From the NCBI RefSeq assembly GCF_026013545.1, contig NZ_JAPDOG010000006.1, forward strand, positions 124,001 to 188,000: a DNA stretch of 64,000 bases, read 5' to 3'. Source of the DNA: Defluviimonas salinarum. GTDB lineage: Bacteria > Pseudomonadota > Alphaproteobacteria > Rhodobacterales > Rhodobacteraceae. This document shows, piece by piece, positions 1 through 64,000 of the stretch; within the stretch, counting starts at the first letter, position 1; each line of letters opens with the position of its first letter. The notes beneath the pieces are model-generated. The model made no database searches. It was not told the DNA's origin and saw only the letters and a list, made by a program, of their open reading frames with translations. Made by a program: the position numbers and the translations under genes.

Positions 1-37
1 CGGTAAACAGCCAAGCAGCGGCTTCCAGGTTTCACCA

Positions 38-1615
38 ATGGCAAGAATCGCCTTCATCCTGCTGTGCCATAAGGACCCCGAGGGGATCATCGCGCAGGCC
101 CGGCGGCTTACCGCGACCGGCGACTGCATGGCGATCCACTTCGACGCGCGCGCCAATCCGGCCGACTACGCGCGGATCCGCGCCGAACTGGCCGGCAATC
201 CCAATGTCACATTCGCGCGGCGCAGGGTCCGGTGCGGCTGGGGCGCCTGGAGCCTCGTGCAGGGCACGCTGAACGCGACCCGCGCGGCGCTCGACGCGTT
301 TCCCGACGCAACGCATTTTCTCCTCCTGTCGGGCGACTGCATAGCGATCAAGTCGGCCGAATATGTACATGCCTTCCTCGATGCGGAGGATGTCGACTAT
401 GTCGAGAGCTTCGATTTCTTCGGCTCCGACTGGATCAAGACCGGGATCAGGGAAGAACGTCTCGTCTATCGCCACCCGTTCAACGAACGCAGCCACAAGC
501 GGCTGTTCTATGCCTCGCTGAACCTGCAACAGCGACTCGGTCTCAGGCGGGCGCCTCCCGCTGACCTGCAGATGATGATTGGCAGCCAGTGGTGGTGCCT
601 CAGGCGCAACACCATCGAGGCGGTGTTCGACTTCGTGCAACAACGGCGCGACGTGATGCGGTTCTTCCGCACGACCTGGATCCCCGACGAGACCTTCTTC
701 CAGACGCTGGTGCGCCACCTCGTGCCAGAGCGCGAGATTCGCTCGCGCACGCTCACCTTCAAGCTGTTCACCGACTACGGGATGCCGGTGACGCTCTACA
801 ACGACCACTACGACCTTCTCCTCGGTCAGGACTTCCTCTTCGCCCGCAAGATCAGCTCCGATGCGCATGAACTTAAGGTGCGGCTCGGCGACCTCTATGC
901 CGCGCGGGGCGTGCAGTTCCGGATCTCGAACGAAGGGGAGCGGCTCTACGCCTTCCTCGCAGGGCGTGGCCGCTCGGGGCGGCGTTTCGCCCGGAGGTTC
1001 TGGGAAACCGAGGCGAGCATCGGCAGCGAGCGCGAACTGATGATCGTGGTGTGCAAGAAATGGCATGTCGCCAAGCGGCTCGCCCGACGCGCCGGACAGG
1101 TCGCACAGGTGCCGGTGATCGAATACCTGTTCAACGAGGAAGGGACGTCGCTGCCCGATCTCGGCGGCATCGAGACAACGCTGGAAAAGCGCGCCCGCCA
1201 CCACCGGGCGCTGATGCGGATGCTTTACGGGTACCACCGGACCGACCGGCTCATCATCTGCCTCGATCCGTCGAGCTTCGAACTGATGCAGGATTTCTGC
1301 TCCGACCAGGCCACCGTGCGGATCCTCGAAGTCGACTGCCGCTATTCGGATGACTATCTCGTCGGCCACGCCCGCCGGGTCGGCCTTGCGGGCGAGCACA
1401 CCGGCTCGGAGGCGCTCAGCCGGCTCCTGCCGACGATCCGCCACGACCTGCGCTACGAGAGCGACCGCATCCGCGATGCCGGATTTTCCCGGTTCCACCG
1501 GATACTCGAGGGCCGGTCGGTCGAGGAAAACACCGTGCCTTTGGCGGCGTTTCTCGATATTTCGGAAGGTGCCGCGCGCGAGATCGCGGCAACCGAGCAC
1601 ATGTTCGCCGATTGA
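38..1615 (+). CDS. GT14-like beta-1,6-N-acetylglucosaminyltransferase with DUF5928-like C-terminus
   Basis: 525 residues. The N-terminal half (about 1-250) resembles the Core-2/I-branching (GT14) fold: it opens with a short strand (AFILLCHKDP), has an LLSGDC segment near residue 105, and a PDETFF motif near residue 216 carrying the presumed catalytic Glu. The C-terminal half (about 270-525) resembles the DUF5928 extension seen on these enzymes in Rhodobacteraceae. No signal peptide or membrane helix is visible, so it probably works in the cytoplasm on a polysaccharide or glycan precursor; the acceptor cannot be told. The ATG at 38 is the first in frame with only a weak AGGT upstream. The HIT gene starts 8 bp after its stop, so the two may be co-transcribed. 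Family call fairly sure, substrate unknown. Confidence 0.75.
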   Translation: MARIAFILLCHKDPEGIIAQARRLTATGDCMAIHFDARANPADYARIRAELAGNPNVTFARRRVRCGWGAWSLVQGTLNATRAALDAFPDATHFLLLSGDCIAIKSAEYVHAFLDAEDVDYVESFDFFGSDWIKTGIREERLVYRHPFNERSHKRLFYASLNLQQRLGLRRAPPADLQMMIGSQWWCLRRNTIEAVFDFVQQRRDVMRFFRTTWIPDETFFQTLVRHLVPEREIRSRTLTFKLFTDYGMPVTLYNDHYDLLLGQDFLFARKISSDAHELKVRLGDLYAARGVQFRISNEGERLYAFLAGRGRSGRRFARRFWETEASIGSERELMIVVCKKWHVAKRLARRAGQVAQVPVIEYLFNEEGTSLPDLGGIETTLEKRARHHRALMRMLYGYHRTDRLIICLDPSSFELMQDFCSDQATVRILEVDCRYSDDYLVGHARRVGLAGEHTGSEALSRLLPTIRHDLRYESDRIRDAGFSRFHRILEGRSVEENTVPLAAFLDISEGAAREIAATEHMFAD

Positions 1616-1622
1616 GGAAGCC

Positions 1623-2006
1623 ATGGCCTACGTTTACGACGACACCAATGTTTTCGCCCGCATCCTGCGTGGCGAGATCCCCAACAAGACTGTGCTTGAG
1701 ACAGAGCATACGCTCGCGTTCCACGACATCGGCCCGCAGGCACCGATCCATGTGCTGGTGATTCCGAAGGGCAGATACGTCACCTTCGACCACTTCGCCG
1801 CCGAGGCCTCGGCCGAGGAGATCGCCGACTTCATGCGCACCGCCGCCGCGGTCTGCGAAACGCTCGGCATCCGCCCCGGCGAGGGTGGGCAGGGCTACCG
1901 GACGATCGCGAATGCCGGAACGCATGGCGTGCAGGAAGTGCCGCACTACCACATGCATATCCTCGGCGGCCGGGTGCTCGGGTCGATGCTGAAGCGGGTG
2001 GATTGA
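1623..2006 (+). CDS. HIT-family protein (HinT-like nucleoside phosphoramidase)
   Basis: 127 residues, the usual size for HinT. The C-terminal histidine triad reads HYHMHIL, preceded by the typical NAG..GVQEVPH context. Family members hydrolyse adenosine 5'-monophosphoramidates and related nucleotide conjugates in the cytoplasm. The gene starts 8 bp downstream of the glycosyltransferase stop, giving ATG at 1623. Nothing appears truncated. The physiological substrate is not deducible. Confidence 0.9.
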   Translation: MAYVYDDTNVFARILRGEIPNKTVLETEHTLAFHDIGPQAPIHVLVIPKGRYVTFDHFAAEASAEEIADFMRTAAAVCETLGIRPGEGGQGYRTIANAGTHGVQEVPHYHMHILGGRVLGSMLKRVD

Positions 2007-2020
2007 CAGACGGCGCGCGC

Positions 2021-2048
2021 TTGTCCATCCCCCCACAATCGCTATCAT
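2021..2048 (+). promoter_or_regulatory. possible sigma70 promoter for the zf-CHCC gene
   Basis: TTGTCC at 2021-2026 and TATCAT at 2043-2048 are separated by 16 bp, and the next start codon is at 2079. This is sequence resemblance only. Confidence 0.3.
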
Positions 2049-2078
2049 GCCGCAAACTTTCGTGACGGAGCCCAGATA

Positions 2079-2264
2079 ATGCCCATCCCCGCCCCTGAGA
2101 CCGAGGTCGTGTCCTCCTGGAAAGTGGCCTGCGACGGCGGCGAGGGCGCGCTCGGCCATCCGCGCGTCTGGCTGTCGATCCCGCATGAGGCCGGTTTCGT
2201 AGAGTGCGGCTATTGCGACAAGAAATACGTCATCGACCGCGACCACGCCCACGACGATCACTGA
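2079..2264 (+). CDS. zinc-finger (zf-CHCC) domain protein
   Basis: 61 residues. It has one Cys (C18), a His (H27) and a CxxC pair (C43, C46), the CHCC ligand set of the NDUFS6-like zinc finger. Short stand-alone forms are common in alphaproteobacteria; the mitochondrial relative is an accessory subunit of complex I, and a respiratory link here is only inference. The C-terminus is Asp/His-rich (DRDHAHDDH), which might add metal binding. ATG at 2079. Confidence 0.8.
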
Positions 2265-2324
2265 CGGCGCCAGCCAACCCGTCGCACACGAGCCGCCAAG
2301 GCAGGCGTGAATGCGGGTGGCCGG

Positions 2325-4949
2325 TCATTCCGCTGCCACCCTGGTTGCGCAGCGTCTCAGGAGCGATGCGATCTCGGGCCGGCAGGATCCGCAGTTGGTT
2401 CCTGCGCCGATGGCCGCACCCACGGCCTCGACCGTCAGGAGATCCTGGGTGAGGACGGCCACTACGATCGTGTTCACGCCGATGTCCAGACAGGAACAGA
2501 GCGTCGCGCCGGGGTCGGGCCGGTCGGCGGCTGCCTGACCGGCAAGGATCTCGCGACCGGTATCTCCAAGCTGGCTCGCCAGATGCTCGCGCGAGACCGC
2601 CACGGGTTCCGGTCCCGCGAACAGCGCGGCACGTACCCTTCCCTCCGCAATCAGGGCCACCCGCGCGATACCGCGGGCGCGGTCAACGACGGTCATGGCC
2701 TCGGCTGACGGCAGACGGAAGGCGGCGCGGCTGAAAACCTCCCAGTCCTCGGGCAACTCGGCGCCGGCAAGCTCCATGCGCCAGCCGCCCGCGACCCGTG
2801 CCCGCGCGGCGTAGTCCGTAGCGGGCAGCGCATCGGTCGCCGCGACCGCGAAACCGTACCATGCGACGCGGTAGGGGCGCAGGACGACGGCGCCGGCCTT
2901 GCTCTCCGGCTGTCCCGAGATCGGATCGGTGACGGGCGCGACAAGCGCGCCGACGCGGCCTGCAGGGGCGTGCTCGGCAGTCCAGTGCATCGGCGCGAAG
3001 ACCTCGCCGGGGCGAACGCGGTCGGTCACGAGCGCGCGCAGGATCGCCCTGCCCTCGCGGCTCTCGACCTCGACGAGATGCGCGGGCCGGATCCCGAGCC
3101 GGACGGCGTCCAGGGGATGGATCTCGAGGAAAGGCTCGCCGAGGTGGCGGCCCAGCCGGGGGGCACGGCCGGATCGGGTCATCGTGTGCCACTGGTCGCG
3201 AATCCGCCCGGTATTGAGCCGGAATGGATAGCGGTCGTCAGTGGCGGTCGCAGGGCCGCGCGACACGACGGGCACCATCCACGCCTTGCCGTTCGGCGTG
3301 AAGAAACCCCCGTCGGCGAAGAAGCGACCGCCTGTCCTCCTGGCGCTCACCGGCCAGCGCAGGGGCGCCAGCGCGTCATATGCGGCCTCGTCGAGCGCGG
3401 CGAGATCCGAGATGTCGAAGTCGCGTCCTCGTGCCGCCGCGTGGCCGGACAAAGCGGCATGCTCGCGGAGGATCTCGACCGGCGAGGCAAAGTCGAAGGC
3501 ATCCGGCCAGCCCATGCGGCGGCCGACCTCGGAAAGGATCGCCCAATCGGGTCGGGCCAGACCGGGCGCGGGCAGGAAGCGGCGCTGGCGACTGATCGTG
3601 CGGTCGGAATTCGTCACGGTGCCGTCCTTCTCGCCCCAGCCCGCGGCCGGCAGCAGCACATCGGCGAGCCGGGCGGTGTCGGTGGTCGCGAAAAGGTCGC
3701 TGACGACAACGAAGTCGCATCCGGCGATGGCGTCGCGCACGGCATCGGCATCGGGCAGGGTCGCCGCCGGGTTGGTGCCGATGATCCAGAGCGCCTTGAT
3801 CCGGCCGTGGGCCACCGCCCGGAACATCTCGACCGCCTTCAGCCCCGGCTTTTCCGGCATCGCGGGCGCGTGCCAGAAGGTGCGGAGGAGGTGGCGGTGG
3901 TCGGGGTTCTCGATCTCCAGATGGCAGGCGAGCATGTTGGAAAGCCCGCCGACCTCGCGTCCGCCCATCGCGTTGGGCTGGCCCGTCACGCTGAACGGCC
4001 CCATGCCGGGCCGGCCGATGCGGCCGGTTGCGAGGTGGCAGTTGAGGATCGCGCTGACCTTGTCGGTGCCGTTCGAGGACTGGTTCACGCCCTGGCTGAA
4101 CACGGTCACGACCTTCTCGGTGCCGATCCAGAGGTCGAGGAACGCCGCGATGTCACGCTCGGGAAGCCCCGTGCCCCCGGTCTCGGCGCGGGCGGCGGCG
4201 ATGGCACCGTCCATCCCCTCCAGATGCACGGCATAGGCTTCGTCGACCGCGCCGCGGTCGGCGATGGCGGCCAGTAGCCGGTTGAAGAGCGCCACATCCG
4301 CACCCGGCGCGATGGCGAGGTGCAGGTCGGCCAGCTCGCAGGTCGCGGTGCGGCGCGGATCGATGGTGACGACGCGCAGCGCCGGCCGCGCCGCCTTTGC
4401 CGCCACGAGGCGCTGGTAGAGGACCGGGTGGCACCAGGCGAGGTTCGATCCGACAAGGACGACGAGATCGGCCTCCTCAAGATCCTCGTAGGTGCCGGGC
4501 ACCGTGTCTGTACCGAAGGCGCGGCGGTGGCCGGCGACGGTCGAGGCCATGCAGAGCCGCGAATTCGAGTCGATATTGGCAGAGCCGATGAAGCCCTTCA
4601 TCAGCTTGTTGGCGACGTAATAATCCTCGGTCAGCAGCTGGCCCGAGACGTAGAAGGCGACGGCGTCCGGCCCGTGCTCGGCGATCGTCTCCCCGAACCG
4701 GCCTGCCACGAGATCGAGCGCCGCGTCCCATACCGCATCGCGACCGCCGATCCGCGGCGCCAGAAGCCGCCCCTCAAGCCCGAGCGTCTCGGCCAGCGCC
4801 GCGCCCTTGGAGCAGAGCCGGCCGCGGTTGGCCGGATGGTCGGGATCGCCCCGCACCGCGAAACCGCCCGCGCCGTCGGGCGCGACGATCACGCCGCAGC
4901 CGACGCCGCAATAGGCGCAGGTGGTGCGGATGCCGGGCGCGTCGGTCAT
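2325..4949 (-). CDS. nasA: assimilatory nitrate reductase catalytic subunit
   Basis: 874 residues. The N-terminus has the [4Fe-4S] motif C11-x2-C14-x3-C18 with a fourth Cys in RLCSKG (about residue 47), followed by the molybdopterin-oxidoreductase body and a C-terminal molydopterin-dinucleotide binding domain (about 570-690). The last about 60 residues carry a BFD-like [2Fe-2S] module (CSC...NCGSC), as in NasA/NarB types with an extra cluster. It reduces nitrate to nitrite in the cytoplasm; no Tat signal is present, consistent with an assimilatory enzyme. Its ATG overlaps the nirD stop (ATGA), so it is the last gene of the nrt-nir-nas operon. High confidence. Confidence 0.95.
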   Translation of the reverse strand: MTDAPGIRTTCAYCGVGCGVIVAPDGAGGFAVRGDPDHPANRGRLCSKGAALAETLGLEGRLLAPRIGGRDAVWDAALDLVAGRFGETIAEHGPDAVAFYVSGQLLTEDYYVANKLMKGFIGSANIDSNSRLCMASTVAGHRRAFGTDTVPGTYEDLEEADLVVLVGSNLAWCHPVLYQRLVAAKAARPALRVVTIDPRRTATCELADLHLAIAPGADVALFNRLLAAIADRGAVDEAYAVHLEGMDGAIAAARAETGGTGLPERDIAAFLDLWIGTEKVVTVFSQGVNQSSNGTDKVSAILNCHLATGRIGRPGMGPFSVTGQPNAMGGREVGGLSNMLACHLEIENPDHRHLLRTFWHAPAMPEKPGLKAVEMFRAVAHGRIKALWIIGTNPAATLPDADAVRDAIAGCDFVVVSDLFATTDTARLADVLLPAAGWGEKDGTVTNSDRTISRQRRFLPAPGLARPDWAILSEVGRRMGWPDAFDFASPVEILREHAALSGHAAARGRDFDISDLAALDEAAYDALAPLRWPVSARRTGGRFFADGGFFTPNGKAWMVPVVSRGPATATDDRYPFRLNTGRIRDQWHTMTRSGRAPRLGRHLGEPFLEIHPLDAVRLGIRPAHLVEVESREGRAILRALVTDRVRPGEVFAPMHWTAEHAPAGRVGALVAPVTDPISGQPESKAGAVVLRPYRVAWYGFAVAATDALPATDYAARARVAGGWRMELAGAELPEDWEVFSRAAFRLPSAEAMTVVDRARGIARVALIAEGRVRAALFAGPEPVAVSREHLASQLGDTGREILAGQAAADRPDPGATLCSCLDIGVNTIVVAVLTQDLLTVEAVGAAIGAGTNCGSCRPEIASLLRRCATRVAAE

Positions 4950-5281
4950 GCCGCGCTCCGTCGCGCGAGCCGGGTCGCATCGAGGAGGATCCGCCCGCCC
5001 TCGACTCGGGCCGGATAGGTCGGAACCTCGCCCGCATCGGCGCCCTGCGCCTGCCCGGTCTCGAGGCTGAAGACCCAGCTGTGCAGCGGGCAGGTGACGC
5101 TCTTGCCATGCACGATTCCCTCGGAGAGCGGCCCGCCCCTGTGCGGGCAGCGGTCCGAGAGCGCGAAGACCTCGTCGGCGGCGGTGCGGAAGACCGCGAC
5201 GCAGCCCATCGCAGTCTTGACCACGCGGGCGCCGCGCGCGGGAATGTCGTCAAGCGCGCCGATGTCGATCCAGGTGGTCAT
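4946..5281 (-). CDS. nirD: nitrite reductase (NADH) small subunit
   Basis: 111 residues with a Rieske-type [2Fe-2S] pattern, CPH (about 45-47) and CPLHSW (about 64-69). This is the NirD partner of NirB in assimilatory NAD(P)H-dependent nitrite reduction to ammonium. The ATG at 5281 overlaps the nirB stop (ATGA), and its own stop overlaps the nasA start, implying translational coupling. Confidence 0.93.
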   Translation of the reverse strand: MTTWIDIGALDDIPARGARVVKTAMGCVAVFRTAADEVFALSDRCPHRGGPLSEGIVHGKSVTCPLHSWVFSLETGQAQGADAGEVPTYPARVEGGRILLDATRLARRSAA

Positions 5282-7710
5282 TCCGCGGCCTCCAGCGTGA
5301 GATTGGCAAGCGGCGCGTAGCGCGCCTGTTCGGATTGGACATGATCCGCCCAGGGGTCTTTTTGGTAGACGGACTGGCTGATCCGGAACCGCTCGATCAG
5401 GGCGGCGCGGCTCTCGGGATCGTCGACGACGCGTGCCTTCACCCAGTCGAGCCCGACCTTGGCGATCCACTTGTAGGGCCGGTCGAGATACTTGGCGTTC
5501 TCGCGATAGAGCTGGACGAAGGCGATGGTGAGCGCGATCGCCTCCTCCTCGGTCTTCACGTCGGCGAGCTGCTCGGTCTCCTTCACGTCCATCCCCGCCG
5601 CGCCGCCGACACCGACCTGATACCCGGAGTCGACGCAAACGATGCCGATATCCTTGCAGGTCGCCTCGGCGCAGTTGCGCGGGCAGCCCGAGACCGCGAG
5701 CTTGACCTTGTGCGGCGTCCACGAGCCCCAGAGCGCCTGTTCGAGCTTCACCCCGAGACCGGTCGAATCCTGTGTGCCAAAGCGGCAGTGGTCGGAGCCG
5801 ACGCAGGTCTTCACCGTCCTCAGCCCCTTGGAATAGGCGTGGCCCGAGACGAGGCCCGCCCGGTTCAGGTCGGCCCAGATCGCCGGCAGGTCCTCGCCCT
5901 TCACGCCCAGAAGGTCGATGCGCTGGCCGCCGGTGACCTTCACCGTCGGCACGTTGTACTTCTCGGCCGCATCGGCGATAGCGCGCAGCTCGCGCGGACT
6001 GGTCAGCCCGCCCCACATGCGCGGCACGACCGAGAAGGTGCCGTCCTTCTGGATATTGGCGTGCTTGCGCTCGTTGACGAAGCGGCTTTGGGGATCGTCC
6101 CGGTACCCCAGCGGCCAGTCTGCGAGCAGGTAGAAGTTGAGCGCCGGGCGGCAGACATGGCAGCCGCAGGAGGTCTTCCAGCCCAGCTCCTGCATCACCG
6201 CGGGCATGGATTTCAGCTCGCGCGCCTTGATCATGCGGCGGACGTCCTCGTGCGTGAGTTCGGTGCAGCCGCAGACCGGCTTCGCCGTGGGCATCACGAA
6301 CTCGTCGCCAAGCGTCACCGCAAGCACCTGCTCGACGAGCCCGGTGCAGGTGCCGCAGGAGCCCGAGGCCTTGGTTTCCGCGCGCACCGCGTCGAGCGTC
6401 GTGGCACCCCCCGCGATCGCCTCGACGATCCGGCCCTTGCAGACGCCGTTGCAGCCGCAGATCTCTGCGTCAGCCGGTAAGGCTGCAACGGCCGCCATAG
6501 GGTCCGCCGCGGCCCCTCCCTGATAGGCCGGGCCGAAAATCAGCGTCTCGCGCATCGCCTCGATGCCGGTGCCGTCCTTGATCAGCCCGAAGAACCAGTT
6601 GCCGTCGGCAGTGTCGCCGTACATCACCGCGCCGACAAGCCGGTCGTCCTCGATCACCAGCCGCTTGTAGAGCCCGCGTGCCGGGTCGCGGAAGACGATG
6701 TCCTCACGGCCCTCGCCCTCGGCGAAGTCGCCGGCGCTGAAGAGGTCGCAGCCGGTGACCTTGAGCTTCGTCGCGGTCTGGACCGGGCGGAAGGCGGCGG
6801 GTTCGTCCCGAAGGCTCAGCGCCGCGACCTTCGCCTGATCGTAAAGCGGGGCAACGAGGCCGAAGAGCTGGCCGTCATGCTCGACGCATTCGCCCACGGC
6901 GAGGATGTCGGGGTCCGAGGTCACCATCCGGTCGTCGACCACGATGCCGCGCGCGACCTCCAGCCCGGCATCGACGGCAAGCCGGGTTTCGGGCCGGATG
7001 CCCACCGCCATCACCACCAGATCGGCGGGATAGACCGTGCCGTCCTCCAGCAACACCGCCTCGGCCCGGTCGTGACCGAGGATCGCCTTGGTGGCGCCCT
7101 TGCAATGCACCGTGATCCCGCGCCGCTCCAGTTCGCGCTGCAGAAGATAACCGGCGGCGGGGTCGAGCTGGCGCTCCATCAGGTGGCCCATGAGGTGGAT
7201 CACCGTCACCTCCATGCCGCGGCTCTGCAGCCCGGCCGCGGCCTCGAGCCCCAGAAGCCCGCCGCCGATCACCACCGCATGGCCACCCTTCGCCGCCGCG
7301 CCGATCATCGCGTTGGTGTCGTCGAGGTCGCGGTAGCTGACGACGCCGGGCAGGTCCCTGCCCGCGACCGGGATGATGAACGGCGCCGAGCCGGTCGCGA
7401 TCACCAGCTTGTCATAGGCGGCCTCGCCCTTCTCGCCGGTGACGACCTTTCGCCGCCGGTCGATCTTCACGACATGCTCGCCGAAGCGGCAGGTGATGCC
7501 CCGGGCGGCGTACCAGCCGTCGTCATGGGTGACGATCCCGGCATAGTCCTTGTCGCCCGACAGGACCGGCGAGAGCATGATGCGGTTGTAGTTGCCGCGC
7601 GGCTCGGCGTTGAAGAGCGTGACCTCATGGTCCGCGCCCGCCTCGAAAAGATGTTCCAGCATGCGGCCCGAGGCCATTCCGGCGCCGATGACGACGAGTT
7701 TCTGGGTCAT
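5278..7710 (-). CDS. nirB: nitrite reductase (NAD(P)H) large subunit
   Basis: 810 residues. Domains in order: FAD/NAD(P) pyridine-nucleotide oxidoreductase (about 1-400, starting GAGMAS), two BFD-like [2Fe-2S] segments (CGCNGVC...CGTC; CGCTE...CGCHVC), then the sirohaem/[4Fe-4S] nitrite-reductase repeat with ligands in CVGSDHC and SGCPRNC. It reduces nitrite to ammonium in the cytoplasm with NirD. I chose ATG 7710 because it begins exactly at the Rossmann strand (MTQKLVVIGAG) and has GGAG upstream; an in-frame extension to 7770 would overlap nrtCD. Only 4 bp separate it from nrtCD. Confidence 0.95.
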   Translation of the reverse strand: MTQKLVVIGAGMASGRMLEHLFEAGADHEVTLFNAEPRGNYNRIMLSPVLSGDKDYAGIVTHDDGWYAARGITCRFGEHVVKIDRRRKVVTGEKGEAAYDKLVIATGSAPFIIPVAGRDLPGVVSYRDLDDTNAMIGAAAKGGHAVVIGGGLLGLEAAAGLQSRGMEVTVIHLMGHLMERQLDPAAGYLLQRELERRGITVHCKGATKAILGHDRAEAVLLEDGTVYPADLVVMAVGIRPETRLAVDAGLEVARGIVVDDRMVTSDPDILAVGECVEHDGQLFGLVAPLYDQAKVAALSLRDEPAAFRPVQTATKLKVTGCDLFSAGDFAEGEGREDIVFRDPARGLYKRLVIEDDRLVGAVMYGDTADGNWFFGLIKDGTGIEAMRETLIFGPAYQGGAAADPMAAVAALPADAEICGCNGVCKGRIVEAIAGGATTLDAVRAETKASGSCGTCTGLVEQVLAVTLGDEFVMPTAKPVCGCTELTHEDVRRMIKARELKSMPAVMQELGWKTSCGCHVCRPALNFYLLADWPLGYRDDPQSRFVNERKHANIQKDGTFSVVPRMWGGLTSPRELRAIADAAEKYNVPTVKVTGGQRIDLLGVKGEDLPAIWADLNRAGLVSGHAYSKGLRTVKTCVGSDHCRFGTQDSTGLGVKLEQALWGSWTPHKVKLAVSGCPRNCAEATCKDIGIVCVDSGYQVGVGGAAGMDVKETEQLADVKTEEEAIALTIAFVQLYRENAKYLDRPYKWIAKVGLDWVKARVVDDPESRAALIERFRISQSVYQKDPWADHVQSEQARYAPLANLTLEAAE

Positions 7711-7714
7711 TCGC

Positions 7715-9409
7715 TCACTCCGCTGCGATGGCGCTTGCCGCCGGGCGCTTGGGCGCGGGCCGCGCGCCATGCTCGTATTCCTGAAGAAAATCCAGCACGT
7801 CCTGTCGGTAGGCGTAGTAATCGGGATGTTCGATGAGCGCCTTGCGGCTGCGCGGGCGCGGCAGCTTGACCTCGGTGATCCGGCCGATCGTCGCCTGCGG
7901 GCCGTTCGTCATCATCACCACGCGGTCGGCCAGGAGGATCGCCTCGTCGACGTCATGCGTGACGCAGATCGCCGTGACCTTGGTGCGGTCCCAGACCTCC
8001 ATCAGCACTTCCTGCAACTCCCAGCGGGTGAGGCTGTCGAGCATCCCGAATGGCTCGTCGAGCAAAAGAAGCTTCGGCGAGAGCGCGAAGGCACGGGCGA
8101 TACCGACCCGCTGGCGCATGCCGTTTGACATCGACTGCGCCGGCCGGTCCATCGCATCCGCGAGGCCGACGCGTTCGAGGTAGTATTCGACGACCTCCTG
8201 CCGCTCGGCCTGCGTGGCTTTCGGATAGACCTTGTCGACACCGATCGCGACGTTCTCGCGCGCGGTGAGCCAGGGAAACAGGTTCGGCGACTGGAACACC
8301 ACGGCGCGCTCGGGGTCGGCGCCGATCACCTCGGTGCCGTCGAGGATGATGCCGCCCTTCGACACCGCGTTGAGACCGGCGGCCATCGTCAGCACCGTCG
8401 ACTTCCCGCAGCCGGAATGGCCGATCAGGCTGATGAACTCGCCCTTCTCGACCTTGAGGTTGAAATCCTCGACGACGGTAAGCGGCCCCTTCGGCGTCGG
8501 GTAGACCTTGTGCAGCGCGCTGAACTCGAGATAGCGCTCGTCGGCGGGCTTGCCCTGCACCGCCCGCACCGCCGCCGGAAAGGCGTGGAGCGGAACCACC
8601 TCGGGAAGGATGCGGCTTCCCTCGACCTTCGCCTCGATGCCCGCCTCCATCAGGTGGCCGGTCACCTGCGCGCGGAGCGCCTTGAAGGCATCGTCGTGGT
8701 TCATCGCGGCGCGGTCACGCGGGCGCGGCAGCGTCACCGCGAAGGGGGTCCCGAGCGTGCCGTCCGGGTTGAGCGGCACGATCCGGTCGGCGAGCAGGAT
8801 CGCCTCGTCGACATCGTTGGTGATGAGCAGGCAGGTCTTGCGGTCCGCCTCCCAGATGCCGAGGATCTCGTGGGCGAGATTCGCCCGCGTCAGCGCGTCG
8901 AGCGCCGAGAGCGGCTCGTCGAGCAGCAGAACCTCGGGGTCCATCGCGAGTGCGCGGGCCACCGCGACGCGCTGGCGCATGCCGCCCGACAGCTCCGCCG
9001 GGCGGCGCGCCGCGGCATGGCCGAGCCCGACCATCGCGATGTAGCGGTCAGCGCGGGCGAGGCGCTCGGCGCGCGTCAAGCCGGGAAAGACCGCGTCGAC
9101 CGCGAGCAGGACATTGCCGCGCACCGTAAGCCATGGCATCAGGCTGTAGCTCTGGAAGACGAGGCCGCGCTCCGGCCCCGGCCCGGTGACGGGCTTGCCG
9201 CGGAAGCGGACGCTGCCGGCATCGGGGCGTTCGAGCCCGGCCACCAGGTTCATCAGCGTCGACTTGCCGCTGCCCGAGAAGCCGAGGATCGCGATGAACT
9301 CGCCCTCCGCGACATCGAGCGTGATGCCCTTCAGGACCTCCCGGCGGCCGGTACCCTCGCCGAAACCCTTCGACACGTTCTGGAAACTGAGGATGCTCAT
9401 GGCGGTCAC
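7715..9409 (-). CDS. tandem ATP-binding protein of the nitrate ABC transporter (NrtC/NrtD-like fusion)
   Basis: 564 residues made of two complete ABC ATPase domains. Domain 1 (about 5-250) has Walker A GFSGSGKST, signature LSGGMRQR and Walker B LLLLDEP. Domain 2 (about 290-530) has GHSGCGKST, a variant signature MSNGMRQR and LLLLDEP. Both carry the ATPase features of the NrtD/SsuB/TauB group. It would energise NrtB for nitrate/nitrite uptake. The tandem arrangement differs from cyanobacterial NrtC, where an ATPase is fused to an NrtA-like domain. The GTG at 9409 overlaps the nrtB stop (GTGA); an ATG at 9400 is an equally credible start. Confidence 0.88.
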   Translation of the reverse strand: MTAMSILSFQNVSKGFGEGTGRREVLKGITLDVAEGEFIAILGFSGSGKSTLMNLVAGLERPDAGSVRFRGKPVTGPGPERGLVFQSYSLMPWLTVRGNVLLAVDAVFPGLTRAERLARADRYIAMVGLGHAAARRPAELSGGMRQRVAVARALAMDPEVLLLDEPLSALDALTRANLAHEILGIWEADRKTCLLITNDVDEAILLADRIVPLNPDGTLGTPFAVTLPRPRDRAAMNHDDAFKALRAQVTGHLMEAGIEAKVEGSRILPEVVPLHAFPAAVRAVQGKPADERYLEFSALHKVYPTPKGPLTVVEDFNLKVEKGEFISLIGHSGCGKSTVLTMAAGLNAVSKGGIILDGTEVIGADPERAVVFQSPNLFPWLTARENVAIGVDKVYPKATQAERQEVVEYYLERVGLADAMDRPAQSMSNGMRQRVGIARAFALSPKLLLLDEPFGMLDSLTRWELQEVLMEVWDRTKVTAICVTHDVDEAILLADRVVMMTNGPQATIGRITEVKLPRPRSRKALIEHPDYYAYRQDVLDFLQEYEHGARPAPKRPAASAIAAE

Positions 9410-10488
9410 CGGTTGGCCGAGAAGGTGAAGAGCGACTGGACCGCGAACATCACCCGGTCGAGCAGGAAGCCGATGATGCCGATGGTGAAGACCGCGACCA
9501 TGATCCGGGCGAGCGAGGCGGAGGAGCCGTTCTGAAACTCGTCCCAGACGAACTTGCCCAGCCCGGGGTTCTGCGCCAGCATCTCCGCCGCGATCAGCAC
9601 CATCCAGCCGACGCCGAGCGAGAGCCGGAGCCCGGTGAAGATCAACGGCAGCGCCGAGGGCAGCACGAGCTTGGTGATCTTGGCCCAGGTGCCCATCTTC
9701 AGCACCTTCGAGACATTGACGAGGTCCTTGTCGATCGAGGCCACCCCGAGCGCGGTGTTGATCAGCGTCGGCCAGAGCGAGCAGAGCGTGACCGTGATCG
9801 CCGAGACGAGGAACGACTTGGCGAAGAACCCGTCATTCGTCGCCATGAGCGCCGAGATGACCATGGTCACGATCGGCAGCCAGGCGAGCGGCGAGACCGG
9901 CTTGAAGATCTGCACGATCGGGTTGATCGCGGCGTTCGCGGCGGGCGAGAGGCCCGCGAGGATGCCCAGGGGGATCGCCACGAGCGAGGCGAGGAGGAAG
10001 CCGAAGAACACGGTCCGGATCGAGGTGCCGATCTGGTCGTAGTAGGACGGCGCGCCGGTATAGGCCATCTGCTTGACCTCCTCCGCGCGGCCCGCCGCGA
10101 CGAGCTTCGCGTTGCGCTCTGCAAGCAGTTCGGTGAACTTGGCCTCCTTGGCGGCCTTGTCCACGGCATCGGCGTGGAGGTTCACTGCCTCCGACCAGAC
10201 CTCGGCCGGTCCCGGGATCGCGCCGAGCGAGGTCTCGACCTTGGGCGCGAGCACCGCCCAGAGCGCCAGGAAACCGGCGATGGCGAGCACGGGCACGCCG
10301 AGCAGTTTCCAGACCTCCCTGACTTGGGCGTGGGGATTGTCGCCGGCCGCGGCCCTGAGGATCGGGGTGATCCAGGCGAGCCCCAGCACACGGAACCAGG
10401 CGTCCGCCTTGTTGATCCGGGTGAAGAGCCGGGCGCGGCGTGCCTCTCGGTTGGCGTTTCTGGCGAAATCGGGATCGGCGATGGTCAT
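9406..10488 (-). CDS. nrtB: nitrate ABC transporter permease
   Basis: 360 residues. It has a first membrane helix near residues 65-85, a periplasmic stretch, then a BPD_transp_1 domain (about 170-350) with five to six helices and the EAA-like loop near ALPLIFTGLR. Longer than many SsuC/TauC permeases because of the N-terminal helix and loop, as usual for NrtB of proteobacteria. It lies between nrtA and the fused ATPase on the minus strand and overlaps the ATPase gene by 4 bp. Confidence 0.92.
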   Translation of the reverse strand: MTIADPDFARNANREARRARLFTRINKADAWFRVLGLAWITPILRAAAGDNPHAQVREVWKLLGVPVLAIAGFLALWAVLAPKVETSLGAIPGPAEVWSEAVNLHADAVDKAAKEAKFTELLAERNAKLVAAGRAEEVKQMAYTGAPSYYDQIGTSIRTVFFGFLLASLVAIPLGILAGLSPAANAAINPIVQIFKPVSPLAWLPIVTMVISALMATNDGFFAKSFLVSAITVTLCSLWPTLINTALGVASIDKDLVNVSKVLKMGTWAKITKLVLPSALPLIFTGLRLSLGVGWMVLIAAEMLAQNPGLGKFVWDEFQNGSSASLARIMVAVFTIGIIGFLLDRVMFAVQSLFTFSANR

Positions 10489-10547
10489 GTCTCGGTCCTC
10501 GTTGTCTCGAATCCCAGAGGCATGGCGCCCCCGGAAAGGATGTCGGG

Positions 10548-11915
10548 TCAGCCCTGGATCTCGGTGCCCACGACCGTCTGTCCGCCCTTCAGCCCGATCG
10601 GCAGGCTGTCGATGTAGGCGTTGGGCTTGCGGCCGTCGAAGCCGAAGCCGTCGATCACGTCGCTGGCGGGGGTGGCGGGGCGGTAGCCGTCGCTGTCCCA
10701 GGGGAAATCGGCCGCGTCGGCGAGCCCCTCCTCGACCAGCATCCGAGCGGCCTTGAGGTAGATCTCGGGCTTGTAGACCGAGCGCGCGACCTCGTCGTAC
10801 CAGCTGTCGGGCCTGGCCTCGGCGATCTGGCCCCAGCGGCGCATTTGGGTCAGGTACCAGACCGCGTCAGAGTAGAAGGGATAGGTCGCGTTGTAGCGGA
10901 AGAAAACGTTGAAATCGGGCACCTCGCGGACATCGCCGGGCTCGTATTCGAAGGTTCCGGTCATCGAGTTGTCGATGACGTCGGCATCGGCGCCGACATA
11001 TTCCGGCTTCGACAGGATCTCGACAGCCGCCGCGCGGTTGGCGTTGTCGTTCTCATCGAGCCAGATCGCCGCGCGGATCAGCGCCTTGGTGAGGGCGAGC
11101 GTGGTGTTGGGGTTCGCCTCGACGAACTTTTCGGTCAGGCCGAAGACCTTCTCGGGGTTGTTCCGCCAGATCTCGTAATCCGTGACGACCGGCACGCCGA
11201 TCCCCTTGATCACGGCCTGCTGGTTCCACGGCTCGCCCACCGCGTAGCCGTTGATCGTGCCGGCCTCCAGCGTCGCGGGCATCTGCGGCGGCGGCGTGAC
11301 CGAAAGGAACACGTCGGCGCCGATCTGCCCGGACACGTCGCCCGGCGCGTAGTAGCCGGGATTGAGGCCACCTGCCGCGAGCCAGTAGCGCAGCTCGTAA
11401 TTGTGGGTTGAGACCGGGAAGACCATGCCCATGTTGAAGGGCTTGCCCTCCGATCTGAACGCGTCGACGACCGGCGCCAGCGCCTCGGCCGAGATCGGGT
11501 GCTGCGGCTTGCCGTCGACGCCGGAAGGGACATGCGGCCGCATCGCTTCCCAGACCGCGTTCGAGACCGTGATCCCGTTGCCGTTCAGGTCCATCGAGAA
11601 GGGCGTGACGATATGCGCCTCGGTGCCGTAGCCGATCGTCGCCGCGAGCGGCTGGCCAGCGAGCATGTGCGCCCCGTCGAGCGTGCCGTCGATCACGCCG
11701 TCCAGGAGCACCTTCCAGTTGGCCTGGGCCTCGAGCGTGACGAAGAGGCCCTCGTCGAGGAAATAGCCCTGCTCGTAGGCGACCGCGAGCGGCGCCATGT
11801 CGGTGAGCTTGATGAAGCCGAGGGTCAGCTCGTCCTTTTCGAGCGCGAGCGGTTCGGCGAATGCCGGCGCGAAGAGCATCGTCGTCGCCATCAGGATCGC
11901 GGGGAAAGCCTTCAT
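10548..11915 (-). CDS. nrtA: nitrate ABC transporter substrate-binding protein
   Basis: 455 residues. A Sec signal (about 1-20, ending AFA-E) precedes an NrtA/CmpA-like binding domain ([24 protein letters not shown]). It captures nitrate/nitrite in the periplasm for NrtB/NrtCD. ATG 11915 was chosen for the signal peptide and the GGAAG ribosome site 8-9 bp upstream; an upstream in-frame extension runs through the leader hairpins and is not coding. It is the first structural gene behind the NasT-type leader. A similar protein without a signal peptide (NasS) is encoded just upstream. Confidence 0.93.
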
Positions 11916-11962
11916 CTCATCTTCCTTCGTTCGGCTCCGCGGGACGGCGGAAGCAGGACACC

Positions 11963-12011
11963 AAAAAAGCCGCTGACTCACTCTGCCTGCGGCAGAGGGT
12001 CGAGCGGCTTT
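11963..12011 (-). terminator. intrinsic terminator in the nrtA leader (attenuator)
   Basis: Read on the minus strand, AAAGCCGCT (12011-12003) pairs with AGCGGCTTT (11974-11966), enclosing an inner perfect stem CTCTGCC/GGCAGAG (11997-11981), and is followed by a run of six T (11968-11963). It lies 48 bp upstream of the nrtA ATG. The 5' arm of the outer stem is the loop and 3' arm of the P2 hairpin at 12000-12017, so the two structures exclude each other. Confidence 0.8.
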
Positions 12012-12017
12012 GCTCAA
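12000..12017 (-). promoter_or_regulatory. ANTAR-type hexaloop hairpin P2 (NasT antitermination site)
   Basis: On the minus strand the sequence TTGAGC-AAAGCC-GCTCGA forms a 6-bp stem (one G-U pair) closing a six-base loop with A at position 1 and G at position 4, the bases recognised by ANTAR-domain antiterminators. Formation of this hairpin removes the 5' arm of the terminator at 11963-12011. With nasS/nasT immediately upstream, the reader is almost certainly NasT. Confidence 0.8.
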
Positions 12018-12037
12018 TCACCCGGTCTTTGGGAGAG
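12018..12037 (-). promoter_or_regulatory. candidate ANTAR hairpin P1 upstream of P2
   Basis: On the minus strand CCC/GGG flanked by a U-U mismatch and two further pairs closes a loop AAAGACC, directly 5' of P2. The loop resembles the P2 loop (AAAGCC) with one extra base, so it is seven rather than six bases in this folding. Two-hairpin motifs are the rule for ANTAR targets, hence the proposal, but this one is non-canonical. Confidence 0.5.
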
Positions 12038-12173
12038 GTCCGGCGCCGGACGCCATTGCCCGGCTATGGCACCAGTAAGGCGGTGGGCGCGGGGCTTTGC
12101 AAGGAATGATGCTGCGGATGCATCAAGATTTGCTGCGGCGCGGCAATTCGAGGGCGAACTGCCCGAAAATTCA

Positions 12174-13355
12174 TCACTCGCAGTCGCCGGGATCAAAAAC
12201 CGAGCCGTCGAAGAACCGGTCGGGCCGCAGAATCAGCCGCCCGGCTTCGGACGCCACCGCGAGATCGACCGCGATCGCGCCCTCGACCTTGGCCGAGGCA
12301 GTCGGCAGCGCGGCGCCGGTTCCGGCCATCGCCCGGCGGTATAGGTCGCTGCGGAACACCGCCCGCGCCGCCGCTATCGCCGCGGCTTCGGGCATGCCTG
12401 TCCGCCGCGCCAGCCCTTGCCCGATCCAGGCCGCCTGCGACCTCCAGGGGAAATTGGCGCCGCCCCGATGGAACTCTACGAAGCCGGGGCAGTGCCGCGT
12501 CTCTCCGCGCGCAGACACAACGAACCTGCCGCCGAGCGCGCGGTCGATGATCTCGGGCGCAACGTCGAGATACCTGGCGCGCGACAGGAGCTCGCTCGCC
12601 GCGGTGTGGTTGTCGGGCTCTGCGAGCCAGCGCCCGGCGCGCCAGACCGCGCGGATCAAGCCATCGAGCATGTCGGGCACCTCTTCGCCCCATGTCTCGC
12701 GCACCGCCAGCACCTTCTCCGGCGCGAAGGCCCAGATCGCCGCGCCGGGCAGCAGCAGTTCGCCCGCGCCGCTCTCCACCGCGATCGACCCCCAGGGCTC
12801 GCCGACACAGAAGGCGTCGATGTCCCCGGCGGCGAGCGCCTCGGACATGAGCGGCGGCGGCACCGTCTGGATGGCGATCCGCGACAGGGCTTGCGGGTCG
12901 AGCGCGCCGAGCCAGCGGCCCACCAGTTCGGCATGCATCGAGAACGGGAACGGCACGCCGATCCGCAGCCCCGCCCCAGCGCAGCCGATCAGCGCCCGCC
13001 CCGCCGCCGCGGCATCGGTGAAGCCGAAGTCATGGCCGGCAGCGCGCAACCGACCGGCCAAAGACCGCGACACGCCGGTCACGGTGCCGTTCACCGACAT
13101 CACCATCACCGCCGCCAGCGCGCAAGCCTGGCCGCCAAGCCCGAGCGCCGCCGCGACCGGGACCGGCGCCAGAAGATGCGCGGCCTCGACCTCTCCCATC
13201 GTCAGCCAGTCGCGCGCCACCGACCAGGACGGCGCCCTGCGCAGGTCGAGCGCGACGCCCTCCTCGTCGGCAAAGCCGAGTTCCGCCGCGACGATCAGCG
13301 GCGCTGCATCGACCAAGGGCAGGAACCCCGCCCGCAGCCGCGCCGCGCCGCTCAT
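12174..13355 (-). CDS. nasS: nitrate/nitrite sensor NasS (cytoplasmic NrtA-like protein)
   Basis: 393 residues of the NrtA/CmpA-like periplasmic-binding fold, starting directly with the first strand (RLRAGFLPLVDAAPL) and without a signal peptide, so it should remain in the cytoplasm. In NasS-NasT systems this protein sequesters NasT until nitrate or nitrite binds. Its ATG at 13355 overlaps the nasT stop (ATGA). The gap to nrtA (11916-12173) holds the leader hairpins. Distinguished from a true transport receptor by the missing signal peptide and the ANTAR partner. Confidence 0.9.
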   Translation of the reverse strand: MSGAARLRAGFLPLVDAAPLIVAAELGFADEEGVALDLRRAPSWSVARDWLTMGEVEAAHLLAPVPVAAALGLGGQACALAAVMVMSVNGTVTGVSRSLAGRLRAAGHDFGFTDAAAAGRALIGCAGAGLRIGVPFPFSMHAELVGRWLGALDPQALSRIAIQTVPPPLMSEALAAGDIDAFCVGEPWGSIAVESGAGELLLPGAAIWAFAPEKVLAVRETWGEEVPDMLDGLIRAVWRAGRWLAEPDNHTAASELLSRARYLDVAPEIIDRALGGRFVVSARGETRHCPGFVEFHRGGANFPWRSQAAWIGQGLARRTGMPEAAAIAAARAVFRSDLYRRAMAGTGAALPTASAKVEGAIAVDLAVASEAGRLILRPDRFFDGSVFDPGDCE

Positions 13356-13936
13356 GACAGGAGCTCCGACGCGGTGACGATGGCGGCCGCGACCTCGGCG
13401 AGCTTGCGGCCCTGGTCCATCGCCGCCTTGCGCAGGAGCGCGTAGGCCGCTGCCTCGTCGATCCCGCGCGCCTTCATCACGATGCCCTTGGCGCGGTCGA
13501 TCGTCTTGCGCTCCTCCAGCGCGCGGCGGGTCGCAGCCAGTTCGGTGCGCATGCGCTGAACCATGTGGAACCGCGCGACGGCGGCATCGAGGATCGGCCG
13601 CAGCCTGTCCTTCTGCAACCCGCCAACGACATAGGCCGACATGCCCGCCTCGATCGCGGCGCGGGTGAGCTGATGGTCGCTGCGGTCGACGAACATCGCC
13701 ACCGGCCGCTCCAGCGGCCCGGTCGCCAGCGCCAGCTCCTCGAGCGCATCGCGGGACGGGTCGGCGAGGTCGATCAGGACGATATCGGGTCGCTGCTCGG
13801 CGACCTTGCGCGCCAGCGCGGTCTCTTCGGCAATGATGTGGATGCGGTGATCGCCGAGGTCGAGAAGACCGTCGACGATCATCCGGGCCCGGTCAGGATC
13901 CCTCTCCACCACGACGATCTTAAGCCGCTCGCTCAT
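13352..13936 (-). CDS. nasT: ANTAR-domain antiterminator NasT
   Basis: 194 residues: an N-terminal receiver-like domain (about 1-120, IVVVERD...VLIDLADPS) and a C-terminal three-helix ANTAR domain (about 130-190) with the typical ..ERKTIDRAKGIVMK.. and AAYALLRKAAMDQG segments. It binds dual-hairpin leader RNA to prevent termination ahead of nrtA and is held inactive by NasS. ATG 13936 was chosen because the receiver strand follows directly; a longer in-frame start at 14038 adds a low-complexity Arg/Gly/Pro leader unlike the family. Confidence 0.92.
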   Translation of the reverse strand: MSERLKIVVVERDPDRARMIVDGLLDLGDHRIHIIAEETALARKVAEQRPDIVLIDLADPSRDALEELALATGPLERPVAMFVDRSDHQLTRAAIEAGMSAYVVGGLQKDRLRPILDAAVARFHMVQRMRTELAATRRALEERKTIDRAKGIVMKARGIDEAAAYALLRKAAMDQGRKLAEVAAAIVTASELLS

Positions 13937-14108
13937 GGGCCGATGTAGCGACGTTCCCGGCGGGTGGGAAATACCCCCGTCGCTCCGGCCGGCCGGTTCG
14001 CGCCTGCGCGATGATTTCCTGTGCGCCCCGGCCGCCAATGCCTGTTTTCTACGCGCGCTCCGGACGGCCCGGCCGTTGGCGACGACCGGGCGATACCAGC
14101 AAGTTCCG

Positions 14109-15533
14109 CTAGTGCTTGATCATCACATGCCGCACGGCCGTATAATCCTCGAGCGCGTACATCGACATGTCCTTCCCGTAACCGGAGCTCTTCAAGCCGC
14201 CGTGCGGCATCTCGTTGACCAGCATGAAATGCGTGTTGATCCAGGTGCAGCCGTAGCGGAGCCGCGCCGCCGTGGACATCGCCCGCCCGATATCCTTGGT
14301 CCAGACCGAGGAGGCGAGGCCGTAGTCGCTGTCGTTGGCCCAGCCGACCGCCTGCTCGACATCCTTGAACGGCGTCACCGACACCACCGGGCCGAAAACC
14401 TCGCGCTGGACGATCTCGTCCTCCTGGCGCGCCCCGGCGACGACGGTGGGCGTGTAGTAGAAGCCATTGTCGCCATGAGCCTTTCCGCCGGTCGTGATCT
14501 CCACATGCGGCAACTCGCGCGCGCGTTCGACGAAACTCGCGACGCGGTCGCGCTGGCGGGCGGAGATCAGGGGCCCGATCTCGTTCACCGTGTCGTCACT
14601 TTGGGCGAAGGCGATCCCTTGCACCGCCGTTGTCAGATCGGCGACGAGCTTCTCGTAGGTCTTCTCTGAGGCGTAGATGCGGCAGGCCGCCGTGCAGTCC
14701 TGACCGGCGTTGTAGTAGCCGAAGGCCCGCAGCCCTTCGACGACCTCGGTCAGGTCGGCATCATCGAACACGATGACCGGCGCCTTGCCGCCAAGCTCCA
14801 GATGGGTGCGCTTGACCGATTTCGACGCCGCCTGAAGCATCTTCTTGCCCGTCGCGACGTCGCCGGTCAGGGAGATCATGTCGACCTTCGGATGCGAGAC
14901 GAGCGCGTTCCCCACCGTCTCGCCGCGCCCGGTCACGATGTTCACGACGCCCGGCGGCAGCTCCTCGGCCAGGATCCGCGCCAGCTTGAGCGCGGTCAGG
15001 GGCGTCTGCTCGGAGGGCTTGAAGACGACCGTGTTGCCGCCGGCGATCGCGGGGGCGAGTTTCCAGGCCATCATCATCAGCGGATAGTTCCAGGGCGCGA
15101 CCGAAGCGATGACGCCGACCGGATCGCGGCGGACCATCGAGGTGAAGCCTTCCATGTATTCGCCCGCCGCCGGGCCGTACATGTTGCGCGCCGCGCCCGC
15201 GAAAAAACGGTAGACGTCGACGATCGCCGGAATCTCGTCGCCGATCGCGGCATTGATCGGCTTGCCGCAGTTCAGCGCCTCGAGCCGGCCGAAGGCTTCG
15301 CCCTCGGCCTCGATCCGGTCGGCAATCTGCAGAAGCGCCGCGGCGCGGGCCGACGGCGAGCTGCGCGCCCAGCCGTCGAAGGCCTCTGAAGCGGCAGCGA
15401 CGGCTGCCTCGACCTGTTCGGCCGAGGCTTCCGGCAGGTCGAGGATCGTCTCGCCGGTGCGCGGGTTGAGAATCGCTTCTTTGGTCTCGGTTCCCTCGGT
15501 GAACGCGCCGTTGATCAGGAGCTTGGTATCCAT
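14109..15533 (-). CDS. patD: gamma-aminobutyraldehyde dehydrogenase-like NAD-dependent aldehyde dehydrogenase
   Basis: 474 residues, the same length as E. coli PatD (YdcW). Visible ALDH motifs: PWNYPL (about 146), the Glu in LELGGKAP (about 245) and the catalytic Cys in GQDCTA (about 280). PatD oxidises 4-aminobutyraldehyde to 4-aminobutyrate during putrescine breakdown. It follows a ydcSTUV-like ABC transporter on the same strand, as in the E. coli ydcSTUVW operon, which supports the assignment. A betaine-aldehyde-type activity cannot be excluded from sequence alone. Confidence 0.82.
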
Positions 15534-15556
15534 GTCATTTCCTCGCTATGCGGAAG

Positions 15557-16363
15557 TCACTTGCCGACCCCGGCGGTCTCGGTGCCGCCGCGGGTCAGGT
15601 AATAGGCGCCCAGGATGGGCAGGAAGGTCACCAGCACCACGACCATCGCGACCACGTTGGTCACCGGGCGCTGGCGCGGCCGGACGAGCTCTTCGAGCAT
15701 CCAGATCGGCAGGGTCTGCTGCTGGCCGGCGGTGAAGGTGGTCACGATCACCTCGTCGAAGGACAGCGCGAAGGCGAGCATTCCGCCGGCGAGAAGCGCG
15801 GTCGAGATGTTGGGCAGGATCACGTGCCGGAAGGTCTGGAAGCTGTTCGCGCCGAGGTCGGCCGACGCCTCGACGAGCGACCCCGACAGCCGGCGGAAGC
15901 GCGCGACCGCGTTGTTGTAGACCACGACGATGCAGAACGTGGCGTGGCCGAGCACGATCGTCAGCGTCGAAAACGGGATGTCGCCGAGGTTGAAGGCCGA
16001 GCGCAGCGAGATGCCGGTGATGATGCCTGGCAGGGCGATCGGCAGGATCACCAGGAGCGAGATCGACTCGCGCCCGAAGAACTTCGCCCGGCTGACGGCC
16101 GCCGCGCAAAGCGTGCCGAGGACGATCGCGATCACGGTTGAAACCGAGGCGACCTTCAGCGACAGCCCGAGCGACGCCCAGACATCCGGGCGGTTCCAGG
16201 TGACGCCGAACCATTTCAGCGTCAACCCCGGAGGCGGCCACTGGTAGGAGCGATCCTCGGTCGTGAAGGCGTAGACGAAGATCAGGACGATCGGCAGGTG
16301 CAGAAACGCCAGCCCGGCGAAGGCCGCGATCTTCAGTGCCAGCGGGGCACGCTCAGAGTGCAT
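15557..16363 (-). CDS. polyamine-type ABC transporter permease (YdcV/PotI-like)
   Basis: 268 residues with about six membrane helices and a BPD_transp_1 domain; the EAA loop is visible around [17 protein letters not shown]. It pairs with the upstream permease, whose stop lies 11 bp inside this gene. Substrate inferred from the operon: putrescine or a related polyamine. Confidence 0.87.
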
Positions 16364-17279
16364 CGAACGCTCCCTTCCGCTTGGCCATCCAGAGGTAGAA
16401 GCCCATGATCACGATCGGCACCACGGCGAAGGCGGCCGCGAGGGGGATGTTCCCGGCAGTGCCCTGATGCGCATAGACCGCCTGCCCGATGAAGAGCCGC
16501 GAGGAACCGATGATCTGGGGAATGATGTAGTCGCCGAGCGTCAGCGAGAAGGTGAAGATCGAGCCGGCGATGATCCCCGGCAAGGCCAGCGGCAGGATCA
16601 CATGGCGCAGCGTCTGGCCCGGGCTGGCCCCGAGATCGCCAGACGCCTCCAGCAGGTTCTGCGGCACGCGTTCGAGTGCCGCCTGCACCGGCAGGACCAT
16701 GTAGGGAAGCCAGACGTAGAGAAAGACGAGAAACGTGCCGATGTAGCTGACCGACAGCGATCCGCCGCCGATCACCGGCATCGACAGCACCGCGTTCAGG
16801 ACCGCGCTCGCGCCGATCCCTTCCACCATCCAGTTCAGGATGCCTTCCTTGGCAAGGATCAGTTTCCAAGCGTAGACCTTCACGAGGTAACTCGACCAGA
16901 GCGGCAGCATCACGCCGAGGTAGAACAGCGCCTTCATCGGGCCCCTGGCGTAGCGCGCGGCATAGTACGCGATCGGAAAGGCCACGATCGCGGCGGCGAC
17001 GGTCACCGAGGCAGCCATCAGGGTCGTGCGCAGGATGATGTCGAAATTCGCGGGCTGCAGCAGCTCCGCATAGGTCTTGAGCGTGACCTCGTAATTGATG
17101 AGGCCCGTGAACTCGTCGATCGAGAAGAAGCTCTGGACCAGAAGGGCGAAGAGCGATCCCACATAGACGACGCCGAGCCACAAGAGCGGCGGCAGAAGCA
17201 GGACGAGCAGGAGGAGCCGCGGCCGGCGCCAGAAGGCGTCCGAAACCCGCTGGGCGAGGCCCTGATGGCTTGCCACCAT
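16353..17279 (-). CDS. polyamine-type ABC transporter permease (YdcU/PotH-like)
   Basis: 308 residues, about six membrane helices; EAA loop around [16 protein letters not shown]. The ATG at 17279 forms a TGATG junction with the ATPase stop; a GTG at 17282 one codon upstream is possible. The N-terminal hydrophobic segment is preceded by a cytoplasmic leader of about 25 residues. First permease of the pair. Confidence 0.87.
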
Positions 17280-18271
17280 CACTCGTCCTCCATCCGGTGG
17301 ATCGAGGCGTCGCTCCAGTTGAGCCCGACCCGCGTCCCCGGTTCCGGCACCGTCCGCTCCGCCGGAACCGCCACCGTGAGCTGGTCACCGCCAAGGTCCA
17401 CGGTCACGCGCTTGACGGGTCCGATGTAGCGTATCGACGCGACCGTACCGGCCAGGCGTCCGCTTTCCGCCTTCGCAAGCTCCATCGACTCCGGTCGCAG
17501 GCTGTGCCACGCCTTCGCGCTGCCCGCCGACTGGCTGAGTGCGGGCGACAGCACGTTGGCCGAGCCGACGAAATCGGCGACGAAGCGCGTGCGCGGGCGC
17601 TGGTAGATGTCTTCCGGGCTGCCGGCCTGCACGATCCGCCCGTCGTTGAAGACCGCGACGCGATCGGCCATCGACAGCGCCTCGCCCTGGTCGTGGGTCA
17701 CGAAGACGAAGGTGATGCCGAGCTGCTTCTGCAGCGCCTTGAGCTCGTCCTGCATCGCCTCGCGGAGCTTCAGATCGAGCGCGCCGAGCGGTTCGTCGAG
17801 CAGAAGGACGCGGGGCTTGTTGACGAGCGCGCGGGCGAGCGCCACGCGCTGCCGCTGCCCGCCGGAAAGCTGGGCAGGCTTGCGGTCGCCGTAATCGCCG
17901 AGCTTCACGAGCGACAGCATCTCGTCCGCCCGGCCGTGACGGCTGCGCTTGTCGACGCCCTGCACCATCAGCCCGTAGGCGACGTTGTCCCTAACGTTCA
18001 GGTGCGGAAAGAGCGCGTAGTCCTGGAACACGGTGTTCACCGGGCGGCGATTGGGCGGCAGGTTCTCCGAATTCTCTCCGAAGATCCTCACATGTCCCGC
18101 ATTCGGCCGCTCGAACCCGGAGATGAGCCGCAGGCAGGTCGTCTTGCCCGAGCCGGAGGGTCCGAGCATGGCGAAGAAGGTGCCCTCCTCGATCGCGATG
18201 GACACGTTGTCGACCGCGCGCACCGCGCCGAAACTGCGCGAGACTTCGTCGAATTCTACGGCATAGGACAT
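17279..18271 (-). CDS. polyamine-type ABC transporter ATP-binding protein (YdcT/PotA-like)
   Basis: 330 residues. Walker A GPSGSGKTT (about 38), signature LSGGQRQR (about 137), Walker B VLLLDEP (about 156) and a C-terminal TOBE domain (about 245-320). This is the spermidine/putrescine importer ATPase class. It begins 69 bp after the binding-protein stop; that gap holds a strong hairpin at 18291-18314. It overlaps the first permease gene at its 3' end. Confidence 0.9.
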   Translation of the reverse strand: MSYAVEFDEVSRSFGAVRAVDNVSIAIEEGTFFAMLGPSGSGKTTCLRLISGFERPNAGHVRIFGENSENLPPNRRPVNTVFQDYALFPHLNVRDNVAYGLMVQGVDKRSRHGRADEMLSLVKLGDYGDRKPAQLSGGQRQRVALARALVNKPRVLLLDEPLGALDLKLREAMQDELKALQKQLGITFVFVTHDQGEALSMADRVAVFNDGRIVQAGSPEDIYQRPRTRFVADFVGSANVLSPALSQSAGSAKAWHSLRPESMELAKAESGRLAGTVASIRYIGPVKRVTVDLGGDQLTVAVPAERTVPEPGTRVGLNWSDASIHRMEDE

Positions 18272-18290
18272 GGACAGACCGGTTCTCTGA

Positions 18291-18314
18291 CCCGGCGGCT
18301 CAAGTGCCGCCGGG
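18291..18314 (-). promoter_or_regulatory. intercistronic hairpin between binding-protein and ATPase genes
   Basis: CCCGGCGGC (18291-18299) and GCCGCCGGG (18306-18314) form a perfect 9-bp stem with a six-base loop. No T-run follows on the minus strand, so it looks like a 3'-end stabiliser or partial attenuator rather than a full terminator. Such hairpins commonly make the binding protein more abundant than the membrane components. Confidence 0.6.
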
Positions 18315-18340
18315 CGGATTTCGTTGGATCACGTGCAGGA

Positions 18341-19492
18341 TCAGCGGCCGCCGATCACCCCGATGTAGTCGGAAACCCAGCGGTAGTAGGGCACGCACTC
18401 GCCCTGGCTCGCGCAGCTCGACACCGGCGTGGTCCAGAACTTGATCTTCTCGAAATCGTCGAGGCCGTTCTTGGTGCATCCCTCCGCCGTCTGCATGCCG
18501 CGCCCGTCGGTGCAGGCCGCCGGCACGGACGGGTTCGCGCCGAACCAGACCGAAAGATCGGATTGCAGGTTGGACGCCAACGAATGCTCCATCCACAGGT
18601 AGGCGCAGTTGGGGTGCGGCGCATCGACATGCATCATCGTTGTGTCGGCCCAGCCGGTCGCCCCCTCTTCGGGAACCACGGATGCGATGGGCTGCCCTTC
18701 GCCCTGCATGATATTAACCTGGAAGGGCCACGAGCCCGAGGCCACCACGCCCTCGTTCTTGAAGTCGTCCATCTGGATGAAGGCGTCGTGCCAGTAGCGG
18801 TTCACCAGCTCCCGCTGGCCGCGTAACAGGTTGAGTGCGGCGTCGTATTGCTCTTGGTTCAGCTCGTAGGGCGAGGTGATGCCGAGTTCGGGCTTGTGAA
18901 ACATCAGGTAGTTCGCCGCATCGGCAATGTGGATCGGCCCGTCATAGGCCTGCACCCGCCCCTTGTTCGACTTCCCGTCGGCGAGTGTCACCTCTTCGAA
19001 CACCACGTTCCACGAGGTCGGCGGGCTGTCCCCGAATGCCTCCGTGTTGTACATGAGAACGTTCGGACCCCACATGTAGGGCGTGCCGAAATGCTCGCCA
19101 TTCACCGTGTGCCAGGCTGCGTCCTTCAGCCGGTCGTCCACGGTGGACCAGGAGGGGATGAGGTCGACGTTGATCGGCTGCACCCGCTTGCCGGCGATCA
19201 GCCTCAAAGAGGCGTCGCCCGACGCGGTGACGAGGTCGAAGCCGCCCTCGTTCATCAGCGCCACCATCTCGTCCGAGGTGTTGGCGGTCTTCACGTTGAC
19301 CTTGCAGCCGGAGGCCTCCTCGAACTTGGTCACCCAGTCGAAGGCGGCGTCGGTCTCGCCGCGCTCGATATAGCCGGGCCAGGCGACGATATCGAGCTGC
19401 CCCTCGCCCGGTCCGACCTCGGTCATCTGCGCCTGCGCGAGGCCGGCCCCCGCAAATGCGAGGATTGTCGTCGAAATCAGCACTTTCTTCAT
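18341..19492 (-). CDS. polyamine-type ABC transporter substrate-binding protein (YdcS-like)
   Basis: 383 residues (E. coli YdcS is 381). Sec signal about 1-20 (MKKVLISTTILAFAGAGL..), then a PotD/PotF-type domain (WPGYIERG.., FDLVTASGD.., MWGPNVLMYN..). It would bind a polyamine or similar cation in the periplasm. ATG 19492 is chosen for the signal peptide and a GGGAG ribosome site. First gene of the ydcSTUV-patD operon. Confidence 0.87.
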   Translation of the reverse strand: MKKVLISTTILAFAGAGLAQAQMTEVGPGEGQLDIVAWPGYIERGETDAAFDWVTKFEEASGCKVNVKTANTSDEMVALMNEGGFDLVTASGDASLRLIAGKRVQPINVDLIPSWSTVDDRLKDAAWHTVNGEHFGTPYMWGPNVLMYNTEAFGDSPPTSWNVVFEEVTLADGKSNKGRVQAYDGPIHIADAANYLMFHKPELGITSPYELNQEQYDAALNLLRGQRELVNRYWHDAFIQMDDFKNEGVVASGSWPFQVNIMQGEGQPIASVVPEEGATGWADTTMMHVDAPHPNCAYLWMEHSLASNLQSDLSVWFGANPSVPAACTDGRGMQTAEGCTKNGLDDFEKIKFWTTPVSSCASQGECVPYYRWVSDYIGVIGGR

Positions 19493-19878
19493 TGTCCGTC
19501 TCCCTGCTTGCCCGTGGCTCACATCGGCCCGAGCTGTTTTCAAAACCCAGGCGCATCGCAGTGTCCGGCCTGGTTCTGGATCTCGTCTCCTTCGATGCGG
19601 AAGACCGAAGGCGCGTCGGGCGCGGAAGAAGTTCGGTGGCGTTCGGATGGACCTTCCCGGGGACCTGTGCCGGCGCCCGGATGGCCGGCACCCAAGCCGC
19701 CGGAAAGGGCAACGCTTGGTCCGAAACGCGACGCAATGCTCTGGATCAACTCCCCCTGACCACGCCGAAGGGGCGCATTTCAGCTCTTCCACAGCCAAAA
19801 CTCTGCGCCGCTTTCGAAAATTCGCAAACGCAAAATACAAATTGTTATTATCGGATTTTCCGATAGCTCCGCCGCATG
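19493..19878. promoter_or_regulatory. 386-bp region upstream of the ydcS-like gene
   Basis: No gene is supported here. The part next to the LysR gene is AT-rich compared with its surroundings. It contains the palindromes ATCGGA-TTT-TCCGAT (19850-19864) and GTTTT-C-AAAAC (19536-19546). The first lies 15 bp beyond the LysR stop and could be a weak terminator of that gene or an operator; the second lies 44 bp upstream of the ydcS start. The operon promoter must lie here but I cannot place it. Confidence 0.45.
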
Positions 19879-20772
19879 TCAGAACGAGGTCTGAGCGAGA
19901 CGCACGAAATCGCGCGTTATGGGCGAGAGCGGCGCGCCGCGGCGCCAGGCCATGCCGACCTGGACGGTGGGCAGATCTCCCGAAACGTCGCGGATCTCAA
20001 TGCGGTCTCCTTCAAGCGACCACGGCCGATAGATCAGGTCCGGCAGGATTGCCAGCCCCACTCCGGTCGCGACGAGGCTGCGCACCGCCTCGACCGACCG
20101 GGTCCGGAACGCCACGTCCGGCCGGGTTCCGAGCGAGGCCATGAGCCGGTTGGTGCTTTCCTCGATCTCTTCGAGCGAAAGCATGATCAGCGGTTCGCGC
20201 GCCACCTCGTCGAGTTCGATCGCCTCTTTGGCTGCAAGCGGATGACCGAGCGGCAACCAGAGCCGCATGGCTGAGGCGGCGATGCTCTCGACCTGGAAGG
20301 CGCTGCGATTGTGCAGGTTCGAGACCAGGAGAAAGGCCACGTCGATTTCGCCGCCGATCAGGAGGTGTTCGAGATATTCGCCGGAATCCTCGATGGCCGA
20401 GATCCGCACGGAGGGAAAGGTCCGCCGGAACCGCGACAATGTCTCCGCCAGCCCGTATCCCGCGACGAGCGAGGTGACGCCGAGCCTGAGTTCGCCGCTT
20501 CTTTCTGAAGTTTCAATCTGGAAGGCGCGGCGGGCGTCCGAGACGTCATCCCGGATCTTGCGCGCGTGCCGCAGGAACTGGTGCCCCGCATTGGTGATCG
20601 CAATGCCGCGCGCCCGGCGTTCGAACAACACGATGCCGAGATCCGCCTCCAGCGCCTTGATCGCTTCCGTGACCGAGGACTGGGAGATCGCGAGTGCCTT
20701 GGCGGCGCCCGATACGCTTCCGTGCTCGGCCGCGGCGACAAAGAACTGAAGCTGTCTCAGGGTAAAGGCCAT
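19879..20772 (-). CDS. LysR-family transcriptional regulator
   Basis: 297 residues. Winged HTH at about 1-60 (LRQLQFFVAAAEHGSVSGAA..SQSSVTEAIKALE), then a LysR substrate-binding domain (about 90-297). ATG 20772 is chosen because the HTH begins at once; a longer in-frame reading adds Arg-rich sequence with no family match. It could control the downstream ydcSTUV-patD-like operon (same strand) or the divergent BCCT gene. The ligand is unknown. Confidence 0.88.
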   Translation of the reverse strand: MAFTLRQLQFFVAAAEHGSVSGAAKALAISQSSVTEAIKALEADLGIVLFERRARGIAITNAGHQFLRHARKIRDDVSDARRAFQIETSERSGELRLGVTSLVAGYGLAETLSRFRRTFPSVRISAIEDSGEYLEHLLIGGEIDVAFLLVSNLHNRSAFQVESIAASAMRLWLPLGHPLAAKEAIELDEVAREPLIMLSLEEIEESTNRLMASLGTRPDVAFRTRSVEAVRSLVATGVGLAILPDLIYRPWSLEGDRIEIRDVSGDLPTVQVGMAWRRGAPLSPITRDFVRLAQTSF

Positions 20773-21137
20773 CTGGGATCTGCCGTATCCGCGTCGGTTG
20801 CGGCGCCCGTCCAGAGGGTGCCTACCTGCCATCCAGACGCCTCGAGCGATCCGGCGCAACAGATTTCTCGGGGATGCCGCCCCCGGATCCCGTATGCACC
20901 GTCGCCGCCGTCCGGAAACGACGGCCGCCCGGACGGAGCCGCTTGGGACGGCGGATCGCCCCGGACAGACGCGAGGCGACCGGGTTCGCAAGGTTTCATG
21001 GCGCAACAGGGCGCCGCGGCACCGAATCGCCAAATAAAACAATCAGATTGTCAAGGTTGACCGAAATATTTTTTCGCCTTCCACTTGAAGATTGACACGG
21101 CCCCACGGAACCGAACTCCAGCAAGGGGAGTGACTTG
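20773..21137. promoter_or_regulatory. divergent region between the LysR and BCCT genes, with palindrome
   Basis: 365 bp without a supported gene. The half near the BCCT gene is AT-rich and contains the palindrome ACAATC-A-GATTGT (21039-21051), a plausible binding site for the LysR protein. The BCCT ribosome site GGGGAG is at 21125-21130. The rest is GC-rich with no feature I recognise. Confidence 0.45.
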
Positions 21138-22715
21138 ATGTCCTCGTTCAAAGGCGCGTCTTTCAACACAGTATTCATTGTCGCCATGACGCTCTGCCTC
21201 GCCATCGGGGTCTGGGGCGTGATCAGCCCCTCGAGCATGACCGGCTCGGCGCAGGCCTTCACAGGCTATCTCCTGAACGGTGCGGGCTGGATGTGGCTCG
21301 CCATGTGTTCGGGGTTCCTCCTGCTTGGCGGCTACATGGCGTTCGGGCCCTACGGGCATATCCGGCTCGGCAAGGACGACGAGGAGCCGGAATTCGACAC
21401 CGCCTCCTGGATCGCGATGCTGTTTGCCGGCGGCATGGGCTCGGGGCTTCTGGTCTGGGGCGCGGCGGAACCGATGTACCACTTCGTCTCCCCGCCGGGG
21501 ATGGAGGGCGAGACCCCCGCGGCCGCGCGCGAGGCGCTGGTCATCACCAACCTTCACTGGGGCCTGCATGCCTGGTCGATCTACGGCTGCTGCGCGCTGG
21601 TGATCGCCTACTTCACCTTCCGCCGCAACGAACCCTCGATGATCTCGACCCCGATCAAGCACGTCTTCAAGGGACCGGCTGGCGAGACGGTCGGCAAGGC
21701 CGCGGACATTCTCGGCGTGATCTCGGTCGTGTTCGGCCTCGCAGGCTCGCTGGCGATGGGCGCGCTCGCGGTGCGCTCGGGCATGTACTACGCCTTCGGC
21801 ACCGAGCAGAACAACACGATGTCGATGATCATCCTCGTCGCGCTCTTTGTCGCCTACATGCTGTCGGCCACGACCGGCGTCGACAAGGGGATCAAGATCC
21901 TCTCCAACATCAACATGGTGCTGACCGTGGCGATCATGCTGATGGTCATCTTCGCCGGCCCGACGCAGTTCATCATGGAGACCTTCGTCGACTCGATCGG
22001 GCGCTATTTCAGCGCGATCGTCACCAAGTCCTTCACGCTCTACCCGTTCGAGGGGCTGACCGGCTGGACCTCGGGCTGGACGCTCACCTATCTCATCTGG
22101 TGGCTGGCCTGGGGGCCGTTCATCGGCATCTTCGTCGCCCGCATCTCGCGCGGGCGCACGATCCGCGAATTCATCTTCGGCGTCGTGCTGGTGCCGACCG
22201 TCTTCTCGATGCTCTGGTTCGCGGCCTTCGGCGGCGCGGGCTTCTACATCGAGATGTATGGCGGCGGCGGTCTGAAGGAGATCATCTTCGAGGACGTCTT
22301 CGCCGCACTCTTCGCCTTCCTCGGCTACTTCCCCGGCGCGACGATCCTCGCCGGCCTCGCGGCGGCGCTCCTCTTCATCTTCCTCGTGACCTCGGCGGAC
22401 TCGGGCACCTTCGTGCTGTCGATGATGACGACGAACGGCGATCTCAACCCGCCGGTGATCCAGAAGATGATCTGGGGCATCCTGATCGCGGTTCTCACCT
22501 TCTCGACCCTCGTGACCGAATCCGTGACCGTCGCCAAGGCGATGGCCATCACCGGGGCGATCCCCTTCGCGATCATCGTGCTGTTGCAGATCGTCGGCTT
22601 CCTGCGCGAGATCCGCAAGGAGATCGAGGAACCCGAAGTCATCGAGGCTCGCGGCGAGATCGAGGGCCGCGGGCCGGCCGGCGCCGCCGAGGCGGCGCAG
22701 GACAGCGCGTCGTGA
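21138..22715 (+). CDS. BCCT-family (betaine/carnitine/choline) transporter
   Basis: 525 residues, about 12 membrane helices. The glycine-rich stretch GMGSG (99-103) in AGGMGSGLLVWGAAEP matches the TM3 signature of BCCT carriers, and the Trp-rich segment WWLAWGPFIG with SRGRTIREF matches the conserved TM8/loop signature. BCCTs import quaternary ammonium compounds such as glycine betaine or choline, driven by Na+ or H+, or exchange them. N- and C-terminal tails are short, so an osmosensing tail like that of BetP is not obvious. The next gene starts 23 bp after its stop. Start: ATG 21138 with GGGGAG; TTG 21135 is possible. Confidence 0.9.
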   Translation: MSSFKGASFNTVFIVAMTLCLAIGVWGVISPSSMTGSAQAFTGYLLNGAGWMWLAMCSGFLLLGGYMAFGPYGHIRLGKDDEEPEFDTASWIAMLFAGGMGSGLLVWGAAEPMYHFVSPPGMEGETPAAAREALVITNLHWGLHAWSIYGCCALVIAYFTFRRNEPSMISTPIKHVFKGPAGETVGKAADILGVISVVFGLAGSLAMGALAVRSGMYYAFGTEQNNTMSMIILVALFVAYMLSATTGVDKGIKILSNINMVLTVAIMLMVIFAGPTQFIMETFVDSIGRYFSAIVTKSFTLYPFEGLTGWTSGWTLTYLIWWLAWGPFIGIFVARISRGRTIREFIFGVVLVPTVFSMLWFAAFGGAGFYIEMYGGGGLKEIIFEDVFAALFAFLGYFPGATILAGLAAALLFIFLVTSADSGTFVLSMMTTNGDLNPPVIQKMIWGILIAVLTFSTLVTESVTVAKAMAITGAIPFAIIVLLQIVGFLREIRKEIEEPEVIEARGEIEGRGPAGAAEAAQDSAS

Positions 22716-22738
22716 CCGGGCGCGGAAAGGAGGGTCCC

Positions 22739-24592
22739 ATGTCCATTCGCGCAATCATCGCCATTCTGGCCACCGTGCTCGCCCTCGCCGGCTGCACCGA
22801 GGAAGACGGCAAGATCCGCATCGGCGCCAAGAACTTCGGCGAGAGCAAGATCCTCGCCCACATGATGGCGGCCGTGATCGCGGAACAGGGCATTCCCGTC
22901 GAAGGGGTCGTGGAGTACGAGAACACACCGTCGATCCTCGAAGCCCTGAAGCGCGGCGACATCGACGCCTATCCCGAATACAACGGCACCGGCCTCGTGA
23001 TGCTCGGCCAGAGCCCGCTGGCCGACGGCGATGCCGCGACCGAGCGGGTGAAGCAGATCTTCGAGCCGCTCGGCATCTCCTGGCGCGAGCGGATCGGCGT
23101 GGCAAACAACTACGGGCTCGCGATGCTGCCCGAGCGGGCCGAGGACATGCGCCTGACCGACATGTCGCAGCTCGTCCGGCGCAGTTCCGAGGTAACGATC
23201 GGGATCGAGGACGACTTCACCGCGCGGCCGCTCGACGGCCTCACCCCGATGACGCAGCGCTACGGCTTCGAATTCGGCGAGATCGTCGAAGTGCCGCTCT
23301 CCGACCGGGGCACGCTCTACGACCAGCTTCTCGACGGCAAGGTCGACGTGATCGAGGTCTACACGACCGACGGCCAGATTGCCGATTACGGGCTGACGCT
23401 TCTGCAGGACGATCTCCAGTTCTTCCCGGTCTACGAGCTCGCGCCGATCGTCCGCCTGGAATCGCTGGCAAGGCACCCTGCCCTCGGCGGCGCGCTCGAT
23501 GCGCTCGGCGGCAAGTTCACCAACGAGGAGATGCAGGCGCTCAACCGCCGCGTCGATCTCGAGGGCCGCTCGCCCGAGGCCGTGGCGCGCGACGCGCTGG
23601 CCCGACTCGGGCTGATCGCGGCGGGCGCGGTCGAGGCGGAAGACCCGCTGATGATCGCCGCCTCGCCGCTCCTCGCCGAAAGCGATCTTGCCAGCACGGC
23701 GCTGCGCTCCGCCCGGCGGGCCTATGTCGGCCGCGAGGTCACGATCGACCCGAGCCACGATCCGCTGGCGGAGGTCGCGAACGGCAACGCCCGGCTCGCG
23801 CTGGTCGGCGCGGAGAGCTTCTTCGACCTCTCTGGCCCGACGCCGGTGCGGACCGAGGCCTTCGAGGGCCTCGCGGCGGTCGGTGCGAACGCGGTCCACC
23901 TCGTCAGCCCGACCGGAGATGCGGGCGTCGGCGCGCTCTCCGAGGCCACCGAGCTCATCGTTGGCCCTGAAGGCTCGGCGTCCTACCGGATCGCCACGAT
24001 TCTCACCGACGCGCTCGGCCTGACGGCGGCGCTGACCGTGACCGACGCGACAAGTGCGGGCGATCTTCTGACGCTTCTCGACGCGAAGGGCAAGGTCGCC
24101 GTGCTCCCCGCGCCCGTCGGCAGCGACATGATCGCGGCTGCGTTTTCAAGTGCGGAGCTGAAGCTCCTGCCCGTCGACGGCTGGACGCAGGGCGCCAACC
24201 TGGTGAAATACCCGTTCCTGCGCCAGACCCGCATTCCCGGCGGTTCCTACGGCCGACAGTTCACGGCCGTCGAGACGCTGTCGAGCCAGGCGGTTCTGGC
24301 CGGACCGGCGCCGGTTCCGGCGATCGCTACGATCGGCGACCAGGGTCCGGGTGCGACGGCCGCCCCCGCGCTGAAGCCGGTGCCGACAAGCACGGTGCAG
24401 GCCCTGGCGGCCGGCATCACCGGGGGCGAGCTGATCGACCCGGTGCTGCCGCTCGCGGCGGCTTTCGCGCCGACGCTGCCGACGCCGCCGGCGGCGATGA
24501 ATCCCTCGGCCGACGTCTCGGTGCTGAACGTGGCGCTCGTGTTGATGTTCGTATGGCTTTTCTGGCTCTATGTGCGCCGCGAAGCTCCGTGA
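22739..24592 (+). CDS. two-lobed solute-binding lipoprotein with C-terminal membrane helix (OsmF/OpuAC-like)
   Basis: 617 residues. A lipoprotein signal peptide ends in LALAGC (lipid Cys19). Residues about 25-300 resemble the QAT-type betaine/choline binding proteins (IRIGAKNFGESKIL.., AYPEYNGTGL.., YTTDGQIADYGL). Residues about 305-520 look like a second, more distant binding lobe (LIVGPEGSASYRIATILTDAL). A Pro/Ala-rich linker then leads to a hydrophobic helix (about 590-612) ending RREAP. No ABC permease or ATPase is nearby; it follows the BCCT gene by 23 bp and precedes uspA by 21 bp. It may deliver or sense substrate for the BCCT carrier. An upstream in-frame open stretch is only a shadow of the BCCT gene; ATG 22739 gives the signal peptide. 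Confidence 0.75.
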   Translation: MSIRAIIAILATVLALAGCTEEDGKIRIGAKNFGESKILAHMMAAVIAEQGIPVEGVVEYENTPSILEALKRGDIDAYPEYNGTGLVMLGQSPLADGDAATERVKQIFEPLGISWRERIGVANNYGLAMLPERAEDMRLTDMSQLVRRSSEVTIGIEDDFTARPLDGLTPMTQRYGFEFGEIVEVPLSDRGTLYDQLLDGKVDVIEVYTTDGQIADYGLTLLQDDLQFFPVYELAPIVRLESLARHPALGGALDALGGKFTNEEMQALNRRVDLEGRSPEAVARDALARLGLIAAGAVEAEDPLMIAASPLLAESDLASTALRSARRAYVGREVTIDPSHDPLAEVANGNARLALVGAESFFDLSGPTPVRTEAFEGLAAVGANAVHLVSPTGDAGVGALSEATELIVGPEGSASYRIATILTDALGLTAALTVTDATSAGDLLTLLDAKGKVAVLPAPVGSDMIAAAFSSAELKLLPVDGWTQGANLVKYPFLRQTRIPGGSYGRQFTAVETLSSQAVLAGPAPVPAIATIGDQGPGATAAPALKPVPTSTVQALAAGITGGELIDPVLPLAAAFAPTLPTPPAAMNPSADVSVLNVALVLMFVWLFWLYVRREAP

Positions 24593-24613
24593 AACAGGGA
24601 AGGAGAGCAGAAG

Positions 24614-25069
24614 ATGGGCGAAAAGATCCTTGTTCCGATCGATATGGCGGACCAGAAGACCGGCCTCAAGACGATCGCGGAGGGCGTCGTCCAGGCCAAG
24701 GTCCGCAAGGCCGAGTTGGTGGTCATGACCGTCGTGCCGGACATCCTGTCGGGGCTCGACTTTCGCTACGCGATCCGCGGCGAGATGGGCGGATCGGAGA
24801 ACTACGACCTCAAGGCGATCGTCAAGGAGGCGCTCGACAGGCTGAACCAGATCGTCGCGGACCACACGCCGAGCGGCATGAAGGTCAGCACCATCGCCCG
24901 GCACGGCACCGCCTATGAGGAGATCCTCAAGGTCGCGAAGGATATCGGCGCGACGATGATCGTGCTCGGCGCGCACCGTCCCTCGCTGAAGGACTACCTG
25001 ATCGGCCCGACCGCGGCGCGCGTCGTGCGCCATGCGGAATGCTCGGTCAACGTGATGCGCGACACCTGA
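24614..25069 (+). CDS. UspA-family universal stress protein
   Basis: 151 residues with a typical UspA start (EKILVPIDMAD) and a C-terminal nucleotide-loop region (IVLGAHRPSLKDYLIGPTAARVVRHAECSVNVMR). The canonical GxxG is altered to GAHR, so ATP binding may be weak. It is tightly linked (21 bp) to the binding lipoprotein gene with a GGAGAG ribosome site. UspA proteins such as TeaD regulate a compatible-solute TRAP transporter, which makes a regulatory role on the BCCT plausible but unproven. Confidence 0.85.
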   Translation: MGEKILVPIDMADQKTGLKTIAEGVVQAKVRKAELVVMTVVPDILSGLDFRYAIRGEMGGSENYDLKAIVKEALDRLNQIVADHTPSGMKVSTIARHGTAYEEILKVAKDIGATMIVLGAHRPSLKDYLIGPTAARVVRHAECSVNVMRDT

Positions 25070-25162
25070 CCGCGGCGCAGACAGAGGCGGCTGCCGGCGC
25101 CACCGCGACGGGCGGCCAATCGCGCGCGCCCTGCCCCGTGCGGGCACACAGGGAGAAGCCCG

Positions 25163-25852
25163 ATGGAACTCAACGCAGATTTCGGCCTCCGCGTCGCGGT
25201 CCATGCCAATCGGATGGACTGGACCCCCTCGCCGATGCCCGGCGTCGAGCGCAAGATGCTCGACCGGATCGGCGACGAGGTCGCGCGAGCGACCACGATT
25301 GTCCGCTTCGCTCCGGGCAGCCGGTTTTCGCCGCACACCCATGACGGCGGCGAGGAATTCCTCGTCCTCGACGGCGTGTTCCAGGACGAGCAAGGCGACT
25401 TCCCGGCGGGCAGCTACGTCCGCAACCCGCCGACGTCGCGCCACACGCCCGGCTCCGCGCCGGGCTGCACCATATTCGTCAAGCTCTGGCAGTTCGCGCC
25501 CGACGACCGGCGGAAGGTCACGGTCGACACGCGCGCGCTGGATCTGCAGGCGCCTCCCGGCAGGCCGGGCGTGCGCAGCGCCATTCTGCACGAAGACGCC
25601 CGCGAATGCGTCCGGATCGAGCAATGGGCACCCGGCGCGGCGGTCGAGATGGCACCCGCCGGCGGCCTGGAGATCCTGTGCCTGGACGGTGGATTCCTGG
25701 AAGGCGGCGAAGGCTTCACACCGTGGTCGTGGCTGCGCCTGCCGATCGGGGCCGGGCTCTCCGCCGTCGCCGGGGCCGAGGGCTGCCGGGTCTGGGTGAA
25801 AGAGGGCCACCTGCGGTTCGCGGGCGCCGACCTGCCGCCGCAGCAGACCTGA
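25163..25852 (+). CDS. ChrR-type double cupin protein
   Basis: 229 residues holding two cupin barrels. The first (about 25-110) has HTHDGGEEF with later His94, giving an H58, H60, E64, H94 metal set. The second (about 135-215) lacks the His pair. This resembles the ChrR anti-sigma cupin domain, but the N-terminal zinc anti-sigma domain is missing and no ECF sigma gene is adjacent, so calling it an anti-sigma factor would be unsafe. It is 93 bp downstream of uspA with GGGAG before the ATG, and may be in the same transcript. Confidence 0.75.
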
Positions 25853-25876
25853 GCGGACAACCGCGCCCCGGTCGAA

Positions 25877-25904
25877 GGCCGATCTGAAATGGATTGGATC
25901 GGCC
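25877..25904. repeat. inverted repeat after the cupin gene
   Basis: GGCCGATC (25877-25884) and GATCGGCC (25897-25904) form a perfect 8-bp stem with a 12-base loop. It sits 25 bp after the cupin stop and lacks a T-run. It may be a 3' stabiliser or a rho-assisted end of the BCCT operon. Confidence 0.4.
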
Positions 25905-25978
25905 GCCGGAAGTCGCCTAGAAAAGCTTACGCGATTCCTTCCCGAAGGCACCGGCAAGGACCAGATGGACGATCGAGC

Positions 25979-26971
25979 ATGAACGGCGACTTGATCAGCG
26001 TTGTCATTCCCGCGCACAACTCCGGCTGGTCCATCCGGGACACGATCCGCTCCGTCCGCGCCCAGCGCGGCTGCGACTACGAGGTGATCGTTGTCAATGA
26101 CGGCTCGACCGACGACCTTGAGGCGATCATGGCCCCCATTCTCGCCTCCGACGCCCGCTTCCGCATGGTGACGCAGGAGAACCGCGGCCTCGCGGCGGCG
26201 CGCAATCGCGGGCTGGACGAGGCGAAGGGCAGATACGTCGCCTTTCTCGACGCCGATGACCTCTGGCACCCGGACTTCCTCGCGAGCCTGAAGGTGGCGC
26301 TGGACGATCATCCCGAGGCACCCTTCGCTTATGCCTACCTGCTTCGCGTCGACACCGCGAACCGCCTGATCCCGGCCCCGCCGTGGCGCCACGAGCCGCG
26401 CCACGACTTCGAGGGGCTCCTGACGCTGAACTCGGTCGGCTGCGGCAGCGCCTCGCTGTTTCGACGCGCCGCGGTTGCCGAGGCCGGCGGCTTCGACCCG
26501 ACCTTGCGCGTGCGCGGCGTCCAGGGCGCCGAGGACTGGAAGCTGGTCCTGCGCCTCGCCGCCCGGCAGACGCCGGTTCTCGTGCCGCGCTTCCTCGTCG
26601 GCTACCGGCTTGTCGAGCAGGGCATGTCCCAGCGCGAGCCGCGCCGGCAGCTCAACGCCGTCCGCGCGGTGATGGACGATATCCGGGCGGAGTTTCCCGA
26701 CACGCCCCGTCGCTGCTTCGCCGACGCCCGCACGCTCCTGAACGGATGGCTGCTGACCGCCTTCGCGCGCAACCGGGATTACCGGACCATCGCCCGGCTG
26801 CTGGTGGAATCCTACCTGCTCAACCCCTTGTGGTTCCGCTCCCGCGAGTTGCGCATGGTGCACCGCCAGAAGATCGTCTCGCTGGTTCGGGACAGGGCCG
26901 GGCCGCGCACCGACCTTCGCGATCTGATCCAGAACGGCGAGCGGCCCTTCGCCTTCCTCTCCGAGCCCTGA
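25979..26971 (+). CDS. GT2-family glycosyltransferase
   Basis: 330 residues. The GT-A start ISVVIPAHNSGWSI, the VNDGSTDD nucleotide-binding segment and FLDADD with the DxD metal site (about 90) are all visible. It transfers a sugar from a nucleotide donor; acceptor unknown. It opens a polysaccharide gene block and converges with the Wzt gene. ATG 25979 was chosen because the fold starts here; a longer in-frame start at 25889 adds basic sequence that overlaps an inverted repeat. Confidence 0.87.
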   Translation: MNGDLISVVIPAHNSGWSIRDTIRSVRAQRGCDYEVIVVNDGSTDDLEAIMAPILASDARFRMVTQENRGLAAARNRGLDEAKGRYVAFLDADDLWHPDFLASLKVALDDHPEAPFAYAYLLRVDTANRLIPAPPWRHEPRHDFEGLLTLNSVGCGSASLFRRAAVAEAGGFDPTLRVRGVQGAEDWKLVLRLAARQTPVLVPRFLVGYRLVEQGMSQREPRRQLNAVRAVMDDIRAEFPDTPRRCFADARTLLNGWLLTAFARNRDYRTIARLLVESYLLNPLWFRSRELRMVHRQKIVSLVRDRAGPRTDLRDLIQNGERPFAFLSEP

Positions 26972-26986
26972 CCCTGTGCCCGCGCG

Positions 26987-28153
26987 TCACCCGCCTGCGA
27001 CCTGCCAGCGCCGCGGCGGGTTGAGCATGCCGTTCGGACGGGCGTCGCCCGCGATGGTGAGCGGACAGGCGCTCCAGTGGCTCGATTGCGACGGGTCGCT
27101 GCCGCCGGGCCGCAGGCCGACGTTGACCGTGTAGTGCCCCGGCGTGAGATCGAGGCGCGCGATCTCGATCGACAGGTCTGCGTTGCCGGTGAGATCGGGC
27201 ATATCGACGCCATCGGTTAGGCTGTCGGCCTCGAAGCAGACATGCCCCGAGGTATCGGCGATCGTGATGCCGACTTGCGGCCGGGAAATCGGCCGCAGCG
27301 CACGCAGCGCGACCCCGATCGTTAGGCCGGCACCCGGCGCGAGCGTCTCGATCCCCACTCCGGCAGGGTCGCGCAAGGTGACGCCCGCAACCTCGCCCCA
27401 GCCGTCCATGTTGGCCACGCCACTGCTTTCGCCCTCATAGGCGGAGACGACGCTGTCGGGCGCGCCGATCGCCCGGACCGCCCCGCGGTCGAGCCACAGA
27501 ACCCGGTCGCAGACCCGCCGGACCTGTCCAAGGTCATGGCTGATGAGAACGATCGCACAGCCGTTTTCCTTGAATTCGGCGATGCGCCTCAGGCACTTCT
27601 TCTGGAACTCGAGGTCGCCGACCGCGAGCACCTCGTCGATCAGGAGGATCTTCGGCTCGACATGCACCGCGACCGAGAAGCCGAGCCGCACCTTCATCCC
27701 GCTGCTGTAGGTGCGGACGGGGTCGTCGATATGGTCCTGCATCTCCGCGAAAGCGATGATGCTGTCGGACCGCGCGCGGACCTCCTCCTTGAGAAGGCCC
27801 GAGAGCACGCCGTTGATCACGATATTCTCGCGCCCGGTCAGCTCCGGATGCATGCCGGTGTTGAGCGCCAAGAGGCCATTGACCGGCGCGGCGGCGATCA
27901 CCCGCCCCCGGTCCGGCTGCATCACCCCGCCGAGCAGCCGCAGGAGCGTCGACTTGCCTGCGCCGTTGCGGCCGATGACGCCAAGCATCTCGCCCGGCGC
28001 CACCTCCAGGCTCACATCGTCGAGCGCGCGGATCATCTCGCCGCGCGGTCGCGTCCGCCAGCCACCCTCGACCCAGCGCCGGAAGGTACGCGGCGCTTCC
28101 GCACCCTGGTGGCGGAAGCTCTTTTGCAGTCGTTCGGCGCGCAGCGCGGTCAC
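26987..28153 (-). CDS. wzt: polysaccharide ABC exporter ATP-binding protein (Wzt-like)
   Basis: 388 residues. ATPase domain (about 1-245): Walker A GRNGAGKST, signature YSSGMKVRLGF and Walker B ILLIDEVLAVGD, typical of O-antigen/teichoic exporters. Residues about 255-385 form a Wzt C-terminal-like beta domain, which in O8/O9a-type systems recognises the polysaccharide end. This suggests a chain-terminated glycan exported by the ABC route. It follows wzm by 4 bp. Confidence 0.88.
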   Translation of the reverse strand: MTALRAERLQKSFRHQGAEAPRTFRRWVEGGWRTRPRGEMIRALDDVSLEVAPGEMLGVIGRNGAGKSTLLRLLGGVMQPDRGRVIAAAPVNGLLALNTGMHPELTGRENIVINGVLSGLLKEEVRARSDSIIAFAEMQDHIDDPVRTYSSGMKVRLGFSVAVHVEPKILLIDEVLAVGDLEFQKKCLRRIAEFKENGCAIVLISHDLGQVRRVCDRVLWLDRGAVRAIGAPDSVVSAYEGESSGVANMDGWGEVAGVTLRDPAGVGIETLAPGAGLTIGVALRALRPISRPQVGITIADTSGHVCFEADSLTDGVDMPDLTGNADLSIEIARLDLTPGHYTVNVGLRPGGSDPSQSSHWSACPLTIAGDARPNGMLNPPRRWQVAGG

Positions 28154-28157
28154 GGAG

Positions 28158-28937
28158 TCAGATCTCCTCCAGGAATCGCAGACTGGCGCCGCGGAAGAAG
28201 CGGTAGGTCAGCGCCAGCAGGACGAGCGAGGCCACGAGCAGGATGCCGATCGCGCGCCAGTCCGGCCATTCGCCGTAGATCAGGACGCTGCGGTGGGCCT
28301 CGATGATCTGAAGCATCGGGTTGAGCGAGAGGATCTGCCGCGCGCGCTCGGGCAGGGCGTCGGCGGAATAGAAGATCGGCGTGGTGAAATACCCGAACTG
28401 CAAGAGGATCGGCACGATGTACTGCAGGTCGCGGAAGACCACGTTCAGCGCCGAGACGAAATAGGCCATGCTGAGGACGAACACGAACTGGCAAAGCGTC
28501 AGGATTGGCAGCGCGACGAGCGCCGGCCCGAGGTTCGCGCCCTCGACCCACAGGATCACGACCAGCAGCGGAAGCGTGAGAAGCAGCGTCACGAAGTTCG
28601 ACACCGTGGCGGCCAACGGCAACGCGGCGACGGGAAAGCGCGGTTGGTTCACCAGGCCGGGATTGCCGACGATGGTCCCCACCGCCTCCATCGTCGTGGT
28701 CTGGAACCAGGTCCAGAGGATGAGCGCGATGAAGAGGTGCGAGGCGTAGTTGGGTATGTTCAGGGGCAGCATGACCTTGAAGAGGACATAGAAGGTCATG
28801 AGGAACAGCGCGGGGCTCACGACCGCCCAGAAAACGCCCATCGCCGTGCTCTGGTAGCGCGCCTTCTGGTCCCGCGCGACCAGCACGCCGATCACGTCGA
28901 GCATGTGCCGTATCGACCTGCGGTCCGGAACCCTCAT
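28158..28937 (-). CDS. wzm: polysaccharide ABC exporter permease (Wzm-like)
   Basis: 259 residues, about six membrane helices, ABC2-type permease fold with the FLLSLN-like periplasmic stretch near ILSLNPMLQIIEAHR. It forms the exporter with the Wzt protein. Its ATG at 28937 overlaps the stop of the double glycosyltransferase gene (ATGA). Confidence 0.88.
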   Translation of the reverse strand: MRVPDRRSIRHMLDVIGVLVARDQKARYQSTAMGVFWAVVSPALFLMTFYVLFKVMLPLNIPNYASHLFIALILWTWFQTTTMEAVGTIVGNPGLVNQPRFPVAALPLAATVSNFVTLLLTLPLLVVILWVEGANLGPALVALPILTLCQFVFVLSMAYFVSALNVVFRDLQYIVPILLQFGYFTTPIFYSADALPERARQILSLNPMLQIIEAHRSVLIYGEWPDWRAIGILLVASLVLLALTYRFFRGASLRFLEEI

Positions 28938-31441
28938 GCCTCGCGCCCCTCCGCGAGCGGCGCGGCCGGGTCGTCCGTCGCCCCCTGCCGGCGCGCCGTG
29001 ATCCGCGCCCGCCGGTATCGTCCCGGAGCCCGGAAGAGGCCCGACAGCTCGGCCAGCGTGAGGCGCCGGCAGCTCCCTTGCGGCCAGATCAGACGGCGGA
29101 GGAGCCAGCCCCAGATCCAGTCGCGCACGGCGAAGGCCAGAAGCGTCGCCCGGCCGACCGCGCGGCTCCGGCCCACGGCGAGAAGATAGGCCGCGAAGCC
29201 CGACCCGTTGTCGCGCATCTGGTCGCGCAGCGCGCCCATGCCGCTCCGGTGCTCGTGCCAGACGACAGCCGAGGGCGTGTAGGCGAGCGCGCCACCACGG
29301 CGCACGACCCGGTGGAACATCTCGAGATCGCCGCCGCCGCGGGTCGCCGTGCCGACATCCAGCGCCGGGTCGAAGCCGCCGATCCCGTTCAGCGCCGAGC
29401 GGCGGAACGCCATGTTGGCGCCGACGCCAAAGCGGTTGGCCCAGAGCATCGCGCGCGGGCTGAGGTCCGTCCGGCGCCAGGTCACCGGGTCAAATCCCTT
29501 GCCCATGCCACCATAGACATTCTCGAAATAACGCTCCGCCGCCGTCCCGAGCGACATCGGCAGGACCAGCCCCGTCACCGCCGCGACCTCCGGGTCGGCG
29601 AATGCGGCCGAAATGCCCGAAAGCCAATGCCGGTCCACCTCCGTATCATCGTCGGTGAAGGCTACGATGTCGGTCCGCGCCTCGGCAAGTCCGCGGTTGC
29701 GCGCCCAGTCGAGGCCCGGCCGGTCCTCGCGGACGTAGCGGACCGATGGCAGCGCCGCGACGAGCCGCGCCGTCGCCTCCGTGGCCGGCGCGTTGTCGAC
29801 GACAATGACCTCGAAATCCGGATGGTCCAGCCCCGCGATCGCGGCGAGGCACCGTTGCAGCCGCTCAGTCCGGTCGCGCGTGCAGACCACCACCGTAAGC
29901 GGCACGGGATCGGGCCCCGGAGCCGTGGCGGTCACCGCATCCGCCAAAAACCGCTCGCAGATCGCCGCATCGCGCACCACGCCGTCCCGCAGCGCAACCA
30001 TGAGCGCCCCCGCCGGCGGCGGCTCATCGAGGGAAATCCAGCCGAGGGGCCGGGCACCGCGGCGCACCAGCACGCGCAGGGGATAACCGGCCCCGCCGCC
30101 TCGGGGCGTGAAGCGCCAGTCGGCGAGGTCAAGCTCCGCCAGCGCCGTCCCGGCATCCGCGTCACGCTCGGCCGGATCCCCCTGCGCCTCCAGCGGCTCA
30201 TCCGGCAGGGGCGGCATCCGCTCCGCCGCCATGACACCGGGCGCCCAGTCGCGGATGCGCGCGTCCAGAGCGGCATCGAACTGCCGCAGACCCGGCACCA
30301 CGAGGCCGGGTTGCGCGCCGACCCGCGCAACGGGCTTGCCCCCGAGCCGCAGCTCGAACGCGAGGGGGCCGCTCTCCACGAACTGCCGCCGCACGGCCTC
30401 GATGCCCCCGGAGAGCTCGATCCCGAGGACCGGCGGCACCTGCGCCCGCGCCGCCTCGGCCGCGCGCCCGGCGAGCGCATCAAGCTCGCGCTGCCCGCCA
30501 AGAGCCTCGGCCACGCTGCGATGATAGGCATGGGTCCGCACCATGCGGCTGCCCCGGTGCCAGGTGCGGCGAAGCCCGGCCGCCTCGAAGACCGGCAGGA
30601 GCGCGCCCAGCCCCGCCGCCGCGAGCCGCGCCGGCCCGGCCAGCCGGAACACCGACTGGCGCAAAAGCCATGCCCGGACGCCCGGCGCCGTCATCTCGGC
30701 GGCGAGCAGGAAGGGAAACAGCTCGGGATGCTTGCGCGCGATGGCAACATCGGCCCGCCCTTCCGCGCGGGCCCGGTCGAAACTCCGCCGCAGATCGCTC
30801 GTGTCGTGATGCAGGCCGTGCGCGTCGGCCGCGTATCGAATCCTCGCTCCCGCCGCGACCAGCCGGTAGCCGAGCTCGTAGTCCTCCCGGCAATCGAGGG
30901 TCGTATCGAAGCCGCCAAGGCGCTCGAACGGGGCACGGTCAATCGAGAGGTTGCCGCTCATGACGTCGGAATAGGCGAACCGGTGATCCGGCGCCGACAG
31001 CGCATGGAACCGGTCGGTCCACCACCGCCGCAGCGCCTCGGCGAAGAGCCCGTCCCCGGCGATGGCCGGGGCCGACTGCCCGACCACGACAACGGCCGGG
31101 TCATCGCCCGCCACCCGAAGATGCGCCGCGAGGAAACCGGCGCCGACGATGATGTCGTCGTCGAGAAAGACCAGACGCCCGGCCCGCGCGATCGCCGCGC
31201 CGGCATTGCGGGCGGCGCCCGCCGCGCGCCGCGCGGATTCGGCCTGGCGCAGATCGAACCGCCAGCCGCGCTCCGCGAGCGCGGCGGCGGTCCCGTCGGC
31301 GGCCGCGTCGAGCGCGACGATGACCTCGAACCGCGACGGTTCCAGGCTCTGGCGCTCCAGCGCCTCGAGCGTGCGCAGAAGCTGGCCGCGGCGCGCATGG
31401 GTCGGGATGACGACGCTGATCTCCGGCCGCGGCTCAGTCAA
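28934..31441 (-). CDS. bifunctional protein with two GT2 glycosyltransferase domains
   Basis: 835 residues. GT2 module 1 (about 1-230): ISVVIPTHARRGQ, FLDDDI. A linker region (about 380-520) is followed by GT2 module 2 (about 525-790): VVVCTRDRTERLQ, FTDDDTEVD, GGDLEMFHR. Linker plus module 2 resemble the neighbouring 405-residue protein (shared RPLG motif before the GT core and CTRDR start), indicating duplication. The likely start is TTG 31441, with GGAG six bases upstream and the fold beginning seven residues later; it overlaps the preceding stop by 8 bp. Donor and acceptor are unknown. Confidence 0.8.
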   Translation of the reverse strand: MTEPRPEISVVIPTHARRGQLLRTLEALERQSLEPSRFEVIVALDAAADGTAAALAERGWRFDLRQAESARRAAGAARNAGAAIARAGRLVFLDDDIIVGAGFLAAHLRVAGDDPAVVVVGQSAPAIAGDGLFAEALRRWWTDRFHALSAPDHRFAYSDVMSGNLSIDRAPFERLGGFDTTLDCREDYELGYRLVAAGARIRYAADAHGLHHDTSDLRRSFDRARAEGRADVAIARKHPELFPFLLAAEMTAPGVRAWLLRQSVFRLAGPARLAAAGLGALLPVFEAAGLRRTWHRGSRMVRTHAYHRSVAEALGGQRELDALAGRAAEAARAQVPPVLGIELSGGIEAVRRQFVESGPLAFELRLGGKPVARVGAQPGLVVPGLRQFDAALDARIRDWAPGVMAAERMPPLPDEPLEAQGDPAERDADAGTALAELDLADWRFTPRGGGAGYPLRVLVRRGARPLGWISLDEPPPAGALMVALRDGVVRDAAICERFLADAVTATAPGPDPVPLTVVVCTRDRTERLQRCLAAIAGLDHPDFEVIVVDNAPATEATARLVAALPSVRYVREDRPGLDWARNRGLAEARTDIVAFTDDDTEVDRHWLSGISAAFADPEVAAVTGLVLPMSLGTAAERYFENVYGGMGKGFDPVTWRRTDLSPRAMLWANRFGVGANMAFRRSALNGIGGFDPALDVGTATRGGGDLEMFHRVVRRGGALAYTPSAVVWHEHRSGMGALRDQMRDNGSGFAAYLLAVGRSRAVGRATLLAFAVRDWIWGWLLRRLIWPQGSCRRLTLAELSGLFRAPGRYRRARITARRQGATDDPAAPLAEGREA

Positions 31442-32651
31442 GTGTCGCTCCGCCCGCTGCCTGCCGCCGCGCCCGGAGATAGGCGAAGGGGCCCTGCCAG
31501 CAGCCCCGCAGCTCCGCCCAGCGAAGGTCGCGCGGCCGGTCGGTCGAGGGGGCAAAGGTCGCGCGGACCAGTGCCGGCAGCTGTTCGTGGCGGAACCAGC
31601 CCAGCGCGCGGCGGAACACGCCCCAGTCGTGGTCGACGAGGAACGCGCGGGTCCATCCGGCATAGACCCCGACGCCGTAGCCCTGCATGGTCGCGACGAG
31701 CTCCTCCCAGCTCCGGCGATGGCGGTGCCAGTTGACCGCGCCCGGCTCGTAGACGATGTGGTGGCCGGCGCGCAGGATGCGGGTCATGTATTCGTGGTCG
31801 CCCCCCGACTTCGTCGGCGTTCCAGCATCCAGCGCCGGGTCGAACGGGCCGATCGAGTGCAGAAGGTCGCGGCGGATCGCCATGTTGGCACCCGCGCCGA
31901 TGCCTCCGGTCGCGAGCGGATGGGTCGGCGGCGAGGAGAACGTCCTGCGAGCGAAGCCCCGCCGTGAAAACCCGGCGAGGGCTTCGAACACCTCCTGCGC
32001 CTCGGTCTCCAGTTCCAGCGGCATCGTCAGGCCGGTCACGCAGGCGACGCGCGGGTCCTCGAAGCCTCTGAGCAGCGCATCGAGCCAGCCCGCCTCGGCC
32101 ACGGCATCGTCGTCGATGAAGGCAACGACCTCGCCGCGCGCCTCCGTCAGTGCCCGGTTGCGGGCGTTGTCGAGGCCCTTGACCGGTTCGAGCACATAGC
32201 GGACCGACGGGAAGCCGGCGACCAGCTGGCGGGTCGCCTCCGTGGACGGGCAGTTGTCGACGACGAGGATCTCCTGGCCGAGATCCGCGAATGACGTCAG
32301 AGCGGCGAGCGCGCGGCTCAGATCGTCCGGCCGATCCCGCGTGCAGATCGCGATGGTCGCCGAGCGGACCGACCCTTGTGGCGGCGAAAAATGGGAGCGG
32401 CGCGCCAGTTCCACGGCCAGCTCGCGGCGGATCGCCGGGCCGATCGCGCGGTGAACAGTGCCGCGCGCGACCGCCCCGTCGCGAACCGGCACCGTCACCA
32501 TGCCAAGCGGCCGGGCACCGAGCCGGATCAGGAAGAGCGCCCGGTCGTAGCCGTCGAGACCGGTCCATTCCCCGCCCGCCTCGGCAATTCCGATATCGAG
32601 GATCCGGGTCGCCATCGGCCTATCGGCGCCGATCCGGCCGACAGGCGTCAC
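31434..32651 (-). CDS. GT2-family glycosyltransferase (paralogue of the second module of its neighbour)
   Basis: 405 residues. An N-terminal region of about 110 residues (FLIRLGARPLGMV) precedes the GT2 core: IAICTRDRPDDLS, VVDNCPS, FIDDDA (DxD) and GGDHEYMTR. It aligns by eye with the second half of the downstream 835-residue protein, including the N-terminal region. Start could be 32651 or the internal ATG at 32615. Part of the polysaccharide cluster, overlapping the next gene by 8 bp. Confidence 0.82.
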   Translation of the reverse strand: MTPVGRIGADRPMATRILDIGIAEAGGEWTGLDGYDRALFLIRLGARPLGMVTVPVRDGAVARGTVHRAIGPAIRRELAVELARRSHFSPPQGSVRSATIAICTRDRPDDLSRALAALTSFADLGQEILVVDNCPSTEATRQLVAGFPSVRYVLEPVKGLDNARNRALTEARGEVVAFIDDDAVAEAGWLDALLRGFEDPRVACVTGLTMPLELETEAQEVFEALAGFSRRGFARRTFSSPPTHPLATGGIGAGANMAIRRDLLHSIGPFDPALDAGTPTKSGGDHEYMTRILRAGHHIVYEPGAVNWHRHRRSWEELVATMQGYGVGVYAGWTRAFLVDHDWGVFRRALGWFRHEQLPALVRATFAPSTDRPRDLRWAELRGCWQGPFAYLRARRQAAGGATLD

Positions 32652-32716
32652 GCGGATCGCGGCGACCCGCTGCCGGCGCCATTCCGTAATGTCCTGAACT
32701 CAATTCGCGCCGACCC

Positions 32717-33682
32717 TCAATCCAATGCACCACTCAAAACATTCCGGCGTTCACCGGCCACACCGAGCGGCACGGCGACCGGCACCGGCACCGCCGCGAG
32801 CGGCCGGCCGCGCGCGATCATGTCGTCCCGGAACCGCCGCAGGCCAGCGTCGAGCGTGATCCCGGCGCGCCAGCCCAGAACTTCCAGGGCGCGGGAGGGA
32901 TCGCCGACGAAACCGCGCACGTCGTAGCTCCGCCTGTCCGCCACCTTCACGGTCGATGCGGAGCCTGCGGTGTCGACCGCGGTCTCGGCGAGGTCGAGTA
33001 GCGTCGTCGGCACCCCGCTCGCCAGATGCACGGTCGGCAGCGATGCGGCGCCATCCGAGAGCATCCGTGCCGCGGTCATCAGCCCCTTCACGCAATCCTC
33101 GACATGGACGAAGTCGAGCACCATGTCGGAGCCCGAAACCTGCAGCTCCTCGCCCGCGAGCGCGCGCCACAGGAACGATGGCACGGCACGGTCCGGATGG
33201 TCGTTCAAGCCACCGTAGACGTTAGAGAGCCGGAGGATCGCGCAGTGCAGCCCGGTGGCTCGGGCGGCCTCGACGAGAAGCTCGCCCTCGACCTTGCTGC
33301 GGCCGTAGTGATTGACCGGGCGGATCGCCGCGCCTTCCATCACCGGCAAGAACAAGGGATCGCCGTAAACCTCGCGCGAGCTGGCGAAGAGGAGCCAGGG
33401 CGCCTGGCGCTGCCGGGCCACGGCCGCCAGGAGGGAAGCTGTCCCGCCGACGTTGACTTCGTGGCAAAGACGCGGATGGGTTTCGCCCCACATGACGCGG
33501 GATATCGCCGCCAGATGGACAACCCCCTCGCAGCCGCGCATCGCGTGGTCGAGGGCACCGAGGTCGCGAATGTCGTCTCCGAGCAGGATGTCGTAATCGA
33601 CGACATCATGCCCGCCCGCTCGAAGCGCGTCCGAAAACCAGCGCCCCACGAGACCCTCGCTGCCGGTCACAAGAAGCCGCAT
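32717..33682 (-). CDS. NAD-dependent epimerase/dehydratase family protein
   Basis: 321 residues, short-chain dehydrogenase fold: GSEGLVG dinucleotide motif at 7-13, SSREVYGD with the catalytic Ser region (about 115) and YGRSK with the Tyr/Lys pair (about 140). It probably makes a nucleotide sugar for the surrounding glycosyltransferases. ATG 33682 begins at the first Rossmann strand; the longer in-frame start is unlikely. Substrate not identifiable. Confidence 0.85.
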   Translation of the reverse strand: MRLLVTGSEGLVGRWFSDALRAGGHDVVDYDILLGDDIRDLGALDHAMRGCEGVVHLAAISRVMWGETHPRLCHEVNVGGTASLLAAVARQRQAPWLLFASSREVYGDPLFLPVMEGAAIRPVNHYGRSKVEGELLVEAARATGLHCAILRLSNVYGGLNDHPDRAVPSFLWRALAGEELQVSGSDMVLDFVHVEDCVKGLMTAARMLSDGAASLPTVHLASGVPTTLLDLAETAVDTAGSASTVKVADRRSYDVRGFVGDPSRALEVLGWRAGITLDAGLRRFRDDMIARGRPLAAVPVPVAVPLGVAGERRNVLSGALD

Positions 33683-34055
33683 CGCCGCCCCTTTCCTTCG
33701 CCGGGGCAACCACACGCCCTCTCCGCACCAACTGACACGACATGGCCCAAACACGCGATCCGATCCGGGATCGCCGGGCGCTTCGGGGCAGTGGTCAACC
33801 GATCCTGCATTCGCGCCCGTCCCAGTCTGGCCGGAGGTCGCGACCCCTTAAGAATCGCGACGGATTGTGCGCCGATGGTACACGCATGGGCACGTTTCCG
33901 GAACAGGCGTCTTTCCCGTTTGCCATGTCGCGTCCGGAAACCGCTGTGCGCCCCCCGAGACCACTTGCCCGCCGCAAAACCTTTCCCCGATAATGGCATA
34001 CGCATCTGACGGCAGTCGGTGCTACCCGTTCGAGGCAACCCGCAAGGCCGCACCG
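33683..34055. promoter_or_regulatory. divergent intergenic region in the polysaccharide block
   Basis: 373 bp between the epimerase and a membrane protein gene. I see no supported gene, RNA or strong promoter; only a short GATCC-type inverted repeat near 33757-33772. Some of its end may code if the membrane protein starts earlier (ATG 33993). Confidence 0.35.
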
Positions 34056-35618
34056 ATGACCGCCGGGAACCGCAGACACATGGTCCGAAGGAGCAAGGAC
34101 AGGACCGCTCCGGCGTCGGAGACGACGCGCCGCGCGCTCTGGAGTCTCCTTGCCGCCGCGCTCTGCCTTTCGGTCTGGCTCGCCAACGGGCCGCCGCTTT
34201 TCTACTACGACACCATCGGCTTTCTCGAACAGGGCGAGAGCATCCTTTCGTCGCTCGGCCTGCCCGCGGACGCCCCGGCAACGGCCACACCGGCAGGCGC
34301 CGGAGCGGAGCCCGGCTCGGCCCCCGCACAGGACCGTGTCGTCAACGCCAGCCGCTCGGCGATCTACGCCCTCTTGCTCGCGGGCATGATCCGGGCGGCC
34401 GGCCCCGGCGGGATGATCCTGCTCAACCTCGGCCTGCTCTGGCTCGCGGTCCGGGTCGTCGTCCGGCAGCTCCGCCCGGTGGACGCTGTCGCGCCGCATC
34501 CCCCGAACCTGACCGCGGTCGCGCTCGCCGCGGCCTGCCTCGGATCGGCGCCGTTCTATGTCGCGTTCCTGATGCCGGACATCTTCGCGCCGGTCCTGAT
34601 CCTGATGCTCGCGGCACTTTGCGCTTTCTGGCCACGGATGGACCGGATCGACCGACTGGCCGCGACCGCGCTCGCGCTCGCGGCCATCCTCGTCCATCCG
34701 TCGCACCTCCTGATGGCCGCGGTGATCCTGCCCGTCGGACTCCTGCTTTCGCCCGCGACGGCGGGCCGCCGGTGGTGGACCGCCCTCGGCCTCATCGGGC
34801 TCCTCGTCGGGACCGGCGTTGCCGAGCGGCTGGTCTTCGGCTACGCGGTCGAGCGGTTCGAGAAGAAGACCGCCCACTACCTGCCCTTCGTTACCGCGCG
34901 GCTCATCGACGACGGCCCCGGACGCCGCTATCTCGCCGCGCACTGCCCGGACCCGGACCTAGCGACCTGCGCGCTCTTCGACGCGCTGCAGGCGGGCGCG
35001 GACCCGAAGCGGTTCGATGCCCCGAACATCATCTTCGCCCAGAGCCGGGAACTCGGCTCCCTGCGCCGCCTACCGGTCGAGACGCAGCAGGCGATATCGC
35101 ACGAACAGTTGCGGTTCCTCGCGGATGTCGCGCGGAGCGCCCCCGCAGGCCTCGTCTTGGCGCTGCTGCGCAACGTGGCGACCCAGATCGGCTATTTCCG
35201 CATCGACATGACCATCCCCACCGAGGCGCTTCTGGCCATGCCCGACCCAAGCGGGCCATCCGCGGGTCTGGGCGCGGGCCGCCTGTCCGGCCCGGATCGC
35301 CAATGGCTCGCGCCCCTCGCGTGGCTCCACGGCACGGTCTACCTACTGTCCGCGCTCGCCCTTGCCGGCATGTGCCTCGACCGCCGCAGGCCGGCGGAAC
35401 TTCGCACGATGACGGTTCTGGTTCTCTTCGGCATCGTCGTGAACGCCGCGGTCTGCGGCGGCCTGTCCGAGCCGGCGCACCGGTACGGCGCGCGGGTCAT
35501 GTTCCTCCTGCCACTGACCCTTGCCCTGCTCCTCTCGATCCGCGCCGCCAAGCCCCGCACCATCGTCATCCGACGACGGAGCGGAACCGGGCGCGCGAGC
35601 CCGCACGACGGCGCTTGA
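34056..35618 (+). CDS. polytopic membrane protein, possibly a GT-C-type glycosyltransferase
   Basis: About 520 residues with roughly ten hydrophobic segments (for example LWSLLAAALCLSVWLA, AIYALLLAGMI, LGLIGLLVGTG, VMFLLPLTLALLLS). The first periplasmic loop starts FYYDTIGFLEQG, reminiscent of the acidic first loop of GT-C enzymes, but I cannot match a named family. Its position beside GT2 genes and an exporter suggests glycan or lipid-linked sugar work. Start uncertain: ATG 34056 (AAGG upstream) chosen; 33993 and 34080 are alternatives. Its stop is 33 bp before the TPP riboswitch. Confidence 0.6.
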   Translation: MTAGNRRHMVRRSKDRTAPASETTRRALWSLLAAALCLSVWLANGPPLFYYDTIGFLEQGESILSSLGLPADAPATATPAGAGAEPGSAPAQDRVVNASRSAIYALLLAGMIRAAGPGGMILLNLGLLWLAVRVVVRQLRPVDAVAPHPPNLTAVALAAACLGSAPFYVAFLMPDIFAPVLILMLAALCAFWPRMDRIDRLAATALALAAILVHPSHLLMAAVILPVGLLLSPATAGRRWWTALGLIGLLVGTGVAERLVFGYAVERFEKKTAHYLPFVTARLIDDGPGRRYLAAHCPDPDLATCALFDALQAGADPKRFDAPNIIFAQSRELGSLRRLPVETQQAISHEQLRFLADVARSAPAGLVLALLRNVATQIGYFRIDMTIPTEALLAMPDPSGPSAGLGAGRLSGPDRQWLAPLAWLHGTVYLLSALALAGMCLDRRRPAELRTMTVLVLFGIVVNAAVCGGLSEPAHRYGARVMFLLPLTLALLLSIRAAKPRTIVIRRRSGTGRASPHDGA

Positions 35619-35650
35619 CGCCCGCTCGGCGACGCGCATAACGTGCCGAT

Positions 35651-35758
35651 ACGTCAGGGGAGTCCCGCCTAGGGGACTGAGAGGCTGACAGCATGGGCGA
35701 CCATGCGGTGACGCGACCCTTTGAACCTGACCCAGTTGATGCTGGCGTAGGAAGACCG
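35651..35758 (+). promoter_or_regulatory. TPP riboswitch (THI element)
   Basis: The conserved blocks are present in order: GGGGAGTCCC, GGGACTGAGAGG, ACCCTTTGAACCTGA, CCAGTTGATGCTGG and GCGTAGGAAGAC. This is the thiamine pyrophosphate aptamer, 112 bp upstream of thiC, and should shut down the thiCOSGED operon when TPP is abundant. A poor -35/-10 pair (TTGACG 35615-35620, TAACGT 35639-35644) lies just upstream. Confidence 0.95.
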
Positions 35759-35780
35759 AAGGGTGCCATCCGGCCTCTTT

Positions 35781-35823
35781 GGGCCGTGTGGCCCGCCAAC
35801 CGGGCCGAAGCGGTCCCTTTCTG
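35781..35823 (+). terminator. riboswitch expression platform with candidate terminator
   Basis: Between aptamer and thiC are a perfect hairpin GGGCC-GTGT-GGCCC (35781-35794) and an imperfect one CGGGCCG-AAG-CGGTCCC followed by TTTCT (35801-35823). The second looks like a weak intrinsic terminator. The alternative pairing that links it to the aptamer was not worked out, so control by ribosome-site occlusion is also possible. Confidence 0.45.
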
Positions 35824-35860
35824 CCTCATGTGTTGCTTGGGTCTCATCGAGTGCACTTGA

Positions 35861-38593
<2,733 letters not shown>

Positions 38594-38604
<11 letters not shown>

Positions 38605-38791
38605 ACTGAACGGCGAGCCCGTCGAGGTCCGCGCGACGACGCTGGCCGAGCTTGTCGAGGAGCAGGGCTACCCGCCTCGCGCCGTCGCCACCGCGCTCGA
38701 CGGCGTCTTCGTGCCGGTCCCCTGCCGCGCCGCGACCACGCTCACCGACGGTGTGAAGGTCGAAGTGTTGTCGCCGATGCAGGGAGGCTGA
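38594..38791 (+). CDS. thiS: sulfur carrier protein ThiS
   Basis: 65 residues with the ubiquitin-like ThiS pattern and the essential C-terminal Gly-Gly (SPMQGG). It carries the thiocarboxylate sulfur for thiazole synthesis by ThiG. ThiF, which activates it, is not encoded in this window. It overlaps thiO and is 1 bp from thiG. Confidence 0.95.
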
Positions 38792-38792
38792 G

Positions 38793-39551
38793 ATGCTCTA
38801 CGGCACCGCGCTTTCCTCGCGCCTGTTGCTCGGCACGGCGCAATACCCGTCGCCCGCAATCCTCGCCGAGGCCATATCCGCCGCCGGGGCCGAGGTCATC
38901 ACCGTCTCGCTCCGCCGCGAAGGGCCGGGCGGCGGCGCCTTCCGCGAGCTGATCCGCGCCTCGGGCTGCCGGATCCTGCCCAACACCGCCGGCTGCCACA
39001 GCGTGAAGGAGTCGGTGACGACCGCCCACATGGCGCGCGAGCTTTTCGGCACCAACTGGATCAAGCTCGAGGTGATCGGCCATGCCGACACGCTGCAGCC
39101 CGATGTCTTCGGCCTCGTCGAGGCGGCGCGGATCCTCGCCGCCGACGGTTTCGCGGTCTTTCCCTACACGACCGAGGACTTGATCGCCGGCGAACGCCTG
39201 CTCGCGGCGGGCTGCGAGGTGCTGATGCCCTGGGGCGCGCCGATCGGCTCCGGCCAGGGCCTGCGCAACCGCGAGGGGCTCCGGGCGATGCGGGCGGCGT
39301 TTCCGGGCGTGCCGCTGGTGATCGACGCCGGGCTCGGCGCGCCGAGCCAGGCGGCCGAGGCGATGGAGATGGGCTATGACGCGGTGCTCCTCAACACCGC
39401 CGTCGCCAAGGCCGCCGATCCGGTCGCGATGGCCCGCGCCTTCGCGCTCGCCGTCGAGGCGGGCCGTGCCGCGCATCTCGCGGGCCTGATGCCGCCGCGC
39501 GACATGGCGCGGCCCTCGACCCCGGTCTTCGGCATGGCGGAGCTCGCCTGA
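38793..39551 (+). CDS. thiG: thiazole synthase
   Basis: 252 residues, TIM barrel. The Schiff-base Lys is in NWIKLEVIG (about 90), and the phosphate-binding [24 protein letters not shown] segment follows. It joins DXP, dehydroglycine and ThiS-thiocarboxylate to form the thiazole phosphate. Its stop overlaps the thiE start (TGATG). Confidence 0.96.
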
Positions 39552-40135
39552 TGGACCGCTTCTACCTGATCGTCCCGGACGCCGAGACGCTGGCGCGGCT
39601 GGTCCCGCTCGGCGTCCGGCTGGTGCAACTGCGCCTCAAGGACGCGCCCGACCGCGCCGCCCAGATCGCGCGGGCGATCGCGCTGTGCAAAAGCCACGGC
39701 ACGGAACTGGTGATCAACGATCACTGGCGGGAGGCGATCGACCTCGGCGCCGGCTTCGTCCATCTCGGGCAGGAGGATCTGGACACCGCCGACCTCCCCG
39801 CGATCCGCCGCGCCGGGCTCCGGCTCGGGATCTCGACCCATGACGAGGCCGAGCTTGAGCGCGCGCTGTCCTGCGATCCCGCCCATGTGGCCCTCGGTCC
39901 CGTCTACCAGACGCTCCTCAAGAAGATGCCCTGGGCGCCGCAGGGGCTCGACCGGGTGCGAGAGTGGAAGCGCCGGATCGGCGCGCTGCCGCTCGTCGCC
40001 ATCGGCGGCCTCACGCCCGACCGCCTGCCCGGCGTCTTCGCCGCCGGCGCCGACAGCGCGGCGGTCGTGACCGACATCCTCCGCGCGCCGGACCCCGAGG
40101 CGCGGACACGCCACTGGATCGAGGCCACGCGGTGA
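39551..40135 (+). CDS. thiE: thiamine phosphate synthase
   Basis: 194 residues, TIM barrel: LVQLRLKD, LVINDHWR, GFVHLGQEDL, LGISTHDEAE and LGPVYQT segments are visible. It couples HMP-PP with thiazole phosphate to thiamine phosphate. Slightly shorter than E. coli ThiE (211), with no missing core motif. Coupled to thiG by TGATG. Confidence 0.94.
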   Translation: MDRFYLIVPDAETLARLVPLGVRLVQLRLKDAPDRAAQIARAIALCKSHGTELVINDHWREAIDLGAGFVHLGQEDLDTADLPAIRRAGLRLGISTHDEAELERALSCDPAHVALGPVYQTLLKKMPWAPQGLDRVREWKRRIGALPLVAIGGLTPDRLPGVFAAGADSAAVVTDILRAPDPEARTRHWIEATR

Positions 40136-40151
40136 CCGGGGGCCGCAGCGC

Positions 40152-40901
40152 ATGAAGACCGTGCTCGTCATCGCCGGATTCGATTCCGGCTGCGGCGCCG
40201 GGGCGGCGCGCGACCTCGCCGTGCTGTCCACGCTCGGCTGCACCGCACGGGTCGCGCTGACGGCGGTGACCGCGCAGACCGACCGGAAAGTCACGGCCTG
40301 TCAGATCGTGGCGCCCGCGCTCCTCTCGGCACAGATCACGGCGGCCTTCGACGCGGGGCCTGTCGATGCGGTGAAGATCGGCATGCTCGGCGGCGCGGAC
40401 ACCGTCGCCGCCGTCGTGGCGGCCCTGCCCCGCGGCATCCCGGTCGTCCTCGACCCCGTCCTCGCCGCCTCCTCCGGCGCCGCCCTTCTCGACAAACCGG
40501 GGCGGGAGGCGCTGATCGCATCGCTCCTCCCGCTTGCCACGGTCGTCACCCCGAACCTGCCCGAAGCGGCGCTGCTGACCGGACGCCCACCCGCGCGCGA
40601 CGACAAGGAGCGCACACGGCAGGCCAAGGCGCTGCTCGCGCTCGGCGCCGGTGCGGTTCTCCTGAAGGGGGGGCACGATGACGGAGAGGACGCCTGCGAC
40701 TGGCTGTTCTCGGCCGCGGGCATGAGGACGTTCCACGCCCCGCGCCAGGGCCGGACGCGCCGGGGAACCGGCTGCACCTTCGCGTCGGCCCTCGCCGCCG
40801 CCCTCGCGAACGGCGTGCCGCTCGATCGGGCCGCACGTGATGCAAAGGCGGTCACCGCAGCGTATATTTCGGATTGTTCAGAACCGCAGGCGGACCCCTG
40901 A
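40152..40901 (+). CDS. thiD: hydroxymethylpyrimidine/phosphomethylpyrimidine kinase
   Basis: 249 residues, ribokinase-like fold. GFDSGCGAGAARD is the N-terminal substrate motif, VVTPNLPEAALL the middle and GTGCTFASALAA the C-terminal phosphate/anion-hole motif. It phosphorylates HMP and HMP-P. It is 16 bp after thiE and closes the operon; no clear terminator follows. Confidence 0.94.
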   Translation: MKTVLVIAGFDSGCGAGAARDLAVLSTLGCTARVALTAVTAQTDRKVTACQIVAPALLSAQITAAFDAGPVDAVKIGMLGGADTVAAVVAALPRGIPVVLDPVLAASSGAALLDKPGREALIASLLPLATVVTPNLPEAALLTGRPPARDDKERTRQAKALLALGAGAVLLKGGHDDGEDACDWLFSAAGMRTFHAPRQGRTRRGTGCTFASALAAALANGVPLDRAARDAKAVTAAYISDCSEPQADP

Positions 40902-41050
40902 GCCACTCCGGCGGGACGCGAGCCGCTTCGGTTAGCGGGCCGGAGCCGTGCCTGACGGGATCCGCGGGCGTTGTACATCTCACGCGACCTCATCGGCCGG
41001 CCTATCCGGCGGCGGGTCCGCTTCAAACCTCCGCGGTCATCCCTGCGCGG

Positions 41051-41272
41051 TCAGTCCCTCAAACGATTTTCGGAGTCCCCGACCACCTTGATGAGCGGTC
41101 GCTCTGTAAAGAACGTGAAGAAAACGTCGACTACAAGCACGGCAGCCCGGGTCAATGGCCAGAGCGCCAACATGGAAATCGCGGTCTCGAGTTCCTGCAT
41201 CACAAAAAACAAGCAGAACGACAACAAAGCCAGAACAAGAGCGAAGCGATCGATAATCCTATAAAGGGTCAT
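41051..41272 (-). CDS. small two-helix membrane protein, unknown function
   Basis: 73 residues. Two hydrophobic segments (about 7-27, LVLALLSFCLFFVM; about 33-54, LALWPLTRAAVLVVDVFF) are joined by an acidic hinge, and the tail is charged. Its codons are less GC-rich at third positions than neighbours. An in-frame stop lies just upstream, so ATG 41272 is the only start; the close ribosome site is weak (GGTGAG), while a strong AAGGAGG lies about 28 bp upstream. No family recognised. It stands alone between thiD and the exported Gly/Lys-rich protein. Confidence 0.5.
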   Translation of the reverse strand: MTLYRIIDRFALVLALLSFCLFFVMQELETAISMLALWPLTRAAVLVVDVFFTFFTERPLIKVVGDSENRLRD

Positions 41273-41369
41273 GTCTCACCATCCGTCTCGTTGTATTATT
41301 CCTCCTTAGCTGCTCTACCTCTTTGGTTTTCTTGTTATTGTTGTCACAAAACGCCGGTACCCGGCCGCC

Positions 41370-42314
41370 TCACTGGACGAGAGGCGCCGGCTCTTCCACG
41401 ATGATCTCCGGCTCCTCGACCGGCATCTCCTCGACTTCTTCGAACTCTGCCACCGGCATCGCGCGGCTGACGCCGAGGTCCGAGGCCAGCTCGTCGAGCA
41501 GATCCTCGGTACCTTCCGGCGTCAGCGGCTTGTTCGACTCATTGACGATACGGGCTTCGGAATCGGACAGGAAACCGTCGAGGGCCATCTGCTCCTCTGC
41601 CTCCTGGATGTTCATTGCTTCTGTGTCGGCGGCCGTCTGGGCTGCCGCAAGGTCGACGCCATCGCAGTTCGCGGCACAGCTCACGATGCCGTCCTCGACC
41701 GAATAGACCGGGTCGCTGACGAGTGCGCCGTCATTGAGGAAATCGGCCAGATCCTGGTCGGAGACCTCGATCGCGTCGAAATCCACGAAGGTGTCGAGCG
41801 CCGCTTGCTCGGTTTCCGTCAGTTCCTCGCCAGCGGCCGCCTTGGCCGCGAGCTGGTACTGCGACAGCGCGCCGATCGTGCCGTTGAAGTTCTGGTTGCG
41901 GATATGGGCGTCGAGCGCCGACTGGCTGGCATTCGAGGCGTTCCACTTGCCCTTCAGCCTCGGATGCAGCCGCGCGGCACCCTCGTATTCGCCCTCGTAA
42001 TCGTATTCGGCAGCGGCGATCTTGGCCTTGCCGTAGGGCATGGGCTTGACCTTGGGCTTGCCCACGAACTCCTCGCTTGTGAAGGTCTTCTGGGCGCTCT
42101 TGGTCGCACCCTTGGCGCCATTGCCGCCCTTGCTCTTGCCTGCACCTTTCGAGCCACCCTTGCCGCCGCCCTTGCCGCCTTCGCCGCCCTTGCCGTTGCC
42201 GTTCTTGGCATAGGCGACATCGGGTGCAGCGACCGTCGCGACGAAGGCCGCCGCCCCGAGCGAAGCAATGGCGAAGCAGGCGACTTTCAGGAAGGTGTTG
42301 GCAGGCGAGGGCAT
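41370..42314 (-). CDS. exported Gly/Lys-rich protein of unknown function
   Basis: 314 residues. Signal peptide about 1-36 ending AYA. Residues 37-75 are a Gly/Lys/Ser low-complexity tract (KGGEGGKGGGKGG..), then an Ala-rich, mostly helical middle (about 100-250) and an acidic Glu/Pro-rich C-terminus (EEVEEMPVEEPEIIVEEP). I do not recognise a family. It is divergent from the gene at 42484, which also ends in a Gly/Lys-rich tract. ATG 42314 chosen for the signal peptide and GGAG; a longer in-frame start at 42449 lacks both. Confidence 0.65.
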   Translation of the reverse strand: MPSPANTFLKVACFAIASLGAAAFVATVAAPDVAYAKNGNGKGGEGGKGGGKGGSKGAGKSKGGNGAKGATKSAQKTFTSEEFVGKPKVKPMPYGKAKIAAAEYDYEGEYEGAARLHPRLKGKWNASNASQSALDAHIRNQNFNGTIGALSQYQLAAKAAAGEELTETEQAALDTFVDFDAIEVSDQDLADFLNDGALVSDPVYSVEDGIVSCAANCDGVDLAAAQTAADTEAMNIQEAEEQMALDGFLSDSEARIVNESNKPLTPEGTEDLLDELASDLGVSRAMPVAEFEEVEEMPVEEPEIIVEEPAPLVQ

Positions 42315-42422
42315 CTGGCGCTCCGGCAAATTCTGGTTGTAGGGTCCGCTCACCGACCGCGCGGCCATTGCCCGGGAATCAGCGACGGATTGATCGTCAC
42401 CCCGAAACAACCACAGACTGCT

Positions 42423-42466
42423 TGAACCGAATGACAACGCGGCATTCATCTTCGGTTCATCTTGGT
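42423..42466. promoter_or_regulatory. repeat cluster in the divergent promoter of two exported proteins
   Basis: TGAACCGAA (42423-42431) and TTCGGTTCA (42451-42459) are a perfect 9-bp inverted repeat. TTCATCTTCGG and TTCATCTTGGT (42445-42455, 42456-42466) are tandem 11-bp near-direct repeats, the spacing favoured by OmpR/PhoP-type regulators. The response regulator at 43020 is the obvious candidate. Confidence 0.5.
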
Positions 42467-42483
42467 TTTGCTAAGAATTTCTG

Positions 42484-42975
42484 ATGATCAGGCGCGTTGT
42501 TCTCGCATGTCTTGTTGCTCATGCCCTGGCGCCCGTCCCGGCGCAGGCGGCCAGCGTGCGCGAACTGAGCCAGAAGGAATTGCGCCAGAGCGTCAACGCC
42601 GGCCGCAGCCTCAGCCTCCAGAAGATATACTCCTCGATCTCGCGCAGCGTATCCGGCGATCCCGTCGATGTGCGCGCCTTTGACGCGGACGGCATCTGCT
42701 ACAATGTCCTCGTGATGCAGCCGAACGGAAAGCTCGCCTCGGTGGTCGTCGACGCCTCGACCGGGGCTGTCCTGTCGCGGTTCTCGGCGCGCGCGAAGGC
42801 GGTGCGCGAAGCCGCCCGCAAGACGAACAACGGCATGACCGCCTCGGCGCAGAAACCCGGCAAGGCCAAGGGCAGCAGCAAGAGCAAGTCCGGCAAGAGC
42901 AAGGGCGGCGGTGGCGGCGGCGGCAACGGTGGTGGAAACGGCGGCGGCAACGGTGGCGGCAACGGACCGAAATAG
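42484..42975 (+). CDS. exported PepSY-like protein with Gly/Lys-rich tail
   Basis: 163 residues. Signal peptide about 1-22 (ends AQA). Residues about 30-105 resemble a PepSY domain (VRAFDADGICYNVLVMQPNGKLASVVVDA..). The tail (about 122-163) is Lys/Ser/Gly and then GGGN repeats. PepSY proteins are often encoded beside two-component systems and act on the sensor; here the regulator gene starts 44 bp downstream. The tail is matched by the low-complexity tract of the divergent protein. Confidence 0.7.
   Translation: MIRRVVLACLVAHALAPVPAQAASVRELSQKELRQSVNAGRSLSLQKIYSSISRSVSGDPVDVRAFDADGICYNVLVMQPNGKLASVVVDASTGAVLSRFSARAKAVREAARKTNNGMTASAQKPGKAKGSSKSKSGKSKGGGGGGGNGGGNGGGNGGGNGPK
42906..42966 (+). 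repeat. short in-frame GGN-type tandem repeat
   Basis: Degenerate 12-bp units encoding Gly-Gly-Gly-Asn at the end of the PepSY-like gene. Such tracts vary in copy number by slippage. Confidence 0.6.
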
Positions 42976-43019
42976 TCTATCATCCGCGAAGCACTCACCA
43001 GCCGGGACCGTGACCAGAC

Positions 43020-43679
43020 ATGCGGATACTGATTGCCGAGGACGAAACCGTTCTGTGCGAGCAGATCAAGCGCGCGTTGATTGCCGAGGGCCGGGCCGTC
43101 GATGTCGTTCATGACGGCGAGGAAGCGGCCTTCATGGGCGGCACCGAGCCCTACGACCTGATCATCCTCGATATCGGCCTGCCGAAGAGGGACGGGATCT
43201 CGGTCCTGAAGGAATGGCGCGGCCAGGGCGTGGCGACGCCGGTGCTGATCCTGACGGCGCGGGACGGCTGGACCGACCGCGTCGACGGCCTCGACGCGGG
43301 CGCCGACGACTACATGTCGAAGCCGTTCCACATGCCCGAGCTCTCGGCCCGGGTCCGCGCGATGCTGCGGCGGCGGTCGGGCACGGTCAACCCGGTCTTC
43401 CGCAAGGGCAATGTCGAGTTCGACACCCGCAACAACCGCGTGACCCTGGGCGGTTTTCCGGTCGAGCTGACGTCGCAGGAGGCCGCGGTCCTGTCCTATC
43501 TCGCGCACAATGCCGGGCGGCTCGTGTCGCGCAGCGAGTTGGCGGAGCATATCTACGAATATGACAATGACCGCGATTCCAACACGATCGCGGTCTTCAT
43601 CACGCGCCTGAGGAAGAAACTCGGCCCCGACTTCATCCAGACGGTCCGCGGCAGCGGCTACATGATCGACAACGGCTGA
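43020..43679 (+). CDS. OmpR-family response regulator
   Basis: 219 residues. Receiver domain (about 1-115) with acidic pair ED (9-10), phospho-Asp in LIILDIGLPK (D51 region) and Lys in MSKPF. Winged-helix DNA-binding domain (about 128-217) with RRSGTV.. and TVRGSGYMI ends. Its stop overlaps the kinase start (TGATG), giving a coupled pair with the PepSY-like gene upstream. PhoP/QseB-like overall. Confidence 0.93.
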   Translation: MRILIAEDETVLCEQIKRALIAEGRAVDVVHDGEEAAFMGGTEPYDLIILDIGLPKRDGISVLKEWRGQGVATPVLILTARDGWTDRVDGLDAGADDYMSKPFHMPELSARVRAMLRRRSGTVNPVFRKGNVEFDTRNNRVTLGGFPVELTSQEAAVLSYLAHNAGRLVSRSELAEHIYEYDNDRDSNTIAVFITRLRKKLGPDFIQTVRGSGYMIDNG

Positions 43680-45031
43680 TGCGGTCCCTCAGGCACCGCG
43701 CGATCGTCGGCGGCCTGATCTGGGCCGCCATTGCCCTCGCGGTGGGCGGGGTCGCGCTCTACTACATCTTCGATGTCGCAACCCAGCGGCGGTTCGACGA
43801 CACCCTCCTCGACCGGCAACTGCAGCTCGTCTCGGCGCTCGGCAACACTGAGGGCGACGTCGACCTGGTCGAGGACTTCCTGACCGACCCGGCCTATCTG
43901 CGGCCCTATTCGGGCCGCTACTGGCAGATTTCCGGCGCCGAGACCGACACGGTCGCGTCGCGCTCGCTGTTCGATTCCCTCCTGCCGGAGCCGCGCGACC
44001 CCGCGCCCGAGCCAAAGTTCTGGACCGGCGCCGGCCCGGAGGGCACGGTGCGCGGCGCCTACAGCCTCGTCGAACTGGATGACGGCACGTCCTGGACCGT
44101 GATGGTCGCGGAATCCCTTGCCGCGCTCGAACTCGAACGCCAGCGGTTCCGCCAGGGCCTGCTGTCGACGCTGGCCCTGATCGGCGTGCTCGGGATCGCC
44201 GGCGCGATCCTGCAGACCTCGGCGATCGTGCGTCCGCTGACCAAGCTGCGCGAGGATGTCGCGCACCGCTGGGACCGCGAGGAGGCGCTCGATCCCGGCG
44301 ACTACCCGAGCGAGGTCGCCCCGCTGGTCGCCGACATCAACACGCTGCTCGAACGCAACCGCGATATCGTCGAGCGCGGCAGGCGCCAGGCGGCCGACCT
44401 CGCCCATGCTCTGAAGACACCGTCGGCGATCCTGCGCAACGCGCTCGATTCGCTGGAGCGGGATGGCACCGACATCGCGCCCGCCAAGGAGGCGCTCGAC
44501 CGGGTCGATGCCCAGCTCCTGCGCTCCCTCGCCCGGATCCGTGCGGCGAACAGCGGTGCCACGACGCAGGCGCTTGCGAACCTCTCCGGTTCGGTGGACC
44601 GCATGGCGCGGCTCTTCCGCTCGATGCCCGCCACCCGCTCGAAGGATTTCCGGACCGAGGCGGATCCCGATCTCCGGATCCGGATGGACATGCAGGATCT
44701 CGAGGAGGTTCTCGGCAACGTGCTGGAAAACGCCTTCCAGTGGTCGCGCAAGACGGTGCGGCTCGCCTGCGGCAATTCCGGTTCCGAGACCTGGATCGCG
44801 GTCGAGGACGACGGCCCCGGCATTCCCGACCATGCGCGCCGCGAGGCGCTGCGTTCCGGCGGGCGGCTCGACACCTCCGCCCCGGGAACCGGCCTCGGCC
44901 TCGCGATCGCGACCGATCTCGTGCAGGCCTATGGCGGCACGATCACGCTCGGCGATTCCGCTGCTCTCGGCGGTCTGTCGGTCCGGATCTCGATCCCGAC
45001 ACGGCTCGGGCTCGGTCCGGTCCGGACGTGA
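43679..45031 (+). CDS. sensor histidine kinase
   Basis: 450 residues. Two membrane helices (about 8-30 and 157-178) enclose a periplasmic sensor of about 125 residues; then HAMP-like sequence (VRPLTKLREDV), the phosphoacceptor box DLAHALKTPSAI and an ATPase domain with NVLENAFQWS, EDDGPGIP and GTGLGLAI. PhoQ-like topology. The signal is unknown; a PepSY-type partner is encoded in the same operon. Confidence 0.92.
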   Translation: MRSLRHRAIVGGLIWAAIALAVGGVALYYIFDVATQRRFDDTLLDRQLQLVSALGNTEGDVDLVEDFLTDPAYLRPYSGRYWQISGAETDTVASRSLFDSLLPEPRDPAPEPKFWTGAGPEGTVRGAYSLVELDDGTSWTVMVAESLAALELERQRFRQGLLSTLALIGVLGIAGAILQTSAIVRPLTKLREDVAHRWDREEALDPGDYPSEVAPLVADINTLLERNRDIVERGRRQAADLAHALKTPSAILRNALDSLERDGTDIAPAKEALDRVDAQLLRSLARIRAANSGATTQALANLSGSVDRMARLFRSMPATRSKDFRTEADPDLRIRMDMQDLEEVLGNVLENAFQWSRKTVRLACGNSGSETWIAVEDDGPGIPDHARREALRSGGRLDTSAPGTGLGLAIATDLVQAYGGTITLGDSAALGGLSVRISIPTRLGLGPVRT

Positions 45032-45094
45032 ACGCGGCGGCCACGGGGAGTGGCCGCCGCGCAGGTTCGGGCTCCCGGGAAGAAGGAGGCGAAC

Positions 45095-46462
45095 CTATTC
45101 CGCCGCCGCCCGGGCGGTCCCGGTCTGCAGGTAGGATTCGAGCGAGTCGTCGAGCGCATCCTTCCACGGCGTGTGGTGCAGGGGCGCCATCGTGCCGGTG
45201 ATGACCGAGCGATAGGCGTTGTTGCGGAAGCCCATGATGTCCTTCTTCTTGTGGTCCTTCCACTCGAAGAAGGCCTCGCAGGCGCCGTCGACGTCGAAGC
45301 TCGGGTAGTCGGTCTCGGAGATCAGCTCCTTGACGTAGTCGCCCTGATAATGGATCGCGTCATGCGCATCCTTGCCGGCATCCTCGCCCGCCACGCGGTC
45401 GACGACGTCCTTCATCAGCACCGCCTTGTCGGACGGAATCGCGATCCGGCCCATGATCGCGTCGCGCACCCACCAGGCCTGCGCGTCGAACATGTTGAAG
45501 GTGAACCACTGGTCCTGCATCCCGACGTAGAACATCGCCGGATTGTGGACATAGACGACGCCCTTGTAGAGATCGTTCGTCGCCAGCCGGTTCGCGGTCT
45601 TCAGCCGCAGGTCGTCCGGCAGAAAGTTGAAATAGTGCTTGTAGCCGGTGCAGAGGATGATCGCGTCGACGACCTTCGTGGTGCCGTCGGCGAAATAGGC
45701 GGTGTTGCCGTCGACCTTCTCGAGCGCCGGCCGCTCTTCCCAGTTGTCCGGCCATTTGAAGCCCATCGGAGCGCTGCGATAGCAGGAGGTCACGGACTTG
45801 CAGCCGTATTTCCAGCACTGCGAGCCGATATCCTCGGCCGAGTAGGAGGCGCCGACGACGAGGATGTCCTTGCCGCGGAACTCGCGGGCGTCGCGGAAGT
45901 CATGGGCATGAAGGACGCGGCCGTTGAACGTGTCGAATCCCTCGTAGAAGGGGACGTTCGGCGTCGAGAAATGGCCCGAGGCGCAGATCACATGGTCGAA
46001 GTCCTCGCTGTAGGTGCGGTCCGTGTCGTGGTCATGCACGGTGACGGTGAACTTCTTGGTCTTGTCGTCGAAGCTGACCCAGCGGACCGGGCTGTTGAAC
46101 CGAATCCACTTGCGCACGTCGGCCTTCTTCACGCGGCCCTCGATATAGTCGAAGAGCACCGCCCGCGGCGGGTAGGAGGCGATCTGCTTGCCGAAATGCT
46201 CCTCGAACGAATAGTCGGCGAATTCGAGGCCTTCCTTCGGACCGTTCGACCAGAGGTAGCGGTACATCGAGCAATGCACCGGCTCGCCGTTCTCGTCGAG
46301 GCCGGTGCGCCAGGTGTAGTTCCACAGGCCGCCCCAGTTCGACTGCTTCTCGAAACAGACCAGTTCCGGGATCTCCGCGCCCTTCTGGGCGGCGGACTGG
46401 AAGGCCCGCAACTGGGCCAAGCCGGACGGGCCTGCACCGATGATGGCTACGCGTTTCCTCAT
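45095..46462 (-). CDS. tmm: trimethylamine monooxygenase
   Basis: 455 residues. Class B flavin monooxygenase: FAD motif GAGPSG (9-14), FMO fingerprint [16 protein letters not shown] motif [10 protein letters not shown], and the Tmm-typical [12 protein letters not shown] and [20 protein letters not shown] segments. It oxidises trimethylamine to TMAO with NADPH and O2 and lets marine Roseobacters use methylamines. No tdm or tmoXWV genes are in this window. The divergent intergenic 46463-46625 holds the operator-like repeats. Confidence 0.93.
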
Positions 46463-46481
46463 TTCGATCTCCTGGTGGTAT

Positions 46482-46519
46482 GAACCAATTTCGCGATCTG
46501 GTTCCTTTGGTTTGGACCA
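46482..46519. promoter_or_regulatory. candidate GntR operators in the tmm promoter
   Basis: GAACCA (46482-46487) is inverted as TGGTTC (46499-46504), and TGGT-TTGG-ACCA (46508-46519) is a second inverted repeat. TGGT...ACCA half-sites fit the FadR/FCD class of GntR regulators, and such a gene lies at 47924. Position is 20-57 bp upstream of the tmm start. Confidence 0.5.
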
Positions 46520-46625
46520 GACTGGCGAATTGGTTGTCCGCCTGTCAATAAAAAGTTTTGCCTACAGGTAATATTCCGTCGCGAAAGGGCTGCACAACGT
46601 ACGAAAAGGACGTAATATCGGCGAC

Positions 46626-47921
46626 ATGAGCTCAGGAAGTTTCGCGCAAAGACTGGCCATAAAGGGGGCGCTCCCCCGGCTGACCACCGGGACTGCGGAC
46701 ACGATCAACATCGGATTCGTCGCCCCGCTGACTGGTCCAGTCCAATCCTGGGGCCTGCCCGGTCTCAACGGCTGCCAGATCTGGGCCGACCGAATCGGCC
46801 GCAAGGGCGGGCTCCAGCTGGGCGGCCGGCGCCACAACATCCGCATCCTGCCCTACGACTGCCGCTATGACCCGAAGCTCGCGCGGGAAGGCGTCCGCAA
46901 GCTGGTGCAGGAACATGACGTCAAGCTCATCCTCTCTCTCGGCGGCGACACGCTGTCGGCGGTGATGGACTACCTCACCGACCGCAAGATCCTCACCGCG
47001 ACGCTCCTGCCAAGCGACCTGTCACCGGACACGCCCTACCTGATCGCGCCGAGCGAACTCCATCCGATTTACAACGTCACCGGGGTCGACTGGCTGTCGC
47101 GGAGCCGCCCCGAGATCCGCCGCGTCGCGCTCTGCAGCCAGACCGACGCGCTGGGCCTGCCCTCGCTCGCGACCTACCGGGCAGCCTTCGACGCCGCCGG
47201 AATCGAGGTGGTCAAGGAGATCCGCTACGACCCGGACGCCGCCGACGCGGGCGCGATCGTCGCGGCCATGCTGGCCGACCATCCCGACATGCTCTGCTGG
47301 TGCACGAGCTACACGCCGATGGTCCATGCCCTGACCGAGGCCGCCCATGCCGCGGGCTTCACCGGCCAGCTTCTCTCCTGCACGCTCGACGCCTATCCCC
47401 GGCTGGTCGCGCGCACCTCGCGCACCTTCATGGAGGGCTTCGTCTTCCAGTTCCCCGATTTCGACGACCCCGCGCTCGCCGAAAAGGCCTTCTTCTTCAA
47501 CCGCCCGAAGGATTTCTACGACGAATACCAGCGCCGCTTCCCCGACAGCTGGAGCGCGGTTTCCTGGGAATATGCCGCGATCCTCGACATCTGGCACACG
47601 GCGGCAGAACGCGCGGGCAGCGTGACCTCGATCTCGGTCCTCGCCGCGATGAAGCAGTCCGGCGCGGTGATGCATGCCTTCGGGCCGGCCGCCTGGTGGG
47701 GGGCGGAGATCTTCGGCATCGACAACGCGCTCGTCGGCGACTGGCCGGTGGTGCGGCTCACCGACGGCAAGGCGCGGATCGTCGAGTTCGGCTCGATCCC
47801 CGACTGGCTCGCAGAGCACGGGCCCCGCCTCAAGGCCCAGATGATCGAACTCGGCCAGATGTGGGACCAGCGCCAGGCCCGCGCCGGCAGCAAGACCGCG
47901 CTTGCGCGCCGCAGCCTCTAG
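46626..47921 (+). CDS. leucine/amide-type solute-binding protein lacking a signal peptide
   Basis: 431 residues of the type I periplasmic-binding (Leu/Ile/Val, UrtA/AmiC) fold: INIGFVAPLTGPV.., SLGGDTLSAVMDYL.., GVDWLSRSRPEIRRV. The start MSSGSFAQRLAIKGALPRL is not a Sec or Tat signal. Upstream in-frame codons reach a stop (about 20 codons) without any ATG, GTG or TTG, so no signal was missed. It therefore probably stays in the cytoplasm as an AmiC-like ligand sensor. It is divergent from tmm and convergent with the GntR gene. A transport role would need an unconventional export. Confidence 0.72.
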   Translation: MSSGSFAQRLAIKGALPRLTTGTADTINIGFVAPLTGPVQSWGLPGLNGCQIWADRIGRKGGLQLGGRRHNIRILPYDCRYDPKLAREGVRKLVQEHDVKLILSLGGDTLSAVMDYLTDRKILTATLLPSDLSPDTPYLIAPSELHPIYNVTGVDWLSRSRPEIRRVALCSQTDALGLPSLATYRAAFDAAGIEVVKEIRYDPDAADAGAIVAAMLADHPDMLCWCTSYTPMVHALTEAAHAAGFTGQLLSCTLDAYPRLVARTSRTFMEGFVFQFPDFDDPALAEKAFFFNRPKDFYDEYQRRFPDSWSAVSWEYAAILDIWHTAAERAGSVTSISVLAAMKQSGAVMHAFGPAAWWGAEIFGIDNALVGDWPVVRLTDGKARIVEFGSIPDWLAEHGPRLKAQMIELGQMWDQRQARAGSKTALARRSL

Positions 47922-47923
47922 GC

Positions 47924-48652
47924 TCACATCTCCTGCAGGAGCAGCTTCTGCTCCTCGATCAGGTGCAGCTTGATGAACTCGACCGCCGCCTCGATATCGC
48001 GCGAGGCGATCGCGTTGAAGAGCGTGTTGTAGCGTTGCTGGTACTCGCCGATCCGCTTCGGCGTCAGATGCCGCCGGAGGAGCGCGGCGCGGAAATTCTG
48101 CCGGCAGGAGTCGATGGCAAGCTCGTAGCAGGCCGCGAGAAGCGGGTTGCCGGTGCCATGCGCGATCTGGCGGTAAAGCTCCTCCTCCTGGCGCACGAAG
48201 GCGGCAACGTCGGTCCGCACCTGCTCCATCTGCGACAGGGTCTCGCCCAGCGCCTCGATCTGGCGCGGCGTCATGTTGATGATCGCGAGCCGCACCATCT
48301 CGGGTTCGAGTATGCCGCGCACGACGAGGTGGTTCAGCGGGCTCGTGTTCGAGGCGAGCGCCGAGGGCGCAGTGTTCGTCTGCGCCTCGGCGTTGTAGGT
48401 CACGAAGCTGCCGCTGCCGGCGCGGCGGCGGATCACCTTGCGGGTCTCCAGCACGTCGAGCGCCTCGCGCACGGTATTGCGCGCGACGCCGAGCTCGGCC
48501 GCGAGCGTCCGCTCCGAGGGCAGGCGCTCGTCGATCGCGTATTCCTCGGCCTCGATGCGGCCGAAGATCGTGTCGATCACGGATTGCACGGTGGCGCCGA
48601 TGGTGCTCTCGGCGGCCTCGGCGGGTTTGGACATGGCCAGACGGTTGTTCAC
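47924..48652 (-). CDS. GntR-family transcriptional regulator (FCD/FadR subfamily)
   Basis: 242 residues. Winged HTH at about 20-90 (LPSERTLAAELGVARNTVREALDVLE) and an FCD-type helical ligand domain (about 100-235). GTG 48652 is preceded by GGGA; ATG 48634 is an alternative. It faces the signal-less binding protein gene tail to tail and may control tmm, whose promoter has TGGT-N4-ACCA repeats. Confidence 0.88.
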   Translation of the reverse strand: MNNRLAMSKPAEAAESTIGATVQSVIDTIFGRIEAEEYAIDERLPSERTLAAELGVARNTVREALDVLETRKVIRRRAGSGSFVTYNAEAQTNTAPSALASNTSPLNHLVVRGILEPEMVRLAIINMTPRQIEALGETLSQMEQVRTDVAAFVRQEEELYRQIAHGTGNPLLAACYELAIDSCRQNFRAALLRRHLTPKRIGEYQQRYNTLFNAIASRDIEAAVEFIKLHLIEEQKLLLQEM

Positions 48653-48736
48653 GGCGGGATCCCGGTTCGGTCGCCCGGAGTTAACCAGATCGCGGAAGTC
48701 GCCACAACTGCGCCCGTCAGCCCAGCCCTGCGCCGC

Positions 48737-49135
48737 TCACCCCCATTGCTCGACAAGCGCGCGCAGGACGTCGGCGCGGCTGACCTGCCCGACCAGCCGC
48801 CCCTCCGACAGGACCGGAAAGCGCCGGTAGACGCTGCCAAGAAAGGCCTCCGCCGCCGCGACGATATCCATGTTCGCGTCGAGCGTCTCGACGTCGCGGT
48901 TCATGTAGTCGCGCACGCAGTCGCCCCACTCCTGATAGTAGGACGCATTCAGCGCCGCCCGCAGACAGTCCTTCTTCGACAGAACCCCGACAAGCTGGCC
49001 CGCCGCATCGACCACGGGCGCCCCCGAGATGCGCCGGTCGAGCAGTATCCTCAGCGCATGGTTGATCTCCATGTCCGGGGTCAGCGTGATCAGCTCACGC
49101 GCCATGCAGTCGGCGACCTTGGGGCGGTCAGTCAT
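48737..49135 (-). CDS. two-CBS-domain protein linked to the NQR operon
   Basis: 132 residues forming one CBS pair (Bateman module): VADCMARELITLTPDMEIN.. then VRDYMNRDVETLDANMD... CBS pairs bind adenine nucleotides or SAM. Its start lies 8 bp inside nqrM, so it is translated with the NQR genes and could regulate or report on them. ATG 49135; a longer in-frame version has no family sequence. The exact ligand is unknown. Confidence 0.82.
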   Translation of the reverse strand: MTDRPKVADCMARELITLTPDMEINHALRILLDRRISGAPVVDAAGQLVGVLSKKDCLRAALNASYYQEWGDCVRDYMNRDVETLDANMDIVAAAEAFLGSVYRRFPVLSEGRLVGQVSRADVLRALVEQWG

Positions 49136-49298
49136 CGCGGCCCCCTTCCCCGCCCCCGCATCCGGCGCAGGCTGCACCCTTGAGGCAGGCGACACCGCCG
49201 CAGGATCCCTTGAGCGGGCGGCGCCCGGCGAGGATCCCGACCGCGAGGCCGGCCTGGACGAGAAGCAGGATCGCGAGGGTCAGAAGGAAGGTCGCCAT
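49128..49298 (-). CDS. nqrM: NQR maturation protein NqrM
   Basis: 56 residues, below usual ORF cut-offs. One N-terminal membrane helix (about 3-22), then the NqrM signature GSCGG (C33) with further Cys38, Cys44 and Cys47. NqrM delivers iron to the NqrD/NqrE cluster. ATG 49298; 37 bp downstream of nqrF and overlapping the CBS gene. Its presence identifies the complex as NQR rather than Rnf. Confidence 0.88.
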   Translation of the reverse strand: MATFLLTLAILLLVQAGLAVGILAGRRPLKGSCGGVACLKGAACAGCGGGEGGRDD

Positions 49299-49335
49299 GT
49301 CATCTCTCCGTAAGGGTCAGGGGCGGTTCCATCGC

Positions 49336-50556
49336 TCAGGCTCCGAAATCGTCGTTGAAGATGGCACTGTCCTCCACGCCCGCATCGGCGAGCATCGCGA
49401 GCACCGCCTTGATCATCAGCGGCGGGCCGCAAAGGTAGTATTCGCAGTCCTCCGGCGCGGGGTGATCCTTCAGCAGCCGCTCCTCGACGACATTGTGGAC
49501 AAAGCCGGTGGCGCCCTGCCAGCCATCCTCCGGGCGCGGGTCGGACAGCGCGACCGTCCAGCGGAAATTGGCGTGCCTTTCGGCCAGCGCGTCGAACTCC
49601 TCGGCGTAGAACAGTTCGCCCCGGTTCCGCGCGCCGTACCAGAAGCTCATCCGCCGCTGCGTCCCCAACCGTTCCAGCTGGTCGAGGATGATCGCGCGCA
49701 AGGGCGCCATGCCGACCCCGCCGCCGATGAAGACCATCTCGCGATCGCTCTCCTGAGCGCGGAAGCTGCCGAAGGGACCGGCGATCTCGATCCGGTCGCC
49801 CGGCTTCACCGAGAAGAGGTAGGAGGACACCTTTCCCGGCGGCGCCTCCGGCTCATGCGGCGGCGGCAGCGCGAGGCGGATGTTGAAGACGACGCGCCCC
49901 GCCTCGCTGTCCTCAAGCCGGTTGGAGATCGAATAGGCCCGCATCTCGCTCTGCCGGCTCTCGGAGACGAGCGGACGGACCGCCCGCCAGGTCCGCTCGT
50001 GCTCCGCCGGCACGTCGAGCGCGTCGAACTGTAGCCGGTAGGGCGGCGCGGTGATCTGGAAGAAGCTCCCCGCAGGCAGCGCCGGCCGGGCGTCCTTGGG
50101 CAGCGCGATCACGAGTTCCCGGATGAACGGCGCGAGGAAGCGGGCGGAGTGCACCGTGCAGTCGAGGCTTTCGGCGCCGATCAGGCTCTCCGGCAGCTCC
50201 ACCGCGACATCGCCGCGCAAGGTCACCTGGCAGGCCAGCCGCATCCCCTGCGCCAGCTCCGCCCGGCTCAGCCGCGCGGTCTCGGTCGGCAGCACCGTCC
50301 CGCCGCCCCCGGTCACCGTCACCCGGCAAAGCCCGCAGGTCCCGGCCCCGGCACAGGCCGAGGGCACGAGGATCCCGGCCTGCCCAAGCGCCGAGAGCAG
50401 CTTGTCGCCGGTCATGGCGGCGACGTTCTCGCGCCCATTGACGGTGATCGAGACCGGCTTCGCGGGCAGGAGCACCCGCCGCGCGGCCGTGACGACCGCC
50501 GTGAGGACAAGGACGATCGCGGTCAGGAGCATGCTGCCAAGGACGATCTCGGTCAT
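49336..50556 (-). CDS. nqrF: Na+-translocating NADH:quinone reductase subunit F
   Basis: 406 residues. N-terminal membrane helix (about 5-25), ferredoxin [2Fe-2S] domain with C68, C74, C77 and C109, then FAD-binding (RAYSISN) and NADH-binding (GGGVGMAPL.., LCGPP) domains. It takes electrons from NADH into the complex. The ATG at 50556 overlaps the nqrE stop. Confidence 0.95.
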
Positions 50557-51155
50557 GGCCCGCCCGCCCCCGCCAGCGCCGAGACCCCCAGGGACATGAG
50601 CCCGGTCACGAGAAAGGCGCTGCCAAGCCCCTGCAGCCCCGCCGGCATGTCGCTGTAGCGCAGCCGCTCGCGGATCGCGGCGAAGGTCACGATCGCAAGC
50701 GCCCAGCCGACGCCGCTGCCGAAGCCGTAGACGACCGCCTCCGCGAAATCGTACCTGCGCTCGACCATGAAAAGACTGCCGCCGAGGATCGCGCAGTTCA
50801 CCGTGATCAGCGGCAGGAAGATCCCGAGCGCGCGGTACAGCAGCGGCGCGAAGCGGTCGAGCGTCATTTCAAGCACCTGCACCGAGGCCGCGATCACGCC
50901 GATGAAGGTCACGAGCTTCAGGAACCCCAGATCGACCTCCGGCAGCCCCACCCAGCCCCAGGCGCCTTCGGACAGAAGCTGCGTCTGGATCAGGTTGTTC
51001 AGGGGCACCGTGATCGTCTGCACCACGATGACCGCAAGCCCCAGCCCCGCCGCCGTCTCCACCCGCTTCGACACCGCAAGGAAGGTGCAGATGCCGAGAA
51101 AGAACGACAGCGCGAGGTTCTCCTCGAAGATCGCCCTGAAGAGGAGTTCGGTCAT
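50553..51155 (-). CDS. nqrE: NQR subunit E
   Basis: 200 residues, six membrane helices. C23 (GICTFLAVS) and C120 (VNCAILGG) are the intramembrane [2Fe-2S] ligands shared with NqrD. ATG 51155 overlaps the nqrD stop. Confidence 0.95.
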
Positions 51156-51805
51156 CGCTCCTCCTCCGCCGCCTCGAGCCGGTAGTCCGGCGCCTCGGCC
51201 TGCGACCGGCGCAGGGCCCGGATCGCCCAGACCAGGAGCCCGAGGATGAAGAACGCCGCCGGCGCCCGCTGCATCAGTGCGAGCGGCTCGAACCAGCCGC
51301 CCTCCGCCACGGTCGCCACGACCGGCCGGCCAAGGAGCGTGCCCGCGCCGAGAAGCTCGCGCAAAGTGCCGACGACGATCAGGACGAGGCTGTAGCCCAG
51401 ACCGTTGCCGAAGGCGTCGGCGAGCGTCGGCAGGACCGGGTTCTTCATCGCGAAGCTCTCGGCCCGGCCAAGGACGAGACAGTTGGTGACGATCAGCCCG
51501 ACGAAGACCGAGAGCCGCCGGCTCATCTCGAACGCGTAGGCGCGCAGGAGCCCGTCGATCACGATGACGAGCGAGGCAATGATCGTGATCTGGACGATCA
51601 GCCGCACCGAATGCGGAATATGCCGGCGGATCAGGCTGATGAAGAGGCCCGAGAGGCACAGCACCACCGTCAGCGCCGCCGCCATCGTCAGCGCCGTGGC
51701 CAGAGTCGTCGTGACCGCGAGCGCCGAACAGATCCCGAGGATCTGCAACGTCACCGGGTTCTCGTCGATCAGCGGTCGGGTCAGGCGGTCGAGGAACGTG
51801 GCCAT
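51152..51805 (-). CDS. nqrD: NQR subunit D
   Basis: 217 residues, six membrane helices. C26 (LGICSALAV) and C109 ([10 protein letters not shown]) match the intramembrane [2Fe-2S] ligands. 1 bp after nqrC. Confidence 0.95.
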
Positions 51806-51806
51806 G

Positions 51807-52607
51807 TCACGAGCCCTCCCGCTTCAGCCGCTCGAGGAACGGCCCGAACCCGTGCGCACCGAGCCAGAAGGCCAGCATGTTGCCGACCCCGGCCCCGGTC
51901 CGGGTCGCGCCCGAGATCCCGTCGACCTCGTAGGGCTCTTTCGCCGGGGTCTGCACCACCCGGATCAGGATGCGCCCCGCCTCTTCCGCGATCCTCCGGC
52001 CGGTCCAGAGCGCCTGCCAGTCCGGCTCCTCGATCCGAGCGCCGAGACCGGGTGTCTCACCCTGCTCGACTATCGTCAGCGCGGCGATGGTGACGAGATC
52101 GGGCTCAAGCGCCAGGTAGGCGCGGATCAGCGACTGGTACCCCACGCCCGAGACCGGCAGCACGACAAGCGCGAGCCGCCCGTCGCGTTCGAGAAGATGG
52201 ACCGGCGCAACGGTGGCGATCCGTTTCAGCCCGGCCGGATCGGCCTCAGGCGGAAGCGCGATGCTGGTCGCGGGATCCTTCGCGGCGGCGACGGGATCAA
52301 AGCCCGCCGGATCGGTGGCGGTCTCGTAGTCGCCGGTCTCCAGCACCACGAGCCGCGTCTCGAGCGCATCGACACCGGCCTCCTCCATCAGCTCGCGCAT
52401 CGCCGGAAGGGCCGCGACCATCGCCGCGAGCCGCGCCTGCCGCTCGCGCTCGACATGCGCGTCCTGCACCGGCTTCAGGAGGACCGAGGCCGAGGAGACG
52501 ACCAGCGCGCAGACGAGCGCGACGAGGAAGGTCACGCCGAAAGCCTTGCGCGGATCGGTGTTCGGCAGGCCGAGGAAGCGCCGCCAGAGACCCATGCGCT
52601 CAGACAT
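51807..52607 (-). CDS. nqrC: NQR subunit C (FMN-binding)
   Basis: 266 residues. N-terminal helix (about 22-45) anchors a periplasmic FMN domain with the SGAT flavinylation site (S232-T235, covalent FMN on T235). Only this subunit of the pair B/C keeps a flavin threonine here. Overlaps nqrB by 8 bp. The flavin-inserting ApbE is not in this window. Confidence 0.93.
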   Translation of the reverse strand: MSERMGLWRRFLGLPNTDPRKAFGVTFLVALVCALVVSSASVLLKPVQDAHVERERQARLAAMVAALPAMRELMEEAGVDALETRLVVLETGDYETATDPAGFDPVAAAKDPATSIALPPEADPAGLKRIATVAPVHLLERDGRLALVVLPVSGVGYQSLIRAYLALEPDLVTIAALTIVEQGETPGLGARIEEPDWQALWTGRRIAEEAGRILIRVVQTPAKEPYEVDGISGATRTGAGVGNMLAFWLGAHGFGPFLERLKREGS

Positions 52608-53376
52608 GCCGCCGCCTCCCGTCCCGGCGCCTGGCCAGGGCGCGGATCACCAGATGGTCGACCAGCGGGGCCGCGAGGCTCGCGAGCAAAGCGGCGAAGA
52701 CGAGCGCGTTGACCGGCCCCATGTCGGCCAGAAGGACCACCAGCCCCCCGGCGATGAGCCCGTGAATCCAGCGCCCGGCCTGCGTCGCCGCCGCCGCGAC
52801 CGGATCGGCGAGCAGGAAGACCGCGCCGAAACAAAGCGACACCGCTAGCGACGGGGCGGGCAAAGCGCCCGAGGCGAGAAGCGTGGCGAGGCAAAGTCCG
52901 AGCGCGAAGCCCGCGAGCAGCCGCCAGAAGACGAGCCCCGCCGCGAAAAGCAGCACCAGGCCGGGGACCGCTGCCGCCGCGACGGCGGGCTCGGCGCCGG
53001 CAAGCCCGGTTCCCGGAAAGGAGAAGGCGAGAAAGGCCAGCGCCGCGACCGCCGGGCTGAGGAACCCGAAGCCGCGTCCGCCGAAGACCTGTTCGCCTAA
53101 GACGACGCCGAAGCTCGCGGCCAGCGCCACCTGCCAGAGCGTCACGTCCGGTGGCACCGCCACCGCGAGGATCAGCCCGGTCGTGACGCTGTGCCAGGCA
53201 ACGGGCGCGGCGCGGGCGCGGGCAAAGACGAGATCCCAGATCAGAGCGGTCAGGAGCGCGACCGCCAGCACCGCCGTCGCTCCAGCCCCCCGTGCGAACA
53301 CCGCCACCGCGACCGGCGGCAGAAGGGCCGCCGCCTGCAGAAGCGTGACGCCCCCCGGAAAAGCGGCGCGGATCAT
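52600..53376 (-). CDS. nqrB: NQR subunit B, short form lacking the FMN site
   Basis: 258 residues against about 410 in Vibrio cholerae. WDLVFARARAAPVAWHSV, VPPDVTLWQVAL, GVVLGEQVFGGRG and LADPVAAAATQAGRWIHG align by memory with conserved NqrB blocks. Missing are roughly the first 100 residues and the segment between the FSFPG-type helix and the next, where DG(F/Y)SGAT would flavinylate Thr. No SGAT or other flavin Thr motif is seen. The gene overlaps nqrA (ATGA) and nqrC, so the shortness is not a sequencing stop. Function as quinone reductase is therefore uncertain. Confidence 0.85.
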   Translation of the reverse strand: MIRAAFPGGVTLLQAAALLPPVAVAVFARGAGATAVLAVALLTALIWDLVFARARAAPVAWHSVTTGLILAVAVPPDVTLWQVALAASFGVVLGEQVFGGRGFGFLSPAVAALAFLAFSFPGTGLAGAEPAVAAAAVPGLVLLFAAGLVFWRLLAGFALGLCLATLLASGALPAPSLAVSLCFGAVFLLADPVAAAATQAGRWIHGLIAGGLVVLLADMGPVNALVFAALLASLAAPLVDHLVIRALARRRDGRRRHV

Positions 53377-54617
53377 GCCGCGCCCTCCATCCGGTCGAGA
53401 ACCCGGCGCAGAAGCCGGCCGTAGTCGCTGCCGCTCGTGCAGAGATGAGTCAGCCGCGCGACATCCTCCTCGACAAGTCCGCGCGCCCCGAGCCGCTCCG
53501 CCGCCTCCACGTCGCCAATCGCGAGCGCGCGCATCAGCGGCACCGGAGGGATCGCGACCGGCAGTGCGGTGTCGAGCGCGGCCCGGGGCAGGATCGGCTT
53601 GGGGCGCGGCTTGCCCCCGGCCGCGAGATGTTTCGCGAGCCGGTCGAAGAGCGATACCCGCCGCACCGGCACCAACGCCGCCTGCGTGTCATAGCGGCCG
53701 AGAAACCGTGCCTCGCGGCCCCCGATCCGGGCGCCGGAGACCAGACGGAAGGCCGCACCCGCATCGCCCGGCAGGTCCGCAAGGTCGCTCAACTCCGCCC
53801 CGAGCAGGGTCGGGAACAGGGCGGCCTCCCCGCGCCCGTCGTGAAACGCGATGACGCGCTGGCCGTGATAACGGCCGGTCCGCGCCAGCTCCCCCATCGC
53901 GACCACGTCCTGCCAGCCGACGGTCCAGACGCTGCCCCCCGGGGCCGGAGCGCCGAGCCGGGCGATGTGATGCGAACTGAGCCCCGCCGCCGCCGGATCG
54001 GGGAAATACACGGTGCAGATGCGCTCGCGGCCGGGCGTCGCGAAGGCCGCGCCCCGGCGCTGGCAGACGAAGACCGCCCCCCCGGTCAGCTCGGCCACCA
54101 TGTCGAGTCCGCGGTCGAAGCCCGGCCCCGCTTCGGCAAGGACCGCCTGCGGATCGGGCGCCCCGTCCCGATCGGGCATCGCGTTGACGAAGATCGCCTC
54201 CGGCACCTCGTCGGGTGCCGGGATGCGCCCGTAGGGCCGCCTGCGGAACGCCGGCCAGAGGCCGCCCGCAAGCAGCGCCGCACGGGCACCCCCAACCCGC
54301 ACTTCCTTAGTCGGAGGATCCCGCTCCGGCGCCGCATCGAGACGCACCACCAGCACCGACAACCTCCGCCCCGCGCCCAGCGCCACGGTTTCGACGATGC
54401 CGGACGCCGGTGCCACGAAGGCGACCTCGGGGTGATGGCGGTCGGTAAACAGCGCCTGCCCGGCCCTGACGCGGTCTCCCTCCGCGACCAGGAGAACGGG
54501 CCGCAGCCCCGGATAATCCGCGCCGACAAGCGCGACACGGTCCGGCCGCCGCAAGGCTCCGACCGGCCCCGCAGCAGGACGGATGCGCCGCTCCCGGATT
54601 GCGTTCAGTCCAATCAT
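53373..54617 (-). CDS. nqrA: NQR subunit A
   Basis: 414 residues against about 446 in Vibrio. The RnfC/NqrA-type barrel (VRAGQALFTDRHHPEVAFVAPASG..) and the C-terminal domain (AERLGARGLVEEDVARLTHLCTSGSDYG) are visible. It is the cytoplasmic subunit linked to quinone binding. ATG 54617 chosen over an in-frame extension to 54776, which reads across the shared promoter. First gene of the operon, divergent from the pentaheme cytochrome gene. Confidence 0.92.
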   Translation of the reverse strand: MIGLNAIRERRIRPAAGPVGALRRPDRVALVGADYPGLRPVLLVAEGDRVRAGQALFTDRHHPEVAFVAPASGIVETVALGAGRRLSVLVVRLDAAPERDPPTKEVRVGGARAALLAGGLWPAFRRRPYGRIPAPDEVPEAIFVNAMPDRDGAPDPQAVLAEAGPGFDRGLDMVAELTGGAVFVCQRRGAAFATPGRERICTVYFPDPAAAGLSSHHIARLGAPAPGGSVWTVGWQDVVAMGELARTGRYHGQRVIAFHDGRGEAALFPTLLGAELSDLADLPGDAGAAFRLVSGARIGGREARFLGRYDTQAALVPVRRVSLFDRLAKHLAAGGKPRPKPILPRAALDTALPVAIPPVPLMRALAIGDVEAAERLGARGLVEEDVARLTHLCTSGSDYGRLLRRVLDRMEGAA

Positions 54618-54671
54618 GTGCGGTCCAGATGGTTTCAGGCACGACCCTCCGACGCATGGCGCCCCTGCGCC

Positions 54672-54685
54672 TTGATCCGTGTCAA
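54672..54685. promoter_or_regulatory. FNR/Crp-type box between nqrA and the cytochrome gene
   Basis: TTGAT-CCGT-GTCAA differs from the FNR consensus (TTGAT-N4-ATCAA) at one base. It lies 55 bp from the nqrA start and 64 bp from the cytochrome start, so it could control both. A Crp/Fnr regulator with the ExxSR recognition helix is encoded at 55856. Confidence 0.65.
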
Positions 54686-54748
54686 CGAGCGCCCGCCGCC
54701 GATCCGGCAACATGGGGCGATCGGCCCGAGCACCGGAGGTTTCCCGAC

Positions 54749-55837
54749 ATGATCCCGTGGCACCTGACGCTGGCATTCACGCTTGTCTTCCTGTCCGGCC
54801 TCGGCGCGACCGCGCCGCTTGCCCAGGAAACGAACCCCGTCCTCCCCGATGTGGTCGAATCCTGGCTCGCCTCTCCCCATGCCGATCTAAGCTCGGAATC
54901 GTTCCGCCACTGGAACGAGGACGGCGCCGTGCCGCCGGGATGCGCCAACTGCCACACCAGCTCCGGGTTCCGCGATTTCCTCGGCGCCGACGGCAGCGAG
55001 GCCGGCGTCGTCGACCACCCCGCGCTGACTGGATCCACCGTCGACTGCGCCGCCTGCCACAACCAGACGGCAACGGCGCTCGACCAGGTGACCTTCCCCT
55101 CCGGCGCGATCACCGAGGGGCTCGGCACGTCCGCCGTCTGCTGGGTCTGCCACCAGGGCCGGCAATCCTCGGTGAGCGTGGAAAGCGCGATCGCCGGGCT
55201 CGACGAGGACGCCGTCTCGCCCGATCTCGGCTTCATCAACGTGCATTACCGCGCCGCAGCCGCGAGCCTGATGGGCGCCGCGGCGCATGGCGGCTACGAG
55301 TACCCCGGCAAGACCTACGCCAGCCGCTTCACCCATGTGCCTGGCTTCGACAACTGCACCGGCTGCCACGATCCCCACACCCTTGCCGTCAGCGCCGAGG
55401 GCTGCGTCGCCTGCCACAAGACCGCCGAGATCGCCGACATCCGCACCCATACCGGCGATTACGACGCCGACGGCGACGCCGCTGAAGGCGCCGCGCACGA
55501 AATCGCGGGGCTGCACGACGCGCTCGGCCGGGCGATCGGCACCTATGCTGCCGAGGTCGCCGGCGCGCCCGTGGTCTACGCGCCCGACAGCTACCCTTAT
55601 TTCTTCGCGGACCTGAACGCCAACGGGCAGCCTGACGGCGACGAGGTCGGCTATCCGAACCGCTACCAGAGCTGGACGCCGCGCCTTCTGAAGGCGGCCT
55701 ACAACTACCAGTTCGTTGCCAAGGATCCCGGCATCCACGCCCACAACCCGGCCTATGCCGCGCAGATCCTGATCGACAGCCTCGAAAGCCTCGGCGCGAA
55801 GGTCGAAACCGCGATCAAGCCCGCGACGCGGCCGTGA
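54749..55837 (+). CDS. periplasmic pentaheme cytochrome c
   Basis: 362 residues. Sec signal about 1-26. Five CxxCH haem motifs: CANCH 65-69, CAACH 100-104, CWVCH 131-135, CTGCH 203-207 and CVACH 219-223. The C-terminal third has no haem and no membrane helix (YPYFFADLNANGQPDGDE..). I know no named family for this layout; it resembles multihaem cytochromes of the cytochrome c3/c7 type only in motif. GGAGG lies 9 bp before ATG 54749. It shares its promoter with nqrA and may exchange electrons with the NQR complex. Confidence 0.8.
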   Translation: MIPWHLTLAFTLVFLSGLGATAPLAQETNPVLPDVVESWLASPHADLSSESFRHWNEDGAVPPGCANCHTSSGFRDFLGADGSEAGVVDHPALTGSTVDCAACHNQTATALDQVTFPSGAITEGLGTSAVCWVCHQGRQSSVSVESAIAGLDEDAVSPDLGFINVHYRAAAASLMGAAAHGGYEYPGKTYASRFTHVPGFDNCTGCHDPHTLAVSAEGCVACHKTAEIADIRTHTGDYDADGDAAEGAAHEIAGLHDALGRAIGTYAAEVAGAPVVYAPDSYPYFFADLNANGQPDGDEVGYPNRYQSWTPRLLKAAYNYQFVAKDPGIHAHNPAYAAQILIDSLESLGAKVETAIKPATRP

Positions 55838-55855
55838 CGGTAGCCCTTGTTCCGG

Positions 55856-56557
55856 TCAGGCGCAGGCGCACAGCTCGGCATCGCCCTCGGCGAGGCACCG
55901 CAGGCAGTATTCATCCCGCACGACCATCGTGTTGGCATCGTCGAGCGCGATCACGTTTTGCGCCCGCAGTTGCGTGATCGACCGGCTCACGGTTTCGGGC
56001 GTGAGCCCAAGATAGTCGGCGATATCGGCGCGGTTCATTGGCAGCCGGATCAGCTGGAGCTCACCGACCGGCTCGCCGATCCGGTCGAGCAGGAGCACGA
56101 GAAACGCCGCGACCTTCTCGCTCGCAAGCCGCCGGCCGAAGATCAGGAAATGATCCTGCAGCATCCGGATCTCGTTGAGCGCAGCCTCCATCAGCCGCGC
56201 GCGCAGTTGCGGGTCCATGCCGGACGGCTCCGAGATGTCGCAGCGGCGCGGCAGCACTTCGACCGGCGTGATCGCGTCGCATTCGGTCGTGTGACGCCCC
56301 TCGCAGGGCAACCCGATCACGTCGCCCGGAAAGCCGAATGCGATGACCTGCCGCCGACCGTCCTTCTGCGTGCGCGTCAGGCGCAGGACGCCCGACTGGA
56401 CCTTGTAGACGAAAGCCGCCCGATCCGATTCGAAGAAGAGATGCTGCCCGGGCGTCAGCCTGCGCGTCACCCCTTCGGCGCCCGCGCTCCGAGCCGGGCG
56501 GCGGCGCTGAACTGACGTCTTTTCCGTGCCGAGATCTGCCGGTGAAATTGCGTACAT
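55856..56557 (-). CDS. Crp/Fnr-family regulator with unusual C-terminal cysteines
   Basis: 233 residues. Cyclic-nucleotide-binding fold (about 30-150) and helix-turn-helix (about 172-203) with E188, S191 and R192, the FNR-type DNA-reading set. The N-terminal four-Cys [4Fe-4S] set of FNR is absent. Instead C218-x2-C221-x8-C230-x-C232 form a cluster at the extreme C-terminus, with C85, C93 and C106 elsewhere. A GGGAGGG ribosome site precedes ATG 56557. It sits next to the cytochrome gene and probably reads the box at 54672. Confidence 0.88.
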   Translation of the reverse strand: MYAISPADLGTEKTSVQRRRPARSAGAEGVTRRLTPGQHLFFESDRAAFVYKVQSGVLRLTRTQKDGRRQVIAFGFPGDVIGLPCEGRHTTECDAITPVEVLPRRCDISEPSGMDPQLRARLMEAALNEIRMLQDHFLIFGRRLASEKVAAFLVLLLDRIGEPVGELQLIRLPMNRADIADYLGLTPETVSRSITQLRAQNVIALDDANTMVVRDEYCLRCLAEGDAELCACA

Positions 56558-56740
56558 GGTCCCTCCCCCACGAAGGTGTGCGGACTGAGGGTGACACGCG
56601 ACTGTCGCAGGAGTTCATGCGCAAATGTATCAAATTGTACCCGCGCGGGACGGCCGGCATTTGCCAATTGATCCGCGACCAGAAAGCACTATCTTTCCGA
56701 AAGGGACCAGAAATCAGGAATATTTACCCAAGGATAGGGG

Positions 56741-57487
56741 ATGGTCGAGACGAACATACTCGTGGTCGAGGATGATGCCGGTGTGCGCAAACTTCTGCGC
56801 AGCTGTCTCGAATCCGAAGGCTACACTGTTCAGGAAGCCACCAGTGCAGCCGAGGTTCGCGCGGCCATGTCCCGCATCCGGGTGCATCTCATCACGCTCG
56901 ATCTGAACCTCGACCGGGAAAGCGGCCTCGACATCGCGCAGGAGGTGCGCAAGGCCTCCGACGTTCCGATCATCATGGTGACGGCCAAGGACGATCTCAT
57001 CGACCGCGTCGTCGGGCTCGAGATCGGGGCGGACGACTATGTGTCCAAGCCGTTCCACGTCCGGGAGCTTCTGGCGCGGGTGCACAGCGTGCTCAGGCGC
57101 AGCGGCGAGCGACCGGCAGAACCCGCCAAGGCCGCAGCCAACGCAAGCCGGGAGCTTTGCTTCGCGGGCTTCCGGGCGGTTCCCGACAAGCTCGAACTGA
57201 CCGGTCCCGACGGGCAGATCGTCGATCTGACCGCTGGCGATTACCGGCTCCTGACCGTGTTCCTCGAAAGCCCGCGCCGGGTGCTGTCGCGCGAGCAGAT
57301 CATGGACATCCTGAACGGCCCCGGCTGGTCGCCCTACGACCGGACCATCGACAACCAGGTCGCGCGGCTGCGCAAGAAGATCGAGGCCGAGCCCGGCGCC
57401 CCGAAACTGATCAAGACCGTGCGCGGCGTGGGCTACATCTTCACGCCCGAGGTCACACTAACCGCCGGGGACGCCCGCCCGGCCTGA
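56741..57487 (+). CDS. OmpR-family response regulator
   Basis: 248 residues. Receiver (about 1-115) with EDD at 10-12, phospho-Asp in LITLDLNLD and Lys in VSKPF; winged helix (about 140-240) ending KTVRGVGYIF. Its 3' end overlaps the opposite kinase gene by 30 bp. The pair are opposite in orientation, so a partnership is likely but not shown. Confidence 0.9.
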   Translation: MVETNILVVEDDAGVRKLLRSCLESEGYTVQEATSAAEVRAAMSRIRVHLITLDLNLDRESGLDIAQEVRKASDVPIIMVTAKDDLIDRVVGLEIGADDYVSKPFHVRELLARVHSVLRRSGERPAEPAKAAANASRELCFAGFRAVPDKLELTGPDGQIVDLTAGDYRLLTVFLESPRRVLSREQIMDILNGPGWSPYDRTIDNQVARLRKKIEAEPGAPKLIKTVRGVGYIFTPEVTLTAGDARPA

Positions 57488-59014
57488 CAGCAGCACCCGC
57501 AGGCGGGTCGCCAGCTCCGCCTGGTGGTAGGGCTTCTTCAGGACCGGAAACGGCGGCGCCAGCTCCTTCTGCGGTTGGATGAGATCGCCGGAGAACCCCG
57601 AAGTCAGCAGGATCGCGACGTGCGGCCAGTCCGCGCGGACCCGCAGCGCCAGCTCGGTCCCGTTCATCGCTCCCGGCATCACGATATCGGTGAACAGCGC
57701 GTCGATCGCCGGGTCTCCGGCGAGGATCGCCAGCGCCTCCTCGGCGTCCGCCGCCGCGACCGCGCGATAGCCCATCGCCCGGAGCCGCGCGACCGAGAGC
57801 CGGCGGATGTTCTCGTTGTCCTCGACGACGAGCACGGTCTCGCCCGCGCCCGGCTCGACCACCGGCTTCGGCCGGGGCGCGGGTTCGGCCTCGGGCCGCA
57901 CCGGATCCCGGTCCGCAGGGAAGTAGAGGCTGACCGTCGTGCCAAGCCCGGCCTCGCTGTAGATCGTCGCCCGCCCGCCCGACTGGTTGGCAAAGCCGTA
58001 GACCATCGCCAGCCCCAGCCCCGTGCCGGTCGTCTCCCCCTTGGTGGAGAAGTAGGGCTCGAACGCCCGCCTGAGCACTTCGGGCGGCATGCCCGTGCCA
58101 TTGTCGGTGACCGAAATGCGCACGAACTCCCCCGGCTTGAGACCAACCTCATGCGCGAGGTACTCGTCGTCAATGGCGACCCTGCTCGTCCGGATCACGA
58201 TGTCGCCGCCGTCGGGCATCGCGTCGTTCGCGTTGATCACCAGATTGACGAGCGCGGCCTGCAGTTCGGCCGGATCCGCCTGAACCGCCCACAGGTCGGC
58301 GGCGAGGGCGCAATCCAGCCGGACGTTCGGACCGAGCGTGCGGCGCAGGATCGCCATCGTCGCGCGCACGGCCTCGTTCACGTCCAGCCGCACCGGCTTG
58401 AGATGGCCGCGGCGCCCGAGCGCGCGCAGCCTCTGGATCAGCGAGGATCCGAGCTCGGCGGCGGCGAGCGCATCGCGGATCATTTCCCTGCCGCGCGTGC
58501 CCTCCAGCTGGCCCTCCAGCAGTTCGAGATTGCCGACGATCACCGTCAGGAGGTTGTTGAAGTCATGGGCGACGCCGCCCGTGAGCAAGCCCAGCGCCTC
58601 CATCCGTTGCGCCATGACGAGTGCGGCCTCGGCAGCCTTGCGCCGCGAGATGTCGTGCAGGAGCGCCACGAACAGCACCCTGCCGTCGATCGTGCTCTGA
58701 CCGACCGAAAGGTGCAGCGGAAAGATGCTGCCGTCCCGGCGCAGCCCCTCCACTTCGCGCCCCGTGCCGATGATCCGCGCCTCGCCGGTCCTGAGATAGC
58801 GCTCGATCGCGGTGACATGGCGGAACGCATCGGGGTCCGGGACCAGCATGTCGATGTTCTCGCCGACCATCTCGCCGCTGGAATAGCCAAAGAGACGGCA
58901 GGCCGCGGGATTGACCCGGACCATGCGGCCATCGGTATCCGCGACAACGATCGCATCGACCGCCGCGTCCAGCAGCGAGTCGAGCAGATATGAGCTGCGG
59001 TCGCTTTCAGCCAT
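57458..59014 (-). CDS. hybrid PAS sensor histidine kinase with receiver
   Basis: 518 residues, soluble. PAS (about 10-130), phosphoacceptor box GVAHDFNNLLTVIVGN, ATPase with NLVINANDAMP and DNGTGMP, then a receiver (about 400-510) with ED at 398-399 region and TDIVMPG. This is the FixL-like HWE/HisKA hybrid layout. No transmembrane segment. Converges on the response regulator by 30 bp. Confidence 0.9.
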   Translation of the reverse strand: MAESDRSSYLLDSLLDAAVDAIVVADTDGRMVRVNPAACRLFGYSSGEMVGENIDMLVPDPDAFRHVTAIERYLRTGEARIIGTGREVEGLRRDGSIFPLHLSVGQSTIDGRVLFVALLHDISRRKAAEAALVMAQRMEALGLLTGGVAHDFNNLLTVIVGNLELLEGQLEGTRGREMIRDALAAAELGSSLIQRLRALGRRGHLKPVRLDVNEAVRATMAILRRTLGPNVRLDCALAADLWAVQADPAELQAALVNLVINANDAMPDGGDIVIRTSRVAIDDEYLAHEVGLKPGEFVRISVTDNGTGMPPEVLRRAFEPYFSTKGETTGTGLGLAMVYGFANQSGGRATIYSEAGLGTTVSLYFPADRDPVRPEAEPAPRPKPVVEPGAGETVLVVEDNENIRRLSVARLRAMGYRAVAAADAEEALAILAGDPAIDALFTDIVMPGAMNGTELALRVRADWPHVAILLTSGFSGDLIQPQKELAPPFPVLKKPYHQAELATRLRVLLSGRAGVPGG

Positions 59015-59086
59015 GTGATACCGGACAATTCCCCTCGGCGCAGTCTCGCGCGGGGGCGGCGGAGCGTCAACGCCTCCGTGCGGGCA

Positions 59087-60259
59087 TCAGCGCCCGAAAG
59101 GATTCGGCTCGGCAGACCTCCCGCCACCGCGTCCGGTGCCGAGGTCCTGCAGCACGGCCAGGTAGGCCAGAAGATCGGCGAGCGTGATGACGCCGAGAAA
59201 GCGTCCCCGCTCGGCCACGAGGAACTTGCGCCGTCCGGTCGCCGCGACGCGCTTCATCAGCGCCTCGGCCGACAGGTCGGGCGCCACCGTGTTCACGTCA
59301 CTGGCGGCGATGAAGATATCCGCCACCTGCGTGTCGCCCCAGTTGTCGCGGTCGATCCCGTGCAGGAGCGCCGTATCGACATAACCCAGGAGGTGATCGC
59401 CCTCGACCACCGGAACGAAGCTCACCGCGTGGCGCAGCATGATCTTGTCGACCACCGTCGCCAGCGTGTCCTCGGGCGCAGCCGCATGCACCTTATCCGT
59501 CATCAGCCCGCGCACGCTCTTGCCCGAAAGCGAGGTCTTGACCAGCAATTGCTGATAGGTGCCCCGTGCGGCGGAAAGAAGAAAGAGCCCGATCAGAACC
59601 TGCCAGATGCCGCCGACCGTCGCGCCCGAGAAGAGCGAGACGAAACCGAAGCCGATCAGGGCGTAGGCGAAGAGCGACGAGATCACGGAAGCGTTGCGCG
59701 TCGCGCCGATCAGGTCGCCCCGCATCCGCCAAAGGATCGAGCGCAGGATCCTGCCGCCGTCGAGCGGGAAGGCCGGGATCAGGTTGAACAGCGCCAGCAC
59801 GAAGTTGATCAGGGCGATGTATTCGAACACCGCCTGCAGCGGGGCCGAGACCTCCGCCCCCTCCAGTGCCCGATACGCAAGCCATGCGATCGCAGCGAGT
59901 GCCAGGCTCATGATCGGCCCCGCGATGGCGATCCAGAATTCCGAACGCGGGCTTTCCGGCTCCTCGTCCAGTTCCGCGACCCCGCCGAAAACGAATAGTG
60001 TTATTCCCCCGACGCCGAGGCCGAAATGCCGCGCCACGAGCGAATGCGCAAGTTCGTGCAGGATCAGTCCGGCGAACAGCGCAAGCATCGAGATGATCGC
60101 GAGCGCAAGGTAATCCCCCTGGGCGAGCCCCGGCAGGGCCTGCGGGAAATAGCCCGAAGACAAGGTCCATACGATCAGGGCGGCGATCAGGAGCCAGCTC
60201 GGATCGACCTTGATCTGGAAGCCGAAGATGTCGACCAGCTTGACCGCCCTTGCGAACAT
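59087..60259 (-). CDS. site-2 protease family zinc metalloprotease with CBS pair
   Basis: 390 residues. Membrane protease core with HELAHS (zinc, H/E) near residue 68 and the second zinc motif NLIPAFPLDGGR (about 160). About six membrane helices, followed by a C-terminal CBS pair (about 250-375). This is the M50 type III (SpoIVFB-like) family that cleaves within membranes. Target unknown. Confidence 0.9.
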   Translation of the reverse strand: MFARAVKLVDIFGFQIKVDPSWLLIAALIVWTLSSGYFPQALPGLAQGDYLALAIISMLALFAGLILHELAHSLVARHFGLGVGGITLFVFGGVAELDEEPESPRSEFWIAIAGPIMSLALAAIAWLAYRALEGAEVSAPLQAVFEYIALINFVLALFNLIPAFPLDGGRILRSILWRMRGDLIGATRNASVISSLFAYALIGFGFVSLFSGATVGGIWQVLIGLFLLSAARGTYQQLLVKTSLSGKSVRGLMTDKVHAAAPEDTLATVVDKIMLRHAVSFVPVVEGDHLLGYVDTALLHGIDRDNWGDTQVADIFIAASDVNTVAPDLSAEALMKRVAATGRRKFLVAERGRFLGVITLADLLAYLAVLQDLGTGRGGGRSAEPNPFGR

Positions 60260-60424
60260 CGGGCATCTCTTTCAATTGCGTGTGACCCGACACTATCTAG
60301 TTATCCGACCCGCGAATTGACGCCGATCAAGGCGCGCGGCTCGGGATCGGGGCCGCGCGCGATAAACGCCCTCGTCCGCAACCTCCCCCTCCCCCGCGCG
60401 TGCGCAGACGCCTATACTCGCGCC

Positions 60425-61678
60425 ATGCCCGCCCTTTGCCGCGATTGCCTCCACCCGTTCGAGTCCGGCACCCGCTGCCCGGCCTGCCGCAGCCCGCGCG
60501 TGCTGTCGCATCCCGAGCTCTTCACGCTCTCGATCGCACATATGGATTGCGACGCCTTCTACGCCTCGGTCGAGAAGCGCGACAATCCGGACATCCGCGA
60601 CAAGCCGGTCATCGTCGGCGGCGGCAAGCGCGGCGTGGTCTCGACCTGCTGCTACCTCGCACGGATCAAGGGTGTGCGCTCGGCGATGCCGATGTTCCAG
60701 GCGCTGAAACTCTGCCCCGAGGCGGTGGTGGTGAAGCCGCGCGGCAGCCACTACGCCGCCGTCTCGCGCGAGATCCGCGCGCTCATGGACGAGCTGACGC
60801 CGAAGATCGAACCCCTGTCGCTCGACGAGGCCTTCCTCGACCTTTCCGGCACCGAGCGGCTCCACAGGGCGCCGCCGGCGGTGCAGCTCTGCCGGCTCCT
60901 GAAGCGGATGGAGGCGGAGCTCGGCCTGACCGGTTCGGTCGGGCTCTCGCACAACAAGTTCCTCGCCAAGGTAGCGTCCGACCTCGACAAGCCGCGCGGC
61001 TTCTCGGTGATCGGCCGCGCCGACACCGCCGCTTTTCTCAAGGGCAAGCCGGTGCGGATGATCTGGGGCGTCGGCGCCGCGACCCAGATGACGCTCGAAG
61101 CCGCCGGGATCCGCAGCTTCGACGACCTCGCGCGCTGGGACCGCAAGGATCTCAACCACCGTTTCGGCGCGATCGGCGACCGGCTCTGGCACCTCGCCCG
61201 CGGCGAGGACCACCGCCGCGTCAATCCGCACGAGCCGATGAAGTCGATCTCGGCCGAGACCACCTTCGACGAGGACATCGCCGACCGCGACCTGCTGGAC
61301 GGCCATATCTGGCGGCTGGCCGAGAAGGTCGCCGACCGGACCAAGGCCAAGACGCTGGCCGGGCGCACCGTGACCCTGAAGCTCAAGCGCGCCGACTTCA
61401 CCGCGATCAGCCGCCGCCACACCCTGCGCGAGCCGACGCAGATGGCCGACCGGCTCTACCGCGAAGCCGCCGACCTCTTGGCGCAGGTCAAGGAGCCGGG
61501 CCCGTTCCGGCTGGTCGGGGTGGGACTGTCGGACCTCGTCCCGGCCGCCGAGGCGGATCTCACCGCCGACCTCCTCGACCCGCAGGCTGCGCGTCGCGCC
61601 GGCGCCGAGCGCGCGACCGACGCGATCCGCGCCCGCTTCGGCCCCGACGCGATCGTCAAGGGCCGCTCGCTCAGGTGA
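60425..61678 (+). CDS. dinB: DNA polymerase IV
   Basis: 417 residues. Y-family polymerase: MDCDAFYASVE and the catalytic LSLDEAFLD are intact. A zinc ribbon (CRDC..CPAC) precedes it, as in alphaproteobacterial forms. ATG 60425 begins with that ribbon; a longer in-frame reading from 60026 is antisense to the protease. Converges with the next gene with no gap. Confidence 0.92.
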   Translation: MPALCRDCLHPFESGTRCPACRSPRVLSHPELFTLSIAHMDCDAFYASVEKRDNPDIRDKPVIVGGGKRGVVSTCCYLARIKGVRSAMPMFQALKLCPEAVVVKPRGSHYAAVSREIRALMDELTPKIEPLSLDEAFLDLSGTERLHRAPPAVQLCRLLKRMEAELGLTGSVGLSHNKFLAKVASDLDKPRGFSVIGRADTAAFLKGKPVRMIWGVGAATQMTLEAAGIRSFDDLARWDRKDLNHRFGAIGDRLWHLARGEDHRRVNPHEPMKSISAETTFDEDIADRDLLDGHIWRLAEKVADRTKAKTLAGRTVTLKLKRADFTAISRRHTLREPTQMADRLYREAADLLAQVKEPGPFRLVGVGLSDLVPAAEADLTADLLDPQAARRAGAERATDAIRARFGPDAIVKGRSLR

Positions 61679-62542
61679 TCATTCCGCCGCGAGCGACAGC
61701 TCCCCGGTGCGGCCGATATCCGCGATCTCGGCGAGGATCCCGGTCAGGATCCGCTTGAAGCCGGCGAAATTGCCGTTCGGGCGGATCTCGCGCTCGTTCA
61801 TGTAGAGCGAGCGGTCCATCTCGATCTGCACCGCATGCATCCGCTGCGCTGGCCGGCCGTAGGTCTGCGCGACATAGGCCCCGGCGAAGGGGGCGTTGCG
61901 CACTGTCGGGAACCCGGCCGCCTCGAACGCCGCCTCGATCCGCTCGACGAGCGCCGCGCCCGCGGTGCTCCCGAAACGGTCGCCGATCACGATCTCGGCC
62001 CGGCGCCGCCCCGACGAGGCGACGGCATCCATCGCCTCGTGCGGCATCGAATGCATGTCGATCAGGATCGACTCGCCGAACCGCGCGCGGGCATCGTCGA
62101 CAAGGCCGCTCAGGCAGGCGTGGTAGGGCCGCCAGCAGGTCTCGATTCTCCGGCAGGCCTCCGACAGCGGGACCTTGCCGCGATAGATCGCCCGCCCCCC
62201 GGCCACGACGCGCGGAATCACGCCGAGCCCGGAGGAGATGCGCGGATTGTGGGTGTTGAGCCGAACCCCCTCGACCACCGCTGGGTCGAGCTCGTCCGCG
62301 GCGCGGTTGAGGTCGATATAGGCGCGCGGCACTCGCGCGGCGATGAGCGGCGCGCCGAATTGCGAGACACCGGCGAGGAGCTGATCGACGAAGGCATCCT
62401 CCGACGAGCGAATCGTGCGCTCGTCCAGGATCGATTCGCGCAGGAATCCGGCCGGATAGTCGCGCCCGGAATGCGGCGAGGCGAAGACCACGCTGGTCAT
62501 GAGCCGCTCGGGCATGGTGAGATCGTAGGGCGCAGCCGGCAT
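61679..62542 (-). CDS. N-formylglutamate amidohydrolase family protein
   Basis: 287 residues. The FGase family pattern FASPHSGRDYP, DLNRAADELDP, DMHSMP and QIEMDRSLYMNE is visible. It would hydrolyse N-formylglutamate, the last step of one histidine degradation route, but no hut genes are here. Stop abuts the dinB stop. Confidence 0.85.
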   Translation of the reverse strand: MPAAPYDLTMPERLMTSVVFASPHSGRDYPAGFLRESILDERTIRSSEDAFVDQLLAGVSQFGAPLIAARVPRAYIDLNRAADELDPAVVEGVRLNTHNPRISSGLGVIPRVVAGGRAIYRGKVPLSEACRRIETCWRPYHACLSGLVDDARARFGESILIDMHSMPHEAMDAVASSGRRRAEIVIGDRFGSTAGAALVERIEAAFEAAGFPTVRNAPFAGAYVAQTYGRPAQRMHAVQIEMDRSLYMNEREIRPNGNFAGFKRILTGILAEIADIGRTGELSLAAE

Positions 62543-62599
62543 TCGGGCTCCTTGAGGTCAAGAAAATTATAGCGGCAAAAAGAGCTTTGCCAAAACCCC

Positions 62600-62628
62600 T
62601 TGAAAGCCTCCCCGACTCCTTTTATAGA
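62600..62628 (+). promoter_or_regulatory. sigma70 promoter for tRNA-Val
   Basis: TTGAAA (62600-62605), 17 bp spacer, TATAGA (62623-62628); transcription would start about 60 bp before the tRNA. Confidence 0.65.
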
Positions 62629-62693
62629 CCCGGGACCGACGCGGTTCCGCCGTGATCCGGCGCAAGCAGGATTGGCGGAAACAGCACCGGAAC

Positions 62694-62768
62694 GGGCGGT
62701 TAGCTCAGCGGTAGAGCACTACGTTGACATCGTAGTGGCCACTGGTTCGATCCCAGTACCGCCCACCA
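62694..62768 (+). tRNA. tRNA-Val (anticodon GAC)
   Basis: 75 nt with encoded CCA. Acceptor GGGCGGT pairs with ACCGCCC; anticodon stem CTACG/CGTAG encloses TTGACAT, anticodon GAC; T-loop GTTCGATCC. GGTAGAGC D-arm present. Confidence 0.95.
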
Positions 62769-62836
62769 TCGCCCCCCTCGCGGGGGGTATCGTTGTTTTC
62801 AAGGGCGCGACGCGCGCCGCGAATAGGAGAAGACCG

Positions 62837-62962
62837 ATGAAGGTCAGGAACTCGCTCCGCTCGCTGAAGTTGCGCCATCGCGACTGTCAGATCGTGCGCC
62901 GCAAGGGCCGCGTCTACGTCATCAACAAGACGCAGCGCCGCTTCAAGGCCCGCCAGGGCTGA
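62837..62962 (+). CDS. rpmJ: ribosomal protein L36 (bL36)
   Basis: 41 residues, basic, [20 protein letters not shown].. ending [11 protein letters not shown]. The zinc-binding Cys set of the classical form is only partly kept (C17), as in the long bL36 variant found in alphaproteobacteria. AGGAG precedes ATG 62837. A strong terminator follows. Confidence 0.93.
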
Positions 62963-62983
62963 GCCGCCGCAAGGACGGATTTG

Positions 62984-63015
62984 AAAAGGCCGCCGGTGAA
63001 AACCGGCGGCCTTTT
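62984..63015 (+). terminator. intrinsic terminator after rpmJ
   Basis: AAAAGGCCGCCGGT and ACCGGCGGCCTTTT form a perfect 14-bp stem with a GAAA tetraloop. It is symmetrical, so it can also terminate the peptidoglycan-binding gene from the other side. Confidence 0.92.
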
Positions 63016-63029
63016 CCTTTGGCCACCCC

Positions 63030-64000
63030 TCAGAACGAATCGACCAGGATCCGCGCCACCGTGTCCTGCGAAAGATAGCCCGTGACCGGCAGGCCGCGCG
63101 CCTGCTGATAGCGGCGGATCGCCCGCCGGGTGTCGCCGTCGAAGTTGCCGTCAGCGCGCCCCGGCTTCAGCCCCATCCCGGAGAGCCGCTGCTCGACCAT
63201 CGAGCGCATCGTCGAGTTGAGCCCGAGCGCCTGCTCCACCTGCTCCGCCCGCCGCCGCTCGGCCTCCGCCGCCGCATTCACGTCGCGCCCGGAAAGGATC
63301 TGCCGGGCGTCCTCGGCAAAGGCGCCGTCGGGATGGGCCGCGAGGTAGTCGCGATACCCCTCGGCGCTGTTGCGCCGCACCGCCCGGTCCCAGTCGGCGC
63401 GGTCGGTGCTCTGGGCCCCGCCGAGTCCGCCGCCCGCCCCCGCGAGCCGTTCCCGCGCGAGATCGGCATAGATCCCGTCCGGGTAGCGCCGAAGATAGGC
63501 CCGGAGCCCCGCCTCGTCGCCCGTCGCCCCGGTCTCCTCCCAGAACAGCCGGTCGAGCCGCTCCGCATCGCCCTGCTGCACCGCCCCGGTCCCGACCTGG
63601 CCCTGTTGCGCCGCCGCCTGTGCGGCGATGGCCTCCATCTGCGGCCCGGTGACGTAGCCCGTCGGCGCATGGCCGTTCTGGCGCTGCCAGCCCGCGATGG
63701 CGTCGCGCGAGCCGCGGCCGAAGACCCCGTCGACGCCGTTCGTGTCGAACCCGATGGTCGTGAGGTCGCGCTGGATCTGGCGCCGCTCGCCACGGCCGAG
63801 CCGGAGCGCGGCCTCCGCCGCGAGGCCCTGCGCCGCCGGGTCGGCGGGCCGGTCGAGATCGGCGATCGCAGCCCGCGCCGCATCGGCGAAGATTCCGTCC
63901 GGATAGCGGTTGAGATAGGCTTCGTAGCCCGCCTTGCTATCGATCGACCGCGCCGTCTCCCACACCGCGCGCTCCTCGGCGAAACCGGCCTCCGCCTCGA
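63030..64000 (-). CDS. peptidoglycan-binding domain protein, N-terminus beyond the window
   Basis: At least 323 residues; the frame is open to the window edge, so the true start is outside. Two peptidoglycan-binding-1 domains are visible (about the middle of the visible part and the C-terminal 60 residues, QRLSGMGLKPGRADGNFDGD). Three repeats of about 35 residues lie between and before them: Trp..., then Y(L)xxxPDG(I/A)(F/Y)A(D/E)xAR. In related alphaproteobacterial proteins such a tail follows a caspase-like peptidase domain, which would lie outside this window; this is inference. Confidence 0.75.
   Translation of the reverse strand, partial: EAEAGFAEERAVWETARSIDSKAGYEAYLNRYPDGIFADAARAAIADLDRPADPAAQGLAAEAALRLGRGERRQIQRDLTTIGFDTNGVDGVFGRGSRDAIAGWQRQNGHAPTGYVTGPQMEAIAAQAAAQQGQVGTGAVQQGDAERLDRLFWEETGATGDEAGLRAYLRRYPDGIYADLARERLAGAGGGLGGAQSTDRADWDRAVRRNSAEGYRDYLAAHPDGAFAEDARQILSGRDVNAAAEAERRRAEQVEQALGLNSTMRSMVEQRLSGMGLKPGRADGNFDGDTRRAIRRYQQARGLPVTGYLSQDTVARILVDSF

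Follow-up and report, generated by a model that had tools for sequence, protein, structure and literature searches.

The window, a stretch of 64,000 nucleotides from Defluviimonas salinarum, carries genes for a Na+-NQR-related complex beside a divergently oriented gene for a secreted multihaem cytochrome c. The genes nqrF, E, D, C, B and A are consecutive on the minus strand and encode six Nqr subunits in a single operon. The features of the locus are the following (positions are those of the window):

48737–49195, minus strand: two-CBS-domain protein (Pfam CBS), a recurrent neighbour
49128–49298, minus strand: nqrM-like small ORF, 56 aa, Cys-rich C-terminus (Pfam NqrM, 14.1 bits, cut-off 22)
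49336–50556, minus strand: nqrF, FAD/NADH domains and 2Fe-2S ferredoxin domain (TIGR01941, 459.6 bits, cut-off 295)
50553–51155, minus strand: nqrE, both 2Fe-2S Cys kept (TIGR01940, 292 bits, cut-off 247.6)
51152–51805, minus strand: nqrD, both 2Fe-2S Cys kept (TIGR01939, 271 bits, cut-off 244.9)
51807–52607, minus strand: nqrC, periplasmic FMN-binding subunit, Thr235 in SGAT (TIGR01938, 165 bits, cut-off 144)
52600–53376, minus strand: short nqrB, 258 aa, without FMN segment and quinone-site residues (from alignments)
53373–54617, minus strand: nqrA, 414 aa (Pfam NQRA_N and NQRA_2nd; NCBIfam nqrA models below cut-off)
54672–54685, no strand assigned: FNR/FixK-type box TTGATCCGTGTCAA, between nqrA and the cytochrome gene
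54749–55837, plus strand: secreted pentahaem cytochrome c, five CxxCH, remote NrfA/OcwA likeness
55856–56557, minus strand: Crp/Fnr-family regulator (best NCBIfam match FixK, below cut-off)
56741–57487, plus strand: response regulator with DNA-binding domain
57458–59014, minus strand: PAS histidine kinase with receiver domain

This layout is that of the original prediction, in which an nqrABCDEF operon diverges from a secreted five-CxxCH gene; the coordinates hold and the family profiles match. The window proteins pass the cut-offs of the NCBIfam models for nqrC, nqrD, nqrE and nqrF, while NqrA and NqrB match theirs below cut-off and those of Pfam above it. The start of nqrA lies at 54617 (N-terminus MIGLNA). 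The nqrM gene that had been counted with the operon is present as a small ORF with a counterpart downstream in many relatives, but its score lies under the Pfam cut-off.

The short NqrB differs most from the Na+-NQR of the Vibrio cholerae type, in which this subunit has about 400–415 residues and carries both the FMN-binding Thr and a quinone site. The Pfam NqrB profile aligns to the window protein over its positions 22–132 and picks up again at 174, and the DGYSGAT stretch of the PDB NqrB sequence has no in-register match. The column of the FMN Thr is a gap in the window protein and in every aligned relative (75 of 75 rows, in which 8 genomes are present twice), so the absence of the flavin segment noticed in the window extends to all 67 distinct short NqrBs. 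Twenty columns of the N-terminal part are entirely unfilled in 55 of the 75 rows, with at most 14 filled in the rest. At the quinone site, G140 and E157 are replaced throughout (each kept in 0/75 rows, 67 distinct), and G141 is kept in 7/75; this loss had no place in the original prediction. The riboflavin ligands fare differently among the distinct sequences, with T162 found in 50/67, D346 in 66/67, N200 in 20/67 and N203 in 26/67, and because they are partly kept, some redox role may be left to NqrB. The predicted fold of the short protein is still NqrB/RnfD-like and intact.

The window operon shares with the Vibrio cholerae type its six subunits, the cluster Cys of NqrD, NqrE and NqrF, and the FMN residue of NqrC. 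The retention of these ligands, already claimed for the window, is found among the aligned relatives as well. The cluster Cys are kept in 66/66 distinct rows of NqrD and 64/64 of NqrE, and in 64/65 or 65/65 of NqrF depending on the position, the sole gap belonging to a broken copy (L045). The FMN Thr of NqrC is kept in 64/66 distinct rows and is Ser in the other two. In the NqrF tree a single branch parts the short type from the canonical one (SH-aLRT 99; 48 versus 17 rows, the latter from 16 distinct operons since L078 and L186 are the same operon), which is consistent with a single origin of the short-type NQR. At the sequence level, the short NqrB marks a distinct NQR clade.

The co-occurrence of the short NqrB and the pentahaem gene was surveyed in 292 genomes of the order, 35 of which have a short NqrB. 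The cytochrome is present in 34 of these 35 (32 intact and adjoining nqrA, 2 decayed), as compared with 9 of the 257 others (Fisher p = 6e-35, with kinship ignored), and in none of the 60 genomes of the order with other NqrB matches. A short NqrB without the cytochrome is therefore not common: G251 carries a short-NQR operon that looks intact but no trace of such a cytochrome, G289 has a truncated cytochrome, and in G023 the cytochrome and the nqr operon are both broken, i.e. they decayed together. A class-wide sample added one more short-NqrB genome, G406, from outside the order, which lacks the pentahaem cytochrome; a four-haem gene of another kind lies about 2 kb from its nqrB. A scan of GTDB with the cytochrome gave 514 matching places, and in the best 80 of these, a set biased to close relatives, nqr lies divergently beside the cytochrome in 42, including Hoeflea and a Granulosicoccus MAG (L132). 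The taxa with the pair are Paracoccaceae, Roseobacteraceae, Rhizobiaceae (Hoeflea), Devosiaceae and a Granulosicoccus; Yoonia maricola, Hoeflea alexandrii and Defluviimonas aestuarii are among the carriers.

The converse is literally frequent, as the cytochrome occurs without nqr in 9 of 43 genomes and in 38 of the best 80 GTDB loci. All 9 of these genomes have, beside the cytochrome, a divergent gene for a transmembrane flavoprotein resembling ferric reductases and NADPH oxidases (FRD), and an FRD-type divergent neighbour is found in 27 of the 38 loci. The one FRD protein scanned against Pfam (487 aa) has Ferric_reduct, FAD and NAD domains; no FRD protein is encoded in the window. Gemmobacter megaterium (L098) is one carrier of the FRD pairing. 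The cytochrome is thus adjacent and divergent to an NAD(P)H flavoprotein, NQR or FRD, in 69 of the best 80 loci, and 11 have neither although their upstream side was read; contig ends do not explain these 11. The NAD/FAD modules of NqrF and FRD are alike (25–33% identity over part of their length), so the two partners are unrelated in their membrane parts only. An intact five-haem cytochrome ORF was obtained from 115 of 123 labelled loci, and after thinning by similarity 101 sequences were kept. In the cytochrome tree all FRD rows fall into a single clade, so the partner change is a single event, and repeated swapping was rejected.

The single regulatory box predicted between nqrA and the cytochrome gene is of the FNR/FixK type and agrees with TTGAT-N4-ATCAA at 9 of 10 positions. 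Boxes with at least 8 of 10 matches occur in 61/69 nqr and 25/34 FRD intergenic regions, versus 1/15 canonical nqr operons, the one that is present twice in the 16 rows being counted once. A generic upstream control gave 135/414 regions (32.6%) at the same threshold, but the promoters of nqr, FRD and the cytochrome are among these regions, and we therefore relied on the canonical operons and on shuffles instead. The best reading is that the pair is under predicted low-oxygen control through this box. Neighbouring genes were clustered from 2168 ORFs in 124 loci (123 and the window stretch, with some genomes repeated), the ORFs being called by base composition and partial. The families present in at least 8 loci include apbE and CBS, together with regulators, a PAS kinase and a protein resembling exchangers. 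Among the 77 NQR-type loci, an apbE-type gene clusters with 51 and the CBS protein with 49, both counts including repeats (of eight genomes in the case of CBS). None of the families in at least 8 of the 124 loci could be recognised by eye as a reductase, and a conserved third gene was accordingly discarded as the acceptor.

The gene pairing, the losses in NqrB, the residues kept from NqrF to NqrC, the common box and the alternative partner can all be read directly from the sequences. They are probably best explained by a clade related to Na+-NQR having become an NADH:periplasmic cytochrome oxidoreductase which bypasses quinone and is switched on at low oxygen. NADH would reduce the FAD and 2Fe-2S centres of NqrF as in ordinary NQR, and electrons would move through the 2Fe-2S centre between NqrD and NqrE to the FMN of NqrC on the periplasmic side, and from there to the secreted pentahaem cytochrome with no return via NqrB to quinone. 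NqrB would be retained as a cofactor-poor membrane scaffold, perhaps with an ion path, and the pentahaem protein would either reduce a small periplasmic substrate, like its NrfA/OcwA-type relatives, or pass electrons on; the cytochrome and NQR would be switched on together at low oxygen. The flow and direction of electrons, ion pumping and the terminal acceptor are what we infer in this proposal. Speaking against it are the short-NqrB genomes that lack an intact pentahaem cytochrome (G251, G289, G406), the single partner change, the partly kept riboflavin ligands of NqrB, the likeness of the NAD/FAD modules of the two partners, the 11 loci with neither partner, and the bias of the 80 loci to close relatives. 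A stronger form, namely a quinone-independent ion-pumping NADH reductase in which NqrB lacks covalent flavin and quinone and an NrfA-type pentahaem protein is the terminal reductase, is tentative and on balance doubtful. If true, it would mean that ion transport can be driven by the NqrF-NqrDE-NqrC half on its own, and that Alphaproteobacteria and other bacteria possess a respiratory complex of a new type for low oxygen.

The last step depends on the nature of the cytochrome, a protein of 362 aa with five CxxCH motifs and a start that looks like a signal peptide by eye. It may belong to the NrfA superfamily in the wide sense, as its five haem motifs align in the NrfA order. An hhalign comparison with NrfA (six rows) gave a probability of 88 and E = 3e-6, to which the haem motifs may contribute, and hmmsearch reached 3ubr with E = 2.3e-5, split over small pieces. 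Foldseek of a haem-free predicted model placed OcwA on top as a weak match (E = 0.016, TM 0.42). Where NrfA has CxxCK at haem 1, the window protein has CxxCH, and it does not match Pfam Cytochrom_C552 at E 0.001; with all five motifs being CxxCH, NrfA proper was rejected. Five His outside the motifs are invariant among 29 aligned proteins, and we paired them by spacing with the ligands of E. coli NrfA. In NrfA, four extra His act as ligands and one sits in the active site; since hhalign does not place H166 on this active-site His, haem 1 could either have an open site or be bis-His.

The cytochrome itself may be the terminal reductase. It could instead be a mere shuttle with five bis-His haems, handing electrons to the c-type cytochrome pool or to another reductase and having no enzymatic role, and we give this nearly even chances. 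This alternative bears on no more than the last step and could hold together with the preferred route from NADH to the cytochrome. The five invariant His suffice for five bis-His haems and the CxxCK catalytic haem is absent, as a shuttle would have it, but the motifs follow the NrfA order, and OcwA, in the part of its description consulted, reduces nitrite and hydroxylamine with open-site CxxCH haems (PMC6703420). Also against a shuttle, no reductase was recognised in the neighbour families, and neither candidate considered is associated with the pentahaem gene: napA is above cut-off in 4/41 genomes with an intact pentahaem gene and 7/39 without (p = 0.34), and nosZ-type matches above 350 bits occur in 12/41 and 13/39 (p = 0.81), this threshold being our own as there are zero matches at the curated cut-off of 625. 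The 41 genomes omit G023 and G289, and the 39 were taken step-wise from the remaining genomes. An acceptor identified through napA or nosZ was thus rejected.

An unlikely alternative is that electrons from the complex still go to an acceptor in the membrane or cytoplasm, through quinone bound elsewhere or a remaining riboflavin of NqrB, with the cytochrome just a co-regulated neighbour in a low-oxygen island. The frequent retention of T162 and D346, the intact predicted fold and the resemblance of the CBS, PAS kinase and FixK-like neighbours to low-oxygen genes would fit such a role, but the FMN segment, G140 and E157 are gone from every row, and the divergent pairing of the cytochrome with an NAD(P)H flavoprotein complex in most of the best GTDB loci speaks against it too. 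Electron entry, in which the cytochrome would feed NqrC and the reversed complex would use the ion gradient to reduce NAD+, is less probable still. The cofactor chain is reversible in principle, and the original prediction, that a multihaem protein could replace NqrB and quinone, allowed either exit or entry; the replacement is supported. NOX-like proteins normally export electrons, and the NOX-like FRD partner shows no pump among its domains for reverse flow. That the cytochrome again lies next to a transmembrane NAD(P)H flavoprotein favours NAD(P)H as the electron source for the cytochrome, i.e. exit and not entry, and low-oxygen control would fit the disposal of NADH. A decaying, non-functional NQR remnant is scarcely credible: G023 has a broken operon, but 64–66 distinct sequences retain the cluster Cys along with the FMN residue of NqrC, and the NqrB losses are uniform.

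The preferred NADH-to-cytochrome route has a functional parallel in Methanosarcina acetivorans, where an Rnf/NQR-type core likewise stands beside a multihaem c-type cytochrome, MmcA, proposed in the portion of the report consulted as the electron exit of Rnf (PMC6703419). This analogy, drawn in the original prediction, extends to function only: Rnf takes electrons from ferredoxin and the window complex would take them from NADH via NqrF, MmcA has seven haems versus five, the operon has NqrF and NqrA in place of RnfB and RnfC, and the RNF complexes tabulated in the sections consulted of PMC12174285 retain the RnfD flavins. Another parallel is found in the two-part Nqr/Rnf-like systems, for which the consulted parts of two flavinylation surveys (eLife 2021, PMC8238504; mSystems 2024, PMC11334425) describe an NqrB/RnfD-like subunit without the flavin Thr and propose one-way electron export. 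There, according to the same parts, electrons move through the NqrB-like protein itself, to which an NAD-binding domain is fused, whereas the window operon has all six Nqr subunits and NqrDE would carry them. The pairing of a short-NqrB NQR with a pentahaem cytochrome was not found in the literature searched, a scope with most subscription papers outside it. The pairing suggests a kind of respiration in which electrons of NADH reach the periplasm without passing through quinone and the bc1 complex. Whether ion coupling in NQR and Rnf lies in switching in NqrD/E or in events in NqrB is debated (PMC12174285, same sections), and a clade in which 67/67 distinct aligned NqrB sequences lack both the flavin and the quinone site, with the rest kept, makes this directly testable. 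It also offers a role for an unnamed family of multihaem cytochromes, found at 514 places in one genome scan.

The nqr operon and the gene for the pentahaem cytochrome c lie in the window as first noted, divergent from each other:
49128-54617, minus strand: nqrA, B, C, D, E, F and an nqrM-like ORF
54672-54685: regulatory box TTGATCCGTGTCAA, between nqrA and the cytochrome gene
54749-55837, plus strand: 362-aa protein with five CxxCH motifs (pentahaem cytochrome)

The short nqrB is the only PF03116 (NqrB/RnfD) gene in the genome. The single apbE match is on a different contig, some 3.6 kb past a nosZ-type gene (G000:C22:29770-35899), so that the NqrC of the window would need flavinylation in trans. 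Many relatives, unlike this genome, have apbE inside the operon.

The loss of the flavin segment from NqrB, noted for the window, holds for every short NqrB aligned: when 75 short NqrBs (67 distinct, eight genomes being represented twice) were aligned with five canonical NqrBs of the same family, the column of the FMN threonine was a gap in 75/75. Among the residues named for quinone or inhibitor in two papers, G140 is kept in 0/75 and G141 in 7/75 (PMC4014512), and E157 in 0/75 (PMC9325719). The riboflavin ligands are mixed among distinct rows (T162 50/67, N200 20/67, N203 26/67, D346 66/67). The ligands of the other subunits, likewise noted as kept in the window, are near-invariant: the FMN threonine of NqrC is present in 64/66 distinct rows (Ser in loci L113 and L129), the cysteines of NqrD in 66/66 and of NqrE in 64/64, and those of NqrF in 64 or 65 of 65 (the broken copy in L045 accounts for the difference). 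The predicted structure of the short NqrB is of high confidence (mean pLDDT 92) and matches solved NqrB and RnfD chains with a TM by query of 0.72-0.79. Judging from these residues, the electron path seems to have lost its return half and kept its outward half. Two features that define Na+-NQR, the NqrB FMN and the quinone site, are missing by these tests; the most fitting name for the complex is a cytochrome-linked variant of NQR.

Within the 292 genomes of the order, 95 matched the short NqrB, 35 of them with one uninterrupted match; the 60 others are almost all canonical NqrBs whose match is split (G223 has one weak match). The cytochrome was found in 43 genomes, including 34 of the 35 with short NqrB (the exception is G251) and 0/60 of the others (Fisher p 6e-35 and 2e-5, kinship uncorrected). 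Short NqrB is seldom without the cytochrome, in line with the expected co-occurrence. The cytochrome gene is intact and adjoins nqrA in 32/35 genomes (31 loci and the window); two genomes have decayed copies, G023 (L045) with both operon and cytochrome broken, and G289 (L041) with a pentahaem gene truncated to its beginning beside an intact-looking operon. The 385 genomes of the class gave one further uninterrupted match, G406, where a four-haem doubled-CXXCH-type gene lies about 2 kb from nqrB, separated from it by one gene. This genome has no NQRA_2nd match, and no cytochrome match either, although an empty result of such a search carries little weight. Its operon (L163, 7432-15409), outside the order, is followed downstream by an ApbE-like gene (by eye) and a CBS gene. 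For sixteen distinct canonical nqr operons, the stretches read contain no ORF with at least three haem motifs. In G271, an 11-haem ORF (L066, 2321-3988) that contains a cytochrome c554 domain lies about 2.4 kb beyond nqrF of a short-NQR operon. A Na+/H+-exchanger-like gene (Pfam on the L033 copy, 3415-4614) recurs in 31/77 NQR-type loci (counting repeats) and would suit a complex that handles Na+.

The cytochrome does occur regularly without nqr, as nine genomes of the order carry it with no NqrB match whatever, but never there without a flavoprotein beside it: its divergent neighbour is of the FRD type (ferric-reductase/NADPH-oxidase-like) in 9/9, similar to the L074 protein with its Ferric_reduct, FAD and NAD domains. 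Among the best 80 of 514 GTDB matches to the cytochrome, 42 loci have it by nqr genes, 27 by an FRD-type gene and 11 by neither; three of 30 loci first labelled FRD were left out of the 27 because the FRD gene is not adjacent. One of the 11, L140 (Rhodoplanes piscinae MAG, 9232-12030), has its cytochrome gene preceded by a NapC/NirT-type gene and followed by one for cytochrome b561, a layout similar to nrfH-nrfA, and these neighbours are a possible third electron donor. A subclade with neither partner (L150 and L155) has P-type metal ATPase, ApbE-like and PepSY-type flavoreductase ORFs (by eye) as neighbours.

On the tree built from 101 cytochromes, all 31 FRD rows group in a single clade (SH-aLRT 99), which makes the partner change a single event, its direction depending on the root. 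While NqrF and the FRD protein have related NAD/FAD modules, their membrane parts are of different kinds (NqrBDE for the former, haem-b ferric-reductase helices for the latter), so that two distinct NAD(P)H-to-outside electron routes adjoin the same cytochrome. It is chiefly on this that we base the proposed exit of electrons from NqrC to the cytochrome. Electrons would pass from NADH through NqrF and NqrDE to NqrC-FMN, the outward half of the NQR path, and leave to the pentahaem protein, a route we regard as fairly probable. The further-reaching version, in which this protein serves as the terminal reductase too and the complex pumps ions, seems doubtful. Two-part NQR/Rnf-like proteins and RnfG fused to multihaem domains appear in surveys of flavinylated systems (PMC8238504, PMC11334425), and the Rnf of M. 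acetivorans is proposed to act with MmcA (PMC6703419). The literature searched gave no account of a six-subunit NQR lacking the quinone site and having a pentahaem partner.

The 29 aligned cytochromes share five haem motifs and five further invariant His (H44, H166, H196, H210, H332). Three matches may owe part of their strength to the haem motifs alone. Compared as profiles with six NrfA rows, the cytochromes align all five motifs in order (probability 88, E 3e-6); by sequence the top PDB entry is 3ubr, a cytochrome c-552 (E 2.3e-5, matched in small pieces); and by fold it is OcwA (E 0.016, TM 0.42). In OcwA the haems are of the CxxCH type and have open sites, and the enzyme reduces both nitrite and hydroxylamine (PMC6703420). 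Identity with NrfA proper was rejected. A comparison of genomes with and without the cytochrome gave no association of it with napA or nosZ.

A box that shares 8 or more of the 10 letters of TTGAT-N4-ATCAA is present in 61/69 nqr-cytochrome and 25/34 FRD-cytochrome intergenic regions, compared with 1/15 distinct canonical nqr operons. Next to the pair in the window are genes for a FixK-like regulator, for a response regulator and for a PAS kinase, and these recur in other loci. The nqr/cytochrome pair is likely under low-oxygen control. An M50 (site-2-protease-like) peptidase with CBS domains (59090-60259) adjoins the PAS kinase. Elsewhere in the window, 2328-14038 looks like nitrate assimilation, with genes that Pfam assigns to molybdopterin oxidoreductase and to NirB-like nitrite reductase, an ANTAR response regulator and interspersed ABC-transporter-like ORFs (by eye).
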